Shown here: piece by piece, positions 1-31,140 of the stretch | Layout of the letters: each line of letters begins with the position of its first letter | How positions within the stretch are numbered: position 1 is the first letter of the stretch | Virus record (IMG/VR): IMGVR_UViG_3300037504_000994 | Location: 1 to 31,140 of that record | DNA: 31,140 nucleotides | Reading direction: 5' to 3' (one strand) | From: a virus | Translations under genes and position numbers: made by a program | The notes under the pieces: model-generated | Databases searched by the model: none | Told to the model about the DNA's origin: nothing | Seen by the model: the letters and a program-made list of their open reading frames with translations, nothing else

Positions 1-329
1 TGCCAATACTCCGAAACCCGGTACACGTCTACGTCCTCGGTGTGCGACGGCAGGGAGTCCACGAAATCGAGAAGATCCTCCCAGGCCCGGAGATAGGCCC
101 GTTCCGTCTTGGGGGAGTTAGCGCTGTCCGCCAACCACTGATCGAAGCACTGCGCCCACTCGCGCTTAATGTCCATCCGCGAGGGCATCGGCATCGTGGG
201 GGTATAGTCCGTCTTCGCGCCTTCGCCGAACAGCGCGATAGCCATATCCGCCTCGGGCACATCCTCCACAACCTCACCCTCGATCACCTCGACCTCAAAC
301 ACGTCCGCCTCCAGGTCCAGATCAGGCAT
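1..329 (-). CDS. Tyrosine-recombinase-like protein, N-terminal part (runs off left edge)
   Basis: Reading the minus strand from an ATG at 329 gives an open frame that leaves the window. The first ~50 residues are acidic (MPDLDLEADVFEVEV...). From about residue 57 the sequence WAQCFDQWLADSANSPKTER, then AYLRAWEDLLDFV, matches the SAM-like core-binding domain at the N-terminus of phage integrases and XerC/D-type recombinases. The catalytic domain would lie outside the window and cannot be checked. The start is supported by a GGAG six bases upstream and by an 8-nt overlap with the end of the LexA-like gene, which suggests translational coupling in a three-gene leftward operon. This is a second recombinase-fold protein besides the integrase at 3075. 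It could be a recombinase, a resolvase, or a DNA-binding regulator that uses the recombinase fold, as SP-beta MrpR does. Confidence 0.72.
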   Translation of the reverse strand, partial: MPDLDLEADVFEVEVIEGEVVEDVPEADMAIALFGEGAKTDYTPTMPMPSRMDIKREWAQCFDQWLADSANSPKTERAYLRAWEDLLDFVDSLPSHTEDVDVYRVSEYW

Positions 330-726
330 CCGATGGCTCCACATCGACCTCGTACGTGGGGGACACGACGTCCATCTCACCCCACGGCACCAGCCTCAGG
401 CTGCGATGTACGTCGGTGTCCCACTCGATCAGCCCCAGACGCGCCAGCTTCATCAAATGTCGCTGCACGTTGCTGATGCAAATTCCCACCGCCTCCGAAA
501 TCTCACGGCGCGTCGGTGCGATATCGTGGGCCGCGATGTACTGCTCCACGTAGAGCAGCACTGCCTCAGTCGAACCCATCTCCTGAATATCCAGCGACAT
601 ATCAGCGTCATTGGCGTTCCTCGTCGGCGCCACCCCGGATTCCTTCAATGCCTCGATAGCCACCGACAAATCACCGTCCATCGGCCGCCACTCACCATCG
701 ATCGCCGCCCAAATCCTCGCGCCCAT
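322..726 (-). CDS. LexA-like winged-helix DNA-binding protein
   Basis: This is a 134-aa protein. From residue ~55 the segment STEAVLLYVEQYIAAHDIAP, then TRREISEAVGICISNVQRHL and MKLARLGLIEWD, follows the pattern of the LexA N-terminal winged helix (P-T-xREI-x-AVGI, then H-L-xKL-x-GLIE). There is no C-terminal S24 autopeptidase domain, so it is not a full LexA. It may be a regulator that recognises LexA-type or related operators without self-cleavage. The start at 726 was chosen because AAGGAGG lies seven bases upstream; a longer frame upstream lacks a good ribosome-binding site. It sits between the ribbon-helix-helix gene and the recombinase-like gene, with almost no gaps. The target site is unknown; the GAAC-N4-GTTC boxes elsewhere in the window are candidates. 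Confidence 0.75.
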   Translation of the reverse strand: MGARIWAAIDGEWRPMDGDLSVAIEALKESGVAPTRNANDADMSLDIQEMGSTEAVLLYVEQYIAAHDIAPTRREISEAVGICISNVQRHLMKLARLGLIEWDTDVHRSLRLVPWGEMDVVSPTYEVDVEPSDA

Positions 727-727
727 C

Positions 728-958
728 TCACGCCTCCTTCGATCCGGCGGCCAGCCGGGCCACCGACTCACGGGCCACATTCACGCCGCGCTCCTGTAAC
801 TCCGCGGCACGCTGCTGCTCCCAGTCATCCAACTCCCGCTCGATGACCCAGCGAAGCTGGCCCGAACGGGTTCGACCCTGGGCCTCGGCCCAACGGTCCA
901 CGCGATCCCGAAACTCTGGGTCCGTGTTGTAGATCATCAGGTGAGCATTCTCGTTCAT
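728..958 (-). CDS. Ribbon-helix-helix (Arc/CopG-type) DNA-binding protein
   Basis: This is a 76-aa protein starting at an ATG with GGAGG five bases upstream. A short beta strand (AHLMIYNT) is followed by DPEFRDRVDRWAEAQGRTRS and GQLRWVIERELDDWE, the strand-helix-helix layout of the MetJ/Arc/CopG fold. The C-terminal 25 residues look helical and charged. It is the first gene of the leftward early operon, directly behind the divergent promoter, so it is a plausible autoregulator or Cro-like partner of the XRE repressor. The stop falls two bases before the start of the LexA-like gene, so the two are probably coupled. The fold is supported by pattern; the regulatory role is inferred from position. 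Confidence 0.7.
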   Translation of the reverse strand: MNENAHLMIYNTDPEFRDRVDRWAEAQGRTRSGQLRWVIERELDDWEQQRAAELQERGVNVARESVARLAAGSKEA

Positions 959-991
959 TCTTACCTCCATCGTAATCATATATGTCGAGTC

Positions 992-1008
992 TGTAAACTA
1001 TGGTTACA
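992..1008. promoter_or_regulatory. Putative operator, inverted repeat TGTAA-N7-TTACA
   Basis: TGTAAACTATGGTTACA is a near-perfect 17-bp inverted repeat. It abuts the -10 of the leftward promoter and covers its expected start site. That is where an XRE or ribbon-helix-helix repressor would block transcription. Which protein binds it cannot be told from sequence. Confidence 0.55.
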
Positions 1009-1036
1009 CTATATCATAGAACCTAATAGATGTCAA
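1008..1036 (-). promoter_or_regulatory. Leftward early promoter (sigma-70 type)
   Basis: On the minus strand a perfect TTGACA (1036-1031) is separated by 17 bases from TATAGT (1013-1008). It would start transcription near 1001 and drive the ribbon-helix-helix, LexA-like and recombinase-like genes. It is the best-looking promoter in the left region. Confidence 0.75.
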
Positions 1037-1055
1037 TACTTTTTACGCTAATGCA

Positions 1056-1084
1056 GTGAAACTTTACGTCCTGGAAACTACAAT
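1056..1084 (+). promoter_or_regulatory. Putative rightward promoter of the XRE repressor gene
   Basis: TACAAT (1079-1084) is preceded at 17 bases by GTGAAA (1056-1061), a modest -35. The predicted start lies about three bases before the repressor ATG, and no clear Shine-Dalgarno is present, so the mRNA may be leaderless, as for lambda cI from PRM. The promoter is divergent from the leftward one. Confidence 0.45.
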
Positions 1085-1093
1085 GGTGGTGAT

Positions 1094-1510
1094 ATGACAA
1101 CCAAATTTACAGAATGGCTGTTGCAAGAAATGGAGTGGCGCGACCTCTCAATGAGGGAGCTGGCCAGACGGTCGCACGGAGGGGTGTCGCATACTCAGAT
1201 ATCTAAGGTGCTCAGCGGTCAGGCGGATGCATCTGCCGATTTCTGCATAGCTATCGCCAAAGCAATGCGGTTACCTGAGATTGATGTGCTAAGAAGGGCC
1301 GGGCATATCAACACGGCCCCTGGGGAAACAGAACGACTGACTTTACGAGAACTGTGGACTACGCTTCGGGGAATGAGCGATGACCAATTACGAGAGGTGC
1401 GCCACTACGCGCGCTTTCTCGCCAGCGGCGCCCACAGCACAGTACCGCCCGCGCCCGCAACCACGTCACAAATCGAGGGTGATCCAGAACCCGAGCCGTC
1501 AGAACCGTGA
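1094..1510 (+). CDS. XRE-family repressor (probable CI-type lysogeny regulator)
   Basis: This is a 138-aa protein. Residues ~5-65 form a Cro/CI helix-turn-helix: FTEWLLQEMEWRDLSMRELA, then SHTQISKVLSGQADASADF and CIAIAKAMRLPEIDVLRRAG. The second half (ELWTTLRGMSDDQLREVRHY) is a short helical segment and the end is a disordered proline- and acid-rich tail. There is no peptidase domain, so RecA-driven self-cleavage is unlikely and induction must use another route. It is divergent from the leftward early operon across a 135-bp control region with a palindromic operator. The last 150 bases are overlapped on the opposite strand by a small frame driven from a LexA-boxed promoter. The role as master repressor is inferred from position. 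Confidence 0.8.
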   Translation: MTTKFTEWLLQEMEWRDLSMRELARRSHGGVSHTQISKVLSGQADASADFCIAIAKAMRLPEIDVLRRAGHINTAPGETERLTLRELWTTLRGMSDDQLREVRHYARFLASGAHSTVPPAPATTSQIEGDPEPEPSEP

Positions 1511-1565
1511 CGGCCGTCCAAAGGAGCTTTGCAAATCGAAGTGGAGCACAACTTGATATCGACAT
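1359..1565 (-). CDS. Possible small SOS-controlled ORF antisense to the repressor
   Basis: A 68-aa frame starts at an ATG at 1565 (MSISSCAPLRFAKLL...). It has GAGG six bases upstream and a TATAAT promoter with an embedded LexA-type box just behind that. The N-terminal third is hydrophobic enough to be a weak membrane segment; the remainder is arginine-rich and overlaps the XRE gene in antisense, so its composition may simply reflect the repressor codons. It is not a recognisable family. The promoter is much more convincing than the protein. The real product may be antisense RNA against the repressor, a small antirepressor peptide, or both. Confidence 0.3.
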   Translation of the reverse strand: MSISSCAPLRFAKLLWTAVTVLTARVLDHPRFVTWLRARAVLCCGRRWRESARSGAPLVIGHRSFPEA

Positions 1566-1581
1566 TGTCACCTCCACTCCC

Positions 1582-1599
1582 ATTATAGAACGTCCGTTC
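1582..1599 (-). promoter_or_regulatory. LexA/SOS box overlapping a leftward promoter
   Basis: GAACGTCCGTTC (1588-1599) is a perfect GAAC-N4-GTTC palindrome, the core of Gram-positive LexA ('Cheo') boxes. In gene direction its centre, GGAC, fits the B. subtilis RNRY rule. It directly abuts a TATAAT -10 on the minus strand (1587-1582). A near-copy of the whole promoter, box and GGAGGTGA ribosome-binding site occurs at 2643-2660, implying shared regulation. Confidence 0.7.
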
Positions 1600-1701
1600 T
1601 ACCAAATGAAGGCCCCGGCCTTCCAATCGCCTGACAATCGCCGCCCTTAACGCTCTCGTAACGTCTCGATAACCCAACCTATCCCAACCCTGGAGATGCG
1701 A

Positions 1702-2118
1702 ATGACCACAAACTCGAAGGATAAACGCACCACCACGTTGGTCGTCATCGGTCTGGGCGTCTTCGTGCTGGCCGTCATCATATGCGCCGGCGTTTCATCC
1801 ATAACGAACAACAGGCGTGACGCCCGATCACCAACCCCGGATCCATATGAGGTCTTTGTCACGGTGCGTAACACCTGCGGGGTTTGTGGCACAGACTCGC
1901 CGGTAGGCGCGTGGGAAGCGGCAGACGGTCGCTCCATCATCCTGTCGGATAACGGTAACTACGTAGCCACCTTCAAAGACGGATCAACATCGACCGGTAC
2001 CTGGTCGGTAGACGACGGGGAGCTCTGCCTAACTCACGCCGCGGGCACGGCCTGCTACGCCTACCGTCAAAAAACCGACGCGATGAAACTGGAAAATGCC
2101 ATATACATCCGCCGCTAG
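1702..2118 (+). CDS. Membrane-anchored small protein, unknown function
   Basis: This is a 138-aa protein starting at ATG 1702, with GGAG six bases upstream; the ATG at 1696 overlaps that signal and is less likely. After a short basic cytoplasmic N-terminus, residues ~12-33 (TLVVIGLGVFVLAVIICAGV) form one transmembrane helix, probably exporting the rest. The exported part has four cysteines (CGVCG, then LCLTHAAGTAC) that could form disulfides. It also has a beta-rich pattern, GAWEAADGRSIILSDNG and GTWSVDDGELCL, typical of small lipocalin-like or META-like barrels. It follows the repressor gene, a usual place for lysogenic-conversion or superinfection-exclusion genes, but no family was recognised and that role is a guess. 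Confidence 0.6.
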   Translation: MTTNSKDKRTTTLVVIGLGVFVLAVIICAGVSSITNNRRDARSPTPDPYEVFVTVRNTCGVCGTDSPVGAWEAADGRSIILSDNGNYVATFKDGSTSTGTWSVDDGELCLTHAAGTACYAYRQKTDAMKLENAIYIRR

Positions 2119-2138
2119 GGGAACAATTGGAGCGACCT

Positions 2139-2486
2139 ATGCCGACCGATGACCTTGACATTGAAAGAGAAGAGTGGATCACTGCGGCGTTCGTTGAGGA
2201 AAAGAGGCGCCAGGTGAGAGAGGAGATCAACGACCTTCGGTATGTGACGAGTCGTCAGTACTTAAGCGGCGTGCTTAGAGCATCCGAAGATGCAAGCGAT
2301 GTGCACCTAATGCGTCTGGCCCTGGACAGCGACGATTATAATACCAACGAGTTTATGCAGAAGGCGTGTCGCATCCTAGCCGAGCTGTTGCCCGACGCGC
2401 ATCCTCTCCTGAAGGACATAGCGGATCGTCCGCCATTTGCAGCAGCATCGACGACGCCTGAAACCCGGAATCACCGTGATCGCTAA
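2139..2486 (+). CDS. Hypothetical acidic helical protein
   Basis: This is a 115-aa protein starting at ATG 2139, with GGAG six bases upstream; a TTG at 2127 in the same frame is the alternative. It is charged and mostly helical (EREEWITAAFVEEKRRQVRE), with no signal peptide, membrane segment or motif that I recognise. It follows the membrane protein by 20 bases and is probably co-transcribed with it. The last 134 bases overlap the convergent minus-strand gene ending at 2353, so one of the two C-termini may be dispensable or wrongly extended. Confidence 0.5.
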   Translation: MPTDDLDIEREEWITAAFVEEKRRQVREEINDLRYVTSRQYLSGVLRASEDASDVHLMRLALDSDDYNTNEFMQKACRILAELLPDAHPLLKDIADRPPFAAASTTPETRNHRDR

Positions 2487-2625
2487 GCGCCAAGCACTTC
2501 AACGCCTCGACAATCACCGGCCCGTGCTCCGGCGCTGCAACCAGAACAAAGAGGCCATCCGTGAACTCATAACGTGGTAGTCCGTGCGACTCGAGCTCGT
2601 CGGCATTGATGACAATCTCTGACAT
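2353..2625 (-). CDS. Hypothetical small protein under a LexA-type box
   Basis: This is a 90-aa protein (MSEIVINADELESHGLPRYE...). It starts at ATG 2625, with GGAGG six bases upstream. Behind this lies a TATACT promoter with an almost perfect GAAC-N4-GTTC box. The sequence FTDGLFVLVAAPEHGP then VIVEALKCLALSD looks like a small alpha/beta fold; the final 25 residues are low-complexity and overlap a convergent gene. No family is recognised. Because its promoter is nearly the same as the one facing into the repressor gene, it is probably switched on by DNA damage. An antirepressor or early lytic function is possible but unproven. Confidence 0.5.
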   Translation of the reverse strand: MSEIVINADELESHGLPRYEFTDGLFVLVAAPEHGPVIVEALKCLALSDHGDSGFQASSMLLQMADDPLCPSGEDARRATARLGCDTPSA

Positions 2626-2642
2626 ATTTCACCTCCGCACCC

Positions 2643-2660
2643 AGTATAGCACAGACGTTC
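2643..2660 (-). promoter_or_regulatory. Second LexA/SOS box and promoter
   Basis: GCACAGACGTTC (2649-2660) matches GAAC-N4-GTTC at seven of eight fixed bases. It abuts a minus-strand TATACT (2648-2643). The region from the TTCAAA -35 to the GGAGGTGA signal aligns closely with the promoter at 1582-1610, so the two look like duplicates. Confidence 0.6.
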
Positions 2661-2676
2661 TACCATTTGAAGCGCA

Positions 2677-2703
2677 GATCCACTAAGGCATTATTAGTAG
2701 ACC
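2677..2703. repeat. 27-bp dispersed palindrome, copy 1
   Basis: Arms GATCCACTAA and TTAGTAGACC flank the 7-base spacer GGCATTA. The copy is intergenic, between the SOS-boxed promoter and the attP region, 400 bases from the integrase. Confidence 0.8.
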
Positions 2704-2738
2704 GGGAAAAACGATAGGGGAGGGGACACAAACCGAGG

Positions 2739-2959
2739 GCCGAAAACACCAACCGGCGACCCCACAACCCCCCGTAACCCGAGACCACATTACTCCCTCA
2801 CCCACCTACCTATGCGGTCCGAGGTCGACCATCGCCGTACCACAGTTTGGGTCCGTGAGGTCGGCGGTTCAAATCCGCCCGCCCCGACTTTTGACCACCG
2901 GCGACCCCACAGCCGCCCGAATACCGCACCTATTGCGGTCGCCGGTAGCCGAAAACGCC
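2739..2959 (+). other. attP: Putative attP region with integrase arm-type repeats
   Basis: A tRNA-derived core (2841-2887) is flanked by two pairs of direct repeats. ACCGGCGACCCCACA occurs exactly at 2752-2766 and 2897-2911. GCCGAAAAC-R-CC occurs at 2739-2750 and 2948-2959. This is the arm-core-arm layout expected of a lambda-type attP, and the integrase begins 116 bases further on. Arms on both sides argue that this is an intact attP and not attL or attR. A small hairpin, ACCGCA/TGCGGT, lies at 2923-2939. I see no coding gene between 2626 and 3074. Confidence 0.65.
2841..2887 (+). other. 3' half of a tRNA-Pro(UGG), att core
   Basis: The bases fold as the 3' half of a tRNA: anticodon stem CACAG/CCGTG (one mismatch), loop TTTGGGT with anticodon TGG, variable loop AGGTC, T-arm GGCGG-TTCAAAT-CCGCC, and acceptor strand CGCCCCG plus A. 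No 5' half (no CGGGGCG or D-arm) lies upstream and there is no CCA. It is therefore a fragment of the kind phages carry to restore the tRNA gene on integration. It predicts a host tRNA-Pro(UGG) gene as attB. Confidence 0.75.
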
Positions 2960-3015
2960 CGACCGCAGGCCCCATGATCCCCGTTACCCCGGTTCAAAAA
3001 AAACGCCCTGTCTGA

Positions 3016-3046
3016 TTAGCAGATGAGGCGCTCACATTAGCAGACC
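3016..3046 (+). repeat. Two direct half-sites of the 27-bp palindrome upstream of the integrase
   Basis: TTAGCAGATGAGGCGC (3016-3031) and TTAGCAGACCAGGCAC (3037-3052) are direct repeats offset by 21 bases, two helical turns. Both begin with the right arm of the dispersed palindrome. They end just before the integrase ribosome-binding site, where binding would affect integrase expression. Confidence 0.65.
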
Positions 3047-3074
3047 AGGCACCTAGCGAACCGGAGGTCCCACT

Positions 3075-4013
3075 ATGTCCAGGCTCAATCTGACGCTCGA
3101 CCAAACCATCGACGGATTCCTGCTCCACTGCCAGTCCAAACGCCTCAGCCGGCACACCATCCGCAACTACCGATATGCCCTCGATAAACTGCTCACCCAC
3201 GTCCCCGGCACCACGCCCCTGGGGGACATCACCGTCCGCGACGTTTCTGCTGCCCTGGCTACCTACACCGACCTGAGCAAAAAGACGATGTCCAACGTCC
3301 ACGCCGCGCTCAGCGCGATGTGGAACTGGGCCGTCCGCCAGGAGTACGCCGACGAGAATCCTCTCGAACGCATCGACCGCCCCAAACCCGAGAAACGCAC
3401 CATCGTCCCCCTGACCGCTGACGAGATTAAGGCCCTCCTCAAATCCTGTGCCCAAACGAGGGCCTACACCCGGCCCGGCAAGCGCGCCTGTACCAACAGC
3501 CGGCCCACTGCCGTCCGGGATCGCGCCATCATCCTGACACTGCTCGACACCGGTCTCCGCGCTTCCGAGCTCTGCAACCTGACCATCGCCGACTACAACC
3601 AGCGGCGCAATCGCATTAGCGTATTTGGCAAGGGCTCGAAGGAGCGCACCATTCCCATCTCCACCCAGACCGCCGAGGCAATCTGGGAGTATCTGGCCAC
3701 GCGCAACAAAGCCACCACCCTGATGGATGAGCCCCTCTTCACCACATCCACCGGCCGTTCCTTGGACCGCCACCAACTCCGGCGCCTCCTCGTCCGCCTG
3801 GCCGACGCAGCCGGCGTCGAGGATGTCCACCCCCACAAGTTCCGCCACACGTTTGCCATCTTTTACCTGCGCAACGAGGGCGACATCTACAGCCTGCAGG
3901 AGATCCTTGGCCATAGCACGCTCGATATGGTCAAAAACTACCTGACCATCGCCCAGACCGACATCGACAAGGCCCACAAGCGCGCTTCCCCTGTCGCCAA
4001 TATGCGTTTGTGA
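3075..4013 (+). CDS. int: Tyrosine-recombinase integrase
   Basis: This is a 312-aa protein of XerC/D-like size that would integrate and excise the phage at the neighbouring att core. Residues ~5-95 form the SAM-like core-binding domain (TIDGFLLHCQSKRLSRHTIR). The catalytic domain shows all the expected residues: R162 in TGLRASEL, K186 or K189 in FGKGSKERTI, H254 and R257 in HPHKFRHTF, H280 in ILGHSTLDM, and the nucleophile Y289 in VKNYL. An arm-binding N-terminal extension like that of lambda Int is absent or very short, although arm-type repeats are present nearby. The start is clear: GGAGG seven bases upstream. An insertion between residues ~124 and 147 (AQTRAYTRPGKRACTN) is longer than in typical Xer proteins. 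Confidence 0.93.
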   Translation: MSRLNLTLDQTIDGFLLHCQSKRLSRHTIRNYRYALDKLLTHVPGTTPLGDITVRDVSAALATYTDLSKKTMSNVHAALSAMWNWAVRQEYADENPLERIDRPKPEKRTIVPLTADEIKALLKSCAQTRAYTRPGKRACTNSRPTAVRDRAIILTLLDTGLRASELCNLTIADYNQRRNRISVFGKGSKERTIPISTQTAEAIWEYLATRNKATTLMDEPLFTTSTGRSLDRHQLRRLLVRLADAAGVEDVHPHKFRHTFAIFYLRNEGDIYSLQEILGHSTLDMVKNYLTIAQTDIDKAHKRASPVANMRL

Positions 4014-4024
4014 GACGAGTTTTG

Positions 4025-4083
4025 TGTCATATGACAAAATAGTGACATTTGGTACTATCTTTAGTATAGCGTTGTGCTATACT
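4025..4083 (+). promoter_or_regulatory. Promoter with two palindromes upstream of the 4121 operon
   Basis: TGTCATATGACA (4025-4036) is a perfect 12-bp palindrome. AGTATAGC (4063-4070) and GCTATACT (4076-4083) form a perfect inverted repeat that includes a TATACT -10. The -35 is weak, suggesting an activated or repressed promoter. The two ribbon-helix-helix proteins of the window are candidate binders. Confidence 0.55.
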
Positions 4084-4120
4084 AGAACTAGTTGAGGGAA
4101 ACACACAGAGGAGACGAGAG

Positions 4121-4351
4121 ATGACAGACCTAGAACGAATCGCCAAATACGGAACACCCGCAATCGAGCAGATGGCCGATGATGACTTCAGCGGCCAGCC
4201 CGTCAGCCCCACCGAGTACCGCGAGATGGGCGGCACTAATGAGGAGTACATCGAGGATATGAAGGCAACCCTCCCGTGCTGGAGAGAGCTCGACGCTGAT
4301 CAATACGCAATCTGGCACGGACGAGTTACCGAATTGGTTGAGGAAAACTGA
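4121..4351 (+). CDS. Hypothetical small acidic protein
   Basis: This is a 76-aa protein (MTDLERIAKYGTPAIEQMAD...) with GAGGAG upstream of the ATG. It is strongly acidic and has no recognisable motif. It is the first gene of a three-gene plus-strand operon behind the integrase, directly downstream of a palindrome-rich promoter. The next gene starts one base after its stop. Its small size, acidity and pairing with a ribbon-helix-helix gene would fit a toxin-antitoxin-like or anti-host early gene, but nothing in the sequence proves it. Confidence 0.6.
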   Translation: MTDLERIAKYGTPAIEQMADDDFSGQPVSPTEYREMGGTNEEYIEDMKATLPCWRELDADQYAIWHGRVTELVEEN

Positions 4352-4352
4352 G

Positions 4353-4895
4353 ATGGGCACCAGGCAGTTAAATGTGCGATTGAGCGAACCGGGATGGGAT
4401 AAATTGGACGCGCTGACAGAGTTGTACGGGGCAAAGACCCGTGTGGTAGAGGTTGCGATCGACCGGCTGTTTAACTCAGAGATTCCACAGGAGGAAAACA
4501 AGATGACGACACGAACAGTAGTTGCACGCGGCAGTGGGTGGAGCGCATCGTCCTTATACGACGCAAGCTCCTGGGGTGACGAAATCGATGACGAGACCGC
4601 CACAAAGCTAGGCAACATGGTTGTCCAACGGTTTCACGAGCTCTGCGAGGCGCACGGTGGCGGCGATATCTACTGGGAGCCGCAACTCAGCGAGGTCACC
4701 GCTGAGGTTGTAGGCGAGGGACACCGGATGTGGGAGCGTGTCCACCCGATGGACGAGGAGTTGGAGATCCTTCGCCAGCAAGCTGGCGAGGAGGTCTGGG
4801 CGGTTTTCTGTGATGACACGGCTCAGCTACAGGGCGATGTACCCGACTGGATCACAAAACAGGTCCGCGAGATCTGGGACCGGATGGAGGCATAA
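4353..4895 (+). CDS. Ribbon-helix-helix protein fused to an unknown domain, with an internal start
   Basis: This is a 180-aa protein. Residues 1-45 (MGTRQLNVRLSEPGWDKLDA then LTELYGAKTRVVEVAIDRLF) match the CopG/Arc ribbon-helix-helix fold. A linker follows (NSEIPQEENK), then a ~130-aa acidic domain (TVVARGSGWSASSLYDASSW...) that I do not recognise. The linker DNA carries a perfect AGGAGG (4489-4494) eight bases before an in-frame ATG at 4503, stronger than the signal of the full-length start (GAGG, nine bases). Two proteins are therefore likely made: the DNA-binding fusion and the free C-terminal domain. The layout suggests two genes that merged by loss of a stop. It may autoregulate the palindromic promoter upstream. 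Confidence 0.65.
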   Translation: MGTRQLNVRLSEPGWDKLDALTELYGAKTRVVEVAIDRLFNSEIPQEENKMTTRTVVARGSGWSASSLYDASSWGDEIDDETATKLGNMVVQRFHELCEAHGGGDIYWEPQLSEVTAEVVGEGHRMWERVHPMDEELEILRQQAGEEVWAVFCDDTAQLQGDVPDWITKQVREIWDRMEA

Positions 4896-4896
4896 T

Positions 4897-5175
4897 ATGC
4901 CCAGACTCTCAGCCACCGAAAAGCTAGAGAGGGCCACCCAGGCCCTCTCCGCTGCCAAAGCCGAACTGGCCCAACTGCCGCCCAAGGGCCGCGAGCGCAC
5001 CGCCATCATCAACCGGGCCCGCGGGCATCTCAACACTGTCCGCCGCAACGCCTACAGACTCGCTGACACACGCTTTCATGATGCCCGCAACGCCACCCCC
5101 GGCCAGCGAGAGCAAGCCAAAGCTCTGATGGACGCTATCGACAACCTATGGCCGGATCCCAAAACCGGCAGATAA
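4897..5175 (+). CDS. Hypothetical basic helical protein
   Basis: This is a 92-aa protein (MPRLSATEKLERATQALSAA...) beginning one base after the preceding stop, with GGAGG seven bases upstream. It is rich in lysine, arginine and alanine, almost wholly helical, and probably forms a coiled coil (residues 8-60). No family is recognised. It closes the plus-strand operon and is followed by a strong terminator at 5210. Nucleic-acid binding is possible from the charge. Confidence 0.6.
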   Translation: MPRLSATEKLERATQALSAAKAELAQLPPKGRERTAIINRARGHLNTVRRNAYRLADTRFHDARNATPGQREQAKALMDAIDNLWPDPKTGR

Positions 5176-5209
5176 TTACTCGTTAATCGTTACTCGTTTT
5201 CCACAAACA

Positions 5210-5235
5210 AAGGCCCCGGCAATTGCCGGGGCCTT
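5210..5235. terminator. Bidirectional rho-independent terminator
   Basis: GGCCCCGGC (5212-5220) and GCCGGGGCC (5225-5233) form a perfect stem with the loop AATT, flanked by AA and TT. It separates the plus-strand 4121-5175 operon from the end of the minus-strand late operon, whose last stop is at 5281. Just upstream, TTACTCGTT is repeated at 5177 and 5190. Confidence 0.85.
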
Positions 5236-5280
5236 CTCCTTTGGTCGACATCCATAGCATATACGCTATGACGCACGACG

Positions 5281-8200
5281 CTACCGATCCGCCAGCGCCA
5301 CCACCGGCGACCGCGGTCCCCATTCCAGATCGTACCACCCGCCGCCCCACCACTCAGACGAGCTCCCCGCGTCCGCCAGGTGCCACGCACACGCGCCCGC
5401 CACCTCGCCGCGCTGGGCCAGATAGTCGAACGCCTCCCGCAGCCGCTGGCCCCACGTCACCTCGTCGTAGAAGCCGGTCCCATCCGGCAGCCGCACGATA
5501 AGATCCTCGTCACACCAGTTCAGTTCCCACATATGGAACGGGCTGTAAAGCACGCCTTCCGTGATGATCGTCGTGATCTCCTCATCCTCACCCGTCTTCT
5601 CCCGGATCCACCGGCGGTATGGTTCGTACCCCCGGAGGCACATATCATCGACGCCCTGGCCCCACGTCGGCTCGTAGTCGAACGGCCGTGCGAACGCCGC
5701 GCTGTGAACCGCTAACCACACATTAGCAGACCGGATCCACCGGGGGAGCTCGTAGCCGTGTGTGGCCATCAACCGGGCTATAAACCCCTTGAACCACATC
5801 CAGGACGAATACCGGGGATTGAGACCGCCGCGCTCCGTCGGCCCCATCGCCGGAATCGCCGGGCAGCCACCCCATTCGACGATCTGCACGGCGTCCAGCC
5901 ACCAGCTATCCGCTGCCTGGTTGACCAGCTCGACATCGTGCCAGTCCACGCGCTCGTGGTAGTCCGGCTGCCATTCCACCGTCAGGTTCAGCTCGTTCAT
6001 CACTTCCATGAATGGCTTGAACCGCGTGCCGTGAGCGGCGTTGTATGACAGAACCGTCCCGATCATCTGACGCACGGCCCGCGCCCCGTTCACGATCACC
6101 TGATTCCGGCCGGGGAGCTGCGCGTCGTCGTAGATCCGCACCACCGGCTGGATGCCGGCACCCATCAGCTTATCCATCAGGTCGTAGGTGCCCGGATGCC
6201 CGTTAAACAGCAGCTTGTACCACCGAACCCCCAGCATCCGTAGCCGGCCGATCAGCGCGTCGAGATCCTCCGGTGGCGCCGTCGAGATTGGCCCGTGGAC
6301 ACCCCTCACCGATGTCGGATCTGGGGGAGGGGGCTGATCCTTGCCCCACCCCGCTAGCCACGGCCACGAATCGCCCGGGCACTGTGTTCCGATGACGTCC
6401 TTATGCCCCCAGACACTCAGCCCCTTGCCCACCACCTCCTCGAGGTAGTCGATTAGAGCCACCAGCGACGCCATCTGGGCATCCGTCGGCTCCCGACCGT
6501 CGATGAATCTGCCCAACAGGCATACCGCGATGCCCCACCAATTCTCGTCTCCGGGGTGCGACGCACTCCCCTGTCCAAAGACCACATTCTCCAGATCGCT
6601 CGTTTGCCAGATTGTACCGTCTGCACCGATCACGTAACTGTAGCAGATCCCCGGTCGGTTTTTCCCGTCCGGCGCGACGTGATACCGCGCGATGGCCTTG
6701 ACCGTCGCGATGTCGCTCGACAGCGCGCCCGCGCTGTGGTGCACAAACACCGTATTGATCTCGCTCAACTGACGCCGGCGCCACGGATACCACGGGCTCT
6801 GTGGATTCGTCGCCATCCGGTCCCGCACGTCCACGATCTCCAGCTCCGGCTCCGGATCCTGCCCGGCCGGAGGAGGCTCACCGCCGTTCGGCAGTGGGCG
6901 AAAAACGAGTACCGCCTCGGGATCGCGCTCCGCGTAGAACGCGATGTAGTCGACGTCATCCTCGCTGAAGCCCGGCAGCTCGATGGTGCTGGTCCGCGCG
7001 TTAGGTGGTCGGTTCGCCGCCTCGTCGTGCGACGGTCCGCAGTAAATCCCCCGCTGACGCGCCTCCTGGTAGAGAACTTCTCGGATAGCTTCGTCCTGAA
7101 TCCGGTCGTAGTCGACCACCAGCACACGGCGATCATACCCCGGTTCCGGCTCCGGTTCGGGATCCGGCTCCTCCGGCTCCACGCTCAGGATCGCCCGTGC
7201 CGCATCCACCGCGATCGCGCGCCAGTGCGACAGGTGCATACGGATGTCGAAGCCCCGCCATGGCCCCCAGCTAAATAAGTGTACGTCCGTCACCTCCGGA
7301 TCCTCCGCGGCTTTCGTCAAATACCAGCGCATCTGCCGTTCCCACTCCTCGCCGGAGATTTCGGTCATCTTGCGCGCCAGATTCACCTCGGTCAGCGCCA
7401 CGGGTACGAATAGCCCGCGCGCCCGCAGGATCTCCAGCCAGTAGCGATACCTGAACGCCAATGGCCCTTTGTCCGATGCGTCGCCGTCGTAGCCCGGCAG
7501 CGCATCGCCGAACCACTTATCCATAGGATCAGCGTACTCGTGCAGGCAGAGGACAAGGCCCTCCGGATCGTCAAAGACGCCCGTCTCGACCACGGCCCGC
7601 ATCTCGTCCCACTCCGGCACGCCCAGGCTGTAGCTGAAAGCGCCGACCGTCACCCCGTCCCGCCGGCCCAGCCTACCCAGTTCCTTGAAGAATAGCCCGA
7701 GCTTGACGTGGTCGGCGTCTTGCTCATTGATGATCTCTAGGATATCGATGAGTGGTAGATAATCAGCCATCACATCCATCAGCGCGTCCCACACGCGCCC
7801 GGCCGCCGTCACAGGATCCGGGTCCAGACTGGGCCCTTCGATGTTGATGTCGTACCCCGGTAGCATCGACAGCCGGAACGTCGTGCGGATGTGCGGATTG
7901 ATCCGCTTGAATAGCCGCAGCGTGTTGGCCATCTCCGGCACACCGTAGACTTTGATCGTCGGCAAGGCCGCCGCGATCTGCGCCGGCGTCGCTTCCGGGA
8001 ACTCGCGCACCATCTGCTCGTGCAAGGCCCGGAGCTCGTCGCTGGCGCCGTTGTCGCCCAGCGTGACGTGCAGGCCCGGCGGCACCATCGCCCGTTCGAC
8101 GGGTGGCGCCGGCGGACCCGGCTCGTCCGGCTCCCCCACGACCTCCCACACAGGGGCAGCGATATAGCGGTCGTTGTGCTTCGTCCGCCACTTGTTCGAC

Positions 8201-8832
8201 GTCCGCACAAACCGCGTCATTGTCGCGCCGGTGGCCACCGCCTCGACCGCCACCGGTGCGAATTCGTTGTAGATGCTCCAGCACGTGCCCCAGATCACGG
8301 TGTCCGCGTAGGGGTCCGTGCCCCCCGTCGGGTCGAGACCCACCTGGAATGCGCAGCTCTGCAAAATGTCCACCATCTTCTGATCGTCGTACCGCTGGGG
8401 GATCGCGTCGTGCGGCATCGCAAACGCCGCCGAGCCCACGCCGTCGCTCACATCCGCCTTGTCGCCGTTCGAGTTCCAAGCGTGCGCCTGCACCTCAAAT
8501 CGGTAACGTGTCCCGGGCGTCACATCCTCGACGCGATACACCCCGCCGATGGTGCGTCCCCAAGCACTGAATAGGGCCAGGCTCCGCTCGTCACCGTGCC
8601 ACCGCTCTGGGTACACAGGCTCGGCCTCGCCGTCGACCTCCGTCAACTTGATCTCCGGCACCGGATACGGCGGCTCCGCCTCCTCCGAGTGCACGCACCA
8701 CAGATGCCATCCCTCCGGTCGCGTCACGAACCCATATGCCTCCGTCTCGTAATACTCCTGACCCTCCGCATTATCCGGCGTGTAGCACCGGATCAAATGC
8801 GGTTGCTCTTGGGCCTTCGCGTTGAAACTCAC
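5281..8832 (-). CDS. Giant modular lysin: amidase between two glycosidase-like barrels
   Basis: This is an 1183-aa protein. The GTG at 8832 is preferred because AGGAGG lies six bases upstream; a GTG at 8847 would include that signal as codons. Numbered from 8832, there is a ~245-aa beta-rich N-terminus. A clan GH-A-like barrel follows, with the Asn-Glu pair in EIINEQD (E370) and a second Glu in LTEVN (E482). After a PEPEPEPEP linker and a ~100-aa segment comes an N-acetylmuramoyl-L-alanine amidase (Amidase_2/PGRP), with zinc ligands in FVHHSAG (~698), GHKDV (H810) and QCPGD (C818). A second GH-A-like barrel ends the protein, with MNELN (E947) and ITEGV (E1092). It is the last late gene, behind the tail fibre, so it could be a virion-borne wall-degrading enzyme or the lysis enzyme. 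No holin is seen nearby. Confidence 0.82.
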   Translation of the reverse strand: MSFNAKAQEQPHLIRCYTPDNAEGQEYYETEAYGFVTRPEGWHLWCVHSEEAEPPYPVPEIKLTEVDGEAEPVYPERWHGDERSLALFSAWGRTIGGVYRVEDVTPGTRYRFEVQAHAWNSNGDKADVSDGVGSAAFAMPHDAIPQRYDDQKMVDILQSCAFQVGLDPTGGTDPYADTVIWGTCWSIYNEFAPVAVEAVATGATMTRFVRTSNKWRTKHNDRYIAAPVWEVVGEPDEPGPPAPPVERAMVPPGLHVTLGDNGASDELRALHEQMVREFPEATPAQIAAALPTIKVYGVPEMANTLRLFKRINPHIRTTFRLSMLPGYDINIEGPSLDPDPVTAAGRVWDALMDVMADYLPLIDILEIINEQDADHVKLGLFFKELGRLGRRDGVTVGAFSYSLGVPEWDEMRAVVETGVFDDPEGLVLCLHEYADPMDKWFGDALPGYDGDASDKGPLAFRYRYWLEILRARGLFVPVALTEVNLARKMTEISGEEWERQMRWYLTKAAEDPEVTDVHLFSWGPWRGFDIRMHLSHWRAIAVDAARAILSVEPEEPDPEPEPEPGYDRRVLVVDYDRIQDEAIREVLYQEARQRGIYCGPSHDEAANRPPNARTSTIELPGFSEDDVDYIAFYAERDPEAVLVFRPLPNGGEPPPAGQDPEPELEIVDVRDRMATNPQSPWYPWRRRQLSEINTVFVHHSAGALSSDIATVKAIARYHVAPDGKNRPGICYSYVIGADGTIWQTSDLENVVFGQGSASHPGDENWWGIAVCLLGRFIDGREPTDAQMASLVALIDYLEEVVGKGLSVWGHKDVIGTQCPGDSWPWLAGWGKDQPPPPDPTSVRGVHGPISTAPPEDLDALIGRLRMLGVRWYKLLFNGHPGTYDLMDKLMGAGIQPVVRIYDDAQLPGRNQVIVNGARAVRQMIGTVLSYNAAHGTRFKPFMEVMNELNLTVEWQPDYHERVDWHDVELVNQAADSWWLDAVQIVEWGGCPAIPAMGPTERGGLNPRYSSWMWFKGFIARLMATHGYELPRWIRSANVWLAVHSAAFARPFDYEPTWGQGVDDMCLRGYEPYRRWIREKTGEDEEITTIITEGVLYSPFHMWELNWCDEDLIVRLPDGTGFYDEVTWGQRLREAFDYLAQRGEVAGACAWHLADAGSSSEWWGGGWYDLEWGPRSPVVALADR
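5706..5732. repeat. 27-bp dispersed palindrome, copy 2 (in lysin gene)
   Basis: Arms GAACCGCTAA and TTAGCAGACC flank the spacer CCACACA. It lies inside the coding sequence of the second barrel and encodes RSANVWLAV. The right arm matches the consensus perfectly. Confidence 0.8.
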
Positions 8833-8860
8833 GTCCCACCTCCTCACATCGTAAATTGCA

Positions 8861-8887
8861 GGTCCGCTAACCCTCTATTAGTGGATC
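8861..8887. repeat. 27-bp dispersed palindrome, copy 3
   Basis: Arms GGTCCGCTAA and TTAGTGGATC flank the spacer CCCTCTA. It covers the last codons and the stop of the coiled-coil gene and ends 29 bases upstream of the lysin start. Confidence 0.85.
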
Positions 8888-9178
8888 AACCTCCTCGTCG
8901 TGCGCTCCCTCGTCCGCGGCTTCTGTCGCCGGTCGCTCAACCTCACCGTCGTCGGCTTCCGCCGGCGGATCAGGTGCCCGGAATATCACCGCCGATCCGT
9001 CAGGATCCGAACGCACCTGATATCTGCCCTCCGGAAGGCTGTACTTCTGCCGCAACATCTCGATCTGCTCGTTTTCGGCCTCAGCTATGTCCTGGAACTC
9101 CTCCTGCAGCCGCTGCCGTTCCCGCGCCAACGCTACGAAAATCCGAATCTGTGTCTTGCTCAACCGTCGCTCGATCAT
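8867..9178 (-). CDS. Small coiled-coil protein between fibre and lysin
   Basis: This is a 103-aa protein with AAGGAG upstream of ATG 9178, starting 11 bases after the fibre stop. Residues ~10-50 (IFVALARERQRLQEEFQDIA then EAENEQIEMLRQKY) form a clear amphipathic coiled coil. The C-terminal third is acidic and disordered (EADDGEVERPATEAADEGAH). It has no transmembrane segment, so it is not a holin of usual type. Its place suggests a fibre chaperone, a trimerisation aid or a small virion protein. No family was recognised. Confidence 0.6.
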   Translation of the reverse strand: MIERRLSKTQIRIFVALARERQRLQEEFQDIAEAENEQIEMLRQKYSLPEGRYQVRSDPDGSAVIFRAPDPPAEADDGEVERPATEAADEGAHDEEVDPLIEG

Positions 9179-9188
9179 AGTTTCTCCT

Positions 9189-12100
9189 TTACCACGCTGT
9201 TCCTGCGCTGTGGTCGTGAATGATGGTGTATGTAGTTGATCCCCCGGCCTTTGACGCGACGAGAACATCCCCGTCGTCGCCCTTCCCTGTCCCGTCGCTC
9301 ATCCAGACAACGGCCTCGCCCTCGCTTGGCTCTGTGGGGTCACTGGAGCGTTCCGTGAAGTGGATTGCGCCTGTATCCGGATCGGTGCTCCGATTTCCGA
9401 TCATGATTCCTCGCCCAACCCGAATGTCGCCAACGGTAAAAATATCACCGTGGCCAGGGGATAATGATGCGTTGTTGCCGACGCTAACGCCGTCATCAAT
9501 AATCAGTTCCGGCAAAACGGTGATGTCGCTCGCGCCTATAGACAGTTTCGTTGATGTGCTTATGCTAAAAACAAATGCATCTGCTACAGTACCAAAGTCA
9601 AAAATTTCTACGCCAGCATTATCATAGTAGCTAATGGTAGCCTTTTCGGTCGCGCCATTTTTGAATAGGAGCCGGGCGGTTGACGATTGTGGGAAAATCA
9701 ATCCTTCGCTGTCAAGTCGGACATTTCCGCCGCCAGCCAGGATCGCCCCATCTGTTCCCACCTCCACCTGAACCGTCGCGGAACCGTCACCGTAGAAGCC
9801 GAACTTGCCTGTGCTTTGGTCCCACCGAATTGCCGCCGAACCGCTCACATTGTCACCCAGCACAAGGTCAGCCTTGTCCATCGTAAAGCCGCCCCAGCTT
9901 TTACCGTCCTCCAGGCTCAGCCCAAACGCCTCGTTGCCGTCCTCGTCATAGGCGAACCATCCGCCAGCGTCAATGCTGGTCCTCGCCCCGCTGGTGCTCG
10001 TCGCTAGCAAGAATCGTCCGTCAAGGATGTACACCCCCGGCGCATCCAGCGCCCCCGTGTCCGCCAACGGCGCCCCCCGCTGGTACAGCCCGGCGACTTG
10101 CTCAGCGGTGAGGCCAGTTGCCAATACTGCAATTTGCGACAACGCGACACCAACCGTTCCCGCTCCGGCGCTGACGACGATGCCACGGAAATCAAAGCTC
10201 GCTTCCGACTGAGACGTGTTTTGCAGCTCTACACCATCCTCATAACTACGAACAGTAGTGCCGTCCCATGTCACCGCCGCGACATGCCACTCATCATCAG
10301 TCAGGCTAGCGGACGACCCCGCTAATGACGACCCGGTAAACGAGCGATTATCCAACTCCCAATACCAACGGTCGCCGTCTTGATTCCAAAGTGCGTAGAG
10401 ATCGCCACTACCGCCATCGTTGAGCAAAACGGGATATCCACTAATGTTACTCGCGTCGGCCAACACCCGATAGATTAGGATGATGCTGCCAGACGTGAGC
10501 GTTTTTGAGCTCTGCGAATAAGTCAGCGTCGTCGCAGACCGTGTGCTTGTGCTTTCGTGTGCAGTGCCCGACCACGCTCCCCACGTCAAGGAGCCATCGA
10601 CATAGGTCGTAGCATATGCACCCTTTTCGAGTTGTACACTATCGATATTAATATCCGATGCGGAGCGCAATCGAATCATAATGCCTGTGCTAGTGCCGGA
10701 GCCCAATGTCACAGTATATGTGTGTCGGGTCCACGTCGGCTGCGCCGTATACGTGCCGGATGTGTGCCATCCATCGACGCTGTCATAGACCCGGAGCTCA
10801 AACGTGCCGGAACCTTCCACGTAGACAGACAACGTCACCTGGTCGTCGCTTAAATCCGCATTGATATAATCGTAAATGTAATCTAGGTTGCTACCGGCAA
10901 TATGTAGGTGCGTATCGCCATGCACTGCACTTATCGTACGATATTCAAACGTGGAAAGCGAACTATCGTCACTCCATCCCGTTTGAGCTTCCATCGAACC
11001 ATGTTCGGCGTAGTTGGTAGTCCCCTTCTCCACCACCAACGCTCGTGTGTCAGGCCATCTACCAGCCACCTGATGGAACGCTCCCGAAATCGTCGCCGCC
11101 TGCCCCCGCAGCGATGTCCACGACGTGCTTGTGATCGGGCAGTCAGAATTGAGCAGTAACAGGCCGTCGGCGGTGGAGAAGAGTTGCTCACCGAAGCCGG
11201 TGGTGAATTTGGTCGCGTCCACCGTTCCTTCGATCAGCGCATCCCCGCGAATCCTCAGGCTATTGGTTTCGTCGTAGGCCATCCACTTGTCGCCGCTGTA
11301 ATCTCCGATGAAAATGCCGTATTCCTCACTGGAGTAGTCTGCCAATCCGTTGAGGTCGCCCAGCCGGATAAGCTCGGTCTGCGCGTTATAGGTCGCGCCG
11401 TGCTTGAGGATGCTGATGCGCGGCGTGTCGTAGGCGTTAAGCTCGATCCGCCCGTCCCCCTCCTGACCGAAGGCCGCGAAGGGCGCGCCGTTGGGCCAGG
11501 TGTTCGCGCCGGACCCATCCACGTCCCGCGTTACATTCCAGACATTCGCGCCGACGTAGCTGCCCAACTCCATGTATTCCACCTTGAGCGACTGTCGGAA
11601 CACGATGAAGTCTCCGGCGCTGAGGACGCTATCGGAGACGCCCAGGTCGATTTGCGTTTCCGAGCCGTCGATGTCCTCCTGAGTCGTGCCGCCGTACTTG
11701 GTGATGTAAAACCAGCCGCCCAGTAGCGTGATGGTGTTTTCTGCGAAGATGATCGTGTCCAACTCGGAGAGCCAGCCCTTGCGCCACAGGAGCGTGCTGG
11801 TGCCGATGTCGTAGGTGTCCGTCGTCTTGGGGATGAGGTGGTCTGCCACGCGATATGGGTCAAAGTCGCCGGATAGCGTCAGATCCACTAGTTGCAGCCC
11901 GCCGCCCGCGTCAGATTGCAGAATCGACGCCGCAGCGCCCGGATTGCTGGAGGTGGTCACTTCGTGCGTGTGGCTGCTCGCCGTCACCGCGTTGGATGTC
12001 CCGGTATTGAGCGTCGAAGGCGTTCCCAGCGCCACCGCATCGGCGGCTACCGTCAGCCCGTCGCCGTCCCCCACGGCCAGCGCGCTACCTCCGCCGCCGG

Positions 12101-12515
12101 TCAGCCCGTCGCCGGCCGCCTCCGCAGCAATGCGGTAGGCGTTGCTGGACACCTCAATGCCGTGGCCCGGTGAGCCCACATCCACCCCATCGACGTTGCC
12201 GACGTTGGTGATGGCGTTGCCCCCCATATTGAGCGCGCCGGTCATCGAGCGCGCCCCGTTGTGTTTCAGGAACTGAGGTGCCTGCGCATCATCCAGCGTC
12301 CCGGTGTGGATCGCCGTGTCGTTCAGCCCGTGCTGTGACGTGACGCCGGACCCACCCGAGGATCCTCCGCCGGATGTGGTCGCACCGCCGATGTTTAGCT
12401 CGTCGTCCCGGCCCAGCCAGATCTGCTGTTGCAGGTTGCGGTTCGGGTCGTAAAAGTTGATCGGCACCTCGTAACCGACGAGGGCGATCTCCTCGTCACT
12501 CAGTTCGTAGGGCAT
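9189..12515 (-). CDS. Long tail fibre with LamG-like domain
   Basis: This is an 1108-aa protein. The N-terminus (YELSDEEIALVGYEVPINFY) is followed by a Gly/Ser linker and a fibre-like repeat zone (LNDTAIHTGTLDDAQAPQFL, GDGLTGGGGSALAVGDGDGL). Residues ~480-640 look like a carbohydrate-binding beta sandwich (SMEAQTGWSDDSSLSTFEYR). Residues ~670-835 resemble a LamG/concanavalin domain (LTDDEWHVAAVTWDGTTVRS, ending LTAEQVAGLYQRG). The C-terminal ~270 residues are beta-rich with low-complexity Gly/Ser/Thr. It would bind the host surface. The start has GGAG directly upstream and behind that copy 4 of the 27-bp palindrome. DNA from about 9400 to 11100 is visibly more A+T-rich than the N-terminal half, suggesting domain exchange. 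Confidence 0.8.
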   Translation of the reverse strand: MPYELSDEEIALVGYEVPINFYDPNRNLQQQIWLGRDDELNIGGATTSGGGSSGGSGVTSQHGLNDTAIHTGTLDDAQAPQFLKHNGARSMTGALNMGGNAITNVGNVDGVDVGSPGHGIEVSSNAYRIAAEAAGDGLTGGGGSALAVGDGDGLTVAADAVALGTPSTLNTGTSNAVTASSHTHEVTTSSNPGAAASILQSDAGGGLQLVDLTLSGDFDPYRVADHLIPKTTDTYDIGTSTLLWRKGWLSELDTIIFAENTITLLGGWFYITKYGGTTQEDIDGSETQIDLGVSDSVLSAGDFIVFRQSLKVEYMELGSYVGANVWNVTRDVDGSGANTWPNGAPFAAFGQEGDGRIELNAYDTPRISILKHGATYNAQTELIRLGDLNGLADYSSEEYGIFIGDYSGDKWMAYDETNSLRIRGDALIEGTVDATKFTTGFGEQLFSTADGLLLLNSDCPITSTSWTSLRGQAATISGAFHQVAGRWPDTRALVVEKGTTNYAEHGSMEAQTGWSDDSSLSTFEYRTISAVHGDTHLHIAGSNLDYIYDYINADLSDDQVTLSVYVEGSGTFELRVYDSVDGWHTSGTYTAQPTWTRHTYTVTLGSGTSTGIMIRLRSASDINIDSVQLEKGAYATTYVDGSLTWGAWSGTAHESTSTRSATTLTYSQSSKTLTSGSIILIYRVLADASNISGYPVLLNDGGSGDLYALWNQDGDRWYWELDNRSFTGSSLAGSSASLTDDEWHVAAVTWDGTTVRSYEDGVELQNTSQSEASFDFRGIVVSAGAGTVGVALSQIAVLATGLTAEQVAGLYQRGAPLADTGALDAPGVYILDGRFLLATSTSGARTSIDAGGWFAYDEDGNEAFGLSLEDGKSWGGFTMDKADLVLGDNVSGSAAIRWDQSTGKFGFYGDGSATVQVEVGTDGAILAGGGNVRLDSEGLIFPQSSTARLLFKNGATEKATISYYDNAGVEIFDFGTVADAFVFSISTSTKLSIGASDITVLPELIIDDGVSVGNNASLSPGHGDIFTVGDIRVGRGIMIGNRSTDPDTGAIHFTERSSDPTEPSEGEAVVWMSDGTGKGDDGDVLVASKAGGSTTYTIIHDHSAGTAW

Positions 12516-12524
12516 CGGGTCTCC

Positions 12525-12551
12525 GTTCCGCTAACCGGTTATTAGCAGACC
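12525..12551. repeat. 27-bp dispersed palindrome, copy 4
   Basis: Arms GTTCCGCTAA and TTAGCAGACC flank the spacer CCGGTTA. It lies just upstream of the tail-fibre ribosome-binding site, in the 54-bp gap after the C1q-like gene. Confidence 0.85.
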
Positions 12552-12569
12552 ACCTCGTAGCGAATAGCA

Positions 12570-13220
12570 TCAATTCGGTCTCACAAACTCCGCCCAGAAA
12601 TAGGCGGTCGCGATGTTGATGTCTTGATCAACGTAGACCTGGCACGTGATATAGTCCCCTGCCGCGAAGTCGTAGGGGCGGCACGCCAACGGCAGCATCA
12701 GGTCGTGCCCGGCGACGCGGTACGTCGGGTTGTGGAACTTGCCGATCTCGGTCGTGCCGTTCAAAAGAATCCGCACGCCGAAGATCAACTCGTTGCTGGA
12801 GATTCCGTCACTGTCGAACTCTACATTCGCGCCCACGCGGTAGATGCCGTCACCGTTGGCGACAAACGTCAGTCGCTCCGTATTCGTGCTCGTATCGTGC
12901 ATCGCATTGGTGTCCAGGTCCTCGGCATCAAACTCAATGTCGTCCCACGACGACACGGTCGGATCGAACGCACTGCTGATATATACGCTGACGACCGGTT
13001 GGATCTGCCAGCGGGGCCGCGCGGAACCCGCGACGAGCACGTCGTGCTGGCTCCCGATCGCCAGACGCGTGACCGCCTTACTCCCCGTGGCGATAACGAT
13101 ATCGCCCTCGGTCGTCACCTGATTCACGCCCGTCGCCAGCAGCGACGAGCGCACGTTGTTGCCCCACGTCGTGGCGATGACCGCCCCGTTGCTTACCGCG
13201 CCCGGATCGAAAAATGCCAT
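12570..13220 (-). CDS. Tail protein with C1q/TNF-like C-terminal domain
   Basis: This is a 216-aa protein starting with GGAGG ten bases upstream, 12 bases after the hub gene stop. The first ~70 residues (MAFFDPGAVSNGAVIATTWG...) resemble the N-terminal attachment segments of phage appendage proteins. From ~75 to the end the pattern (TERLTFVANGDGIYRVGANV, VRILLNGTTEIGKF, FAAGDYITCQVYVDQDINI, YFWAEFVRPN) matches the C1q/TNF-like jelly roll common at the tips of phage tail proteins and spikes. It probably forms trimers and binds receptor or other tail parts. Confidence 0.7.
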   Translation of the reverse strand: MAFFDPGAVSNGAVIATTWGNNVRSSLLATGVNQVTTEGDIVIATGSKAVTRLAIGSQHDVLVAGSARPRWQIQPVVSVYISSAFDPTVSSWDDIEFDAEDLDTNAMHDTSTNTERLTFVANGDGIYRVGANVEFDSDGISSNELIFGVRILLNGTTEIGKFHNPTYRVAGHDLMLPLACRPYDFAAGDYITCQVYVDQDINIATAYFWAEFVRPN

Positions 13221-13232
13221 CTCAATAGCCTC

Positions 13233-14762
13233 CTAGTAAATCCACACGTCCCCGCCCTGCCAGGTCGACGTGTTCCACGTGCCCGCCGTCGCCCCGTAGT
13301 CATAGGCCTCTTCCAGATCCATAGAGACCACGTGCTCGCCCGTCCGGAAGTCGATCTCGTGCCGCAACCCGTAGATGAATCCCTCGAAGCTGCTCAGGCC
13401 CACCTGCGTCTCCGTCACGTCCACCCGGTCCACCAGCTCCAGATCGCGCGCCGCCGCCATCATCGTGGCGTTGTAGTTGGCCAGGAACTGCACGTTCCGC
13501 ACCATCCCCCGCGGGTCCTTGTAGTAATCGAGCAGGAAGTCGGCCAATGACGCCGCCTCTGCCTCACTGCTGATCAGCACCGCGTCGATGGGCAGCCGCA
13601 GCTTGCCGTAGAGTCCCTGGCTCGTCGCGTCCTCCTCTACCAGCGTCACCGACCGCGCCCGGACCGCGTAGCCGCGCACCCGCAGCGTCTGCACGTAGAC
13701 GGCGTGAGCCGCGCCGTTGGTCAGCGTCACCTCGGCGTGATCGCCGTAGGCGTCCATACCGGAGGTGACGTTGGAAGTCTCGTCGTCGCCCTCCCCGCCC
13801 TCGTCGCTGGTACATTCGTAATCCGTCGACGCCACCGGTGTAATCGCGTCTTTGCCGCCCAATGAGACGGCGATGTTGCTGGGATCCTGGTAGCGGATCG
13901 TGAAGGTGCGGCTCGCCCCGGCCTCGATGATCGGCGCCGTGCCGTCCGAAAGCTTCCCCAGCACCTCCGGAGAGGATCCCACCCTGCGGGGATGGCACGT
14001 CACCTCGATGTAGTTGAAGATCTGAGTCTCGCTCATCTCGTAGTCCAGCCCGATCATCGTGTCGTCCAGCGTCAGCTCCGCCGCCGCGTCCAGCGGCATC
14101 TGGTGCCGGTTGATGAAGGTCGGCTTGCCGTCGCCGGCGAAGAAGAACTTGCCCCAGTCCGCCGTGCACGCATCCAGCACCTTGTCGCTGGCCCGGATAT
14201 CCTGGACCGGTCCGTTGGCCGCTTCGCGCTCCCAACTCCACCGGTCGGAGCTGGTCGGGAAGAGATTGATCCCTGCCTGGAAGTCGGTGGTCGGTGGGGA
14301 GTCGTAGACCGCGTTGATCACGTCGTCGATCACCTCGTCGGCGTAGACGTCGGTCACCAGCGCGATAGCGCCCTCGCTGGTGTCCAGCACCTTCATATCG
14401 TCTACGCACTCGATCATCGTCACCCGGTCCGCGCTGTACTGGTCCGCCGTCGGCTTGATCGAGGTCAGGTAGCCCGCGAATAGCGTCGTCGTCGTCCCGT
14501 CATAGGTCATCTCGAACTTGACCTTGCGCCGGGGCCGCACGTTGGCCGCCAGCGGCGGGCTGTAGTCCTGGTCCACGTTGTTCAGAATCGCGCTCAGTCG
14601 CCCCACCCGCGTCATCCGGGCCAGCGGATCGGAGAATCCCCGGTCGATGACGACCTTGTCCAGCATATCCGAGGTGACGTCCTCGCCGGCGTCGCCGTAG
14701 TCTCCATCCCCGTTCCAGTCGATGGAGAGCGTGTAGGTTGCCGTTTCCGTCGTGACCGTCAT
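13233..14762 (-). CDS. Tail hub / minor tail protein
   Basis: This is a 509-aa protein. The opening (TYTLSIDWNGDGDYGDAGED) and long beta-rich body are typical of the baseplate hub or minor tail protein encoded after the tape measure in siphoviruses. The NGDGDYGDAGED stretch has EF-hand-like calcium-binding spacing of Asp and Gly. It is separated from the tape measure gene by the plus-strand moron cassette, breaking the usual direct succession. Its ribosome-binding site AGGGGA lies inside the left arm of copy 5 of the 27-bp palindrome, so a protein bound there, or that arm in mRNA, could affect it. Confidence 0.7.
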   Translation of the reverse strand: MTVTTETATYTLSIDWNGDGDYGDAGEDVTSDMLDKVVIDRGFSDPLARMTRVGRLSAILNNVDQDYSPPLAANVRPRRKVKFEMTYDGTTTTLFAGYLTSIKPTADQYSADRVTMIECVDDMKVLDTSEGAIALVTDVYADEVIDDVINAVYDSPPTTDFQAGINLFPTSSDRWSWEREAANGPVQDIRASDKVLDACTADWGKFFFAGDGKPTFINRHQMPLDAAAELTLDDTMIGLDYEMSETQIFNYIEVTCHPRRVGSSPEVLGKLSDGTAPIIEAGASRTFTIRYQDPSNIAVSLGGKDAITPVASTDYECTSDEGGEGDDETSNVTSGMDAYGDHAEVTLTNGAAHAVYVQTLRVRGYAVRARSVTLVEEDATSQGLYGKLRLPIDAVLISSEAEAASLADFLLDYYKDPRGMVRNVQFLANYNATMMAAARDLELVDRVDVTETQVGLSSFEGFIYGLRHEIDFRTGEHVVSMDLEEAYDYGATAGTWNTSTWQGGDVWIY

Positions 14763-14763
14763 T

Positions 14764-14790
14764 GTTCCCCTAATTCACTATTAGCAGACC
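14764..14790. repeat. 27-bp dispersed palindrome, copy 5
   Basis: Arms GTTCCCCTAA and TTAGCAGACC flank the spacer TTCACTA. It overlaps the ribosome-binding site of the hub gene and ends four bases before the SOS box of the divergent moron promoter. Confidence 0.85.
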
Positions 14791-14794
14791 ACTA

Positions 14795-14838
14795 GAACGC
14801 ACGTTCCATTGACGCCGACCACCGACATGGCGTATACT
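14795..14838 (+). promoter_or_regulatory. SOS-boxed sigma-70 promoter of the moron gene
   Basis: GAACGCACGTTC (14795-14806) is a perfect GAAC-N4-GTTC box that fits the B. subtilis RNRY rule. Two bases later TTGACG (14809-14814) and, after 18 bases, TATACT (14833-14838) form a strong promoter, with a start expected near 14845. LexA bound there would cover the -35. Confidence 0.75.
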
Positions 14839-14844
14839 GTAGAT

Positions 14845-15010
14845 GAGCCTGCAGCTCACACACAGCCGAAAGTCGAATGCACATATTCCAAAGAAGCATG
14901 GTACAATGATCATGCAGGTCCCTGATCGGCGGCTTTCTCTGTGAGTTGCAGGCTCCGGAAAGTGCAGCGGTCGGGGATCTGTCTATGTTACAGAGCGAAG
15001 GAGCCTGCAA
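14845..15010 (+). ncRNA. Structured leader with alternative hairpins (possible RNA switch)
   Basis: Segment A (14845-14860, GAGCCTGCAGCTCACA) can pair with segment B (14940-14955) over 16 bases with one G-U. The last 11 bases of B, TTGCAGGCTCC (14946-14956), can instead pair perfectly with segment C, GGAGCCTGCAA (15000-15010). C contains the Shine-Dalgarno sequence and ends at the base before the ATG. A:B would leave translation open; B:C would close it. A begins at the predicted transcript start. Smaller hairpins, GCATG/CATGC (14896-14915) and TCTGT/ACAGA near 14980, lie inside the loops. A possible inner promoter, TACAAT (14902), would give an RNA without A. Confidence 0.55.
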
Positions 15011-15322
15011 ATGCCTACACACTCTGACCCACCCGCGGATGCGTCCGCACCGGAAGCCGACCTGCCCCGAGAGCAGATCCTCACGATGACCCTGGGCGAA
15101 TACCTCGCCCATATGGGCCGCAACGAAACGATCTGCCGCCGCAACCATTTCACCGGCGCCGTCCTCGCCGCCCTGGAGCAGACGCCCCTGGGCGAATGGC
15201 CCGAGACCGTCGCCCACGCCGTCACCGTCAGCGTCCAACAAGCCGCCGTCGACCATCCTGATCCTCAGTATCTCCTCTGGGAAATCGGCCGCGCCATCGT
15301 CGTTGCCTCCATCGAGCTCTAG
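15011..15322 (+). CDS. Plus-strand moron gene inside the tail operon, unknown function
   Basis: This is a 103-aa protein (MPTHSDPPADASAPEADLPR...). It is the only gene on the plus strand within the 26-kb late region, inserted between tape measure and hub. It has its own promoter, LexA-type box, structured leader and terminator, the defining layout of a moron. The first ~20 residues are disordered; residues 25-103 look like a compact helical domain (LTMTLGEYLAHMGRNETICR, WPETVAHAVTVSVQQAA, YLLWEIGRAIVVASIEL). No signal peptide or clear membrane segment is present. The start has GAAGGAG eight bases upstream. The family is unknown. Control suggests a product made on DNA damage and tuned by RNA structure; anti-host, anti-repressor or exclusion functions are all open. 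Confidence 0.7.
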   Translation: MPTHSDPPADASAPEADLPREQILTMTLGEYLAHMGRNETICRRNHFTGAVLAALEQTPLGEWPETVAHAVTVSVQQAAVDHPDPQYLLWEIGRAIVVASIEL

Positions 15323-15328
15323 CCCCAC

Positions 15329-15362
15329 GCCCCTCCCCCGCATATCGACGTGGGGGAGGGGC
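15329..15362. terminator. Bidirectional terminator-like hairpin after the moron gene
   Basis: GCCCCTCCCCC (15329-15339) pairs with GGGGGAGGGGC (15352-15362), an 11-bp perfect stem with a 12-base loop. It lies between the convergent ends of the moron gene and the tape measure gene. No T-tract follows on either strand. Confidence 0.7.
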
Positions 15363-15378
15363 CCTTCGTCTGTCCGCA

Positions 15379-16950
15379 TCACCGCAGCCGTGCTCCCCGC
15401 AGGATCCCGCGATCCTCCAACTCCCGGATCACCCGCTGGGCCGTCGCGCCGGGGCTTCCCGCGTCCGGAATCACGATATCGCCGTTCCACACCGACCCAC
15501 CGTTGTTCACCGTGCCCCCACCGCCGCCCGTCAGCGGCGTAATAAAGACCCCGGATGACGTCGCCCGCATAAACTCAGGCTGCCCGCCCTCTCCGACCAC
15601 GCCCGTCCGGCCCGCCGGCAGGAACCCGCCCGTCGCGAATCCTCGGCTATATGCCCCACCGGTGATATCATCCATAAACTCCTCGCGACCACCGGCGCGC
15701 TCCTGGCGCACCTTCATCAACATCTCAATCTCCAGCCGGGTGGGAACGTCGTTCAGTGCATCGCGAATCCTGTTGATCGCATCGCGAACCCGGTCGCCCT
15801 GGCTGGCTGTTTCCTGCATCGAATCCCGCAGCTTGCTTTGATTGTCCAAAAACGCCGATGTCGCGGCTTCCGAATCCATCAGCGCTTGGTTATATTGATC
15901 GTGCGCGACAGCCGTGTCGCTGGTTCCGTTTGCCAGATCCCGCTGTACCCTGGCCACCACGCTGTTAGTTTCCGCGTAACGCTCTGCCAATCCGGTATAC
16001 CGTTGCGTTTCCGCGCTCACAGCCTGCAAACGGCCCTCAATGTCGTCTAAACCGACGCGGCTTTCTCCCCAGATTGTTCGGGTGCGATTCATCATTGAGT
16101 TGTAATGCGCCTGGCTGGCCGCCGCGTCACCGAATATCCGTGCATAATCGTTGATCGCCGACTGTTGATCGTTGACCTCCCGCGTCACTTTTGCGATCCC
16201 CCTGGCCATCGTGCCCAATATTGGGGCGAATCCACGACCCAACTCCGACTTTAGGTCGGCCCACGCGGCTTTAGCCTGCAGCACCGATGTGACGTTATCC
16301 TCGACGGTGCCATCCAGTTTCTCATATTTCTCATTCATCAACTCCAAGATCGCAGTGTCGAACGCCTCGTTAGCGTCCATTCCCGCATCCTTAAGCTCTT
16401 GAATGCGCTCCGTAGCCTCCTCGACGCCGATGCCGAAACTGTCGACTCGGGCCAGGGAGTCATTTGACATCATGATTTGAAACTGCTGCATCGTTCCGCC
16501 GAAGCGCCCGCCCAGCGCGTCGACGTTGCGCGTGATATCCGCGATGCCCTCCGCGCTGTCGGCCAGCCCCAGCGCCATCAGGTTGGTGGCGTCTTCCATC
16601 AACTGGGCCTCGCTGCGCGTGTAGAGCGTTGCCTCCTGGAGCTGATCGAGCATTATTGTCGCGCGCTGGCTACCGCCCGCGATGCGTTCAAAGGAACGCT
16701 CGGAGCGTTCGGCTTGCGCGCCGAGCTCGGCCAACTCCACAGTGACCTGTGCTACCTTCCTGGCCGCAGCTACAGCGCCGATGGCCTTGAGCGTGTTGGT
16801 GAGCTTGGTGAAACCGTCGTCGGCTTGACGAGACCCAGCGTCTGCCTTGCGCGTCACATCGTCAAGTCCCTGTAACTCCTGCTTGGCATCCTGGATGTCG
16901 CGGGTAGCCTCATCCAGCATACTCAATATGATCTCGACCCTACTCGCCAT
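15379..16950 (-). CDS. Tape measure protein (short)
   Basis: This is a 523-aa protein that sets tail length and is threaded through the tube. The N-terminus (MASRVEIILSMLDEATRDIQ) and the long helical stretches with Ala/Gln/Glu heptads are typical. The C-terminal Gly-rich segment (GGAYSRGFATGGFLPAGRTG, EGGQPEFMRATSSGVFITPL) is a hallmark of tape measure C-termini. It follows two tail-assembly chaperones, as expected, overlapping the second by 11 bases. It is short for the family; at about 0.15 nm per residue it predicts a tail of roughly 80 nm. Confidence 0.85.
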   Translation of the reverse strand: MASRVEIILSMLDEATRDIQDAKQELQGLDDVTRKADAGSRQADDGFTKLTNTLKAIGAVAAARKVAQVTVELAELGAQAERSERSFERIAGGSQRATIMLDQLQEATLYTRSEAQLMEDATNLMALGLADSAEGIADITRNVDALGGRFGGTMQQFQIMMSNDSLARVDSFGIGVEEATERIQELKDAGMDANEAFDTAILELMNEKYEKLDGTVEDNVTSVLQAKAAWADLKSELGRGFAPILGTMARGIAKVTREVNDQQSAINDYARIFGDAAASQAHYNSMMNRTRTIWGESRVGLDDIEGRLQAVSAETQRYTGLAERYAETNSVVARVQRDLANGTSDTAVAHDQYNQALMDSEAATSAFLDNQSKLRDSMQETASQGDRVRDAINRIRDALNDVPTRLEIEMLMKVRQERAGGREEFMDDITGGAYSRGFATGGFLPAGRTGVVGEGGQPEFMRATSSGVFITPLTGGGGGTVNNGGSVWNGDIVIPDAGSPGATAQRVIRELEDRGILRGARLR

Positions 16951-17218
16951 AGATCTCCCTCAGCCGTAGCACTTCCATTTTGATCTTCCAAAACTCCGGA
17001 TTCTGCTCAGCCCACGCCGCCCAGTTCGTCGCCGTCCGAAACGACCGCATCGCGTTGTACGTGTTGGCCGCCGCCGTCATCCGCCGCAGCGTGCCGAGCC
17101 CCGCGCCCGCCGGCCCGAAGACCGCCGCGGCCCCGTAGGCGTCGGCGTGCCAGGCCATCTCCAGCTCCGGCGGCGGCGGACCGTGGCCTTCACCGCAGGC
17201 CGCCGCCGCCAGAATCAT
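16940..17218 (-). CDS. Tail assembly chaperone, second reading frame (gpT-like)
   Basis: This is a 92-aa frame between the G-like chaperone and the tape measure. Its ATG (17218) overlaps the upstream stop as ATGA and lies in the -1 frame relative to it, the same relation as lambda G and T. It could be translated separately by coupling or as a -1 frameshift extension of the upstream gene. The C-terminus (TATNWAAWAEQNPEFWKIKM) is aromatic and helical, similar to T-like extensions that bind the tape measure. The start by itself has no strong ribosome-binding site. Confidence 0.65.
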   Translation of the reverse strand: MILAAAACGEGHGPPPPELEMAWHADAYGAAAVFGPAGAGLGTLRRMTAAANTYNAMRSFRTATNWAAWAEQNPEFWKIKMEVLRLREIYGE

Positions 17219-17631
17219 TCCCCCGGCACCTCGTGCGCTGCCACGAAGGCTTCGTTCCACATCTCCGCCAACCGCGTGATCGTCGGTGGGTGTAGCTCGC
17301 CCACCTCGTCTTCGGCGATCCCCGCGACCCATCCGCAGCGCACCAGGATCCGCACCGTGTTGCCGTTACGCTCCGGTACGGAGACCGCCAGCCGGTTCCG
17401 CGCCGTCTGGTTCAGCACCTCGCGGCTCAGCGTCTGGAACTGCTCATCCCTTAACTTAACCTTAGCGGACCGCAGACCGCGCACGAAGTCCACGGCCAGC
17501 TCGATGACCTCGCGGTCGGCGCGCCCTTGCTGCATCTCGCGATCCGCCGCGAAATACCGCTCGATGTCGCCCTGCCGCAGATCCTCCGGAATCTCCACCT
17601 GCAGCGTGTAGTCTCCGTCAGTGATCTTCAT
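17215..17631 (-). CDS. Tail assembly chaperone (gpG-like)
   Basis: This is a 138-aa protein with AGGTGA upstream of the ATG. An N-terminal beta segment (KITDGDYTLQVEIPEDL) is followed by a helical body. It sits between the tail tube gene and the tape measure and ends in an ATGA overlap with a small -1 frame, the classic G/GT position. Near its stop is the run CCGGGGGAATGA, a possible slip site, although not a canonical X-XXY-YYZ heptamer. The gene contains a weak copy of the 27-bp palindrome at 17445. Confidence 0.65.
   Translation of the reverse strand: MKITDGDYTLQVEIPEDLRQGDIERYFAADREMQQGRADREVIELAVDFVRGLRSAKVKLRDEQFQTLSREVLNQTARNRLAVSVPERNGNTVRILVRCGWVAGIAEDEVGELHPPTITRLAEMWNEAFVAAHEVPGE
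17445..17471. repeat. 27-bp dispersed palindrome, degenerate copy 6
   Basis: Arms CATCCCTTAA and TTAGCGGACC flank the spacer CTTAACC. The right arm is good (9 of 10) and the left poor (5 of 10). It is inside the G-like gene but falls where the regular spacing predicts a copy. Confidence 0.5.
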
Positions 17632-17638
17632 CCGTCAC

Positions 17639-18097
17639 CTACGTCGCGATGGTGCTCTTGGTGATCGAGGCCGCCATCACGGCGAAGCTCACCGCAATCG
17701 GCTGCGCATCCTCAGCGTCCACGGGCGGGTACTGGAACTGGCTCAGCTTGGTCGCACCGGTGGCATACTGGAAATCGCCGCCGGACCCACCCGCCGGGCT
17801 CCAGCGCAGGTAGACCGCGCCGCCGCCCGCCGTCTCGTGCTGTGCTCTCAGCACCTCAAATCCATCGGTGGCCTCTTCGGTGTAGAGAATGTTCACCGTG
17901 ATCTCGACCGGTTCGCGTTTACCGAACGTGATAACAGCGGTGTCGCCGTCGTGCGTGTAGCGCACGCCCGAGGCGCGCGTCTGCGGCGGCAATTGCACGC
18001 TCTGCTCGTGACCGGAGATGTCCGTCCACACTGATCCATTGGTGGAGATTTCCACCTGAGCGGCAGCGCCGCTCATTTCATTCGTCGTCTGTGTCAT
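17639..18097 (-). CDS. Major tail (tube) protein
   Basis: This is a 152-aa protein with AGGAGG six bases before the ATG, overlapping the upstream gene by 20 bases. The beta-rich sequence (AAQVEISTNGSVWTDISGHE, VRYTHDGDTAVITFGKREPV, EITVNILYTE, QPIAVSFAVMAASI) and the place just before the chaperones and tape measure fit a siphovirus tail tube subunit. It is short for the family but within the range of single-domain tube proteins. Confidence 0.75.
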   Translation of the reverse strand: MTQTTNEMSGAAAQVEISTNGSVWTDISGHEQSVQLPPQTRASGVRYTHDGDTAVITFGKREPVEITVNILYTEEATDGFEVLRAQHETAGGGAVYLRWSPAGGSGGDFQYATGATKLSQFQYPPVDAEDAQPIAVSFAVMAASITKSTIAT

Positions 18098-18377
18098 CTA
18101 TATCCTCCTCAACCTGTGATGTGACCTCGCCGGACACAATGACCTTCTCCGTAAAGCCGTCCGTTATGGACGACTCCCAATCCAACACCGGCTCCGTCGC
18201 CGGTGCCGCTTCCCGCCCCTCGCCTCTGGGCAGATCTACCCAGGGCGTGATGCACCGCTTTTCCAAAAGGATCTGTGAGATCTCCCCGTCCAGCGCGATC
18301 ATCTCCCCGCGCTCGTAGTACCGATTCTGCGAGGGACTGTACAGCCTACTTAGCACGCGCCATTTAGCCGTCGGCAT
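18078..18377 (-). CDS. Small neck/tail-region protein
   Basis: This is a 99-aa protein with AAGGAG upstream of the ATG. The first ~45 residues form a small beta-rich fold (MPTAKWRVLSRLYSPSQNRY, YERGEMIALDGEISQILLEK) seen in small phage proteins next to the tail tube gene. The rest is disordered and acidic (EVTSQVEEDIDDTDDE). The precise role is unknown; it is coupled to the tail tube gene by a 20-base overlap. Confidence 0.55.
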   Translation of the reverse strand: MPTAKWRVLSRLYSPSQNRYYERGEMIALDGEISQILLEKRCITPWVDLPRGEGREAAPATEPVLDWESSITDGFTEKVIVSGEVTSQVEEDIDDTDDE

Positions 18378-18386
18378 AACATCTCC

Positions 18387-18806
18387 TTATCCGTGGCCCT
18401 CGATCTGAGCCACCACACCCCAGTAGGCGCCCCCGGCGATCTCCACGATCTGATTTCCGCCGCGGATCGACCAGGTCACCGTAGATTTCCCGATATTCAC
18501 CGTAGAAATGGCGTCTGCGAGCGCGTCGTCCAGCGCGTCGGCCAGCGTCTGCACATCAGCGTAGTTCGACGGCTGCGTCGACTGCCCCACGGGCTCGATC
18601 ACGACCCAGTAATCAACCCGCGTCGTGGGCCAGCCCCCGTGGGTCTTGGACGTCATCGGTCCCTGCTCCCGCGTAAATCCCCACGGGAACGACGCCGGTA
18701 GATCCGAGGTGTTCAGCGACACCGGCGGATGCGTGTATTGGCGCACCACGCCCGATACGCTCAGGCTGCTGGCCACGGCCGTAATTATCTCTGCGATCGT
18801 CGTCAT
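18387..18806 (-). CDS. Probable tail terminator / tail completion protein
   Basis: This is a 139-aa protein. Its ATG overlaps the stop of the connector gene (ATGA) and has GGAGG upstream. The sequence MTTIAEIITAVASSLSVSGV, followed by a beta-rich middle (RVDYWVVIEPVGQSTQPSNY) and a helix (ADALDDALADAIST), resembles gpU-like tail terminators and minor tail proteins found between connector and tube genes. The call rests mostly on gene order and fold pattern. Confidence 0.55.
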   Translation of the reverse strand: MTTIAEIITAVASSLSVSGVVRQYTHPPVSLNTSDLPASFPWGFTREQGPMTSKTHGGWPTTRVDYWVVIEPVGQSTQPSNYADVQTLADALDDALADAISTVNIGKSTVTWSIRGGNQIVEIAGGAYWGVVAQIEGHG

Positions 18807-19390
18807 ACCAGCCTCCGGTAGGGATCCAAAACCACCTTCACGTCCTTCGGCATCCCTTGCGGCACCGTCATCACGCCGGCCGACGGCATGGCTGTCACGT
18901 CGAAGATCTGCGCGTCTTTCTGCCGGTAGTAGTACGACGCCAGCCGGATACAGGCGTGCACGATGTCCGCCGGCGGCGTCACCGAGTAGCCCCACCACCC
19001 CGTCACTGTGATCCCATCTTCCGGATCGTCGGTGTAATCCCACGACTCCGAGGATGACGATGCTAATTTGACCGCATAATACGGCGTTTCGTTGCGCGGC
19101 TTCGTGTGGTAGTCGGTGGTCTCCAGCGTCGTCCCGCCGCTGCCGTCATCCGCGTTGGTCACAATCGACGTGATCTGGCAGAGATCCTCGTCGAAAAAGA
19201 GCGTGCGCTCGACCGTGTCCACGCCCACGGTGAAATACCGCGTGCTGTCAGATCCCACCTTGAAGATGCGATCCGTGTAGGTCTCGATAGCCTTCTGTGC
19301 CCGGTCGATCAGGTCGTCGATCAGGTCGTCGTCCGTGGCCTCGCTGATGCCCAAATACGTTTTGACCTGCGCCTTCGTGCAATAGGCCAT
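18803..19390 (-). CDS. Head-tail connector (gp6/gp15-like adaptor)
   Basis: This is a 195-aa protein with AGGAGG before the ATG; the preceding stop overlaps as TGATG. The opening (AYCTKAQVKTYLGISEATDD, then DLIDDLIDRAQKAIETYTDR) is characteristic of the phage head-tail connector family that forms the ring beneath the portal. A beta-rich insertion fills the middle, and IVHACIRLASYYYRQKDAQI is the conserved C-terminal helix. In most HK97-like phages this gene follows the capsid gene closely; here four sugar- and sulfate-modifying genes lie between. Confidence 0.8.
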   Translation of the reverse strand: MAYCTKAQVKTYLGISEATDDDLIDDLIDRAQKAIETYTDRIFKVGSDSTRYFTVGVDTVERTLFFDEDLCQITSIVTNADDGSGGTTLETTDYHTKPRNETPYYAVKLASSSSESWDYTDDPEDGITVTGWWGYSVTPPADIVHACIRLASYYYRQKDAQIFDVTAMPSAGVMTVPQGMPKDVKVVLDPYRRLV

Positions 19391-20118
19391 CAATCCTCCT
19401 CGTCCTCACCGTCAATCCGCAGTGTGAGGAACTCGTACTCGTAGGGATTGCCCTGACCGTCGTCCACCACGGGCCAGACGATCCGCGGGCTGGGATTCAG
19501 CGTAATGTGACCGCAGCGCACGCCGAAGTCGTGCGCCTGCATGAACCCGTGCGCCTCGCAGTCCATCGCCAGATACCAATCGTTGGCCGCGCCTTCCTTG
19601 ACGCGCCGGAAGTTCACCTTTTCCAGCACGTTCCGCCAGATCAGCGTGCACCCCAGCCCCACGCCCGCGGTCCGGCCCACCTTGCCCCAGTATTCCGCGC
19701 GTTTCTCGTAGTCGTCGCTGATGTAAGTGCCCTTGCGGCTATTGACCTCCTCGAAGGCCAGCCAGCGATGCTGTCCGTGCCGTGAGCAATAAAGCCCATA
19801 GGCCACGTCCGCCGGGATGCGCGTCAGCCGCTGCAACGCCAGCGGCGGCACGATCATATCGCTCTCCACCGTGAACATCGCGTCGTAGCCGCCTACCAAC
19901 GCCATCCACCGCGCCTCCTGGTACTTCGCCAACACCTCGTTGTAAGCCGTCTCCCGGTCCACCGGCCCGTGGTCCGCGCGCCCGAAGACGATGTCCATCG
20001 GCACGTCCCAGTTCAGCCGGAAGATGCTTTCCAGCGTCCTGCCGAACACAATCGGATGCACCGGATGCAGAGGACAATACAGTAGGATCTTTGGATGATC
20101 AGGATGCTCGATATCCAT
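19390..20118 (-). CDS. Glycosyltransferase (GT-A fold) 3
   Basis: This is a 242-aa protein from ATG 20118; a longer upstream frame has no better start. KILLYCPLHPVHPIVFGRTL begins the nucleotide-sugar fold, and FTVESDMIVPP (ESD at 85-87) is the DxD-type metal site at the expected place. NDWYLAMDCEAHGFM (~200) resembles the C-terminal catalytic segment of GT2-like enzymes. It overlaps the sulfotransferase gene by 20 bases and the connector gene by one, so it is made together with head proteins. Confidence 0.7.
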   Translation of the reverse strand: MDIEHPDHPKILLYCPLHPVHPIVFGRTLESIFRLNWDVPMDIVFGRADHGPVDRETAYNEVLAKYQEARWMALVGGYDAMFTVESDMIVPPLALQRLTRIPADVAYGLYCSRHGQHRWLAFEEVNSRKGTYISDDYEKRAEYWGKVGRTAGVGLGCTLIWRNVLEKVNFRRVKEGAANDWYLAMDCEAHGFMQAHDFGVRCGHITLNPSPRIVWPVVDDGQGNPYEYEFLTLRIDGEDEED

Positions 20119-20725
20119 AATGCCGCGCCAGCTCCTTAATGTCTCGATAGAGAGGCGTTGCCGCCTCAACGTCTTCCCACGTCACCGCCCTATGCTCCCT
20201 GTGATGTACATCCGTAGAAAGCCCGTCCAAAATCGCCGTTGCCGCTTGTTCTGCTAATAATGAGTTAGTGGACCTGACATATCCCATCCACATCTCCCAT
20301 ACCTCATTCAGAGATTCGATGCGATACGTGTACGCAGCCTGATGCTCGCATAGCTCATTCCACCGCAGCCAATACTCCGCTGCCCTGCGCAGCACCGGCG
20401 CTCCCCGGTCCACGTCGATGTGTTTGCACGTCCAGTCCCACGAGATCGGCTGTGCCGTCGTCAGGCTGCCGATGGTAGCCAGCGGCTCCCGAACCTGGTG
20501 CAGCACGATATTGAACATAGGATACGGTCCCTGCTGATGGTAAGGCGGATATTTGCTGTCCGTAACCGCCCATAAACTCGACACAATGCCGTCCCGTCCC
20601 AGTCGCTCGTGTCCCACGTCCAGGCCCAGCCGTTGCAGCACGCGCGCGATGTACAGCGTCCCGCTGCGACCGCAGCCCGTGACCAGGATCACAGCCGGCC
20701 CCGTTCCCGCAGCCACGCCGCGCAT
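20099..20725 (-). CDS. Sulfotransferase-like protein
   Basis: This is a 208-aa protein. VTGCGRSGTLYIARVLQRLG (residues 16-34) matches the 5'-phosphosulfate-binding P-loop of PAPS-dependent sulfotransferases. HQVREPLATIGSL (76-88) matches the 3'-phosphate-binding motif (R-x-P-x-x-x-x-x-S). It is shorter than most family members but holds both PAPS motifs. It probably transfers sulfate to a sugar or protein, most simply a glycan made by the three neighbouring glycosyltransferases. It overlaps both neighbours and contains copy 7 of the 27-bp palindrome. A simple nucleotide-binding P-loop protein is the alternative. Confidence 0.7.
   Translation of the reverse strand: MRGVAAGTGPAVILVTGCGRSGTLYIARVLQRLGLDVGHERLGRDGIVSSLWAVTDSKYPPYHQQGPYPMFNIVLHQVREPLATIGSLTTAQPISWDWTCKHIDVDRGAPVLRRAAEYWLRWNELCEHQAAYTYRIESLNEVWEMWMGYVRSTNSLLAEQAATAILDGLSTDVHHREHRAVTWEDVEAATPLYRDIKELARHYGYRAS
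20248..20274. repeat. 27-bp dispersed palindrome, copy 7 (in sulfotransferase gene)
   Basis: Arms GTTCTGCTAA and TTAGTGGACC flank the spacer TAATGAG. It lies inside the coding sequence and encodes VRSTNSLLAEQ. Both arms are well conserved (9 and 8 of 10) although the position is coding. Confidence 0.75.
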
Positions 20726-21339
20726 ACCGCGTCCCGTTCCTGATAATGCTCCGGGCGGAACTCATAGCCCACGCCGAACCGCTCCAACGTCTCCAGTCGG
20801 CGCGATAGCTCCCGACTGACCCAGTGGACGGCCTCTCCGTCGCCGATATCCAGGCTCCAGTAGATGTCCGATGCCGACGGGTGCTGTGGTATTTTGGCCC
20901 GGCGCACCGTCTCCCGCCGGAAGAGCTGGAAGTGGCCCTTCAGAATCGCGGCCCAGCCGTCCCGGTCGACGATGTCCGGTCGATAGTGCGGAGGCTCAAT
21001 CTGCAATCCCCTGCCCGCCACGCCCAGCAGGTTGCTCACGCATTTCCGCATGTGCAGCGAGATCGCGTCTTCCAGGAACGTATCGTCGCCCAGCAAGAAA
21101 TCGTCGTCCTGAAACATCCCCCAGGGCGTCTCGATCCGGCCGGCGACCACGTACCGCGCCCACTCCCCGGCGTTCCACGGAATCGCGATCAGCCGGTCGG
21201 CGCCGAAGTCCTCGAAGCCGTCATTGTTGATGAGCCAGATCTCCACATCAACCGTCTGCGCTCTCAGAGCCTCGATGATCCACGGCAGATTGGCCTTGCG
21301 CTTCCACGACAAAAGCACGGCAGTCACATCAGATATCAT
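20689..21339 (-). CDS. Glycosyltransferase family 2-like 2
   Basis: This is a 216-aa protein from ATG 21339, with GAGGAG upstream. TAVLLSWKRKANLPWIIEAL is the typical GT2 opening (beta-1 and alpha-1), IWLINNDG the second strand, and MFQDDDFLL (DDD at 78-80) the metal- and nucleotide-binding site. The C-terminal half (HFQLFRRETVRRAKIPQHPS, ASDIYWSLDIGDGEAVHW) follows GT2 enzymes with an acidic catalytic segment. It overlaps the first glycosyltransferase by 11 bases and the sulfotransferase by 37, indicating coordinated synthesis. Confidence 0.78.
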   Translation of the reverse strand: MISDVTAVLLSWKRKANLPWIIEALRAQTVDVEIWLINNDGFEDFGADRLIAIPWNAGEWARYVVAGRIETPWGMFQDDDFLLGDDTFLEDAISLHMRKCVSNLLGVAGRGLQIEPPHYRPDIVDRDGWAAILKGHFQLFRRETVRRAKIPQHPSASDIYWSLDIGDGEAVHWVSRELSRRLETLERFGVGYEFRPEHYQERDAVCAAWLRERGRL

Positions 21340-21883
21340 CCGGCGCTCCTCTGCTGATCCGCTGCACGGCGACCAGGATCTCGTCCAGCCAGACGACGCG
21401 CGGATCTCGCTGCCACATCGCGTCCAAAAACGCGAAGTCCCCCACCGTGGGCTGCCCGAAGTGGGCGATGTCGCGCTTGTACCAGTCCGCGCGGGTGATG
21501 AAGTCAAAGGATCCGATTTTACACCTCACCGGTGCTTCACCCCACGACGCTGTGTGAGGCAAAATCCCCAGCTCGCCGTGATCGCCGCGATAGATGACGA
21601 TGTGCGGCTGATCGTGCTCTCTCACCGTCCGTTTGAGCATCGCAACGGCATCCCTGCGCAGCAAAACGTCATCATCGTCGAGAATCAACACGTAATCCCC
21701 TGAGATACCGTCTGCGTGCGCCGCCAGGGCCTTATTCGCCCACTCGACGCCTCTGCCGACCTCATCCACGATAACCACGTGCTCGAAGTCCAGATCTGTC
21801 TGTGCGCACAGGCTCGCCGTGTGTCGCGCGTACAGCGTCGGTCGGCTTGCCATATGGCGTGTCACGATGCTCAAGAAAGGCAT
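21329..21883 (-). CDS. Glycosyltransferase family 2-like 1
   Basis: This is a 184-aa protein. ATG 21883 has AGGAGG four bases upstream; the longer frame would start inside the hairpin. FLSIVTRHMASRPTLYARHT opens the GT2 fold, EWANKALAAHADGISGDYVL precedes ILDDDDVLL (DDDD at 69-72), the DxD site. The C-terminus (DFAFLDAMWQRDP) is acidic as in GT2 catalytic segments. It is the first of four coupled modification genes and directly follows a strong hairpin that separates them from the capsid genes. It is compact, at the small end of the family. Confidence 0.8.
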   Translation of the reverse strand: MPFLSIVTRHMASRPTLYARHTASLCAQTDLDFEHVVIVDEVGRGVEWANKALAAHADGISGDYVLILDDDDVLLRRDAVAMLKRTVREHDQPHIVIYRGDHGELGILPHTASWGEAPVRCKIGSFDFITRADWYKRDIAHFGQPTVGDFAFLDAMWQRDPRVVWLDEILVAVQRISRGAPDDI

Positions 21884-21892
21884 AAATCCTCC

Positions 21893-21922
21893 TTGAGGGA
21901 GGAGGCTGCCCTCCTCCCTCAA
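21893..21922. terminator. Strong hairpin between capsid genes and modification genes
   Basis: TTGAGGGAGGAG (21893-21904) pairs with CTCCTCCCTCAA (21911-21922), 12 perfect pairs with a 6-base loop. No U-tract follows in the direction of transcription; the ribosome-binding site of the glycosyltransferase begins at once. A competing small hairpin, TCCTCC-CTCAA-GGAGGA, could hide that site, so it may work as an attenuator or translation control and not only as a terminator. Confidence 0.65.
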
Positions 21923-21938
21923 TCGACTGACGACCCGT

Positions 21939-22406
21939 CTAGTTGATGATCTCGGTGACGTCGGTCAGGTCGTAATCGCCGGCCGGGCTGTAGCGACTGT
22001 GATCCGCCAGCACAACCACACCGCAGGTCAGATTCTGATTGCTCGGCGTTACGCTCACCTTGACGTAGCGGTACGCCTGCCCCAGCGTGGTCACGAGGTC
22101 CTCGGCGGTGAGCTCGATGATGCCGACGGCGTCGTCCTGCGCGGACCCGGTGAACGATGCGGTAGTGAGGAGTTTACTGGTGATGTTGGAGTAGGTCCCG
22201 CCGGACGCGGTCGCGCCCTTCAGCCGGACCACAACGCTGCCGTCGTTGCCGGCTGCGTAGTCGCCCATGTTGAAAATGACGAGGATGCGGCTGTGATACC
22301 GCATATCGATGGCGTCGGACAGCGACTCCGCAGCGGCGGTCAGGGCCTGTGGCTTGATGCGCGCCACGACGGCCAACTGCTCGGAAAGCTTCGGATGGTA
22401 CGTCAT
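21939..22406 (-). CDS. Structural protein after the capsid gene (possible decoration protein)
   Basis: This is a 155-aa protein. The opening KLSEQLAVVARIKPQALTAA is followed by RILVIFNMGDYAAGNDGSVV, VRLKGATASGGTYSNITSKL and a beta-rich remainder (YRYVKVSVTPSNQNLTCGVV). Short beta-sandwich proteins directly after the major capsid gene are usually head decoration or head-fibre proteins, but no specific family is recognised. GGAG lies before the ATG, and copy 8 of the palindrome is upstream. Confidence 0.55.
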   Translation of the reverse strand: MTYHPKLSEQLAVVARIKPQALTAAAESLSDAIDMRYHSRILVIFNMGDYAAGNDGSVVVRLKGATASGGTYSNITSKLLTTASFTGSAQDDAVGIIELTAEDLVTTLGQAYRYVKVSVTPSNQNLTCGVVVLADHSRYSPAGDYDLTDVTEIIN

Positions 22407-22442
22407 AGTCTTGCTCCTTATGTTTGCCGTAGGGCGATTCTT

Positions 22443-22469
22443 GATCGCCTAACGTTTGATTAGTGGATC
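22443..22469. repeat. 27-bp dispersed palindrome, copy 8
   Basis: Arms GATCGCCTAA and TTAGTGGATC flank the spacer CGTTTGA. It lies in the intergenic region after the capsid gene, between a G+C-rich hairpin (22474) and the decoration gene. Confidence 0.8.
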
Positions 22470-22473
22470 AGGT

Positions 22474-22499
22474 CCCGGCCCGCGTCACCACGGGCCGGG
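22474..22499. terminator. Hairpin after the major capsid gene
   Basis: CCCGGCCCG (22474-22482) pairs with CGGGCCGGG (22491-22499), nine perfect pairs with an 8-base loop, eight bases after the capsid stop. There is no T-tract, so it is best seen as an attenuator or mRNA-stabilising hairpin that keeps capsid transcripts in excess. Confidence 0.6.
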
Positions 22500-22507
22500 C
22501 TCTAGCC

Positions 22508-23710
22508 TTAGTCGTTGAACTTCACGAACGGGCTGACGGTGTAGCTGCCCTGCGGATCCGCCAGCGTGATGGAGCTCTTCAGCCAGGGCTGACCGTCCAT
22601 CCGCTCGTCGAACCGCCAACCGACGCGGCCCGTGGTGAAGTAGGCGTGCTCGCTGTAGGCCACCTGGAGCCCGCCCTCGCGCTCGAACATCAGGTACGCC
22701 CCGAAGTCGATCAGGTCGATACAACCGGAGTTGTCCGCCTGCGGGAGATGCTCGCTCTGCAGGAACTGATAGCCCAGCAGGCTCTGCATCGCCGGGCTGG
22801 ACATATTCCCCTGAAGCGCAGCCGCGCCCGCGGTGCCGATCTCCATCGTGCCGAGATCGTTCCACATCGACGGGTGGAATGTCCAGCGTCCCTGTCCGCC
22901 CAACGGCTTGAACTTGGACACCATCTCCAACGCGTCGGCCCAGTTGAAGACGCCGTCGCTGTCCGGCGTGACGTCGACCGCTGCCGGGGCATTCAGGATA
23001 CCCAGCGGCTGTCCCACACCGGTGCCGCGCAGGATGAAAAACTCCTTTTTCGCGGCGATGGCGATGCCGAAGAGCCCCCGCAGGAGCTGCTCGAGCGCCA
23101 TTGGGCTGTCGGTCACCACCTCGTTAGAGACGGGCACGACGCCGCCGACCTTGTGCAGCCTCCACTGGATCTGCTCGAAGTCCGGTTCGGTCTCGGTGTA
23201 GCTGCCGCCCTCGGCGGTCACGTCCGCGGTCACAGCGCCGGCATAGGCGGAGTCACCCACCCCCGCCGTCGGTGCCGCGAACTGATCCAGCGCCGGCCAG
23301 CGTCCGCTGTCGCCGGTCCGGATCGGGATCGGGCGCACGAGGTTGAGGATCGGGCTGATCTGGTACGCCACCTGCAGCAGCTCGGTCCGGAAGTCCTCGG
23401 GCACGATAACGCCGTCATCCTCGACGGTGATCGTCTTGTAGACGCTCTTGAGCCGCTTGGTGTCGTGCCGCTTGACCGCGACGAGGAAGTCGCCCAGGCT
23501 CTTCACCTCAGGATCGTCATCCCCGCCGTCCATCGACACGTAGCCGGGCCCCTGATCCTTGCCGGGCAGATTGTCGAGGAAGGCCGTGACCCGTTCCATC
23601 GCGTCGCCGATGGACTTTACCTGGCCGTCCAGCTCGCCCTGCAACGCCGTGAACTTCTCCTGGAGCATCTCGTTGAGCTGCTCCTCCGTGATAAACTGTT
23701 GCTCAGTCAT
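22508..23710 (-). CDS. Major capsid protein (HK97 fold)
   Basis: This is a 400-aa protein. Residues ~1-110 form the charged, coiled-coil scaffolding delta domain (TEEQLNEMLQEKFTALQGEL) that the prohead protease removes. The mature part begins around the segment VYKTITVEDDGVIVPEDFRT. The central pattern ISPILNLVRPIPIRTGDSGR, VGGVVPVSNEVVTDSPMALE, KKEFFILRGTGVGQPLGILN and GRVGWRFDERMDGQPWLKSS is the classic HK97 major capsid signature. It lies directly after the protease gene, as usual, and is followed by a hairpin that may raise its mRNA level. Confidence 0.93.
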   Translation of the reverse strand: MTEQQFITEEQLNEMLQEKFTALQGELDGQVKSIGDAMERVTAFLDNLPGKDQGPGYVSMDGGDDDPEVKSLGDFLVAVKRHDTKRLKSVYKTITVEDDGVIVPEDFRTELLQVAYQISPILNLVRPIPIRTGDSGRWPALDQFAAPTAGVGDSAYAGAVTADVTAEGGSYTETEPDFEQIQWRLHKVGGVVPVSNEVVTDSPMALEQLLRGLFGIAIAAKKEFFILRGTGVGQPLGILNAPAAVDVTPDSDGVFNWADALEMVSKFKPLGGQGRWTFHPSMWNDLGTMEIGTAGAAALQGNMSSPAMQSLLGYQFLQSEHLPQADNSGCIDLIDFGAYLMFEREGGLQVAYSEHAYFTTGRVGWRFDERMDGQPWLKSSITLADPQGSYTVSPFVKFND

Positions 23711-23739
23711 ATCTCTGCTCCTTGTTTCAATCTGAATGT

Positions 23740-25068
23740 TTACTCAAACTTCGACCGCAGGATCCTGAGGACCCGCAGTGCCGTATCCGGATCGCCCTCA
23801 CCGTCACCACCGGCGCCTTCCGCGCCCTCTGGGGTGACCTCCGGAGGTCTGTTTCCATCAACGGTTTCTGAAATCAGTGCCTTCAACTCCGGCACCGTCT
23901 CAGACAATGCTTTGAGTGCCTGGACCACGTTGTCGCTCAACATGCGTGGATCCATCGGTGACACGGTCAGCGCGTCGCGTTTCAAAGGCCATTTCACAAT
24001 GTGTCCGTCTGCCGCCTTGACGACGCCGTCTTGTACGGGCTCGCTCGATGTGCCGACCAGACCGGCCCCGATCAGTGTTTCCAACCACTCCACATATTTC
24101 TTGCGGCGATGAAGCACGCGCTCCACCCACATTCCGCGCTCGTCTGATCTGGCCGTTTTCCAATCTACGTAGCCCAGCACGTCGTCCCGTCCCGGCGACA
24201 TATCACCTTCCAAATGCTTTCCTAGACCATGCTCCCAATCCACATATAGGCGCCCGGTCTCTGTGTAAGCGCTCTTGAGCTCCGTTTCCGGCGTGAAATA
24301 CTCCCCCAGACTGCCGTCCTCATTCACGCGCTCGCTGCCCAAGCCCTCCAAATCGCGCCCGCCGTATAGCACGATGTAGTTGGCCACGCGCAATTCGTCG
24401 TCCGTTTTCGAGACCGCCTTGAGCGCGTTCGATGCCGGTCGGGTCTCTGGATATGGGACGTATTCCAACCTGACCCGGACCCACTCTGACCGCTGTGAAA
24501 AGCTGATACCATCATTGCCTTCGCTGTATGGCACCCGCCACAGCTCGCCGGATATCTCCACAATCACGGCGTTGTCCATCACAGTCTCAACATAGCTGTT
24601 CGACGGCTCGGCCATCATAGCGCCGGCGGAGTCGTACGTCTCGTACCACGCGCTTCGCACGCGGCGGGTGTAATCGTCGAGATCGATGCCCTTGCCGGCC
24701 CCGTCCACACCCAGCAGCCTGCGAACCGCCGCATTAGCTTTCGAGTCAGCAGAGAGCAATCCCAGGACCTCGTGCATCGTAGCCTCGTCCACCTGTTCAT
24801 CACCGAGCAACTCGGACACTGCCTTTAGTCTGCGTCCCTTGCGCGCCAGCAGATTCCGTACCCCAGTCTCCGCGTTCTGATCCAGCATTTTGAACATAGA
24901 CCCTTTCCCCTCCTCACCACCATCCTCGGCGATATACAACACAGCCTCCTGTGCCTCCGCGTCCGCCAGCGTGTCATGACACCCCAGGCTCTCACCCGTC
25001 GGCTGCCCATCCTCATTCTTCTTGTAGACGCAATAGCGCCCGTCTTTCTTCGCGATCGTGTATGGCAT
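23740..25068 (-). CDS. Prohead protease (XkdF/U35-like) with N-terminal extension
   Basis: This is a 442-aa protein with GGAGG five bases before ATG 25068. The first ~50 residues (MPYTIAKKDGRYCVYKKNED) form a small domain common at the start of phage head proteins. A ~150-aa helical segment follows. From ~205 the protease domain appears: YIVLYGGRDLEGLGSERVNE, VDWEHGLGKHL (candidate catalytic His), DVLGYVDWKTARSDERGMWV, and GLVGTSSEPVQDG (candidate Ser). This matches XkdF-like putative serine proteases. The C-terminal ~80 residues may serve as scaffold. It should cleave the capsid delta domain during head maturation. Confidence 0.8.
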   Translation of the reverse strand: MPYTIAKKDGRYCVYKKNEDGQPTGESLGCHDTLADAEAQEAVLYIAEDGGEEGKGSMFKMLDQNAETGVRNLLARKGRRLKAVSELLGDEQVDEATMHEVLGLLSADSKANAAVRRLLGVDGAGKGIDLDDYTRRVRSAWYETYDSAGAMMAEPSNSYVETVMDNAVIVEISGELWRVPYSEGNDGISFSQRSEWVRVRLEYVPYPETRPASNALKAVSKTDDELRVANYIVLYGGRDLEGLGSERVNEDGSLGEYFTPETELKSAYTETGRLYVDWEHGLGKHLEGDMSPGRDDVLGYVDWKTARSDERGMWVERVLHRRKKYVEWLETLIGAGLVGTSSEPVQDGVVKAADGHIVKWPLKRDALTVSPMDPRMLSDNVVQALKALSETVPELKALISETVDGNRPPEVTPEGAEGAGGDGEGDPDTALRVLRILRSKFE

Positions 25069-25163
25069 CAACGCCTCCTCACAACACAAAAACGCCGCTC
25101 GATAGCGTCCACAAACAGCAGTAGAGCCTGCCGAACCAACAGCCAGAACTCGCGCTCGTTCAC
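25068..25163 (-). CDS. 31-aa microprotein, coupled on both sides
   Basis: A GTG at 25163 with AGGAG five bases upstream opens a 31-codon frame (MNEREFWLLVRQALLLFVDA then IERRFCVVRRR). Its start overlaps the previous stop as GTGA and its stop overlaps the protease start as TGATG, so it is bracketed by translational coupling on both sides. One amphipathic or membrane-seeking helix (FWLLVRQALLLFVDAIE) is followed by a basic tail. Tiny proteins of this sort are often left unannotated in head gene clusters. The function is unknown. Confidence 0.65.
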   Translation of the reverse strand: MNEREFWLLVRQALLLFVDAIERRFCVVRRR

Positions 25164-25636
25164 GGTATCTCCTGCTTCAGTCGCTCTACAATAAACCCCT
25201 GCGTCTTGGGCTCGGCCTTTTCCATCGCCTCTTCGTCCGTAATCCATCCGGTCGTCTCATGGTAGGCCGCCTGCAGCTCCGCGCTGTGCACAATCGGACC
25301 GTAGCTCGCATTGTTGCTCACCACGCGCGTCATGCCGCCGTGGCGTCCCTCGATCGTCCACTTGCGCCCCAGCGTCTCCGACTGCGGCGAGACTCCGCGC
25401 CGGTACGGCACCTCGATAGCGCCGTTCTTGAGCGCCCAAAAGAAGTACCGTTGCTGCTTCTTCGTCTTGAACCCATTCGGGAACTGCGGTCGTCCTCCGG
25501 GACTGGGCGGATACTCCGCCATAATGCGCTTAACGTAGGCTGCACCTATGGCCAGTCCGGCCTTGGCCCATTCCAACGATGCTAGATTCTCCAGCATCGC
25601 CACCGTCTCTTTGAGCCCTCTCAGCTTGACGCCCAT
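25160..25636 (-). CDS. HK97 gp10-like / minor head-neck protein
   Basis: This is a 158-aa protein. ATG 25636 overlaps the MuF stop (TGATG) and has GGAGG upstream. The opening MGVKLRGLKETVAMLENLAS, the basic middle with PPSPGGRPQFPNGFKTKKQQ, and the conserved end (YGPIVHSAELQAAYHETTGW) resemble the HK97 gp10-like neck and tail family. It is unusual for such a gene to lie between MuF and the protease and not next to the tail tube gene, so a different minor head function is possible. Confidence 0.5.
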   Translation of the reverse strand: MGVKLRGLKETVAMLENLASLEWAKAGLAIGAAYVKRIMAEYPPSPGGRPQFPNGFKTKKQQRYFFWALKNGAIEVPYRRGVSPQSETLGRKWTIEGRHGGMTRVVSNNASYGPIVHSAELQAAYHETTGWITDEEAMEKAEPKTQGFIVERLKQEIP

Positions 25637-26301
25637 CACGCCGCCTCCGGCAGCTCCCACGACACAAAGCACCGACACCGCGGGTGCAGAGGAGGAAACC
25701 GCCCGTCCGTGATCTGCTGATTGTGCCGTGGCCCGCAAATCGGGCAGACCAGCTCGTCTTGGCTCGTCTGGTGAATCGGCGCCAACTCCACGTTGAACTC
25801 TTTCCGAATCTCATCCGCAAACGAGATCTCACCCTGTGCGCTGGCCCGCGTGATCTCCGTCGTCGCGATCATATCGGCCCGCACCGGCCCGAAGAAGCCG
25901 GAAAGCTCCTCTCGCAGGTCTCCCAGCGTCAGGCCATTCTCGTAGTAGTTCGTCAAGGCCCTGCGCAGCCCGGTGCGCGTCGTTTCGTTGAGTCCGGTGA
26001 CCAGGTCAAACGTGTACTGCCCGGCCCACTCGACCGCCCGCGTGTTGACCAGTCCCCACTCTACCGCCAGCGGCTGCGACGCCATTAACTCCTGAGCCTG
26101 CTCCAAGAATATCTTCTCGATCTCCGGTTGAATCGCCTCGCTGAGATCTGCCGTCATCTGCCGCCAAAACTCCGCTGGCACCTTGTCCACGCTGGGAGGA
26201 TTGCCCAGGGCGTCCATCAGACGCCGAAGCTGCTTCGACAGCGCGCGCCCCAACCGCCGCGCTAATCGCTTCTCCCATTCCTCCCGGTCCTTAACGTCCA
26301 T
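25636..26301 (-). CDS. MuF-like minor head (head morphogenesis) protein
   Basis: This is a 221-aa protein. The N-terminal helical part (EEWEKRLARRLGRALSKQLR) and the central segment (TRTGLRRALTNYYENGLTLG, FFGPVRADMIATTEITRASA) match the Phage Mu F / SPP1 gp7 family. The C-terminus carries the family's metal-binding pattern, VCPICGPRHNQ and HPRCRCFVSW, with four cysteines and histidines. A few copies enter the head with the portal and, in SPP1-like phages, the ejected DNA. AGAGAGG precedes the ATG; copy 9 of the palindrome lies directly upstream. Confidence 0.88.
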   Translation of the reverse strand: MDVKDREEWEKRLARRLGRALSKQLRRLMDALGNPPSVDKVPAEFWRQMTADLSEAIQPEIEKIFLEQAQELMASQPLAVEWGLVNTRAVEWAGQYTFDLVTGLNETTRTGLRRALTNYYENGLTLGDLREELSGFFGPVRADMIATTEITRASAQGEISFADEIRKEFNVELAPIHQTSQDELVCPICGPRHNQQITDGRFPPLHPRCRCFVSWELPEAA

Positions 26302-26310
26302 AGCCTCTCT

Positions 26311-26337
26311 GTTCCGCTAACGCTACATTAGCAGGCC
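26311..26337. repeat. 27-bp dispersed palindrome, copy 9
   Basis: Arms GTTCCGCTAA and TTAGCAGGCC flank the spacer CGCTACA. It fills the gap between the portal and MuF genes and its last base is the last base of the portal stop codon (read on minus). Confidence 0.85.
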
Positions 26338-27800
26338 TATGGATACCCGGCCCAGACGTCGGTGAAGATCGCCTTGACGTCGTCCTCGGTCTTCGCAGTC
26401 TCCAGCGCGCCGCTGATCGCCGCGGCCAGCACCGGCGGGACGAACTTACACTCAAAGTCCCGGTCCAATCCGCCCGAGATGTGCTTGCTGGCCCACCGTT
26501 GCCAGGTGCCCAGCTCACTCTTGGCGTCCGGCGTCAGACCCGTACCCTCACCGGCTACCACGTCATCGTCATCCTCAATCTCGCCGGCGTCTTCCCGCGT
26601 GTCGTTTGAGAGATTTGCCGCCCAGATCTGTTCCAGCTTCTGGCGCTGCTCCTCGTCAACGTCGTATCCCAGGATGTCCATTGCCACCCCGGCAATCGGC
26701 CCGGCGCTCAATGTCGTCACGAGCTGTGTCAGCGCATCCGCGCGCTCCGCCTCGGACTGCTGAAAAATGTCCATCCGCTCCGGCTCGAACGCCAGCCGGT
26801 AGCCCATCGGCTTGAGGAGCTGCTCGTTAATCACTGCCTCAATGAACCGAGCTTCAGCGTTGATGCAGTTCTCGTAGAGCCACATCCGGTCGACATCCGC
26901 CGTGGCGTAGTTGGCCGCGTTACTGAACAGCATCGTATGCGGAATCCGCAGTGCCGTCGCGATAGCCTCGCGCTTTTCCTCGCTAATCTCCTGGTTCTTC
27001 AGTGCCTCCAACCCCTCGCCGACTTGCACGGCCTCGACGGCGTCACCGTTGACGATCTCCGTCTGCCAGGCCCGCTTGATACCTGTAAACATCCGATCCC
27101 ACCAGCTCTTCAGCTTTTCACGCTCGCCTTTTACCACCCGGCCCTTGGTCACCAGGAGTGTCGGCTTGATCGCCCCTCGCTTGAAAAATGCCGCCGCGAA
27201 CTTGTCGACGTTCAGGACCACCCCGGCCGCCGCGGATGCTGCCTCCGCCGGGCTTGCCGTCGGCGGACCCAGCTCCACAAACGGATCCGGTTTCCAAAAG
27301 TAGACGAACTTATCATCGTCATACCACGTATCTTTGCCGCGTCGCCGGAAACGGATGATCGGCTCGCCGGTTTGATCGGCTTTGATGTCGTGCTCGACCT
27401 TGCTCGAGATGAGATACTGTAGTTTGTACGGGCGCGATCCGGTGAGATTCGGCCGGCGATACAAATACGAATAGCCCCAGATCGTCAGGGCCATCTCGAT
27501 CAACCCGAACAGCACGGTCGGATTCGGCAGAAACCCCAGCGCGTTGGTATACTGATCGTTGCTGTCAACGACCGTCTGGTTGTCGTCCTCTCCCTGATAA
27601 ATCGAGAATGGCATAGCCATCAGCGCATTGGCCCGGATGTCGACGCCGGCGAAGAGCCACGGTACTTTTTTGTACAGCGTCTGCAAGTCCTCGCTATCGT
27701 CGTCCGTGTAGGGCCGTCCCATCACGACGTTCCAGGCTTCCTCGGGAAGCTCGTTTAGGCTGACCGTCTTCAAAAACGGGCTTCTCAGTGAAGGAGCCAC
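26337..27800 (-). CDS. Portal protein
   Basis: This is a 487-aa protein starting at a GTG with AGGAGG five bases upstream; it overlaps the terminase by 16 bases. The opening LYKKVPWLFAGVDIRANALM, AMPFSIYQGEDD, and the conserved ALTIWGYSYLYRRPNLTGSR, WKPDPFVE and LKNQEISEEKREAIATALRI, PHTMLFSNAANYATADVDRM are typical of HK97-type portals. The dodecameric ring is the DNA gateway and head-tail joint. A long acidic segment near 420-435 (NDTREDAGEIEDDDDVVAGE) precedes the C-terminal ~60 residues and lies at the tunnel or clip end. Confidence 0.9.
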   Translation of the reverse strand: MAPSLRSPFLKTVSLNELPEEAWNVVMGRPYTDDDSEDLQTLYKKVPWLFAGVDIRANALMAMPFSIYQGEDDNQTVVDSNDQYTNALGFLPNPTVLFGLIEMALTIWGYSYLYRRPNLTGSRPYKLQYLISSKVEHDIKADQTGEPIIRFRRRGKDTWYDDDKFVYFWKPDPFVELGPPTASPAEAASAAAGVVLNVDKFAAAFFKRGAIKPTLLVTKGRVVKGEREKLKSWWDRMFTGIKRAWQTEIVNGDAVEAVQVGEGLEALKNQEISEEKREAIATALRIPHTMLFSNAANYATADVDRMWLYENCINAEARFIEAVINEQLLKPMGYRLAFEPERMDIFQQSEAERADALTQLVTTLSAGPIAGVAMDILGYDVDEEQRQKLEQIWAANLSNDTREDAGEIEDDDDVVAGEGTGLTPDAKSELGTWQRWASKHISGGLDRDFECKFVPPVLAAAISGALETAKTEDDVKAIFTDVWAGYP

Positions 27801-29377
27801 GATACCTCCTCTGGAGCAAAGGTGAGGGCCAGGGCGTCCAACAAATCTGGGCTTCGCCCAAGGCTTTTACGCAGCTTTTCCTTATCCGTCACCTTGATCT
27901 CTCCCTTCTTCACTGCATAGCGAGGAGCGCATAGCTCATCCGCTAAGTCCTCATTAGGGGGCAGGGCTGCCTCCGGATCCGTGCGCAACCACTCTCTCAC
28001 GCGCCACAGCATCTGATCCCGCAGAAGCCCGAACTCGCCCTCCTCGACGATCTCCGTTGCGGAGCTGGCCACCTTGACGGCGACGGCTGCCCCGTCGTAG
28101 GGCTTCATCAATCCGGCGTCGAGATCCTGCTCCCAGCGCCGGTACATCTGTGGGGCCACGCCTGATCCTAACCCTGTCGCATCGACAAAGGAGACCTCTG
28201 CGTTGCGCTCGTAGGCCGCGCGGGCCGCGCGGTCGCCGGTCACCAGCACGTCCACCCCACTCCACGTCTCGAAATGATCTACCCAGGATCCGTACCGCCA
28301 GCAGGCAGCGTTACGGTCCGTGCCGAACTCCGCCACATCCTGCCCGTGGATCGGTCGCACGCCCTCCGGCGGCTTCGCTCCTACCCGCTCACGACGTGCC
28401 ACCCACCGAGCCATTGCGGCTTGTACCCAGGCCCTGGCGATAAGCTGGTTCTCGGATTGGCCCGGATACCGGGCCAATACCATATAGGCCAGCGCGGGGT
28501 TGGTGATCTCGCGCCACTCCCCGCCGACCAGCGGCCCCAGCTCCTGCCCGTTCTTCGCAGTCGCCTTGGCGCCGTCCAGATAATTCGGTACCCTAAACCA
28601 ATCCGGGCTGTCGTCTGGCACGTCCTCGCCCGTTGCCGCGGGCCGGCTCCACTCACAAATGCGCCGGACCGTCGTTTCGCGATCCACCGCACCCGGAATC
28701 ACGTTGCGTCCGGTGACCACGTTCGGATGACCGAATGCATCCAGGATCACTACGTTGGCCTCGCCGCTCTGAATCATCCGATAGACCGGGCCCGAGGCGT
28801 CCCGCGGGTTGAACATCACCAACAGTCGGACGTGCCCGCCCGACATACAGCTCTCAATGCCCTTGTACACCTCGTCCGGCACCGCGTCGCCCTCGTCCAC
28901 GATAAACAATAGGTGCGGCGCGTGCACGCCGCTGAATTTCGCCTCGCGTTGCGCCGGCGTCCCGCTCTGTGGAATCGCTCGTCCAACCATCCACCAATCC
29001 GGCGCCACCTCGATATTCAGGTAGCCGGCCGTCATATCCTCGACGACCTCCGAGGCAGCCATCATCCGCGCTTCAACCTCACTCCACAACAGGTTTTCCA
29101 GGTTTTCGAGGGGCGGCGCCGCCGTCGCGATGACCTTGGCCCGCGGGAAGGTGCTGAGAAACCACAGCGCGATACCGCTGGCCACATACGTCTTGCCGAC
29201 CGCGTTGGCCGACTGCACGACCGTCACCGTGTAGTCTCGCACGCTCTCGCTGACCTGCTCCTGCGCATCGATGAGATTGCAGCCCAACACGCTCCCGATG
29301 AAGCCGTTGGGGTCTGTCTGATAGCGCGTCAGATTCGCGCTAGTCCGTGTCGGCATCTGCTGCAGACGTTCCAGCAT
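27785..29377 (-). CDS. terL: Terminase large subunit
   Basis: This is a 530-aa ATPase-nuclease that packages DNA. From ATG 29377, QSANAVGKTYVASGI (~56) is the Walker A motif, LLFIVDEGDAV (~157) Walker B with catalytic Glu, and FNPRDASG the coupling motif. The RNase H-like nuclease shows HGQDVAEFGTDRNA (~345, two Asp), FVDATGLGSG (~398) and SPDLLDALAL (~510). The start is uncertain: ATG 29377 has GAAGGTG close upstream, while the in-frame ATG at 29449 would overlap the small subunit gene by 110 bases. A degenerate copy of the 27-bp palindrome lies near its end. Confidence 0.93.
   Translation of the reverse strand: MLERLQQMPTRTSANLTRYQTDPNGFIGSVLGCNLIDAQEQVSESVRDYTVTVVQSANAVGKTYVASGIALWFLSTFPRAKVIATAAPPLENLENLLWSEVEARMMAASEVVEDMTAGYLNIEVAPDWWMVGRAIPQSGTPAQREAKFSGVHAPHLLFIVDEGDAVPDEVYKGIESCMSGGHVRLLVMFNPRDASGPVYRMIQSGEANVVILDAFGHPNVVTGRNVIPGAVDRETTVRRICEWSRPAATGEDVPDDSPDWFRVPNYLDGAKATAKNGQELGPLVGGEWREITNPALAYMVLARYPGQSENQLIARAWVQAAMARWVARRERVGAKPPEGVRPIHGQDVAEFGTDRNAACWRYGSWVDHFETWSGVDVLVTGDRAARAAYERNAEVSFVDATGLGSGVAPQMYRRWEQDLDAGLMKPYDGAAVAVKVASSATEIVEEGEFGLLRDQMLWRVREWLRTDPEAALPPNEDLADELCAPRYAVKKGEIKVTDKEKLRKSLGRSPDLLDALALTFAPEEVSWLLH
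27937..27963. repeat. 27-bp dispersed palindrome, degenerate copy 10
   Basis: Arms CATCCGCTAA and TTAGGGGGCA flank the spacer GTCCTCA. It is inside the terL gene. Left arm 7 of 10, right arm 6 of 10; the CTAA-N7-TTAG centre is intact. It is the weakest copy. Confidence 0.45.
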
Positions 29378-30146
29378 CTTCACCTTCGCCCATGTCGGCC
29401 ACTCTCTCCAATTGCTGCTCAATCGCGCTTTCAAGTCCCTGCACCTCAATTGGCAATGCTACACCCCGCAGCCGCGTGATAGTATCCGCGGCTTCCTCGT
29501 CAGATAGTGCCAATAGCGTCTCGCTCGCCTTGATCCCGTGCTGGTCGCGATTCTCCTTAGCCGTGTCCCGCAGGCCCTGGACCGCGTCCAGGCTCCCCTC
29601 GGCGATCGCTCGGCGCCGCAATTGCGACGCACGTGCTTCAATGGCTGCTGTCTGCTCGTCTCTCCAACGAAGGGCGGCCCTTGTAGCTATCTCCAGAGCT
29701 TCCGAAATAGCTGGATCATTCTGCCATCGTTGGTACCAAATCCGTTGATTACATACACGGGGATCTTCAAAGACATGGCTCCATGGCACGTCGTTTGCTG
29801 TTGCACTGGCCAACAAGAGTACGGTCGCCCGCTTTTTGGCCACGTGCGGCTTTTTAATCTCATCCAACGCTCGACGTAAGTCTATATTTAGCCAACCAAC
29901 CGCTTCTGGTGGCGTATCTTTGCTCCACCATCTCCAAGTTAGGCTCATCTGGTACCACAGATCCGCCGAGGTACCGAAAGCCTCCCCGAGCGCCTTCGCG
30001 AAATCCCTGGTGATAGCTCTGTCTTTCTCTAGAATCTTATGTAGCACAGCAAGTTCCAAGCCGGACGTGCGGGACAGGTCTTCTAGGGACCATCCCCGCT
30101 CCTCCAACTCCCGCTCTATCACATCTCCCGGCCTTGAAACTCGCAT
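29340..30146 (-). CDS. Small terminase candidate with N-terminal HigA-like HTH
   Basis: This is a 268-aa protein starting at ATG 30146, with AGGAG four bases upstream. Residues 1-70 (RPGDVIERELEERGWSLEDL, ITRDFAKALGEAFGTSADLW) closely follow HigA-type antitoxin/XRE domains, including the helix after the HTH with the FGTSADLWYQ signature. The middle (VFEDPRVCNQRIWYQRWQND, ISEALEIATRAALRW) resembles the DNA-binding part of small terminases. The rest is a helical oligomerisation region. Its place before terL supports a TerS role. The extra HTH is unusual and may let it bind an operator as well as the pac or cos site. Confidence 0.65.
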   Translation of the reverse strand: MRVSRPGDVIERELEERGWSLEDLSRTSGLELAVLHKILEKDRAITRDFAKALGEAFGTSADLWYQMSLTWRWWSKDTPPEAVGWLNIDLRRALDEIKKPHVAKKRATVLLLASATANDVPWSHVFEDPRVCNQRIWYQRWQNDPAISEALEIATRAALRWRDEQTAAIEARASQLRRRAIAEGSLDAVQGLRDTAKENRDQHGIKASETLLALSDEEAADTITRLRGVALPIEVQGLESAIEQQLERVADMGEGEDAGTSAADADTD

Positions 30147-30175
30147 CGGTCTCCTAACAATCCCGTACGGGCATC

Positions 30176-31140: not shown

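Follow-up and report, generated by a model that had tools for sequence, protein, structure and literature searches.

The stretch of DNA analysed here (the window) is a linear virus record of 31,140 bases, and the features relevant to this study are collected in Table 1. A rightward gene encodes an XRE protein which, from gene order and relatives, would be the lysogeny repressor. No match to a self-cleaving peptidase was found in its 138 residues, as is expected of the target of an antirepressor, and this agrees with an earlier claim that the repressor cannot cleave itself. The neighbouring ORFs (1507-1650, 1696-2118 and 2127-2486) have no Pfam match to a metalloprotease of the ImmR-ImmA type. 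Relatives of the XRE protein among the viral contigs are limited to L002 and L003, both of which keep a small leftward gene opposite the XRE gene; none were found in the genome collection, by either an alignment query or a single-protein query, nor in the phage and plasmid records. Relatives of the portal protein were likewise absent from the viral contigs and the phage records.

Table 1. Features around the XRE repressor gene and the two boxed promoters of the window.
Feature	Position	Strand	Details
Second gene of leftward operon	322-780	-	LexA-type winged helix (LexA_DNA_bind 9.6e-11); no peptidase domain
First gene of leftward operon, RHH/CopG-like	728-979	-	ATG 979 or 958; weak matches
Leftward early promoter	1008-1036	-	TTGACA-17-TATAGT; 11/12 consensus matches; strong
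XRE/HTH_3 repressor, 138 aa	1094-1510	+	HTH_3 8.2e-08; other HTH matches; no peptidase domain
68-aa mini-ORF (predicted SOS-induced small protein, candidate antirepressor)	1359-1565	-	ATG 1565; stop at 1359
Shine-Dalgarno GGAGG	1571-1575	-	5 nt ahead of ATG 1565
Boxed promoter 1	1582-1610	-	-35 TTCATT 1610-1605, weak; 17-nt spacer; -10 TATAAT 1587-1582, perfect
SOS (LexA) box 1	1586-1601	.	TAGAACGTCCGTTCTA; perfect palindrome with GAAC-N4-GTTC
Core of box 1	1588-1599		GAACGTCCGTTC; in 17-nt spacer of minus-strand promoter
90-aa gene under boxed promoter 2	2353-2625	-	Coding by codon composition; no family match
Boxed promoter 2	2643-2671	-	TTCAAA-17-TATACT
SOS box 2	2647-2662	.	TAGCACAGACGTTCTA; one mismatch in GAAC-N4-GTTC
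Integrase gene	3075-4013

The strong promoter of the leftward operon is the presumed target of XRE repression. An imperfect palindrome (TGTAAACTATGGTTACA) at 992-1008, beside the -10 element of this promoter, was noted by eye as a candidate repressor operator, and a dyad scan by script under stricter limits yielded no entries. The winged-helix product of the second operon gene, for which no counterpart was seen in eight related records, could re-close the SOS promoters by binding to their boxes, or it could act on another target.

Box 1 lies in the spacer of boxed promoter 1 and abuts its -10 element, and is thus placed to block this promoter as expected of a LexA-controlled antirepressor unit. 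The promoter is directed on the minus strand into the 3' end of the XRE gene. GAAC-N4-GTTC is the motif of Gram-positive LexA (PMC3323433), and from this motif, whose Gram-positive consensus may not be that of the host, LexA would be expected to act at box 1. A box abutting TATAAT was obtained in none of 300 dinucleotide shuffles of the window, and the same was true of the combination of box, -10 element, GGAGG and start codon (0/300). The boxed promoter is therefore far beyond chance, and the promoter which the first-pass annotation had placed at 1582-1599, pointing left into the 3' end of the XRE gene, was borne out in its box, its perfect -10 element, its Shine-Dalgarno sequence and its ATG at 1565. 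The box alone is not significant, as the observed number was reached in 20 of the 300 shuffles, and stand-alone boxes were dropped as evidence for this reason. A further perfect GAAC-N4-GTTC at 14795-14806, located at the end of ORF 14792-15490 and lacking an adjacent -10 element, may be due to chance.

The 68-aa frame that follows the promoter overlaps the XRE gene by 152 nt on the opposite strand. Since 64% of synonymous recodings of XRE leave this frame open by chance, its openness was dropped as evidence of coding. The codon composition of the 18 codons outside the overlap is unlike that of the other genes of the phage, and the XRE gene itself also scores low. Support for translation was found instead in L109, a related GC-rich phage (GC 58%) which has a homologous XRE gene and a boxed promoter with a 71-aa ORF in the same place. 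The two mini-proteins align (PRFVTWLRARAVLC--CGRRW in the window and PGFVNWLRRRSPICQRCERFW in L109) with a score of 57 against a shuffled mean of 24, and none of 2000 shuffles reached this score, a result that carries a selection from about 25 candidates as L109 was picked by eye from the census loci described below. The annotated frames gave the best score, the next being 42. The repressors of the two phages are homologous (score 114 against a shuffled maximum of 48), and an explanation of the peptide likeness as a by-product of this homology was set aside because the phase of the mini-ORF relative to the repressor frame differs between the phages, so that repressor homology cannot make the match. 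Homology of the region at the DNA level could contribute to the peptide similarity.

A second relative, L029, was reached by its boxed-promoter pattern and has an integrase 46% identical to that of the window, with no closer relative found in the integrase search. Its 56-aa ORF lies outside the repressor gene without overlapping it and aligns with the ORF of L109 with a score of 55, compared to 32 or less in other frames, whereas the match between the mini-proteins of the window and L029 alone is not significant (p 0.08). Both copies of the boxed element in the window, as well as the relatives, preserve a close spacing of Shine-Dalgarno sequence and ATG. Searches of annotated phages with the mini-protein gave nothing useful. 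A single-sequence AlphaFold2 model has helices at residues 6-27 and 30-53 that form a two-helix hairpin with a low mean pLDDT of 64.8, and both structure models made were of low confidence. The similarity to the L109 mini-protein supports translation of the 68-aa ORF, which we regard as likely on the basis of these comparisons.

Boxed-promoter patterns were then scanned in IMG/VR and their surroundings were read by script. A total of 105 sites were found including the window, 84 of them non-redundant, although some of the sites are surely chance matches or other SOS genes such as the recA-like L097 and L098. With the window left out, the nearest XRE gene within 600 nt was convergent and downstream in 18 cases, divergent in four, upstream on the same strand in five and co-directional downstream in none, a convergent bias with a binomial P of 6e-6 against equal chance. 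The XRE profile was seeded partly from such loci, yet the orientation bias stands because the profile was applied alike to both strands and to all positions. Five loci with the nearest XRE gene upstream (L005, L053, L071, L083 and L091) also have a convergent XRE gene downstream, and the convergent HTH repressor of L085 was missed by the profile. In about two dozen loci, the boxed promoter drives a mini-ORF that is convergent on a short XRE repressor, the stop codon of which is 90-274 nt from the box. These mini-ORFs are mostly 32-71 aa in length and are preceded by a Shine-Dalgarno sequence. The layout had been presented earlier as an unusual switch, a description that no longer applies now that the layout has been seen repeatedly in phage contigs unrelated to one another. 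When three regions of the module were used in nucleotide searches, no annotated example of it was matched.

Two other types of site were observed in the census. In L016 (contig IMGVR_UViG_2833186175_000003) an SOS-boxed 34-aa ORF (MEYKDEIIKMIENVEDKDLLLYLYVFIKRKVEAE) looks like the convergent mini-proteins, and no XRE gene was recognised in the short flank. In several related contigs (L042, L056, L058, L060, L094, L102 and L111), a conserved ORF of about 470 aa (MAFTVKTEAEKIF...) is preceded at about 80 nt by the boxed-promoter pattern. This ORF may be a structural gene, and an SOS-type promoter would be odd in front of such a gene.

Apart from a small protein, the first-pass annotation had proposed that the SOS transcript acts as RNA. 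Under such a mechanism, the transcript would silence the repressor by antisense pairing or collision of RNA polymerases and read into the early operon, and the ORF would be incidental. The 152-nt antisense overlap and a frame that is so often open by chance fit this proposal, and a precedent is provided by lambda OOP, a short RNA that covers the 3' end of cII on the opposite strand (PMC2327240). The relatives point the other way. In 12 of about 24 non-redundant relatives, the SOS strand has an intrinsic terminator no more than about 75 nt from the mini-ORF stop, often inside the 3' end of the repressor gene (L004, L014, L018, L052, L055 and L078), and such terminators occur almost nowhere else across the repressor gene. 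The transcript in these loci therefore covers the mini-gene and at most the repressor 3' end, and not the early operon. In about half of the loci the mini-ORF and the repressor gene abut without overlap. Across the relatives the antisense overlap is thus short as a rule and the transcript does not feed the early operon, and neither antisense silencing nor feeding of the operon could be retained as the main mechanism. An incidental ORF also does not fit with the conserved spacing of Shine-Dalgarno sequence and ATG or with the similar mini-protein in L109, and OOP itself has little or no role in the removal of CII after SOS induction (PMC2327240). Taken with the strong promoter that the leftward operon has of its own, these observations make the RNA mechanism unlikely.

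In the window itself, the minus strand shows no intrinsic terminator from 1575 to 980, and none was seen in L109 and L029 either. Read-through to the RHH gene (ATG 958 or 979), as suggested earlier, is therefore not blocked by a visible terminator, and this gene has a strong promoter of its own at 1036-1008. With no terminator visible, RNA effects in the window, whether antisense or through operon read-through, may still occur.

We consider a LexA-controlled mini-antirepressor to be the best explanation of this locus, and probably the correct one given its sequence and layout. The steps that we infer, namely LexA binding, translation, binding to XRE and induction, would proceed as follows. In the lysogen, host LexA on 1586-1601 would block the boxed promoter while XRE keeps the leftward promoter (1036-1008) shut. 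DNA damage would remove LexA, and a transcript with a short leader would begin near 1575, from which ATG 1565 would yield a small two-helix protein. This protein would bind XRE, the most likely site being the helical C-terminal region or its vicinity, and the early promoter would be freed. An XRE repressor that is unable to self-cleave might thus answer to SOS, and the antisense overlap at the XRE 3' end would be a result of tight convergent packing with at most an auxiliary role. The relatives strengthen the earlier idea of a small SOS-made antirepressor of 68 aa, although its action as an antirepressor is a prediction.

Likeness between mini-proteins and repressors was observed in several of the census loci. 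In L085 and L014, the C-terminal hairpin of the repressor is matched by the mini-protein of the same locus with a score of 56 each (0/2000 shuffles), and the mini-protein of L018 matches its own repressor with a p of 0.0045. The own repressor ranks first in five loci (L085, L014, L018, L052 and L062, the ORF of the last being long and uncertain in its start), and an excess of own pairs was found across all loci (Wilcoxon p 0.011). The mini-protein of the window has no similarity to the C-terminus of its own repressor (score 21, p ~0.6), and mimicry of XRE by this product was looked for at the sequence level and not found. In addition, the mini-proteins of L029 and L109 are of one type although no relationship can be detected between the repressors of these two phages, which is odd for a specific antirepressor. 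Because of these two observations, the antirepressor role in the window is assigned by position and analogy.

The occurrence of one mini-protein type beside unrelated repressors in L109 and L029 would also be in line with a product aimed at the host, either a small peptide that is toxin-like or acts on membranes or a factor that modulates host machinery. Its placement would then reflect the clustering of lysogeny genes. Small SOS-induced toxins are known, and the mini-proteins of the window, L109 and L029 are rich in Arg and Trp and hydrophobic. This possibility appears quite improbable, as the convergent placement at 90-275 nt from the repressor is too consistent for it and the products of L085, L014 and other loci mimic their own repressor.

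The proposed mini-antirepressor resembles several known systems. Non-cleavable repressors are served by the LexA-controlled antirepressors Tum of phage 186, AntC of N15 and GfoA/GftA of the Gifsy prophages (PMC3121763), and the window, compared with them by description, shares the SOS box over the promoter, the small product and a non-cleavable repressor as the presumed target. The LexA unit of the Gifsy prophages is located well outside the immunity region (PMC3121763), whereas the unit in the window adjoins and faces the repressor gene. SinI of Bacillus subtilis disables the XRE repressor SinR by pairing with a hairpin of the C-terminal type (PMC3163267). The predicted product of the window would similarly be a small two-helix protein, and the mini-proteins of L085 and L014 resemble the hairpin of their partner. 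SinI is, however, under the control of Spo0A and not LexA (PMC3163267), no similarity could be detected between the window protein and its own repressor, and neither this protein nor the mini-proteins of six relatives had a Pfam match to the SinI family. A SinI-like contact is thus the more tentative part of the proposal and is drawn by analogy.

Lambda OOP RNA is comparable in being short and in lying antisense to a phage regulator gene at its 3' end, and its overlap can be regulatory (PMC2327240). It differs in acting through RNase III (PMC2327240), whereas the window, with its 152-nt overlap, has a Shine-Dalgarno sequence, an ORF with a similar counterpart in a relative, and no OOP-type terminator closure on the minus strand from 1575 to 980. 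In the TF-smORF modules of Vibrio and related phages (Qtip, smORF72), a small phage protein also inactivates the repressor (PMC10432266), but expression of these modules depends on a phage transcription factor and not on SOS. No description of a tail-to-tail SOS mini-gene or of a SinI-like SOS antirepressor in phages was found in the open-access literature, a scope that takes in few subscription-journal papers or preprints and does not establish priority.

The facing layout looks like a common switch that has apparently not been described before, and not like an antisense arrangement peculiar to one phage. It is possible, although we offer this tentatively, that temperate phages of several bacterial lineages share a module in which a LexA-boxed mini-gene lies tail-to-tail with the gene of a non-cleavable XRE repressor. 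Its product of 30-70 aa, sometimes a copy of the C-terminal hairpin of the repressor, would dissolve the repressor on DNA damage, and the short antisense overlap may sharpen the switch. Many temperate phages have short XRE repressors without self-cleavage, and it is often not clear how DNA damage is sensed in these cases. An SOS box abutting a -10 element, a mini-ORF and a tail-to-tail repressor gene would together form a recognisable motif from which the inducers could be predicted, and a size of often 30-60 aa would explain why such inducers are missed in annotation.

A second copy of the boxed element, complete with box, -10 element and Shine-Dalgarno sequence, is located at 2629-2672 as part of a 44-nt direct repeat with 80% identity. 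The gene of 90 aa under this promoter has a coding score of +0.193 in its non-overlapping part, with a GC content by codon position of 0.67/0.35/0.70, and a query with its protein found no relatives in the viral contigs. That the ORF at 1565 and the 90-aa gene at 2625 are both accessory SOS genes, the true inducer being the 90-aa product or another element of the phage, is very unlikely, for although box 2 has the same design of promoter and Shine-Dalgarno sequence and its gene a good coding composition, this box has a mismatch in the SOS motif, its product is without relatives and its unit does not face the repressor gene.

The 90-aa gene overlaps the 3' end of the plus-strand ORF 2127-2486 and sits between the repressor gene and the attP/integrase region; it is conceivable that it encodes an SOS-controlled excision factor. 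Beside the integrase gene, a stretch resembling the 3' half of a tRNA (GGCGGTTCAAATCCGCC...) was observed at about 2850-2888, which was not called by ARAGORN and is probably the attP core.

Follow-up and report, generated by a model that had tools for sequence, protein, structure and literature searches.

A putative LexA-type promoter facing the repressor gene of an IMG/VR phage and its recurrence in other viruses

The window analysed here is the whole 31,140 nt stretch of the IMG/VR virus record IMGVR_UViG_3300037504_000994. The immunity region is built around an XRE-type (HTH_3) repressor of 138 aa (1094-1510, plus strand), whose relatives were found at L003, L004 and L068 and which consists of the HTH domain only and has no peptidase domain, so that the statement of an earlier note on this DNA that it lacks a self-cleaving domain holds. 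Because the repressor is non-cleavable, it needs a trigger such as a LexA-type promoter. A divergent control region (980-1093) contains a leftward early promoter (TTGACA-17-TATAGT, 1036-1008), and the leftward operon starts with a ribbon-helix-helix (RHH) protein in a cro-like position (728-979, minus strand). This operon also encodes a phage LexA-type winged-helix protein of 152 aa (322-780, minus strand), as had been claimed, which matches LexA_DNA_bind (PF01726, E=9.6e-11) and LexA chains in the PDB (E=2e-4) and shows no match to the S24 self-cleavage domain. No relatives of this possible rival binder of the boxes described below were found in the viral contigs searched.

On the other side of the repressor two lysogeny-side genes follow on the plus strand, encoding a protein of 140 aa whose N-terminus contains a hydrophobic segment (1696-2118; segment read by eye) and a 115-aa protein (2139-2486). 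They are followed by a candidate attP (2846-2887, plus strand), read by eye as a tRNA-Pro(TGG)-like sequence of which only the 3' half, lacking CCA, is present, and by a tyrosine integrase (3075-4013, plus strand) recognised in family searches. The integrase relative L044 adjoins a host tRNA-Pro ending in CGCCCCGACT. From this insertion site and the general look of the proteins we suspect a Chloroflexota host. The nearest terminases in genomes belong mostly to Desulfobacterota MAGs (about 50% identity in the terminase scan), the tRNA target was not found in the seven terminase-bearing genomes searched or in a search of the phylum of one of them, and searches among named phages, at the DNA and the protein level, identified no host.

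GAAC-N4-GTTC boxes had been proposed at 1588, 2649 (one mismatch) and 14795, each at promoter elements, and all three are present, with cores at 1588-1599 (GAACGTCCGTTC), 2649-2660 (GCACAGACGTTC, one mismatch) and 14795-14806 (GAACGCACGTTC). The bare box is not enriched in the window when one mismatch is allowed (11 sites versus 11.6 in shuffles), and two perfect copies stand against 0.45 expected. The extended palindrome TAGAACGNNCGTTCTA (TAGAACG-NN-CGTTCTA), which was taken from site 1, matches with up to two mismatches at exactly sites 1, 2 and 3 (mean expectation 0.04), a count reached in none of 300 simulations. The mismatches across the three sites are 0, 1 and 2: operator 1 (1586-1601, minus strand) is the perfect palindrome TAGAACG-GA-CGTTCTA, operator 2 (2647-2662) reads TAGAACG-TC-TGTGCTA on the minus strand with two mismatches, and operator 3 (14793-14808, plus strand; TAGAACGCACGTTCCA) has one. 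The RNRY rule, which the box centres were said to fit, is obeyed on the plus strand by sites 2 and 3 only, while site 1 fits on the minus strand alone (GGAC); by itself the rule is weak evidence.

Sites 1 and 2 lie inside promoter-like sequences on the minus strand, in which a -35, 17 bp, a -10, GGAGGTGA and an ATG follow each other and the box occupies the spacer. P1 (1582-1610) has a weak -35 (TTCATT, 1610-1605, three of six positions) and the -10 TATAAT (1587-1582), and P2 (2643-2671) combines TTCAAA with an extended -10 TATACT. That the two are near-duplicates including the ribosome-binding site is borne out by a direct repeat of 44 nt (1568-1611 and 2629-2672), which covers -35, box, -10, ribosome-binding site and ATG with 35/44 identities (80%), whereas chance gave at best 28/44 in 12 simulations. 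P3 (14809-14838, plus strand; TTGACG-18-TATACT, 10/12) has site 3 directly upstream of its -35 and lies, as described before, within the tail genes, where it precedes a lone plus-strand gene in a minus-strand cluster. P1 and the stop codon of the repressor gene are 71 nt apart, so that P1 lies within about 200 nt beyond the 3' end of the gene for this short XRE repressor, into which it points leftward. Between P1 and the leftward early operon no terminator-like site was seen.

The earlier description of a regulon of small genes has to be amended, as only two of the three reading frames behind these promoters look coding. Behind P1 a 68-codon ORF (1359-1565, minus strand; ribosome-binding site GGAGGTG at 1575-1569, ATG at 1565) overlaps the final 152 nt of the repressor gene in antisense; it fails the codon test (-0.39 per codon), had no meaningful matches in family searches and is unlike both the peptides encoded at the same position elsewhere and the ORFs at L095 and L068. 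From its sequence it is probably not a functional protein. P2 is followed by a coding-like 90-aa ORF (2353-2625, minus strand; codon score 0.26 in its non-overlapping part), the end of which overlaps that of 2139-2486 (its 3' end) in antisense. No protein family and, in viral contigs, no relatives were found for it; its product may be an SOS-induced antirepressor. The gene behind P3 (15011-15322, plus strand; ribosome-binding site AAGGAG), which we regard as a moron, encodes 103 aa, is coding-like (0.135) and belongs to no family found. Single-sequence structure models of the 90-aa product (pLDDT 50) and the 103-aa product (all-helical, pLDDT 61) were too poor for a structure search.

Scanning the IMG/VR virus contigs with TAGAACN4GTTCTATAAT yielded 62 loci, compared with 8 for the composition-matched control TACAAGN4CTTGTATAAT (sign test 2e-11). 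A -35 with at least five of six matches at a distance of 17 bp was present in 13 of the 54 distinct sites and in none of seven controls, and the box centre carries R at position 1 in 44 and Y at position 4 in 46 of these 54. Near the scan sites lie three genes with a Peptidase_M78 and 14 with an HTH_3 domain, and in L093, which is not from the host of the studied phage, the box/-10 module precedes recA. An XRE gene lies within 1.5 kb of 18 of the 54 sites (controls 0/9), and 12 of these 18 sites are convergent with it (binomial 2e-4 versus equal orientations). In 13 tabulated convergent cases, the window included, the -10 is located 33-189 nt past the repressor stop, and the repressors have 113-145 aa and are at most 43% identical. 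The P1 layout recurs at L068, at L095 and elsewhere among the loci. The repressor at L068 is a homologue (33%, E=2e-11) and is faced by a box promoter in the same convergent arrangement, and L095 (63% GC), which shares a tail protein with the window phage (27% over 530 aa), has the same order of an RHH-like gene (minus), XRE gene (plus), box promoter (minus), membrane-protein-like gene (plus) and recombinase (plus). Past the repressors of L003 and L004 no such box was found. The boxes of the terminase relative G011 were left out of the count, being placed within longer inverted repeats with no evident promoter.

Public records of named clostridial phages were picked as repressor relatives of L080, irrespective of the box. 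At the corresponding place past the repressor, three of these phages have a perfect GAACN4GTTC (at +167, +194 and +201) and two more have one-mismatch boxes (at +218 and +242). At the box position many clostridial phages encode a conserved helical peptide of 31-44 aa (L080, L065, L073, L083, L127, L129; a peptide of 37 aa is encoded by the Terrisporobacter phage TPDSL_ph2), whose model has no match among the window ORFs; tiny convergent ORFs of this kind are often unannotated, also in named clostridial phages. These peptides are weakly similar to the repressor C-terminus (mean z of 1.43 for full-length sequences versus 0.76 for reversed ones), and hand-trimmed segments gave p=0.04 for cognate versus non-cognate repressors. 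Mimicry of the repressor C-terminus by the clostridial peptides is only suggested by this, and it does not hold for the window, where the P1 ORF shows no such likeness (z -0.19).

Because the same box/-10 module occurs elsewhere before recA, near ImmA-like proteases and beside short repressors, the three boxes are supported as putative LexA-type operators in or at promoters; the motif is of the Gram-positive type (GAACN4GTTC in Bacillus subtilis 168), from which that of the host may differ. The operators, the promoter-like sites, their duplication, the convergent geometry and its recurrence in unrelated phages can be read directly from the DNA, and the best reading of them, which we consider fairly probable, is a LexA-controlled trigger in the lytic direction that is convergent with the repressor. 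We infer that P1 and P2 are lytic-direction promoters with a LexA-type operator in the spacer, which in the lysogen would be held off, most likely by host LexA. Upon DNA damage LexA would be cleaved and both would fire leftward. Transcription from P1 would run through the repressor gene in antisense, so that head-on transcription and antisense RNA would reduce the amount of repressor made, and would feed the lytic side by reading into the early operon with the RHH and LexA-like genes. P2 would deliver the 90-aa protein, possibly the antirepressor, and P3 would bring the 103-aa tail-region moron into the same response.

Host LexA is not the only conceivable binder. If the boxes served as binding sites for the LexA-type protein that the phage itself encodes and that lacks the protease, they would form an internal timing circuit without a link to DNA damage, or a shut-off after induction. 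This protein has a LexA DNA-binding domain and is encoded in the very operon to which P1 points, G011 combines an ORF consisting only of a LexA domain with three TAGAAC/GTTCTA palindromes, and L054 has a 75-aa LexA-domain-like ORF immediately behind such a box. However, no protease-less LexA-type protein was detected in the convergent-box records searched (L068, L095, L037, L081 and L103, some of them fragments), the module before recA in L093 speaks against a phage operator, and the recognition helix, read by eye, is one residue shorter than in Gram-positive LexA; we therefore regard this as rather unlikely. Operators of the XRE repressor or another phage regulator would suit the position of P1 and P2 inside the immunity region, yet the same palindrome stands beside repressors of at most 43% identity and before recA, which makes this very unlikely. 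Least probable of all are chance palindromes, to which the lack of enrichment of the bare box would point, but hardly the extended motif, the duplication, the promoter context and the recurrence elsewhere.

A further alternative concerns the last step only and is compatible with LexA control: a small antirepressor, the product of the 68-codon P1 ORF or the 90-aa P2 ORF, would bind and inactivate the repressor and the antisense transcription would be incidental. The duplication of ribosome-binding site and ATG along with the promoters favours it, as do the clostridial peptides at the same position with their weak likeness to the repressor C-terminus, whereas the P1 ORF is not coding-like, lacks this likeness and differs from the ORFs at L095 and L068, and the P2 ORF is without relatives found. 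We consider it possible, with the balance somewhat against it.

Returning to the LexA-controlled convergent trigger, it is conceivable, and to us only a little short of an even chance, that it exemplifies a kind of prophage trigger that is widespread and so far undescribed, in which a LexA-controlled promoter close behind the gene of a short, non-cleavable repressor fires head-on into that gene. In clostridial phages the 31-44-aa peptide may imitate the C-terminal helices of the repressor; in the window phage and its relatives antisense transcription alone may suffice, with a ribosome-loaded leader ORF that helps polymerase to traverse the repressor gene and reach the early operon. For most Gram-positive and uncultured hosts it is unexplained how DNA damage is perceived by phages whose repressors are short and non-cleavable. 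The recurring repressor-opposing promoter offers an answer that can be put to the test, and a signature by which SOS-inducible prophages could be predicted, and the convergent layout looks like a little-noticed route by which a dormant virus senses that its host is in trouble. In the literature searched, largely outside subscription journals, no ORF under LexA control that faces the repressor gene of a phage was found.

In ImmR/ImmA systems of the ICEBs1 type a short XRE repressor without its own protease receives the SOS signal via a second factor. The window repressor is likewise short and protease-free, but no Peptidase_M78 gene was recognised among the window proteins scanned; at other scan loci, e.g. 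L040, such a gene is found near the same box. The lytic and lysogenic promoters pR and pL of coliphage 186 stand face to face and use head-on transcription as a switch element. Head-on transcription is shared with the window, in which, however, the opposing promoter lies beyond the 3' end of the repressor gene and has a LexA-type operator. The earlier comparison with Tum and the Gifsy antirepressors is apt in part but passes over the chief feature: the LexA-controlled antirepressors of Gifsy, coliphage 186 (Tum) and N15 (AntC) also go with a non-cleavable repressor and a LexA-box promoter (PMC3121763), and induction via host LexA is proposed here, but those genes are located outside the immunity region, while P1 lies inside it, faces the repressor gene and precedes an ORF that is not convincingly coding. 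Finally, in the TF-smORF modules of linear plasmid-like phages, which are SOS-independent and have the smORF divergent from the activator gene (PMC10432266), induction is also decided by small phage proteins, whereas the promoter described here opposes the repressor gene and contains a box of the LexA type.

GAAC-N4-GTTC boxes are indeed present at the three places claimed in the earlier note, 1588-1599 (site 1), 2649-2660 (site 2) and 14795-14806 (site 3). Since the bare 8-base box with one mismatch allowed is no commoner than chance in the window (11 occurrences versus 11.6 expected), it cannot carry the claim alone. The extended palindrome TAGAACG-NN-CGTTCTA, which was derived from site 1, matches with up to two mismatches only sites 1, 3 and 2 (0, 1 and 2 mismatches, respectively); 0.04 matches are expected by chance and three were reached in none of 300 simulations, and because site 1 is built into the motif the evidence comes from sites 2 and 3. 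Sites 1 and 2 lie in a 44-nt direct repeat with 35 of 44 positions identical (best simulated match 28/44), which spans -35, operator, -10 and ribosome-binding site on the minus strand and is followed in each copy by an ATG, so that the first two promoters (P1 and P2) are near-duplicates including the ribosome-binding site, as had been stated. Site 3 abuts the -35 of a plus strand promoter (P3) upstream of a lone plus strand gene for 103 aa (15011-15322), and as this gene sits in the minus strand tail cluster, the placement of the third box inside the tail genes also holds.

The repressor (1094-1510, plus strand) belongs to the XRE proteins and is 138 aa long; the domain search found no cleavage domain in it, in agreement with the repressor without self-cleavage that the note had described. 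Divergent from it, a strong promoter (11/12) drives a leftward operon on the minus strand, which encodes first an RHH protein (728-979), then a LexA-type protein that lacks the protease (322-780). Downstream of the repressor follow two plus strand genes, a half site that by eye resembles tRNA-Pro, and a tyrosine integrase. Because the minus strand carries the structural genes, the lytic direction is leftward, and both P1 and P2 are directed leftward. The -10 of P1 lies 71 nt beyond the repressor stop codon, so P1 faces the repressor gene, and P2 likewise faces the last plus strand gene of the repressor block. From P1 to the RHH gene, a consensus scan of the minus strand detected nothing resembling a terminator.

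Three imperfect 30-nt direct repeats (2752-2991) flank the candidate attP and are possibly arm-type integrase sites. At the left end, a truncated ORF (1-345, minus strand) looks by eye like the core-binding N-terminal region of another tyrosine recombinase; it has no tyrosine recombinase match in Pfam. A plasmid-antitoxin-type HTH protein (29340-30143, minus strand; phrog_1381, E=7e-12) adjoins the terminase gene, and no toxin partner was recognised. Three minus strand ORFs between capsid and tail genes (19390-21889) look glycosyl- or sulfate-transfer-like by eye, one of them with a weak glycosyltransferase match, the only match among them.

The small ORFs were judged by codon usage, with a score derived from the long genes of the phage; this score is not absolute, as the repressor itself reaches only -0.16. 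The 68-codon ORF behind P1 (1359-1565) scores -0.39 per codon, and -0.72 where it is not antisense to the repressor gene; the 90-aa ORF behind P2 (2353-2625) reaches 0.26 in the same kind of stretch and the 103-aa gene 0.135. The ORFs of P2 and P3 thus look coding, and the proposed regulon of small genes needs revision at P1, whose ORF probably does not encode a functional protein.

TAGAACN4GTTCTATAAT was searched in 2.9 million viral contigs, with a palindrome of equal composition and the same -10 as control. It was found at 62 loci versus 8 for the control, and at 54 versus 7 sites after removal of duplicates. A -35 with at least 5/6 matches at 17-bp distance accompanies 13 of the 54 sites and none of the 7 controls, and the four central bases of the box begin with R in 44/54 and end with Y in 46/54. 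One site lies ahead of recA, and the neighbour proteins in a chosen subset of loci (n=76) include HTH_3 (14) and Peptidase_M78 (3). For hosts whose LexA is of the Gram-positive type, the scan supports LexA as the protein that usually binds this module; for this phage the support is indirect.

At one locus (IMGVR_UViG_2728369350_000002, L040:4872-4895) a single symmetric LexA-type box is common to two divergent promoters, one for an ImmA/IrrE-like (Peptidase_M78) gene and the other for a RelB-like antitoxin ORF adjoining a YoeB-like toxin gene. Several contigs (L055, L071, L100) carry related small membrane-protein ORFs (holin-like, by eye), preceded by a TTGAC-type -35 and TAGAACN4GTTCTATAAT.

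Using a purpose-built profile to call XRE proteins, we found an XRE gene at most 1.5 kb away at 18/54 sites; in 12 of these 18 the promoter faces it (2e-4 under four equal orientations; controls 0/9). The 13 facing cases tabulated, window included, have their -10 33-189 nt from the stop codon of the repressor, on the opposing strand, and these repressors are short (113-145 aa) with pairwise identities of at most 43%. We also chose phages by repressor and not by box, namely relatives of the L080 repressor by protein similarity in a public phage collection and one relative of the L065 repressor, and looked for the box beyond the repressor's 3' end. Perfect boxes, for which simple arithmetic gives a chance rate of about one per 200 stretches of 300 nt, are present in Clostridioides phage ES-S-0173-01 (+194), Terrisporobacter phage TPDSL_ph2 (+167) and MT835516 (+201), and one-mismatch boxes in the Clostridioides phages Hain-Saunders-2022a (+242) and phiCD08011 (+218) and, farther out, in AR1086-1 and phiCDIF1296T (identical repressor and box positions). 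No box is present there in Faecalibacterium phage FP_Epona or Enterococcus phage phiEf11.

In loci of the clostridial type, a ribosome-binding site and an ORF of 31-58 codons come after the facing promoter. A peptide profile from five loci (L129, L080, L073, L065, L083) finds an ORF at the same place in L127 (2e-5) and L091 (0.0015) and, weakly, in L125 and L126. One peptide matches phrog_19640 (function unknown), and there was no convincing Pfam or NCBIfam model. Between the peptides and the C-terminal helices of the repressors opposite them there is no more than a suggestive resemblance. The window has no ORF of this kind. Two of the 62 loci were picked by box alone, yet are related to this phage: L068 encodes a homologue of its repressor (33%, E=2e-11) and has a P1-like sequence extending down to TATAATGGGAGT, and L095, with a GC content of 63%, has in common with it a tail protein (27% over 530 aa) and the gene order around the facing promoter. 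Behind this promoter each of the three has a different ORF, an indication that conservation in this group concerns the transcript rather than a peptide.

The operators, promoter-like sites, their duplication, the facing geometry and its recurrence are features of the sequences; the course we infer comprises LexA binding, SOS induction and repressor silencing. P1 and P2 are most likely kept silent by host LexA and would fire upon DNA damage. Transcription from P1 would run against the repressor gene and onward to the early operon, and P2 would supply the 90-aa protein, which may act on the repressor. The main rival to host LexA as binder of the boxes is the LexA-type protein of the phage itself; against it, a search of records of five other facing-box phages, some of them fragments, turned up no such protein.

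LexA-like ORFs were also seen elsewhere. Directly behind a TAGAACN4GTTCTATAAT promoter (L054:3748-3767) lies a 75-aa ORF resembling by eye a lone LexA DNA-binding domain; it may be a phage mimic of LexA that is itself controlled by LexA. An 82-kb terminase relative (L121; G011:28124-28300) encodes a LexA-domain-only ORF (PF01726, E=1e-12) and has three TAGAAC/GTTCTA palindromes within longer inverted repeats, with no evident promoters.

No description of a LexA-type promoter that opposes the repressor gene from the 3' side, the arrangement proposed here with host LexA as binder, was found in the literature searched (mostly papers available without subscription). SOS control through LexA is known for phages with non-cleavable repressors, by Tum in 186, AntC in N15 and in the Gifsy phages (PMC3121763). 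The gene under LexA control is located outside the immunity region in systems of the Gifsy type (PMC3121763).

Follow-up and report, generated by a model that had tools for sequence, protein, structure and literature searches.

Phage morons are usually regarded as serving a lysogen at rest, and structured leaders are known from the SOS-induced toxin genes tisB and symE. The closest described systems are the Gifsy prophages, in which antirepressor units are reported to be held by LexA and the phage repressor is not self-cleaved (PMC3121763), phage GIL01, for which LexA together with gp7 is described as holding the lytic promoter P1 (PMC4551915), and phage morons, for which high expression in the lysogen is described as frequent (PMC7067206). 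Literature searches found no work on phage genes under SOS control in Chloroflexota, and those combining LexA with moron or tape measure found no LexA-held moron in a tail operon. The locus described here, which lies between the tape measure and hub genes of a temperate phage, is a real moron in an odd place, probably under SOS control.

Phage genome and probable host

The window is the whole of IMG/VR virus record IMGVR_UViG_3300037504_000994 (31,140 bases), and by our own gene list 8.4% of it is intergenic. It encodes a temperate tailed phage with an integrase (3075-4013), a CI-like repressor (1094-1510), and terminase, portal, major head protein, tape measure, and hub genes (PHROGs). A probable attP core at 2846-2887, beside the integrase gene, corresponds to the 3' half of a tRNA-Pro(TGG). 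Within the genome collection, this 42-mer is matched exactly by just two contigs, from MAGs named Anaerolineae and Thermoflexia, and ARAGORN identified tRNA-Pro(TGG) on both. Because the attachment half matches exactly only those contigs, the host probably lies in or near the Anaerolineae/Thermoflexia lineage (Chloroflexota). Elsewhere in the record, 728-979 (minus strand) shows a match to a RelB-like antitoxin below the cut-off, and 29340-30260 (minus strand) encodes a HigA-like HTH protein of 306 aa that overlaps the terminase start.

Organization of the plus-strand unit

The gap between the hub and tape measure genes measures 616 bp and holds one plus-strand unit, opposite in direction to the tail genes.

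13233-14762, minus strand, hub gene (PHROGs)
14764-14790, copy of a dispersed palindrome that adjoins the hub start codon on its upstream side
14793-14808, LexA-type box TAGAACGCACGTTCCA, abutting the -35 on its upstream side
14795-14806, LexA-type core GAACGCACGTTC within that box, GAAC-N4-GTTC, perfect in its 8 fixed bases
14809-14838, plus strand, sigma-70-type promoter TTGACG-18-TATACT, consensus match at 10 of 12 positions
14845-15010, plus strand, leader RNA of about 166 nt, its start site inferred from the -10
15011-15322, plus strand, 103-aa ORF with an AAGGAG Shine-Dalgarno sequence and an ATG at 15011
15329-15339/15352-15362, GC-rich 11-bp hairpin between the convergent moron and tape measure genes
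15379-16950, minus strand, tape measure gene (PHROGs)

The initial annotation had described this gap as a self-contained moron with a LexA-type box, a strong promoter, a long leader, a terminator, and a bordering 27-bp palindrome, and each of these elements is present where it was placed, the promoter and the long leader as described. The promoter scan returned 2 promoter-like sites in 2.2 kb, compared with 0.6 expected. The terminator is a tentative one: the hairpin has 11 Watson-Crick pairs and a predicted stability of -30.9 kcal/mol, the highest among the 8 listed perfect hairpins of at least 9 pairs, but few T residues follow its stem, so that the U tract is weak, and a strict terminator scan did not report it. 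A comparable hairpin at 5210-5235 likewise lies between convergent genes. The arrangement supports a predicted separate transcription unit oriented against the tail operon, and its anatomy is of a kind known from other morons.

The palindrome is one of nine, at 2677-2703, 5706-5732, 8861-8887, 12525-12551, 14764-14790, 20248-20274, 22443-22469, 26311-26337, and 30927-30953. The copies are near GGTCTGCTAAT...ATTAGCAGACC and mostly lie in intergenic DNA just upstream of minus-strand gene starts; two half sites at about 3014-3046 form a direct repeat upstream of the integrase gene. The set looks like stoperator-type repressor sites. The copy bordering the moron probably serves the hub instead because, like the phage-wide set, it lies directly before a start codon, here that of the hub.

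The tape measure junction in related phages

The tape measure gene directly adjoins the next gene in each of the seven relatives read, with spacings from a 4-bp overlap to a 7-bp gap, and only the window has an insert at this junction. The presence or absence comparison thus bears out the claim that the unit interrupts a gene pair, and an insert between genes that adjoin in relatives (closed in 7 of 7) that also carries a consensus-like promoter of its own is what is expected of a moron. The relatives were the records G009, G014, G022, and G023 (the last two near-identical), the prophages of G094 and G200, and L088. A PHROG profile search of 13 of the 25 terminase relatives identified the tape measures of the first four; the G094 and G200 prophages were found through their head protein and L088 through its hub, and for G094 and L088 the tape measure was identified solely from length and position. 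Seven regions were fetched from five genomes, among which G094 (two of its three regions) and G200 were read for gene order; no tape measure was matched in the regions of G039, G372, and G397, which were left out of the gene-order reading. The window's tape measure matched none of the 25 terminase relatives, and it and the major head protein gave no IMG/VR relatives. Because the relatives read are distant (terminase identity of 43-58%, and head protein identity of about 48-49% in G094), the comparison speaks for a junction that is normally closed and does not date the insertion.

The 103-aa product

Length is uninformative for an ORF in this GC-rich window, which contains 156 ORFs of at least 60 aa. 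The codon score of the moron ORF is +0.094 per codon, compared with a mean of 0.257 (sd 0.104) for known-gene blocks, and a score that high is found in 1 of 275 off-frame blocks. Its GC contents at the three codon positions (0.73, 0.47, and 0.79) resemble the values of 0.62, 0.46, and 0.78 for the phage genes. From the Shine-Dalgarno sequence and this codon usage, we take the plus-strand ORF as the probable gene.

The predicted protein is acidic (pI 4.7, net charge of about -9) with a GRAVY of -0.11, and at 103 aa it is not the short hydrophobic peptide of a TisB-like type I toxin. Searches of Pfam, PHROGs, NCBIfam (best E of 0.03, far below the cut-off), IMG/VR, and phage and plasmid sequences by tblastn found no homologs, and the best phmmer match in the PDB had an E of 0.23. 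Among 396 genomes of the class there was 1 weak match (E of 0.0088), and among 400 genomes of the phylum there were 4 (E of 0.003-0.009), all with internal stops; both results are at chance level. A single-sequence AlphaFold model is helical with a pLDDT of 61, and Foldseek found nothing for it in the PDB or BFVD at an E of 0.001. Profile searches, tblastn, and structure prediction therefore agree with the first impression that the product belongs to no recognized family. The DNA of the unit gave 15 matches of about 25-52 bp in the 396 genomes, all at query positions 311-535, which lie within or just past its GC-rich coding part, and 4 matches of 22-37 bp in phages; both sets were read as chance.

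LexA-type sites in the window and in the probable host order

LexA-type sites were surveyed in the order of one MAG (G026), for which 48 genomes were sampled, 41 of them with a lexA gene above the NCBIfam cut-off. Among the 30 lexA loci delivered from this sample, the 250 bases before lexA contain GAAC-N4-GTTC without a mismatch in 20 and with no more than one in 28; the remaining 90,569 bases of the same loci contain 8 perfect matches. The typical frame is GACA-YAGAAC-N4-GTTC followed by TAT, i.e., between -35- and -10-like sequences, and the survey yields a usable box motif for the sampled Anaerolineae/Thermoflexia order. Because lexA promoters in that order carry the same type, the GAAC-N4-GTTC box of the moron is of a type that fits the likely host, which upholds its identification as LexA-type. 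The 16-bp pattern occurs in 4 places and 1 place in the genomes of the two MAGs that share the attachment sequence, where the adjoining genes are not all classical SOS genes; a reversed control pattern occurs in neither.

A 16-bp matrix built from the 28 lexA-promoter sites ranked three sites of the window above the rest, the next scoring 12.6 (intragenic) and 8.4.

1586-1601, minus strand, best LexA-type box of the window (20.5), with TATAAT and a GGAGGTGA ribosome-like site downstream
2647-2662, minus strand, LexA-type box (19.1) before TATACT, GGAGGTGA, and a 90-aa ORF (2353-2625, minus strand)
14793-14808, LexA-type box of the moron (14.6)

The moron promoter thus carries a box of the host-lineage type, the third best in the window and the weakest of the three. 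The box had been called perfect, which holds for all 8 fixed core bases, but it has one mismatch to the 16-bp form TAGAAC-N4-GTTCTA, and its central bases are unlike those of the lexA-promoter sites; it also sits upstream of the -35, whereas lexA's own box lies between the -35- and -10-like sequences. The 12-bp core alone is not rare, with 2 perfect copies in 31 kb and 11 copies with at most one mismatch compared with 11.6 expected. At least one site as good as that at 14793 was found in 11 of 100 Markov windows and three such sites in none, which makes the set of three predicted sites significant and leaves the moron box, taken singly, suggestive as a LexA site. It gains weight because it is placed against a -35 within the small intergenic share of the genome.

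Leader RNA

Folding predicts a 16-pair stem at the 5' end of the leader, joining 14845-14860 with 14940-14955. The 3' arm has a second possible partner, since 14946-14956 (eleven bases) would also pair without a mismatch to 15000-15010, where the Shine-Dalgarno sequence lies; the two pairings are mutually exclusive. The mean openness of the Shine-Dalgarno sequence was 0.27-0.56 across nine folded fragments, except for 0.03 in an RNA starting at 14930. The leader could possibly act as a translation switch, in either direction. Its folding z-score is -1.81, with 7 of 200 shuffles folding equally well. No Rfam family matched the leader at its gathering score; a mir-1323 match (26.3 bits, gathering score 98) was rejected. 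Production of an untranslated RNA from a second promoter at 14878-14907 was also rejected, as the folds displayed no clear switch.

Repressor and possible routes of induction

The CI-like repressor (plus strand, 138 aa) matches HTH families, and no peptidase or self-cleaving domain was found in it. No S24 peptidase (PF00717) was detected at an E of ≤0.1 anywhere in the record, which may be incomplete, in a search whose control was positive in 12 of 14 genomes. Because no such peptidase was found, induction by repressor self-cleavage, the lambda route, looks unavailable to this phage. A phage repressor without a self-cleaving domain is the situation of the Gifsy prophages, and genes held by LexA would then be the natural SOS input, as they are there; such genes, and the moron with them, are candidate induction switches.

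The transcript predicted from the 1586 site would start at about 1575 (minus strand) and run antisense into the CI-like repressor gene; the 68-aa ORF behind the site has poor codon usage. The promoter and start region at 2647 resemble those at 1586, and the 90-aa ORF there has no family match. This gene is closer than the moron to the immunity region and appears at least as good a candidate for an antirepressor. A further element is a 152-aa protein (322-780, minus strand) with a LexA-type DNA-binding domain (PF01726, E of 9.6e-11, above the cut-off) and no peptidase domain, whose recognition helix differs from those of nine aligned LexA proteins of the likely host order.

Proposed function and alternative explanations

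The reading that we favor, with a probability of roughly 55%, is a one-gene moron that is held by the host LexA and induced by DNA damage. In the course of events that we infer, LexA bound at 14793-14808 in the lysogen would cover the edge of the -35 and keep the promoter off, and damage would lead to LexA self-cleavage and free it. Transcription would then run from about 14845 against the tail operon until the hairpin at 15329-15362, the opening 16-bp stem of the transcript could keep its 3' arm from pairing with the ribosome site, and the 103-aa protein would act in induction or on the damaged host. The best single guess for the protein is a part in induction, for example, as an antirepressor, a tentative choice with the odds against it, which is made on the ground that no self-cleaving repressor domain was found in the phage. 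It is doubtful that induction as a whole runs through three dispersed LexA-held units, namely, a leader-switched moron acting as an antirepressor of a new family, the promoter antisense to the repressor gene, and the 90-aa gene.

Were the LexA-like box fortuitous or unused, the gene would be an ordinary lysogenic-conversion moron whose promoter is on in the lysogen. The near-consensus promoter is consistent with this, as is the recovery of so good a site in 11 of 100 random windows, and own-promoter genes antisense to lytic genes are described as a known moron pattern (PMC7067206). However, the box abuts the -35 in a genome with 8.4% intergenic DNA, and other promoters of the phage contain two better-scoring sites of this type; the explanation is rather unlikely. 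Control of the unit could instead rest with a phage regulator, such as the 322-780 protein with its PF01726 domain and lack of a peptidase domain, in which case the unit would be an early or late gene outside the SOS response; the recognition helix of this protein, however, is unlike that of LexA in the likely host order, whose lexA promoters the boxes match, and such control seems quite unlikely.

Two further readings concern the gene itself. The structured leader might be the main product, as a regulatory RNA, with the ORF minor or spurious, and the 16-pair stem at the inferred 5' end and the lack of relatives of the ORF fit this; the Shine-Dalgarno sequence and gene-like codon usage, the modest z-score matched by 7 of 200 shuffles, and the lack of an Rfam family at gathering score make it very unlikely. 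Least probable is that a tail gene on the minus strand (ORF 14792-15490) fills the gap and that the plus-strand ORF is its mirror. At 232 aa, this in-phase antisense ORF is the longer of the two, and across the moron stretch its frame reaches +0.105 per codon, a score similar to that of the moron ORF, but its whole-length score is -0.062 (blocks of -0.06, 0.23, -0.16, and -0.26), and it starts within the tape measure gene, crosses the promoter and leader, and has no PHROG match.

Comparison with known systems

If a damage-induced moron is indeed what the locus encodes, it would act as the prophage prepares to leave, in induction, prophage competition, or host shut-off. Its interest lies mainly in the possibility that it belongs, with the two other LexA-type sites, to an induction circuit of a phage from a phylum that has received little study. 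With tisB and symE it would share LexA control and a long leader with the potential to hide the ribosome site, and it differs from them in encoding a 103-aa protein without a known fold. As in the phage morons described in PMC7067206, a single gene with its own promoter and hairpin lies opposite the lytic genes at a site that is empty in relatives; unlike those, which are often highly expressed in the lysogen, it is probably repressed by LexA. GIL01, as described (PMC4551915), likewise has a phage promoter under host LexA, but there it is the lytic promoter that is held, whereas here it would be an accessory gene in a phage with a CI-like repressor. The likeness to the Gifsy prophages, as far as they are described in PMC3121763, is one of layout, with no sequence relation claimed: both have a separate LexA-box unit far from the immunity region that encodes a small protein, in a prophage whose repressor is not self-cleaved, and the present unit differs in its long leader and in its place within the tail operon, whose genes it opposes in direction.

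What the first reader, a model, noticed from the sequence alone, without database searches (positions are those of the whole stretch)
14845..15013. Three-segment RNA switch candidate controlling the moron's ribosome-binding site
One central segment (14940-14956) is complementary both to the very 5' end of the predicted transcript (16 pairs) and to the 11 bases that hold the Shine-Dalgarno and reach the start codon. The two helices cannot exist together. This anti-sequestor/sequestor logic is that of attenuators and riboswitches. A possible inner promoter near 14902 would give an RNA lacking the first segment and so locked off. With the SOS box this would be double control of one small phage gene.
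Basis: partly seen in the sequence, partly recalled or inferred. Interest (0 to 1): 0.8.

Follow-up and report, generated by a model that had tools for sequence, protein, structure and literature searches.

The report
Folding RNA leader of phage gene
The start of one small phage gene's messenger RNA can fold in competing ways, one of which hides the ribosome landing site; the folds are far beyond chance, but no relative exists to show that evolution kept them and nothing shows what would throw the switch.

Summary
Segment A (14845-14860) pairs with B (14940-14955) in 16 unbroken pairs. B (14946-14956) pairs perfectly with C (15000-15010), the 11 bases holding the Shine-Dalgarno (SD) up to the AUG. 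No dinucleotide shuffle in 3000 gives this, and among 972 SD-bearing starts in 1.25 Mb of viral DNA it is the most extreme case.

Folding predicts that the full-length RNA is committed to A:B with B:C absent, a default-ON leader. The claim that an RNA from the inner promoter is locked OFF is not established: D:E, not B:C, wins in the standard nested model, though other parameters for one 3' end, and a rough pseudoknot estimate, allow B:C.

The protein, leader and neighbouring tail genes have no usable relatives in any collection searched, so covariation could not be tested, and no trigger is known. SOS-box-plus-folded-leader control has precedents (tisB, dinQ, timP). New variant of a known kind, moderate interest.

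The parts
14793..14808 (+). operator-like palindrome TAGAACGCACGTTCCA (LexA-type GAAC-N4-GTTC, or site of the phage's own repressor)
   Evidence: two similar intergenic sites at 1586-1601 and 2647-2662; GAAC-N4-GTTC is the Gram-positive LexA motif (PMC3323433)
14809..14838 (+). sigma-70-like promoter TTGACG-18-TATACT; start expected about 14845
   Evidence: 10 of 12 matches
14845..14860 (+). segment A, 5' end of the predicted transcript; pairs with B (16 pairs)
14878..14907 (+). inner promoter-like site TGCACA-18-TACAAT with TGn before the second hexamer; start would be about 14914, at the first base of D
   Evidence: 9 of 12 matches; consensus only
14940..14956 (+). segment B, shared: 14940-14955 pairs with A, 14946-14956 pairs with C
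14968..14982 (+). segment E, pairs with D
15000..15010 (+). segment C GGAGCCTGCAA: Shine-Dalgarno and spacer up to the start codon; 11 perfect pairs with B
15011..15322 (+). small gene, 103 aa, no recognised family; modest coding signal
15329..15362 (+). 13-bp G+C hairpin after the stop codon, terminator-like but without a T run
   Evidence: not listed by the terminator scan

Best explanation
The 166-nt leader of a small, singly transcribed phage gene is a cis-acting RNA that folds in competing ways and sets access to the gene's Shine-Dalgarno. As the main transcript emerges, its 5' end (A) captures B; this leaves the SD segment (C) unmasked and the gene translatable. If A is missing or occupied (inner promoter, 5' cleavage, a bound RNA or protein, a ribosome in the leader), B is released and either folds into the D:E hairpin or pairs with C and shuts the SD. 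Shown by computation: the helices, their rarity, their exclusivity, the predicted dominance of A:B in the full-length RNA, and the plus-strand bias of D:E. Inferred: transcript starts, that the helices form in the cell, that they control translation, and the direction of control (default ON, OFF on loss of A). Unknown: the trigger and the function of the 103-aa protein. The gene's promoter is probably also under LexA or the phage repressor.
For: Helices and rarity. Stability: A..B z -5.1, D..E z -4.3, B..C z -2.2 on the plus strand. Strand bias: D..E z is only -1.95 on the minus strand because four of its pairs are G-U; the whole leader gives z -2.66 plus against -1.56 minus. Order of folding: A:B reaches probability 1.0 when the RNA ends at 14955, 45 nt before C is made. 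A:B holds with three parameter sets and from 25 to 65 C. No frame of the leader looks coding. The single non-WC pair of A:B is a G-U on the plus strand, and B's U there pairs perfectly with C.
Against: No homologue of leader or gene in viral, genome, phage or plasmid collections (one search gave only short weak matches), so no covariation. A:B is so stable that a real switch needs an unidentified strong trigger. The SD is only about half unpaired even in the A:B fold. No RNA family matches at the curated threshold. The gene's coding signal is modest.
Confidence: 0.5

Rival explanations
1. Static leader: the A:B stem simply forms, for example protecting the 5' end from decay and keeping B off the RBS, and B:C never forms in the cell. 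No switching and no signal.
For: A:B is predicted at probability about 1 in the full RNA under all models, 7-16 kcal/mol better than the B:C fold. The predicted start coincides with the first base of A, so the 5' end would be fully base-paired.
Against: A perfect 11-bp complement ending one base before AUG would be an odd thing to keep if it were never used: 1 of 972 starts. D:E adds a second way to occupy B.
Confidence: 0.22
2. The three copies are DNA sites (half-sites at +1, in the leader and at the RBS) bound by a phage or host protein, possibly with looping.
For: X...rcX...X arrangements elsewhere in the 1.25 Mb of viral DNA (five other loci) include palindromic, operator-like arrays (L122, L071). 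Copy A lies at the predicted start, a usual operator position. The phage encodes at least two HTH proteins.
Against: The copies are not palindromic; there is no further copy with 0 or 1 mismatch in the window; a better operator candidate is at 14793-14808. D:E depends on four G-U pairs and is much weaker on the other strand, which DNA sites do not explain. C ends exactly before AUG and spans the SD.
Confidence: 0.12
3. SOS- or repressor-controlled leader of the type I toxin kind: 5' processing and an antisense RNA control the mRNA.
For: Same layout as tisB and dinQ: LexA-type site, promoter, long folded leader whose 5' end decides access to the RBS (PMC5668327); in timP, 5' truncation abolishes translation, possibly through an alternative SD-masking stem (PMC11228461).
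Against: The product is 103 aa with no obvious membrane span, whereas type I toxins are typically under 60 aa (PMC11264685 abstract). No minus-strand promoter-like site was found in 14400-15500. Predicted polarity is the reverse of tisB/dinQ, whose primary transcript is inert.
Confidence: 0.07
4. A:B are inverted repeats of a small invertible segment that carries the inner promoter (phase variation).
For: 16-bp inverted repeats flank 79 bp holding a promoter-like site; a tyrosine recombinase gene is present at 3075-4013.
Against: The recombinase matches phage integrase families; the third copy C at the RBS and the D:E helix are unexplained; the main promoter lies outside the segment.
Confidence: 0.04

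Closest known systems
tisB/istR-1 and dinQ/agrB (E. coli SOS-induced type I toxin mRNAs)
   Same: LexA-type site plus a long folded leader that sets access of ribosomes to one small gene; the 5' end of the primary transcript decides the fold (PMC5668327; PMC7708055)
   Different: There the primary transcript is inert and 5' processing activates it, and an antisense RNA exists; here the full-length RNA is predicted ON, the protein is 103 aa and no antisense RNA was found
timP mRNA leader (timPR)
   Same: The full-length transcript is active and 5' truncations lose translation, possibly through an alternative SD-masking stem; a pseudoknot is involved (PMC11228461)
   Different: No homology was found or tested; no TimR-like RNA; a pseudoknot here (D:E with B:C) is only an energy estimate
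Translational attenuators and ON riboswitches (anti-sequestor/sequestor leaders; own knowledge)
   Same: A central strand shared by two helices, one of which masks the SD
   Different: No Rfam match, no conserved sensor domain, no convincing leader peptide, and a 16-pair closing helix that would be hard for a ligand to tip

Membership tests
Translational riboswitch / anti-sequestor leader | Two mutually exclusive helices sharing a strand, one masking the SD | tested here: met
Translational riboswitch / anti-sequestor leader | Conserved aptamer or sensor domain | tested here: inconclusive
   No Rfam hit at gathering threshold. The one permissive hit, a microRNA family far below its cut-off, is just the D:E hairpin. 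No relatives for covariation.
Translational riboswitch / anti-sequestor leader | Ligand- or factor-dependent change of fold | not testable with these tools
   needs probing and reporters
Type I toxin mRNA (tisB/dinQ/timP kind) | Small hydrophobic, usually membrane-spanning toxin, typically under 60 aa | tested here: not met
   103 aa, no obvious membrane span by reading the sequence; predicted all-helical at low confidence; no toxin family
Type I toxin mRNA (tisB/dinQ/timP kind) | Antisense RNA gene at the locus | tested here: inconclusive
   no minus-strand promoter-like site in 14400-15500; a consensus scan cannot exclude one
LexA (SOS) regulon member | LexA-type operator at the promoter | tested here: inconclusive
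   GAACGCACGTTC 14795-14806 next to the -35, but host unknown and the phage has its own repressor; three like sites in the window
ermC-type leader-peptide attenuator | Translated short ORF whose stalled ribosome frees the RBS | tested here: inconclusive
   A 12-codon ORF 14906-14944 ends inside B, but has no clear SD

The most novel reading that the evidence does not exclude
A phage leader that makes translation depend on having the correct, regulated 5' end: only RNA from the controlled promoter carries segment A, the key that keeps the SD open, while leak RNA from the inner promoter or 5'-cut RNA collapses into a D:E plus B:C pseudoknot that masks it. It would be an RNA check of transcript origin added to operator control.
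Probability: 0.15. Interest if true: 0.65.

Novelty: new variant of a known kind. Interest (0 to 1): 0.42.

Why it matters
If it works as proposed, it is a compact phage-encoded ON-by-default translational switch keyed to the identity of the 5' end, with polarity opposite to the tisB/dinQ leaders. It would show that such control is not confined to bacterial toxin genes, and the segments are short enough for a clean compensatory-change test. Without relatives or a trigger it remains one unusual leader.

Tried and rejected
Relatives of the 103-aa protein: viral contigs, 84,980-species genomes, phage and plasmid collections, 26 related virus records; none. Relatives of the leader: spaced patterns for B..C and A..B in viral contigs found nothing; blastn found nothing in phages and only short weak matches in the coding part in plasmids. 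A first pattern, GGAGCCTGCAAATG, was too short and its many hits are what chance gives; they were used only as control DNA. Neighbouring hub gene: one distant relative, 29% identity; tape measure and major capsid: none; terminase gives 25 relatives at 43-58%, none with the hub or the small gene detected. Minus-strand 232-aa ORF 14792-15490 considered as the real gene and rejected: no coding signal over the leader in any frame, negative overall score. Rfam's permissive hit to mir-1323 over 14912-14983 rejected as a generic long hairpin. Transcription attenuation rejected: no terminator-like site in 14400-15500 and no T run after any of the helices. Single-sequence AlphaFold model too weak (pLDDT 61) to search folds with. 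Temperature switching: no change from 25 to 65 C.

Full report
What the window is. The window is a whole IMG/VR virus record of 31,140 bases, 61% G+C. It carries a repressor-like HTH gene (1094-1510 +), a tyrosine integrase (3075-4013 +) and a minus-strand structural set: terminase, portal, head morphogenesis, major capsid, tape measure (15379-16950), baseplate hub (13233-14762) and an amidase-bearing protein. It therefore looks like a temperate tailed phage. The gene of interest (15011-15322 +, 103 aa) runs against the structural operon, between tape measure and hub, with its own promoter-like site, a 166-nt leader and a G+C hairpin after the stop, which is a moron-like layout.

The observation. 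A:B (14845-14860 with 14940-14955) is 16 continuous pairs with one G-U; B:C (14946-14956 with 15000-15010) is 11 perfect pairs, and C is the stretch GGAGCCTGCAA directly before ATG. In 3000 dinucleotide-preserving shuffles of 14845-15013 no helix reached 15 Watson-Crick pairs, no shuffle had the shared-strand arrangement, and 15 had any helix of 11 or more. As an empirical control I took 972 SD-bearing ORF starts from all viral DNA fetched here (1.25 Mb): this start has the longest perfect masking helix (11; one other with 10; all the rest 8 or fewer) and the only long competitor for the masking strand (16 pairs; 9 in the other case). A scan of the same DNA for X...rcX...X within 180 nt (9-mers) found only five other loci, some of them palindromic operator-like arrays.

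A third helix. D (14914-14928) pairs with E (14968-14982) in 15 pairs, four of them G-U; 7 of 3000 shuffles have any helix of 15 pairs. The local hairpin has z -4.3 on the plus strand and only -1.95 on the minus strand. In nested folds D:E excludes both A:B and B:C. This strand bias is the best evidence here that the RNA, not the DNA, is what matters, although D:E was found by looking on the plus strand.

Is the leader really non-coding? A codon-usage score trained on ten of the phage's genes gives no positive frame between about 14780 and 15000, while the 103-aa frame is weakly positive (0.13 against 0.22-0.59 for the training genes) with G+C by codon position of 0.73/0.47/0.79, close to the phage's genes. 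The antisense 232-aa ORF is negative overall. I accept the small gene as probable, not proven.

What the RNA is predicted to do. In the full-length RNA A:B has probability about 1 for every 3' end tested; the best B:C fold is 7-16 kcal/mol worse. As the chain grows, A:B is complete at 14955, before C exists. The same holds with two other parameter sets and from 25 to 65 C. So the resting state is SD not masked by B, although local structure still pairs the SD about half the time. For RNA starting at the inner promoter (about 14914) the Turner model gives D:E (0.99-1.0 for 3' ends 15013, 15060 and 15100) and essentially no B:C at those ends; B:C takes over only when the 5' end lies past about 14919, which removes part of D. 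With Andronescu or Langdon parameters B:C wins for one of three 3' ends. D, B, E and C also lie in the order of an H-type pseudoknot with loops of 17, 11 and 17 nt, and a rough sum (stem energies plus a 9.6 kcal/mol penalty taken from memory) makes D:E plus B:C about as good as nested D:E. 'Locked off' is therefore possible but not established.

Conservation. None could be tested. The protein, the leader and the helices have no usable match in viral contigs, species genomes, phages or plasmids. Even the neighbouring hub has only a 29% relative, and tape measure and capsid have none. The tools warn that records very near the window may be left out. The absence of covariation data is a gap, not a negative result.

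The operator. TAGAACGCACGTTCCA (14793-14808) abuts the -35. Two like sites, TAGAACGTCCGTTCTA (1586) and TAGCACAGACGTTCTA (2647), sit upstream of TATAAT/TATACT on the minus strand before small ORFs. Shuffles expect 0.67 sites at up to 3 mismatches and 5 were seen. GAAC-N4-GTTC is the LexA motif of Gram-positive bacteria (PMC3323433), but the host is unknown and the sites may belong to the phage repressor.

Comparison. Folded leaders on SOS-controlled single genes are known: in tisB and dinQ the primary transcript is inert and 5' processing activates it (PMC5668327; PMC7708055). In timP the full-length RNA is active and 5' truncations are not, possibly through an alternative SD-masking stem (PMC11228461). 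The predicted behaviour here (ON with an intact 5' end) is nearer to timP. It is not a type I toxin by the size and character of the product, and it is not a member of any Rfam family. Works-like: a translational anti-sequestor leader. Membership: none shown.

Verdict. Real, non-random feature; most likely an RNA-level, default-ON translational control element of unknown trigger (confidence about 0.5). A static leader (0.22) and DNA sites (0.12) are the main rivals.

Noticed in passing
1586-1601, 2647-2662, 14793-14808: Three like palindromic operator-type sites (TAGAACGNNCGTTCTA with 0, 2 and 1 mismatches). The first two lie directly upstream of TATAAT/TATACT on the minus strand in near-identical contexts (GGTAGAACG...CTATAaTGGG...GGAGGTGA) before small ORFs; a small shared regulon, LexA or phage repressor.
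   Followed up: partly
14911-14985: Strong strand-specific hairpin D:E (z -4.3 plus, -1.95 minus) whose first paired base lies at the expected start of the inner promoter.
   Followed up: partly
14877-14944: Two overlapping short ORFs (10 and 12 codons, overlapping at ATGA); the second stops inside segment B. No clear Shine-Dalgarno.
   Followed up: partly
15329-15362: 13-bp G+C hairpin between the small gene and the tape-measure gene's end; any tail-operon read-through would run antisense over the whole small gene and its leader.
   Followed up: no
29340-30260: Minus-strand HTH protein (306 aa) resembling HigA-type antitoxins (phrog_1381 E 2.6e-12; TIGR02607 below cut-off) upstream of the terminase; no toxin partner looked for.
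   Followed up: no
L122:618-776: Array of the palindrome TGTGTACACA, at least five copies, upstream of a terminase-like gene in a related virus record; operator or iteron array.
   Followed up: no

Follow-up and report, generated by a model that had tools for sequence, protein, structure and literature searches.

A putative sulfotransferase among glycosyltransferases encoded in the head operon of a tailed phage

Related systems

Cluster J mycobacteriophages contain an insertion of glycosyltransferase and methyltransferase genes between the genes of the major head protein and the connector, the roles of which were unknown when it was described in 2013 (PMC3706429). In the phage Thibault, genes 11–19, which run from the major head protein to the connector, encode several glycosyltransferases and a methyltransferase, with an overlap of 1 nt between gene 19 and the start of the connector gene. 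Glycosyltransferases encoded by the phages Che8, Corndog and Myrna are reported to glycosylate capsid and tail tube proteins (Freeman et al. 2023, cited in PMC12363180 and PMC12619734), and the sources consulted report no sulfation. Gene position does not define function, because the virion glycosyltransferase genes of Che8 do not lie beside the capsid genes. A literature search of limited extent turned up no phage for which a sulfated virion has been described.

The window analyzed here is the whole of the linear IMG/VR virus record IMGVR_UViG_3300037504_000994, with a length of 31,140 bases. As in the cluster J phages Thibault, Omega, Baka and Optimus, glycosyltransferase genes are located between the capsid and connector genes, the sugar-gene cassette thus occupying the same place in both. 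The window phage is of a different lineage with no DNA match to cluster J, and its cassette, unlike that of cluster J, contains no methyltransferase or kinase. The presence of such an insertion in cluster J makes a sugar-gene slot an already known kind of site, and the new part is the sulfotransferase, for which no match was found in Thibault gp9–gp21. Like Che8, Corndog and Myrna, the window phage encodes its own glycosyltransferases, the acceptor of which is inferred here from the genes; the cassette differs from the Che8 genes in its location next to the capsid gene, and GT1–GT3 show no significant pairwise match to Che8 gp108–110.

The phage and its head operon

The phage is tailed and, judged from the presence of an integrase, probably temperate. 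Its structural genes follow one another on the minus strand in the order terminase, portal, head morphogenesis, capsid, a 155-amino-acid protein, four enzymes, connector, tail tube, tape measure and tail proteins (Table 1). Against phage records, neither the DNA searches nor the majority of the protein searches yielded a close relative. Scans of IMG/VR with single sequences of ST, the capsid protein, GT2 and GT3 gave no matches, and alignments were required to reach their relatives.

Table 1. Location of the genes and motifs discussed in the text
Feature	Coordinates	Strand	Supporting data
Integrase	3075-4013	+	
Head-tail connector, gp6-like, downstream boundary of the site	18803..19390	-	PF05135 7.1e-8; phrog_442
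GT3, GT-A glycosyltransferase, 242 aa, ESDM motif	19390..20118	-	Predicted structure, homologues at same site
ST, PAPS-type sulfotransferase, 197 aa, GTG start at 20692	20099..20692	-	
3'-phosphate-binding motif (3'-PB) of ST, R68-EPLATIG-S76	20465..20491	-	
GLDVGHE family signature of ST	20606..20626	-	H28, E29 invariant
5'-phosphosulfate-binding motif (5'-PSB) of ST, GCGRSGT, residues 6-12	20657..20677	-	
GT2, GT-A glycosyltransferase, 216 aa, QDDDF motif	20689..21339	-	
GT1, GT-A glycosyltransferase (GT2-like), 184 aa, DDDD motif, SD AAGGAGG	21329..21883	-	
Perfect 13-bp hairpin with a loop of 4 nt and lacking a U-tract, immediately preceding the ribosome-binding site of GT1	21893..21922	-	z -4.6
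Conserved post-capsid protein of unknown function, 155 aa	21939..22406	-	phrog_28483 6e-12
HK97-type major capsid protein, bounding the site upstream	22508..23710	-	PF05065 E 3.6e-46; phrog_10
Terminase	27785-29449	-	

Of 81 capsid loci that were compared, 48 contain a homolog of the 155-amino-acid protein, as a rule encoded directly downstream of the capsid gene. It had been described as decoration-like from the sequence; its phrog is one of unknown function, and the gene can be called only a conserved post-capsid gene. It is possible that it is a decoration protein and a candidate acceptor.

The gene calls agree with the sequence-only reading that four overlapping genes lie between the post-capsid gene and the connector. 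These minus-strand genes follow the order GT1, GT2, ST and GT3 with overlaps of 11, 4 and 20 nt, and the stop codon of GT3 overlaps the start codon of the connector as TGATG. Neither a promoter-like sequence nor a minus-strand terminator was found in the cassette region, and none of the four enzymes contains TM-like segments. The hairpin that precedes GT1 may lower the expression of the enzymes relative to that of the capsid genes.

Some phages hypermodify their DNA by means of glycosyltransferases, as cited in PMC12619734 (reference 46), and the cassette might by analogy add sugar and sulfate to the bases of the phage DNA. Its position in the head operon argues against such a function, as does the lack of a base-hypermodification gene among the subset of window ORFs scanned in this perhaps incomplete record, and this is the least probable of the explanations considered.

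The glycosyltransferases

GT1, GT2 and GT3 are GT-A glycosyltransferases. The DDDD, DDD and ESD motifs noticed in them are present as claimed; four-letter motifs are by themselves insufficient, and the identification relies on family evidence. A Rossmann-like fold with an acidic metal motif is seen in the predicted structure of GT3, and for GT1 and GT2 the assignment comes from sequence comparison alone. Eleven window proteins were tested with a GT2-family profile, built from 30 PF00535 domains, and GT1 ranked first, followed by GT3 and GT2.

GT1 matches this profile with an E-value of 3.9e-5 in a search of 2974 ORFs, and phrog_14775 (glycosyltransferase) with 7.2e-5, while its match to PF00535 (0.0055) is under the cut-off. 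Its C-terminus shows 39% identity over 44 residues to gp17 of Thibault. GT2 shares 36% identity over 84 residues (E 9e-9) with a bacterial protein from locus L149, which itself matches PF00535 at 6.7e-15.

The model of GT3 has a pLDDT of 59 and a pTM of 0.65. The top VIA matches to it are all GT-A glycosyltransferases, with LH3 and ColGalT1 first at Z scores of about 16 (best 16.5), and the acidic ExD-type motif is retained in all eight aligned homologs. The nearest annotated glycosyltransferases are those of cluster J mycobacteriophages, and gp11 of Thibault is a GT3 homolog (E 1e-16 with the GT3 profile).

The sulfotransferase

ST is probably a protein of 197 residues, as its homologs begin at the residue encoded by the GTG at 20692. 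The alternative ATG start at 20725 gives the 208-residue protein described in the sequence-only reading, of which the gene and both PAPS-binding motifs are real and only the length is to be revised. Residues R9, G11, G23, H28, E29, G35, R68 and P70 are invariant in 36 non-redundant members of the family. In the 5'-PSB motif T12 is also conserved in 34 of the 36, and in the 3'-PB motif S76 in 35. The spacing R-x7-S, here R68 to S76, is that of the 3'-PB motif of sulfotransferases. The GLDVGHE signature is specific to this family, and it is possible that its H28 or E29 serves as the catalytic base.

Neither Pfam nor NCBIfam gives a sulfotransferase match for ST or assigns it to a family; ST does not reach the family cut-off of PF13469 (Sulfotransfer_3), and one of its relatives, L025, matches PF13469 with an E-value of 7.6e-4, under the cut-off. 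Sequence-only searches of the PDB were empty or gave chance matches. Structure prediction, proposed earlier as a check on this protein, yielded a sulfotransferase-type fold with a pLDDT of 75 and a pTM of 0.71. The best VIA match is human tyrosylprotein sulfotransferase-2 (TPST-2), with a Z score of 10.9 and 3.6 Å over 166 residues, and matches 1–43 are sulfotransferases throughout. Comparison of the ST profile with members of PF13469 gave a probability of 62% for a local alignment, which covers only the 5'-PSB motif, and 73% for a global one; when a global alignment is forced, the 3'-PB motif of ST aligns to the same motif of these proteins. The corresponding values are 0.7% for APS kinases and 0.1% for GT2 domains.

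By its motifs, predicted fold and profile comparison ST is assigned to the PAPS-dependent sulfotransferase superfamily, the modeled fold being accompanied by the 5'-PSB loop and the R-x7-S spacing. It shares the fold, both motifs and this spacing with known tyrosylprotein, Sulfotransfer_3 and carbohydrate sulfotransferases, and differs from them in its shorter length, its own signature and the lack of a sulfotransferase match in Pfam and NCBIfam. This last feature could also be expected of four accidental morons without a common product, among which ST would have another, kinase-like P-loop activity. Foldseek alone gave weak results for the ST model, with no PDB match at E 0.001 and P-loop proteins with E above 0.01 in the first rows, which is in line with such an activity; nevertheless, the first 43 VIA matches consist exclusively of sulfotransferases, APS kinase is rejected by the profile comparison and the 3'-PB motif is kept in 35–36 of the 36 members. 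A P-loop kinase identity of ST was consequently rejected, and the explanation as a whole is regarded as very improbable.

TPST-2 as the best structural match would fit direct sulfation of a virion protein by ST, for instance on tyrosine, apart from the glycosyltransferases. The structural match does not indicate the substrate, however, because many small-molecule sulfotransferases score nearly as high, within about 1–2 Z units of the best. The repeated fusions of ST to glycosyltransferases, described below, also speak against direct protein sulfation, which appears improbable.

The sulfotransferase family and its gene neighbors

The ST family is uncurated. Its alignment started from a weak hit obtained by tblastn in phage C48C1, and bacterial and viral relatives were then reached, and the majority of the 36 aligned members are viral. 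In the tree, ST from the window clusters with those of L022–L025 (support 100/99). The family is rare in bacteria, being present in two of 299 Pseudomonadota genomes, one of which is the genome that anchored the search.

Nine fusions of ST to a glycosyltransferase were seen among the relatives: to Glyco_transf_25 (GT25) in five bacterial ones (L007 and L010–L013), and to a GT2-type domain in four viral ones (L025, L161, L167 and L169). In locus L024 the genes are arranged as GT-ST-GT-GT, and an HK97-gp10 gene comes next. Over 22 viral loci, at least 18 of the 125 genes near ST have a glycosyltransferase Pfam match compared with four of 94 further away, a modest enrichment (p 0.01 for all named glycosyltransferase families, p 0.12 for PF00535 alone). 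The ST relative is solitary in L022 and lies outside the structural module in L163.

APS kinase is the enzyme that makes PAPS. In L023 an APS kinase gene (PF01583, 2.4e-23) overlaps ST, with two glycosyltransferases close by, and in L163 a full APS kinase (PF01583, 1.8e-67) overlaps the ST stop codon by 4 nt. Sulfation is supported by the modeled fold, the motifs and these two APS-kinase neighbors, and the use of PAPS is predicted.

The capsid–connector site in related phages

In L190, with a portal match of 2e-154, the site is empty and the connector gene begins 50 nt past the post-capsid gene. The cassette is dispensable, given that a phage with so similar a portal lacks it. Five of 11 close relatives (L178, L192, L193, L194 and L225) have one or two GT3 homologs at or near the same site, and in four of these five a GT3 homolog overlaps the connector start codon. 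The slot of L178 also holds a methyltransferase, and in some relatives GT3 is the only glycosyltransferase at the slot. In L152, the stretch from a homologous capsid gene to a connector-like gene holds four glycosyltransferase-like and three methyltransferase-like genes, together with an ST that is 51% identical to that of the window. Gene order thus identifies the site as a slot for glycan cassettes within the head operon. With profiles, fold and this conserved placement, the enzyme identities and the integration into the head operon proposed in the sequence-only reading have support that goes well beyond motifs.

Proposed function

The main alternative is that the enzymes modify a host surface polysaccharide, acting on a cytosolic nucleotide- or lipid-linked precursor, and block superinfection or change the receptor as in lysogenic conversion. 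The integrase and the fusion of bacterial ST relatives to an LPS-type GT25 domain are compatible with it, and phage glycosyltransferases able to alter the host serotype are known (PMC12619734). Conversion of the gtrABC type involves a flippase and membrane-anchored glycosyltransferases, whereas in the window, which may be an incomplete record, no flippase, other polytopic protein or membrane-bound transferase is found. The cassette also lacks a promoter-like site of its own, it is coupled to the late head genes, and the slot is kept in relatives. Modification of the host surface is accordingly considered unlikely.

A virion protein is favored over the host surface as the acceptor because the placement is conserved, as seen in the five relatives with GT3, the L152 cassette and the layout of cluster J. 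Judging from their sequences, soluble-looking enzymes without a flippase in the window would fit cytosolic virion proteins better than an exported host glycan. That the genes form a virion-glycan cassette in a head-operon slot, with a sulfated product and with enzymes made during head assembly, is given somewhat better than an even chance. Counting against it are the dispensability of the cassette, the ST relatives of L022 and L163, the location of the Che8 genes away from the capsid genes, the modest glycosyltransferase enrichment, the weak Foldseek result and the probably temperate lifestyle.

Transcription of the cassette together with the structural genes is probable, as is translational coupling to them, which would provide soluble cytosolic enzymes while the heads assemble. 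GT3 would place the first sugar on a virion protein, be it the capsid, the 155-amino-acid protein, the connector or the tail tube; it is the likely protein-priming enzyme, as some relatives have it as the sole glycosyltransferase of the slot. GT1 and GT2 would lengthen the sugar chain and ST would cap the glycan with sulfate from PAPS made by the host. In this scheme we infer the acceptor, the order of the steps, the use of PAPS and the sulfation of sugar rather than protein.

In a wider sense, it is tentatively hypothesized, at slightly less than an even chance, that this uncurated phage sulfotransferase family sulfates virion glycans, and that its enzymes are acquired with exchangeable cassettes at a fixed slot of the head operon, some phages adding an APS kinase which secures PAPS. 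The analysis links ST with glycosyltransferases and with one fixed position of the head operon, from which clear predictions follow, and shows that glycan cassettes of the capsid–connector type are present in further phage lineages besides the mycobacteriophages in which they were described. If the proposed function is true, the virion would have a sulfated coat with negative charge, which would matter for adsorption, for the persistence of the phage and for recognition by antibodies.

Surroundings of the first glycosyltransferase gene and loci of the predicted sulfotransferase family

GT1, the first glycosyltransferase gene of the cassette, is separated from the post-capsid gene, which encodes a 155-amino-acid conserved protein, by a perfect 13-bp hairpin (window 21893-21922) without a U-tract, and the end of its 3' arm adjoins the Shine-Dalgarno sequence of GT1. 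The C-terminus of GT1 is matched (39% over 44 aa) by the N-terminus of gp17 from the cluster J mycobacteriophage Thibault (L258, 12870-13430).

The fold of ST, the predicted PAPS-type sulfotransferase, is found (E 5.7e-7) within a 1202-aa “capsular polysaccharide synthesis protein” of a Megaviridae environmental sample (BFVD A0A5J6VJR2), which is a further case of ST combined with a sugar enzyme. In large marine-type phages (L028, L037, L038, L043, L055 and L057) the ST domain is extended N-terminally, the extension containing a DnaJ-like stretch, and its gene is adjoined by collagen-like tail-fibre genes and glycosyltransferases.

At L163:7875-9175 ST overlaps a full-length APS kinase by 4 nt; this pair adjoins helicase/nuclease-like genes and lies outside any structural module. 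On a bacterial chromosome (G089; L022/L151), an ST from the same clade as that of the window stands alone: genes resembling phage repressors lie next to it, and its neighbourhood contains no glycosyltransferase.

Probable tail parts

The two proteins tabulated below are likely tail parts for host recognition and wall digestion.

Large proteins of the window and their domains
Protein	Window position	Domain
1108-aa tail protein	9189-12515	Laminin_G_3/ConA-like
1188-aa protein	5281-8847	Amidase
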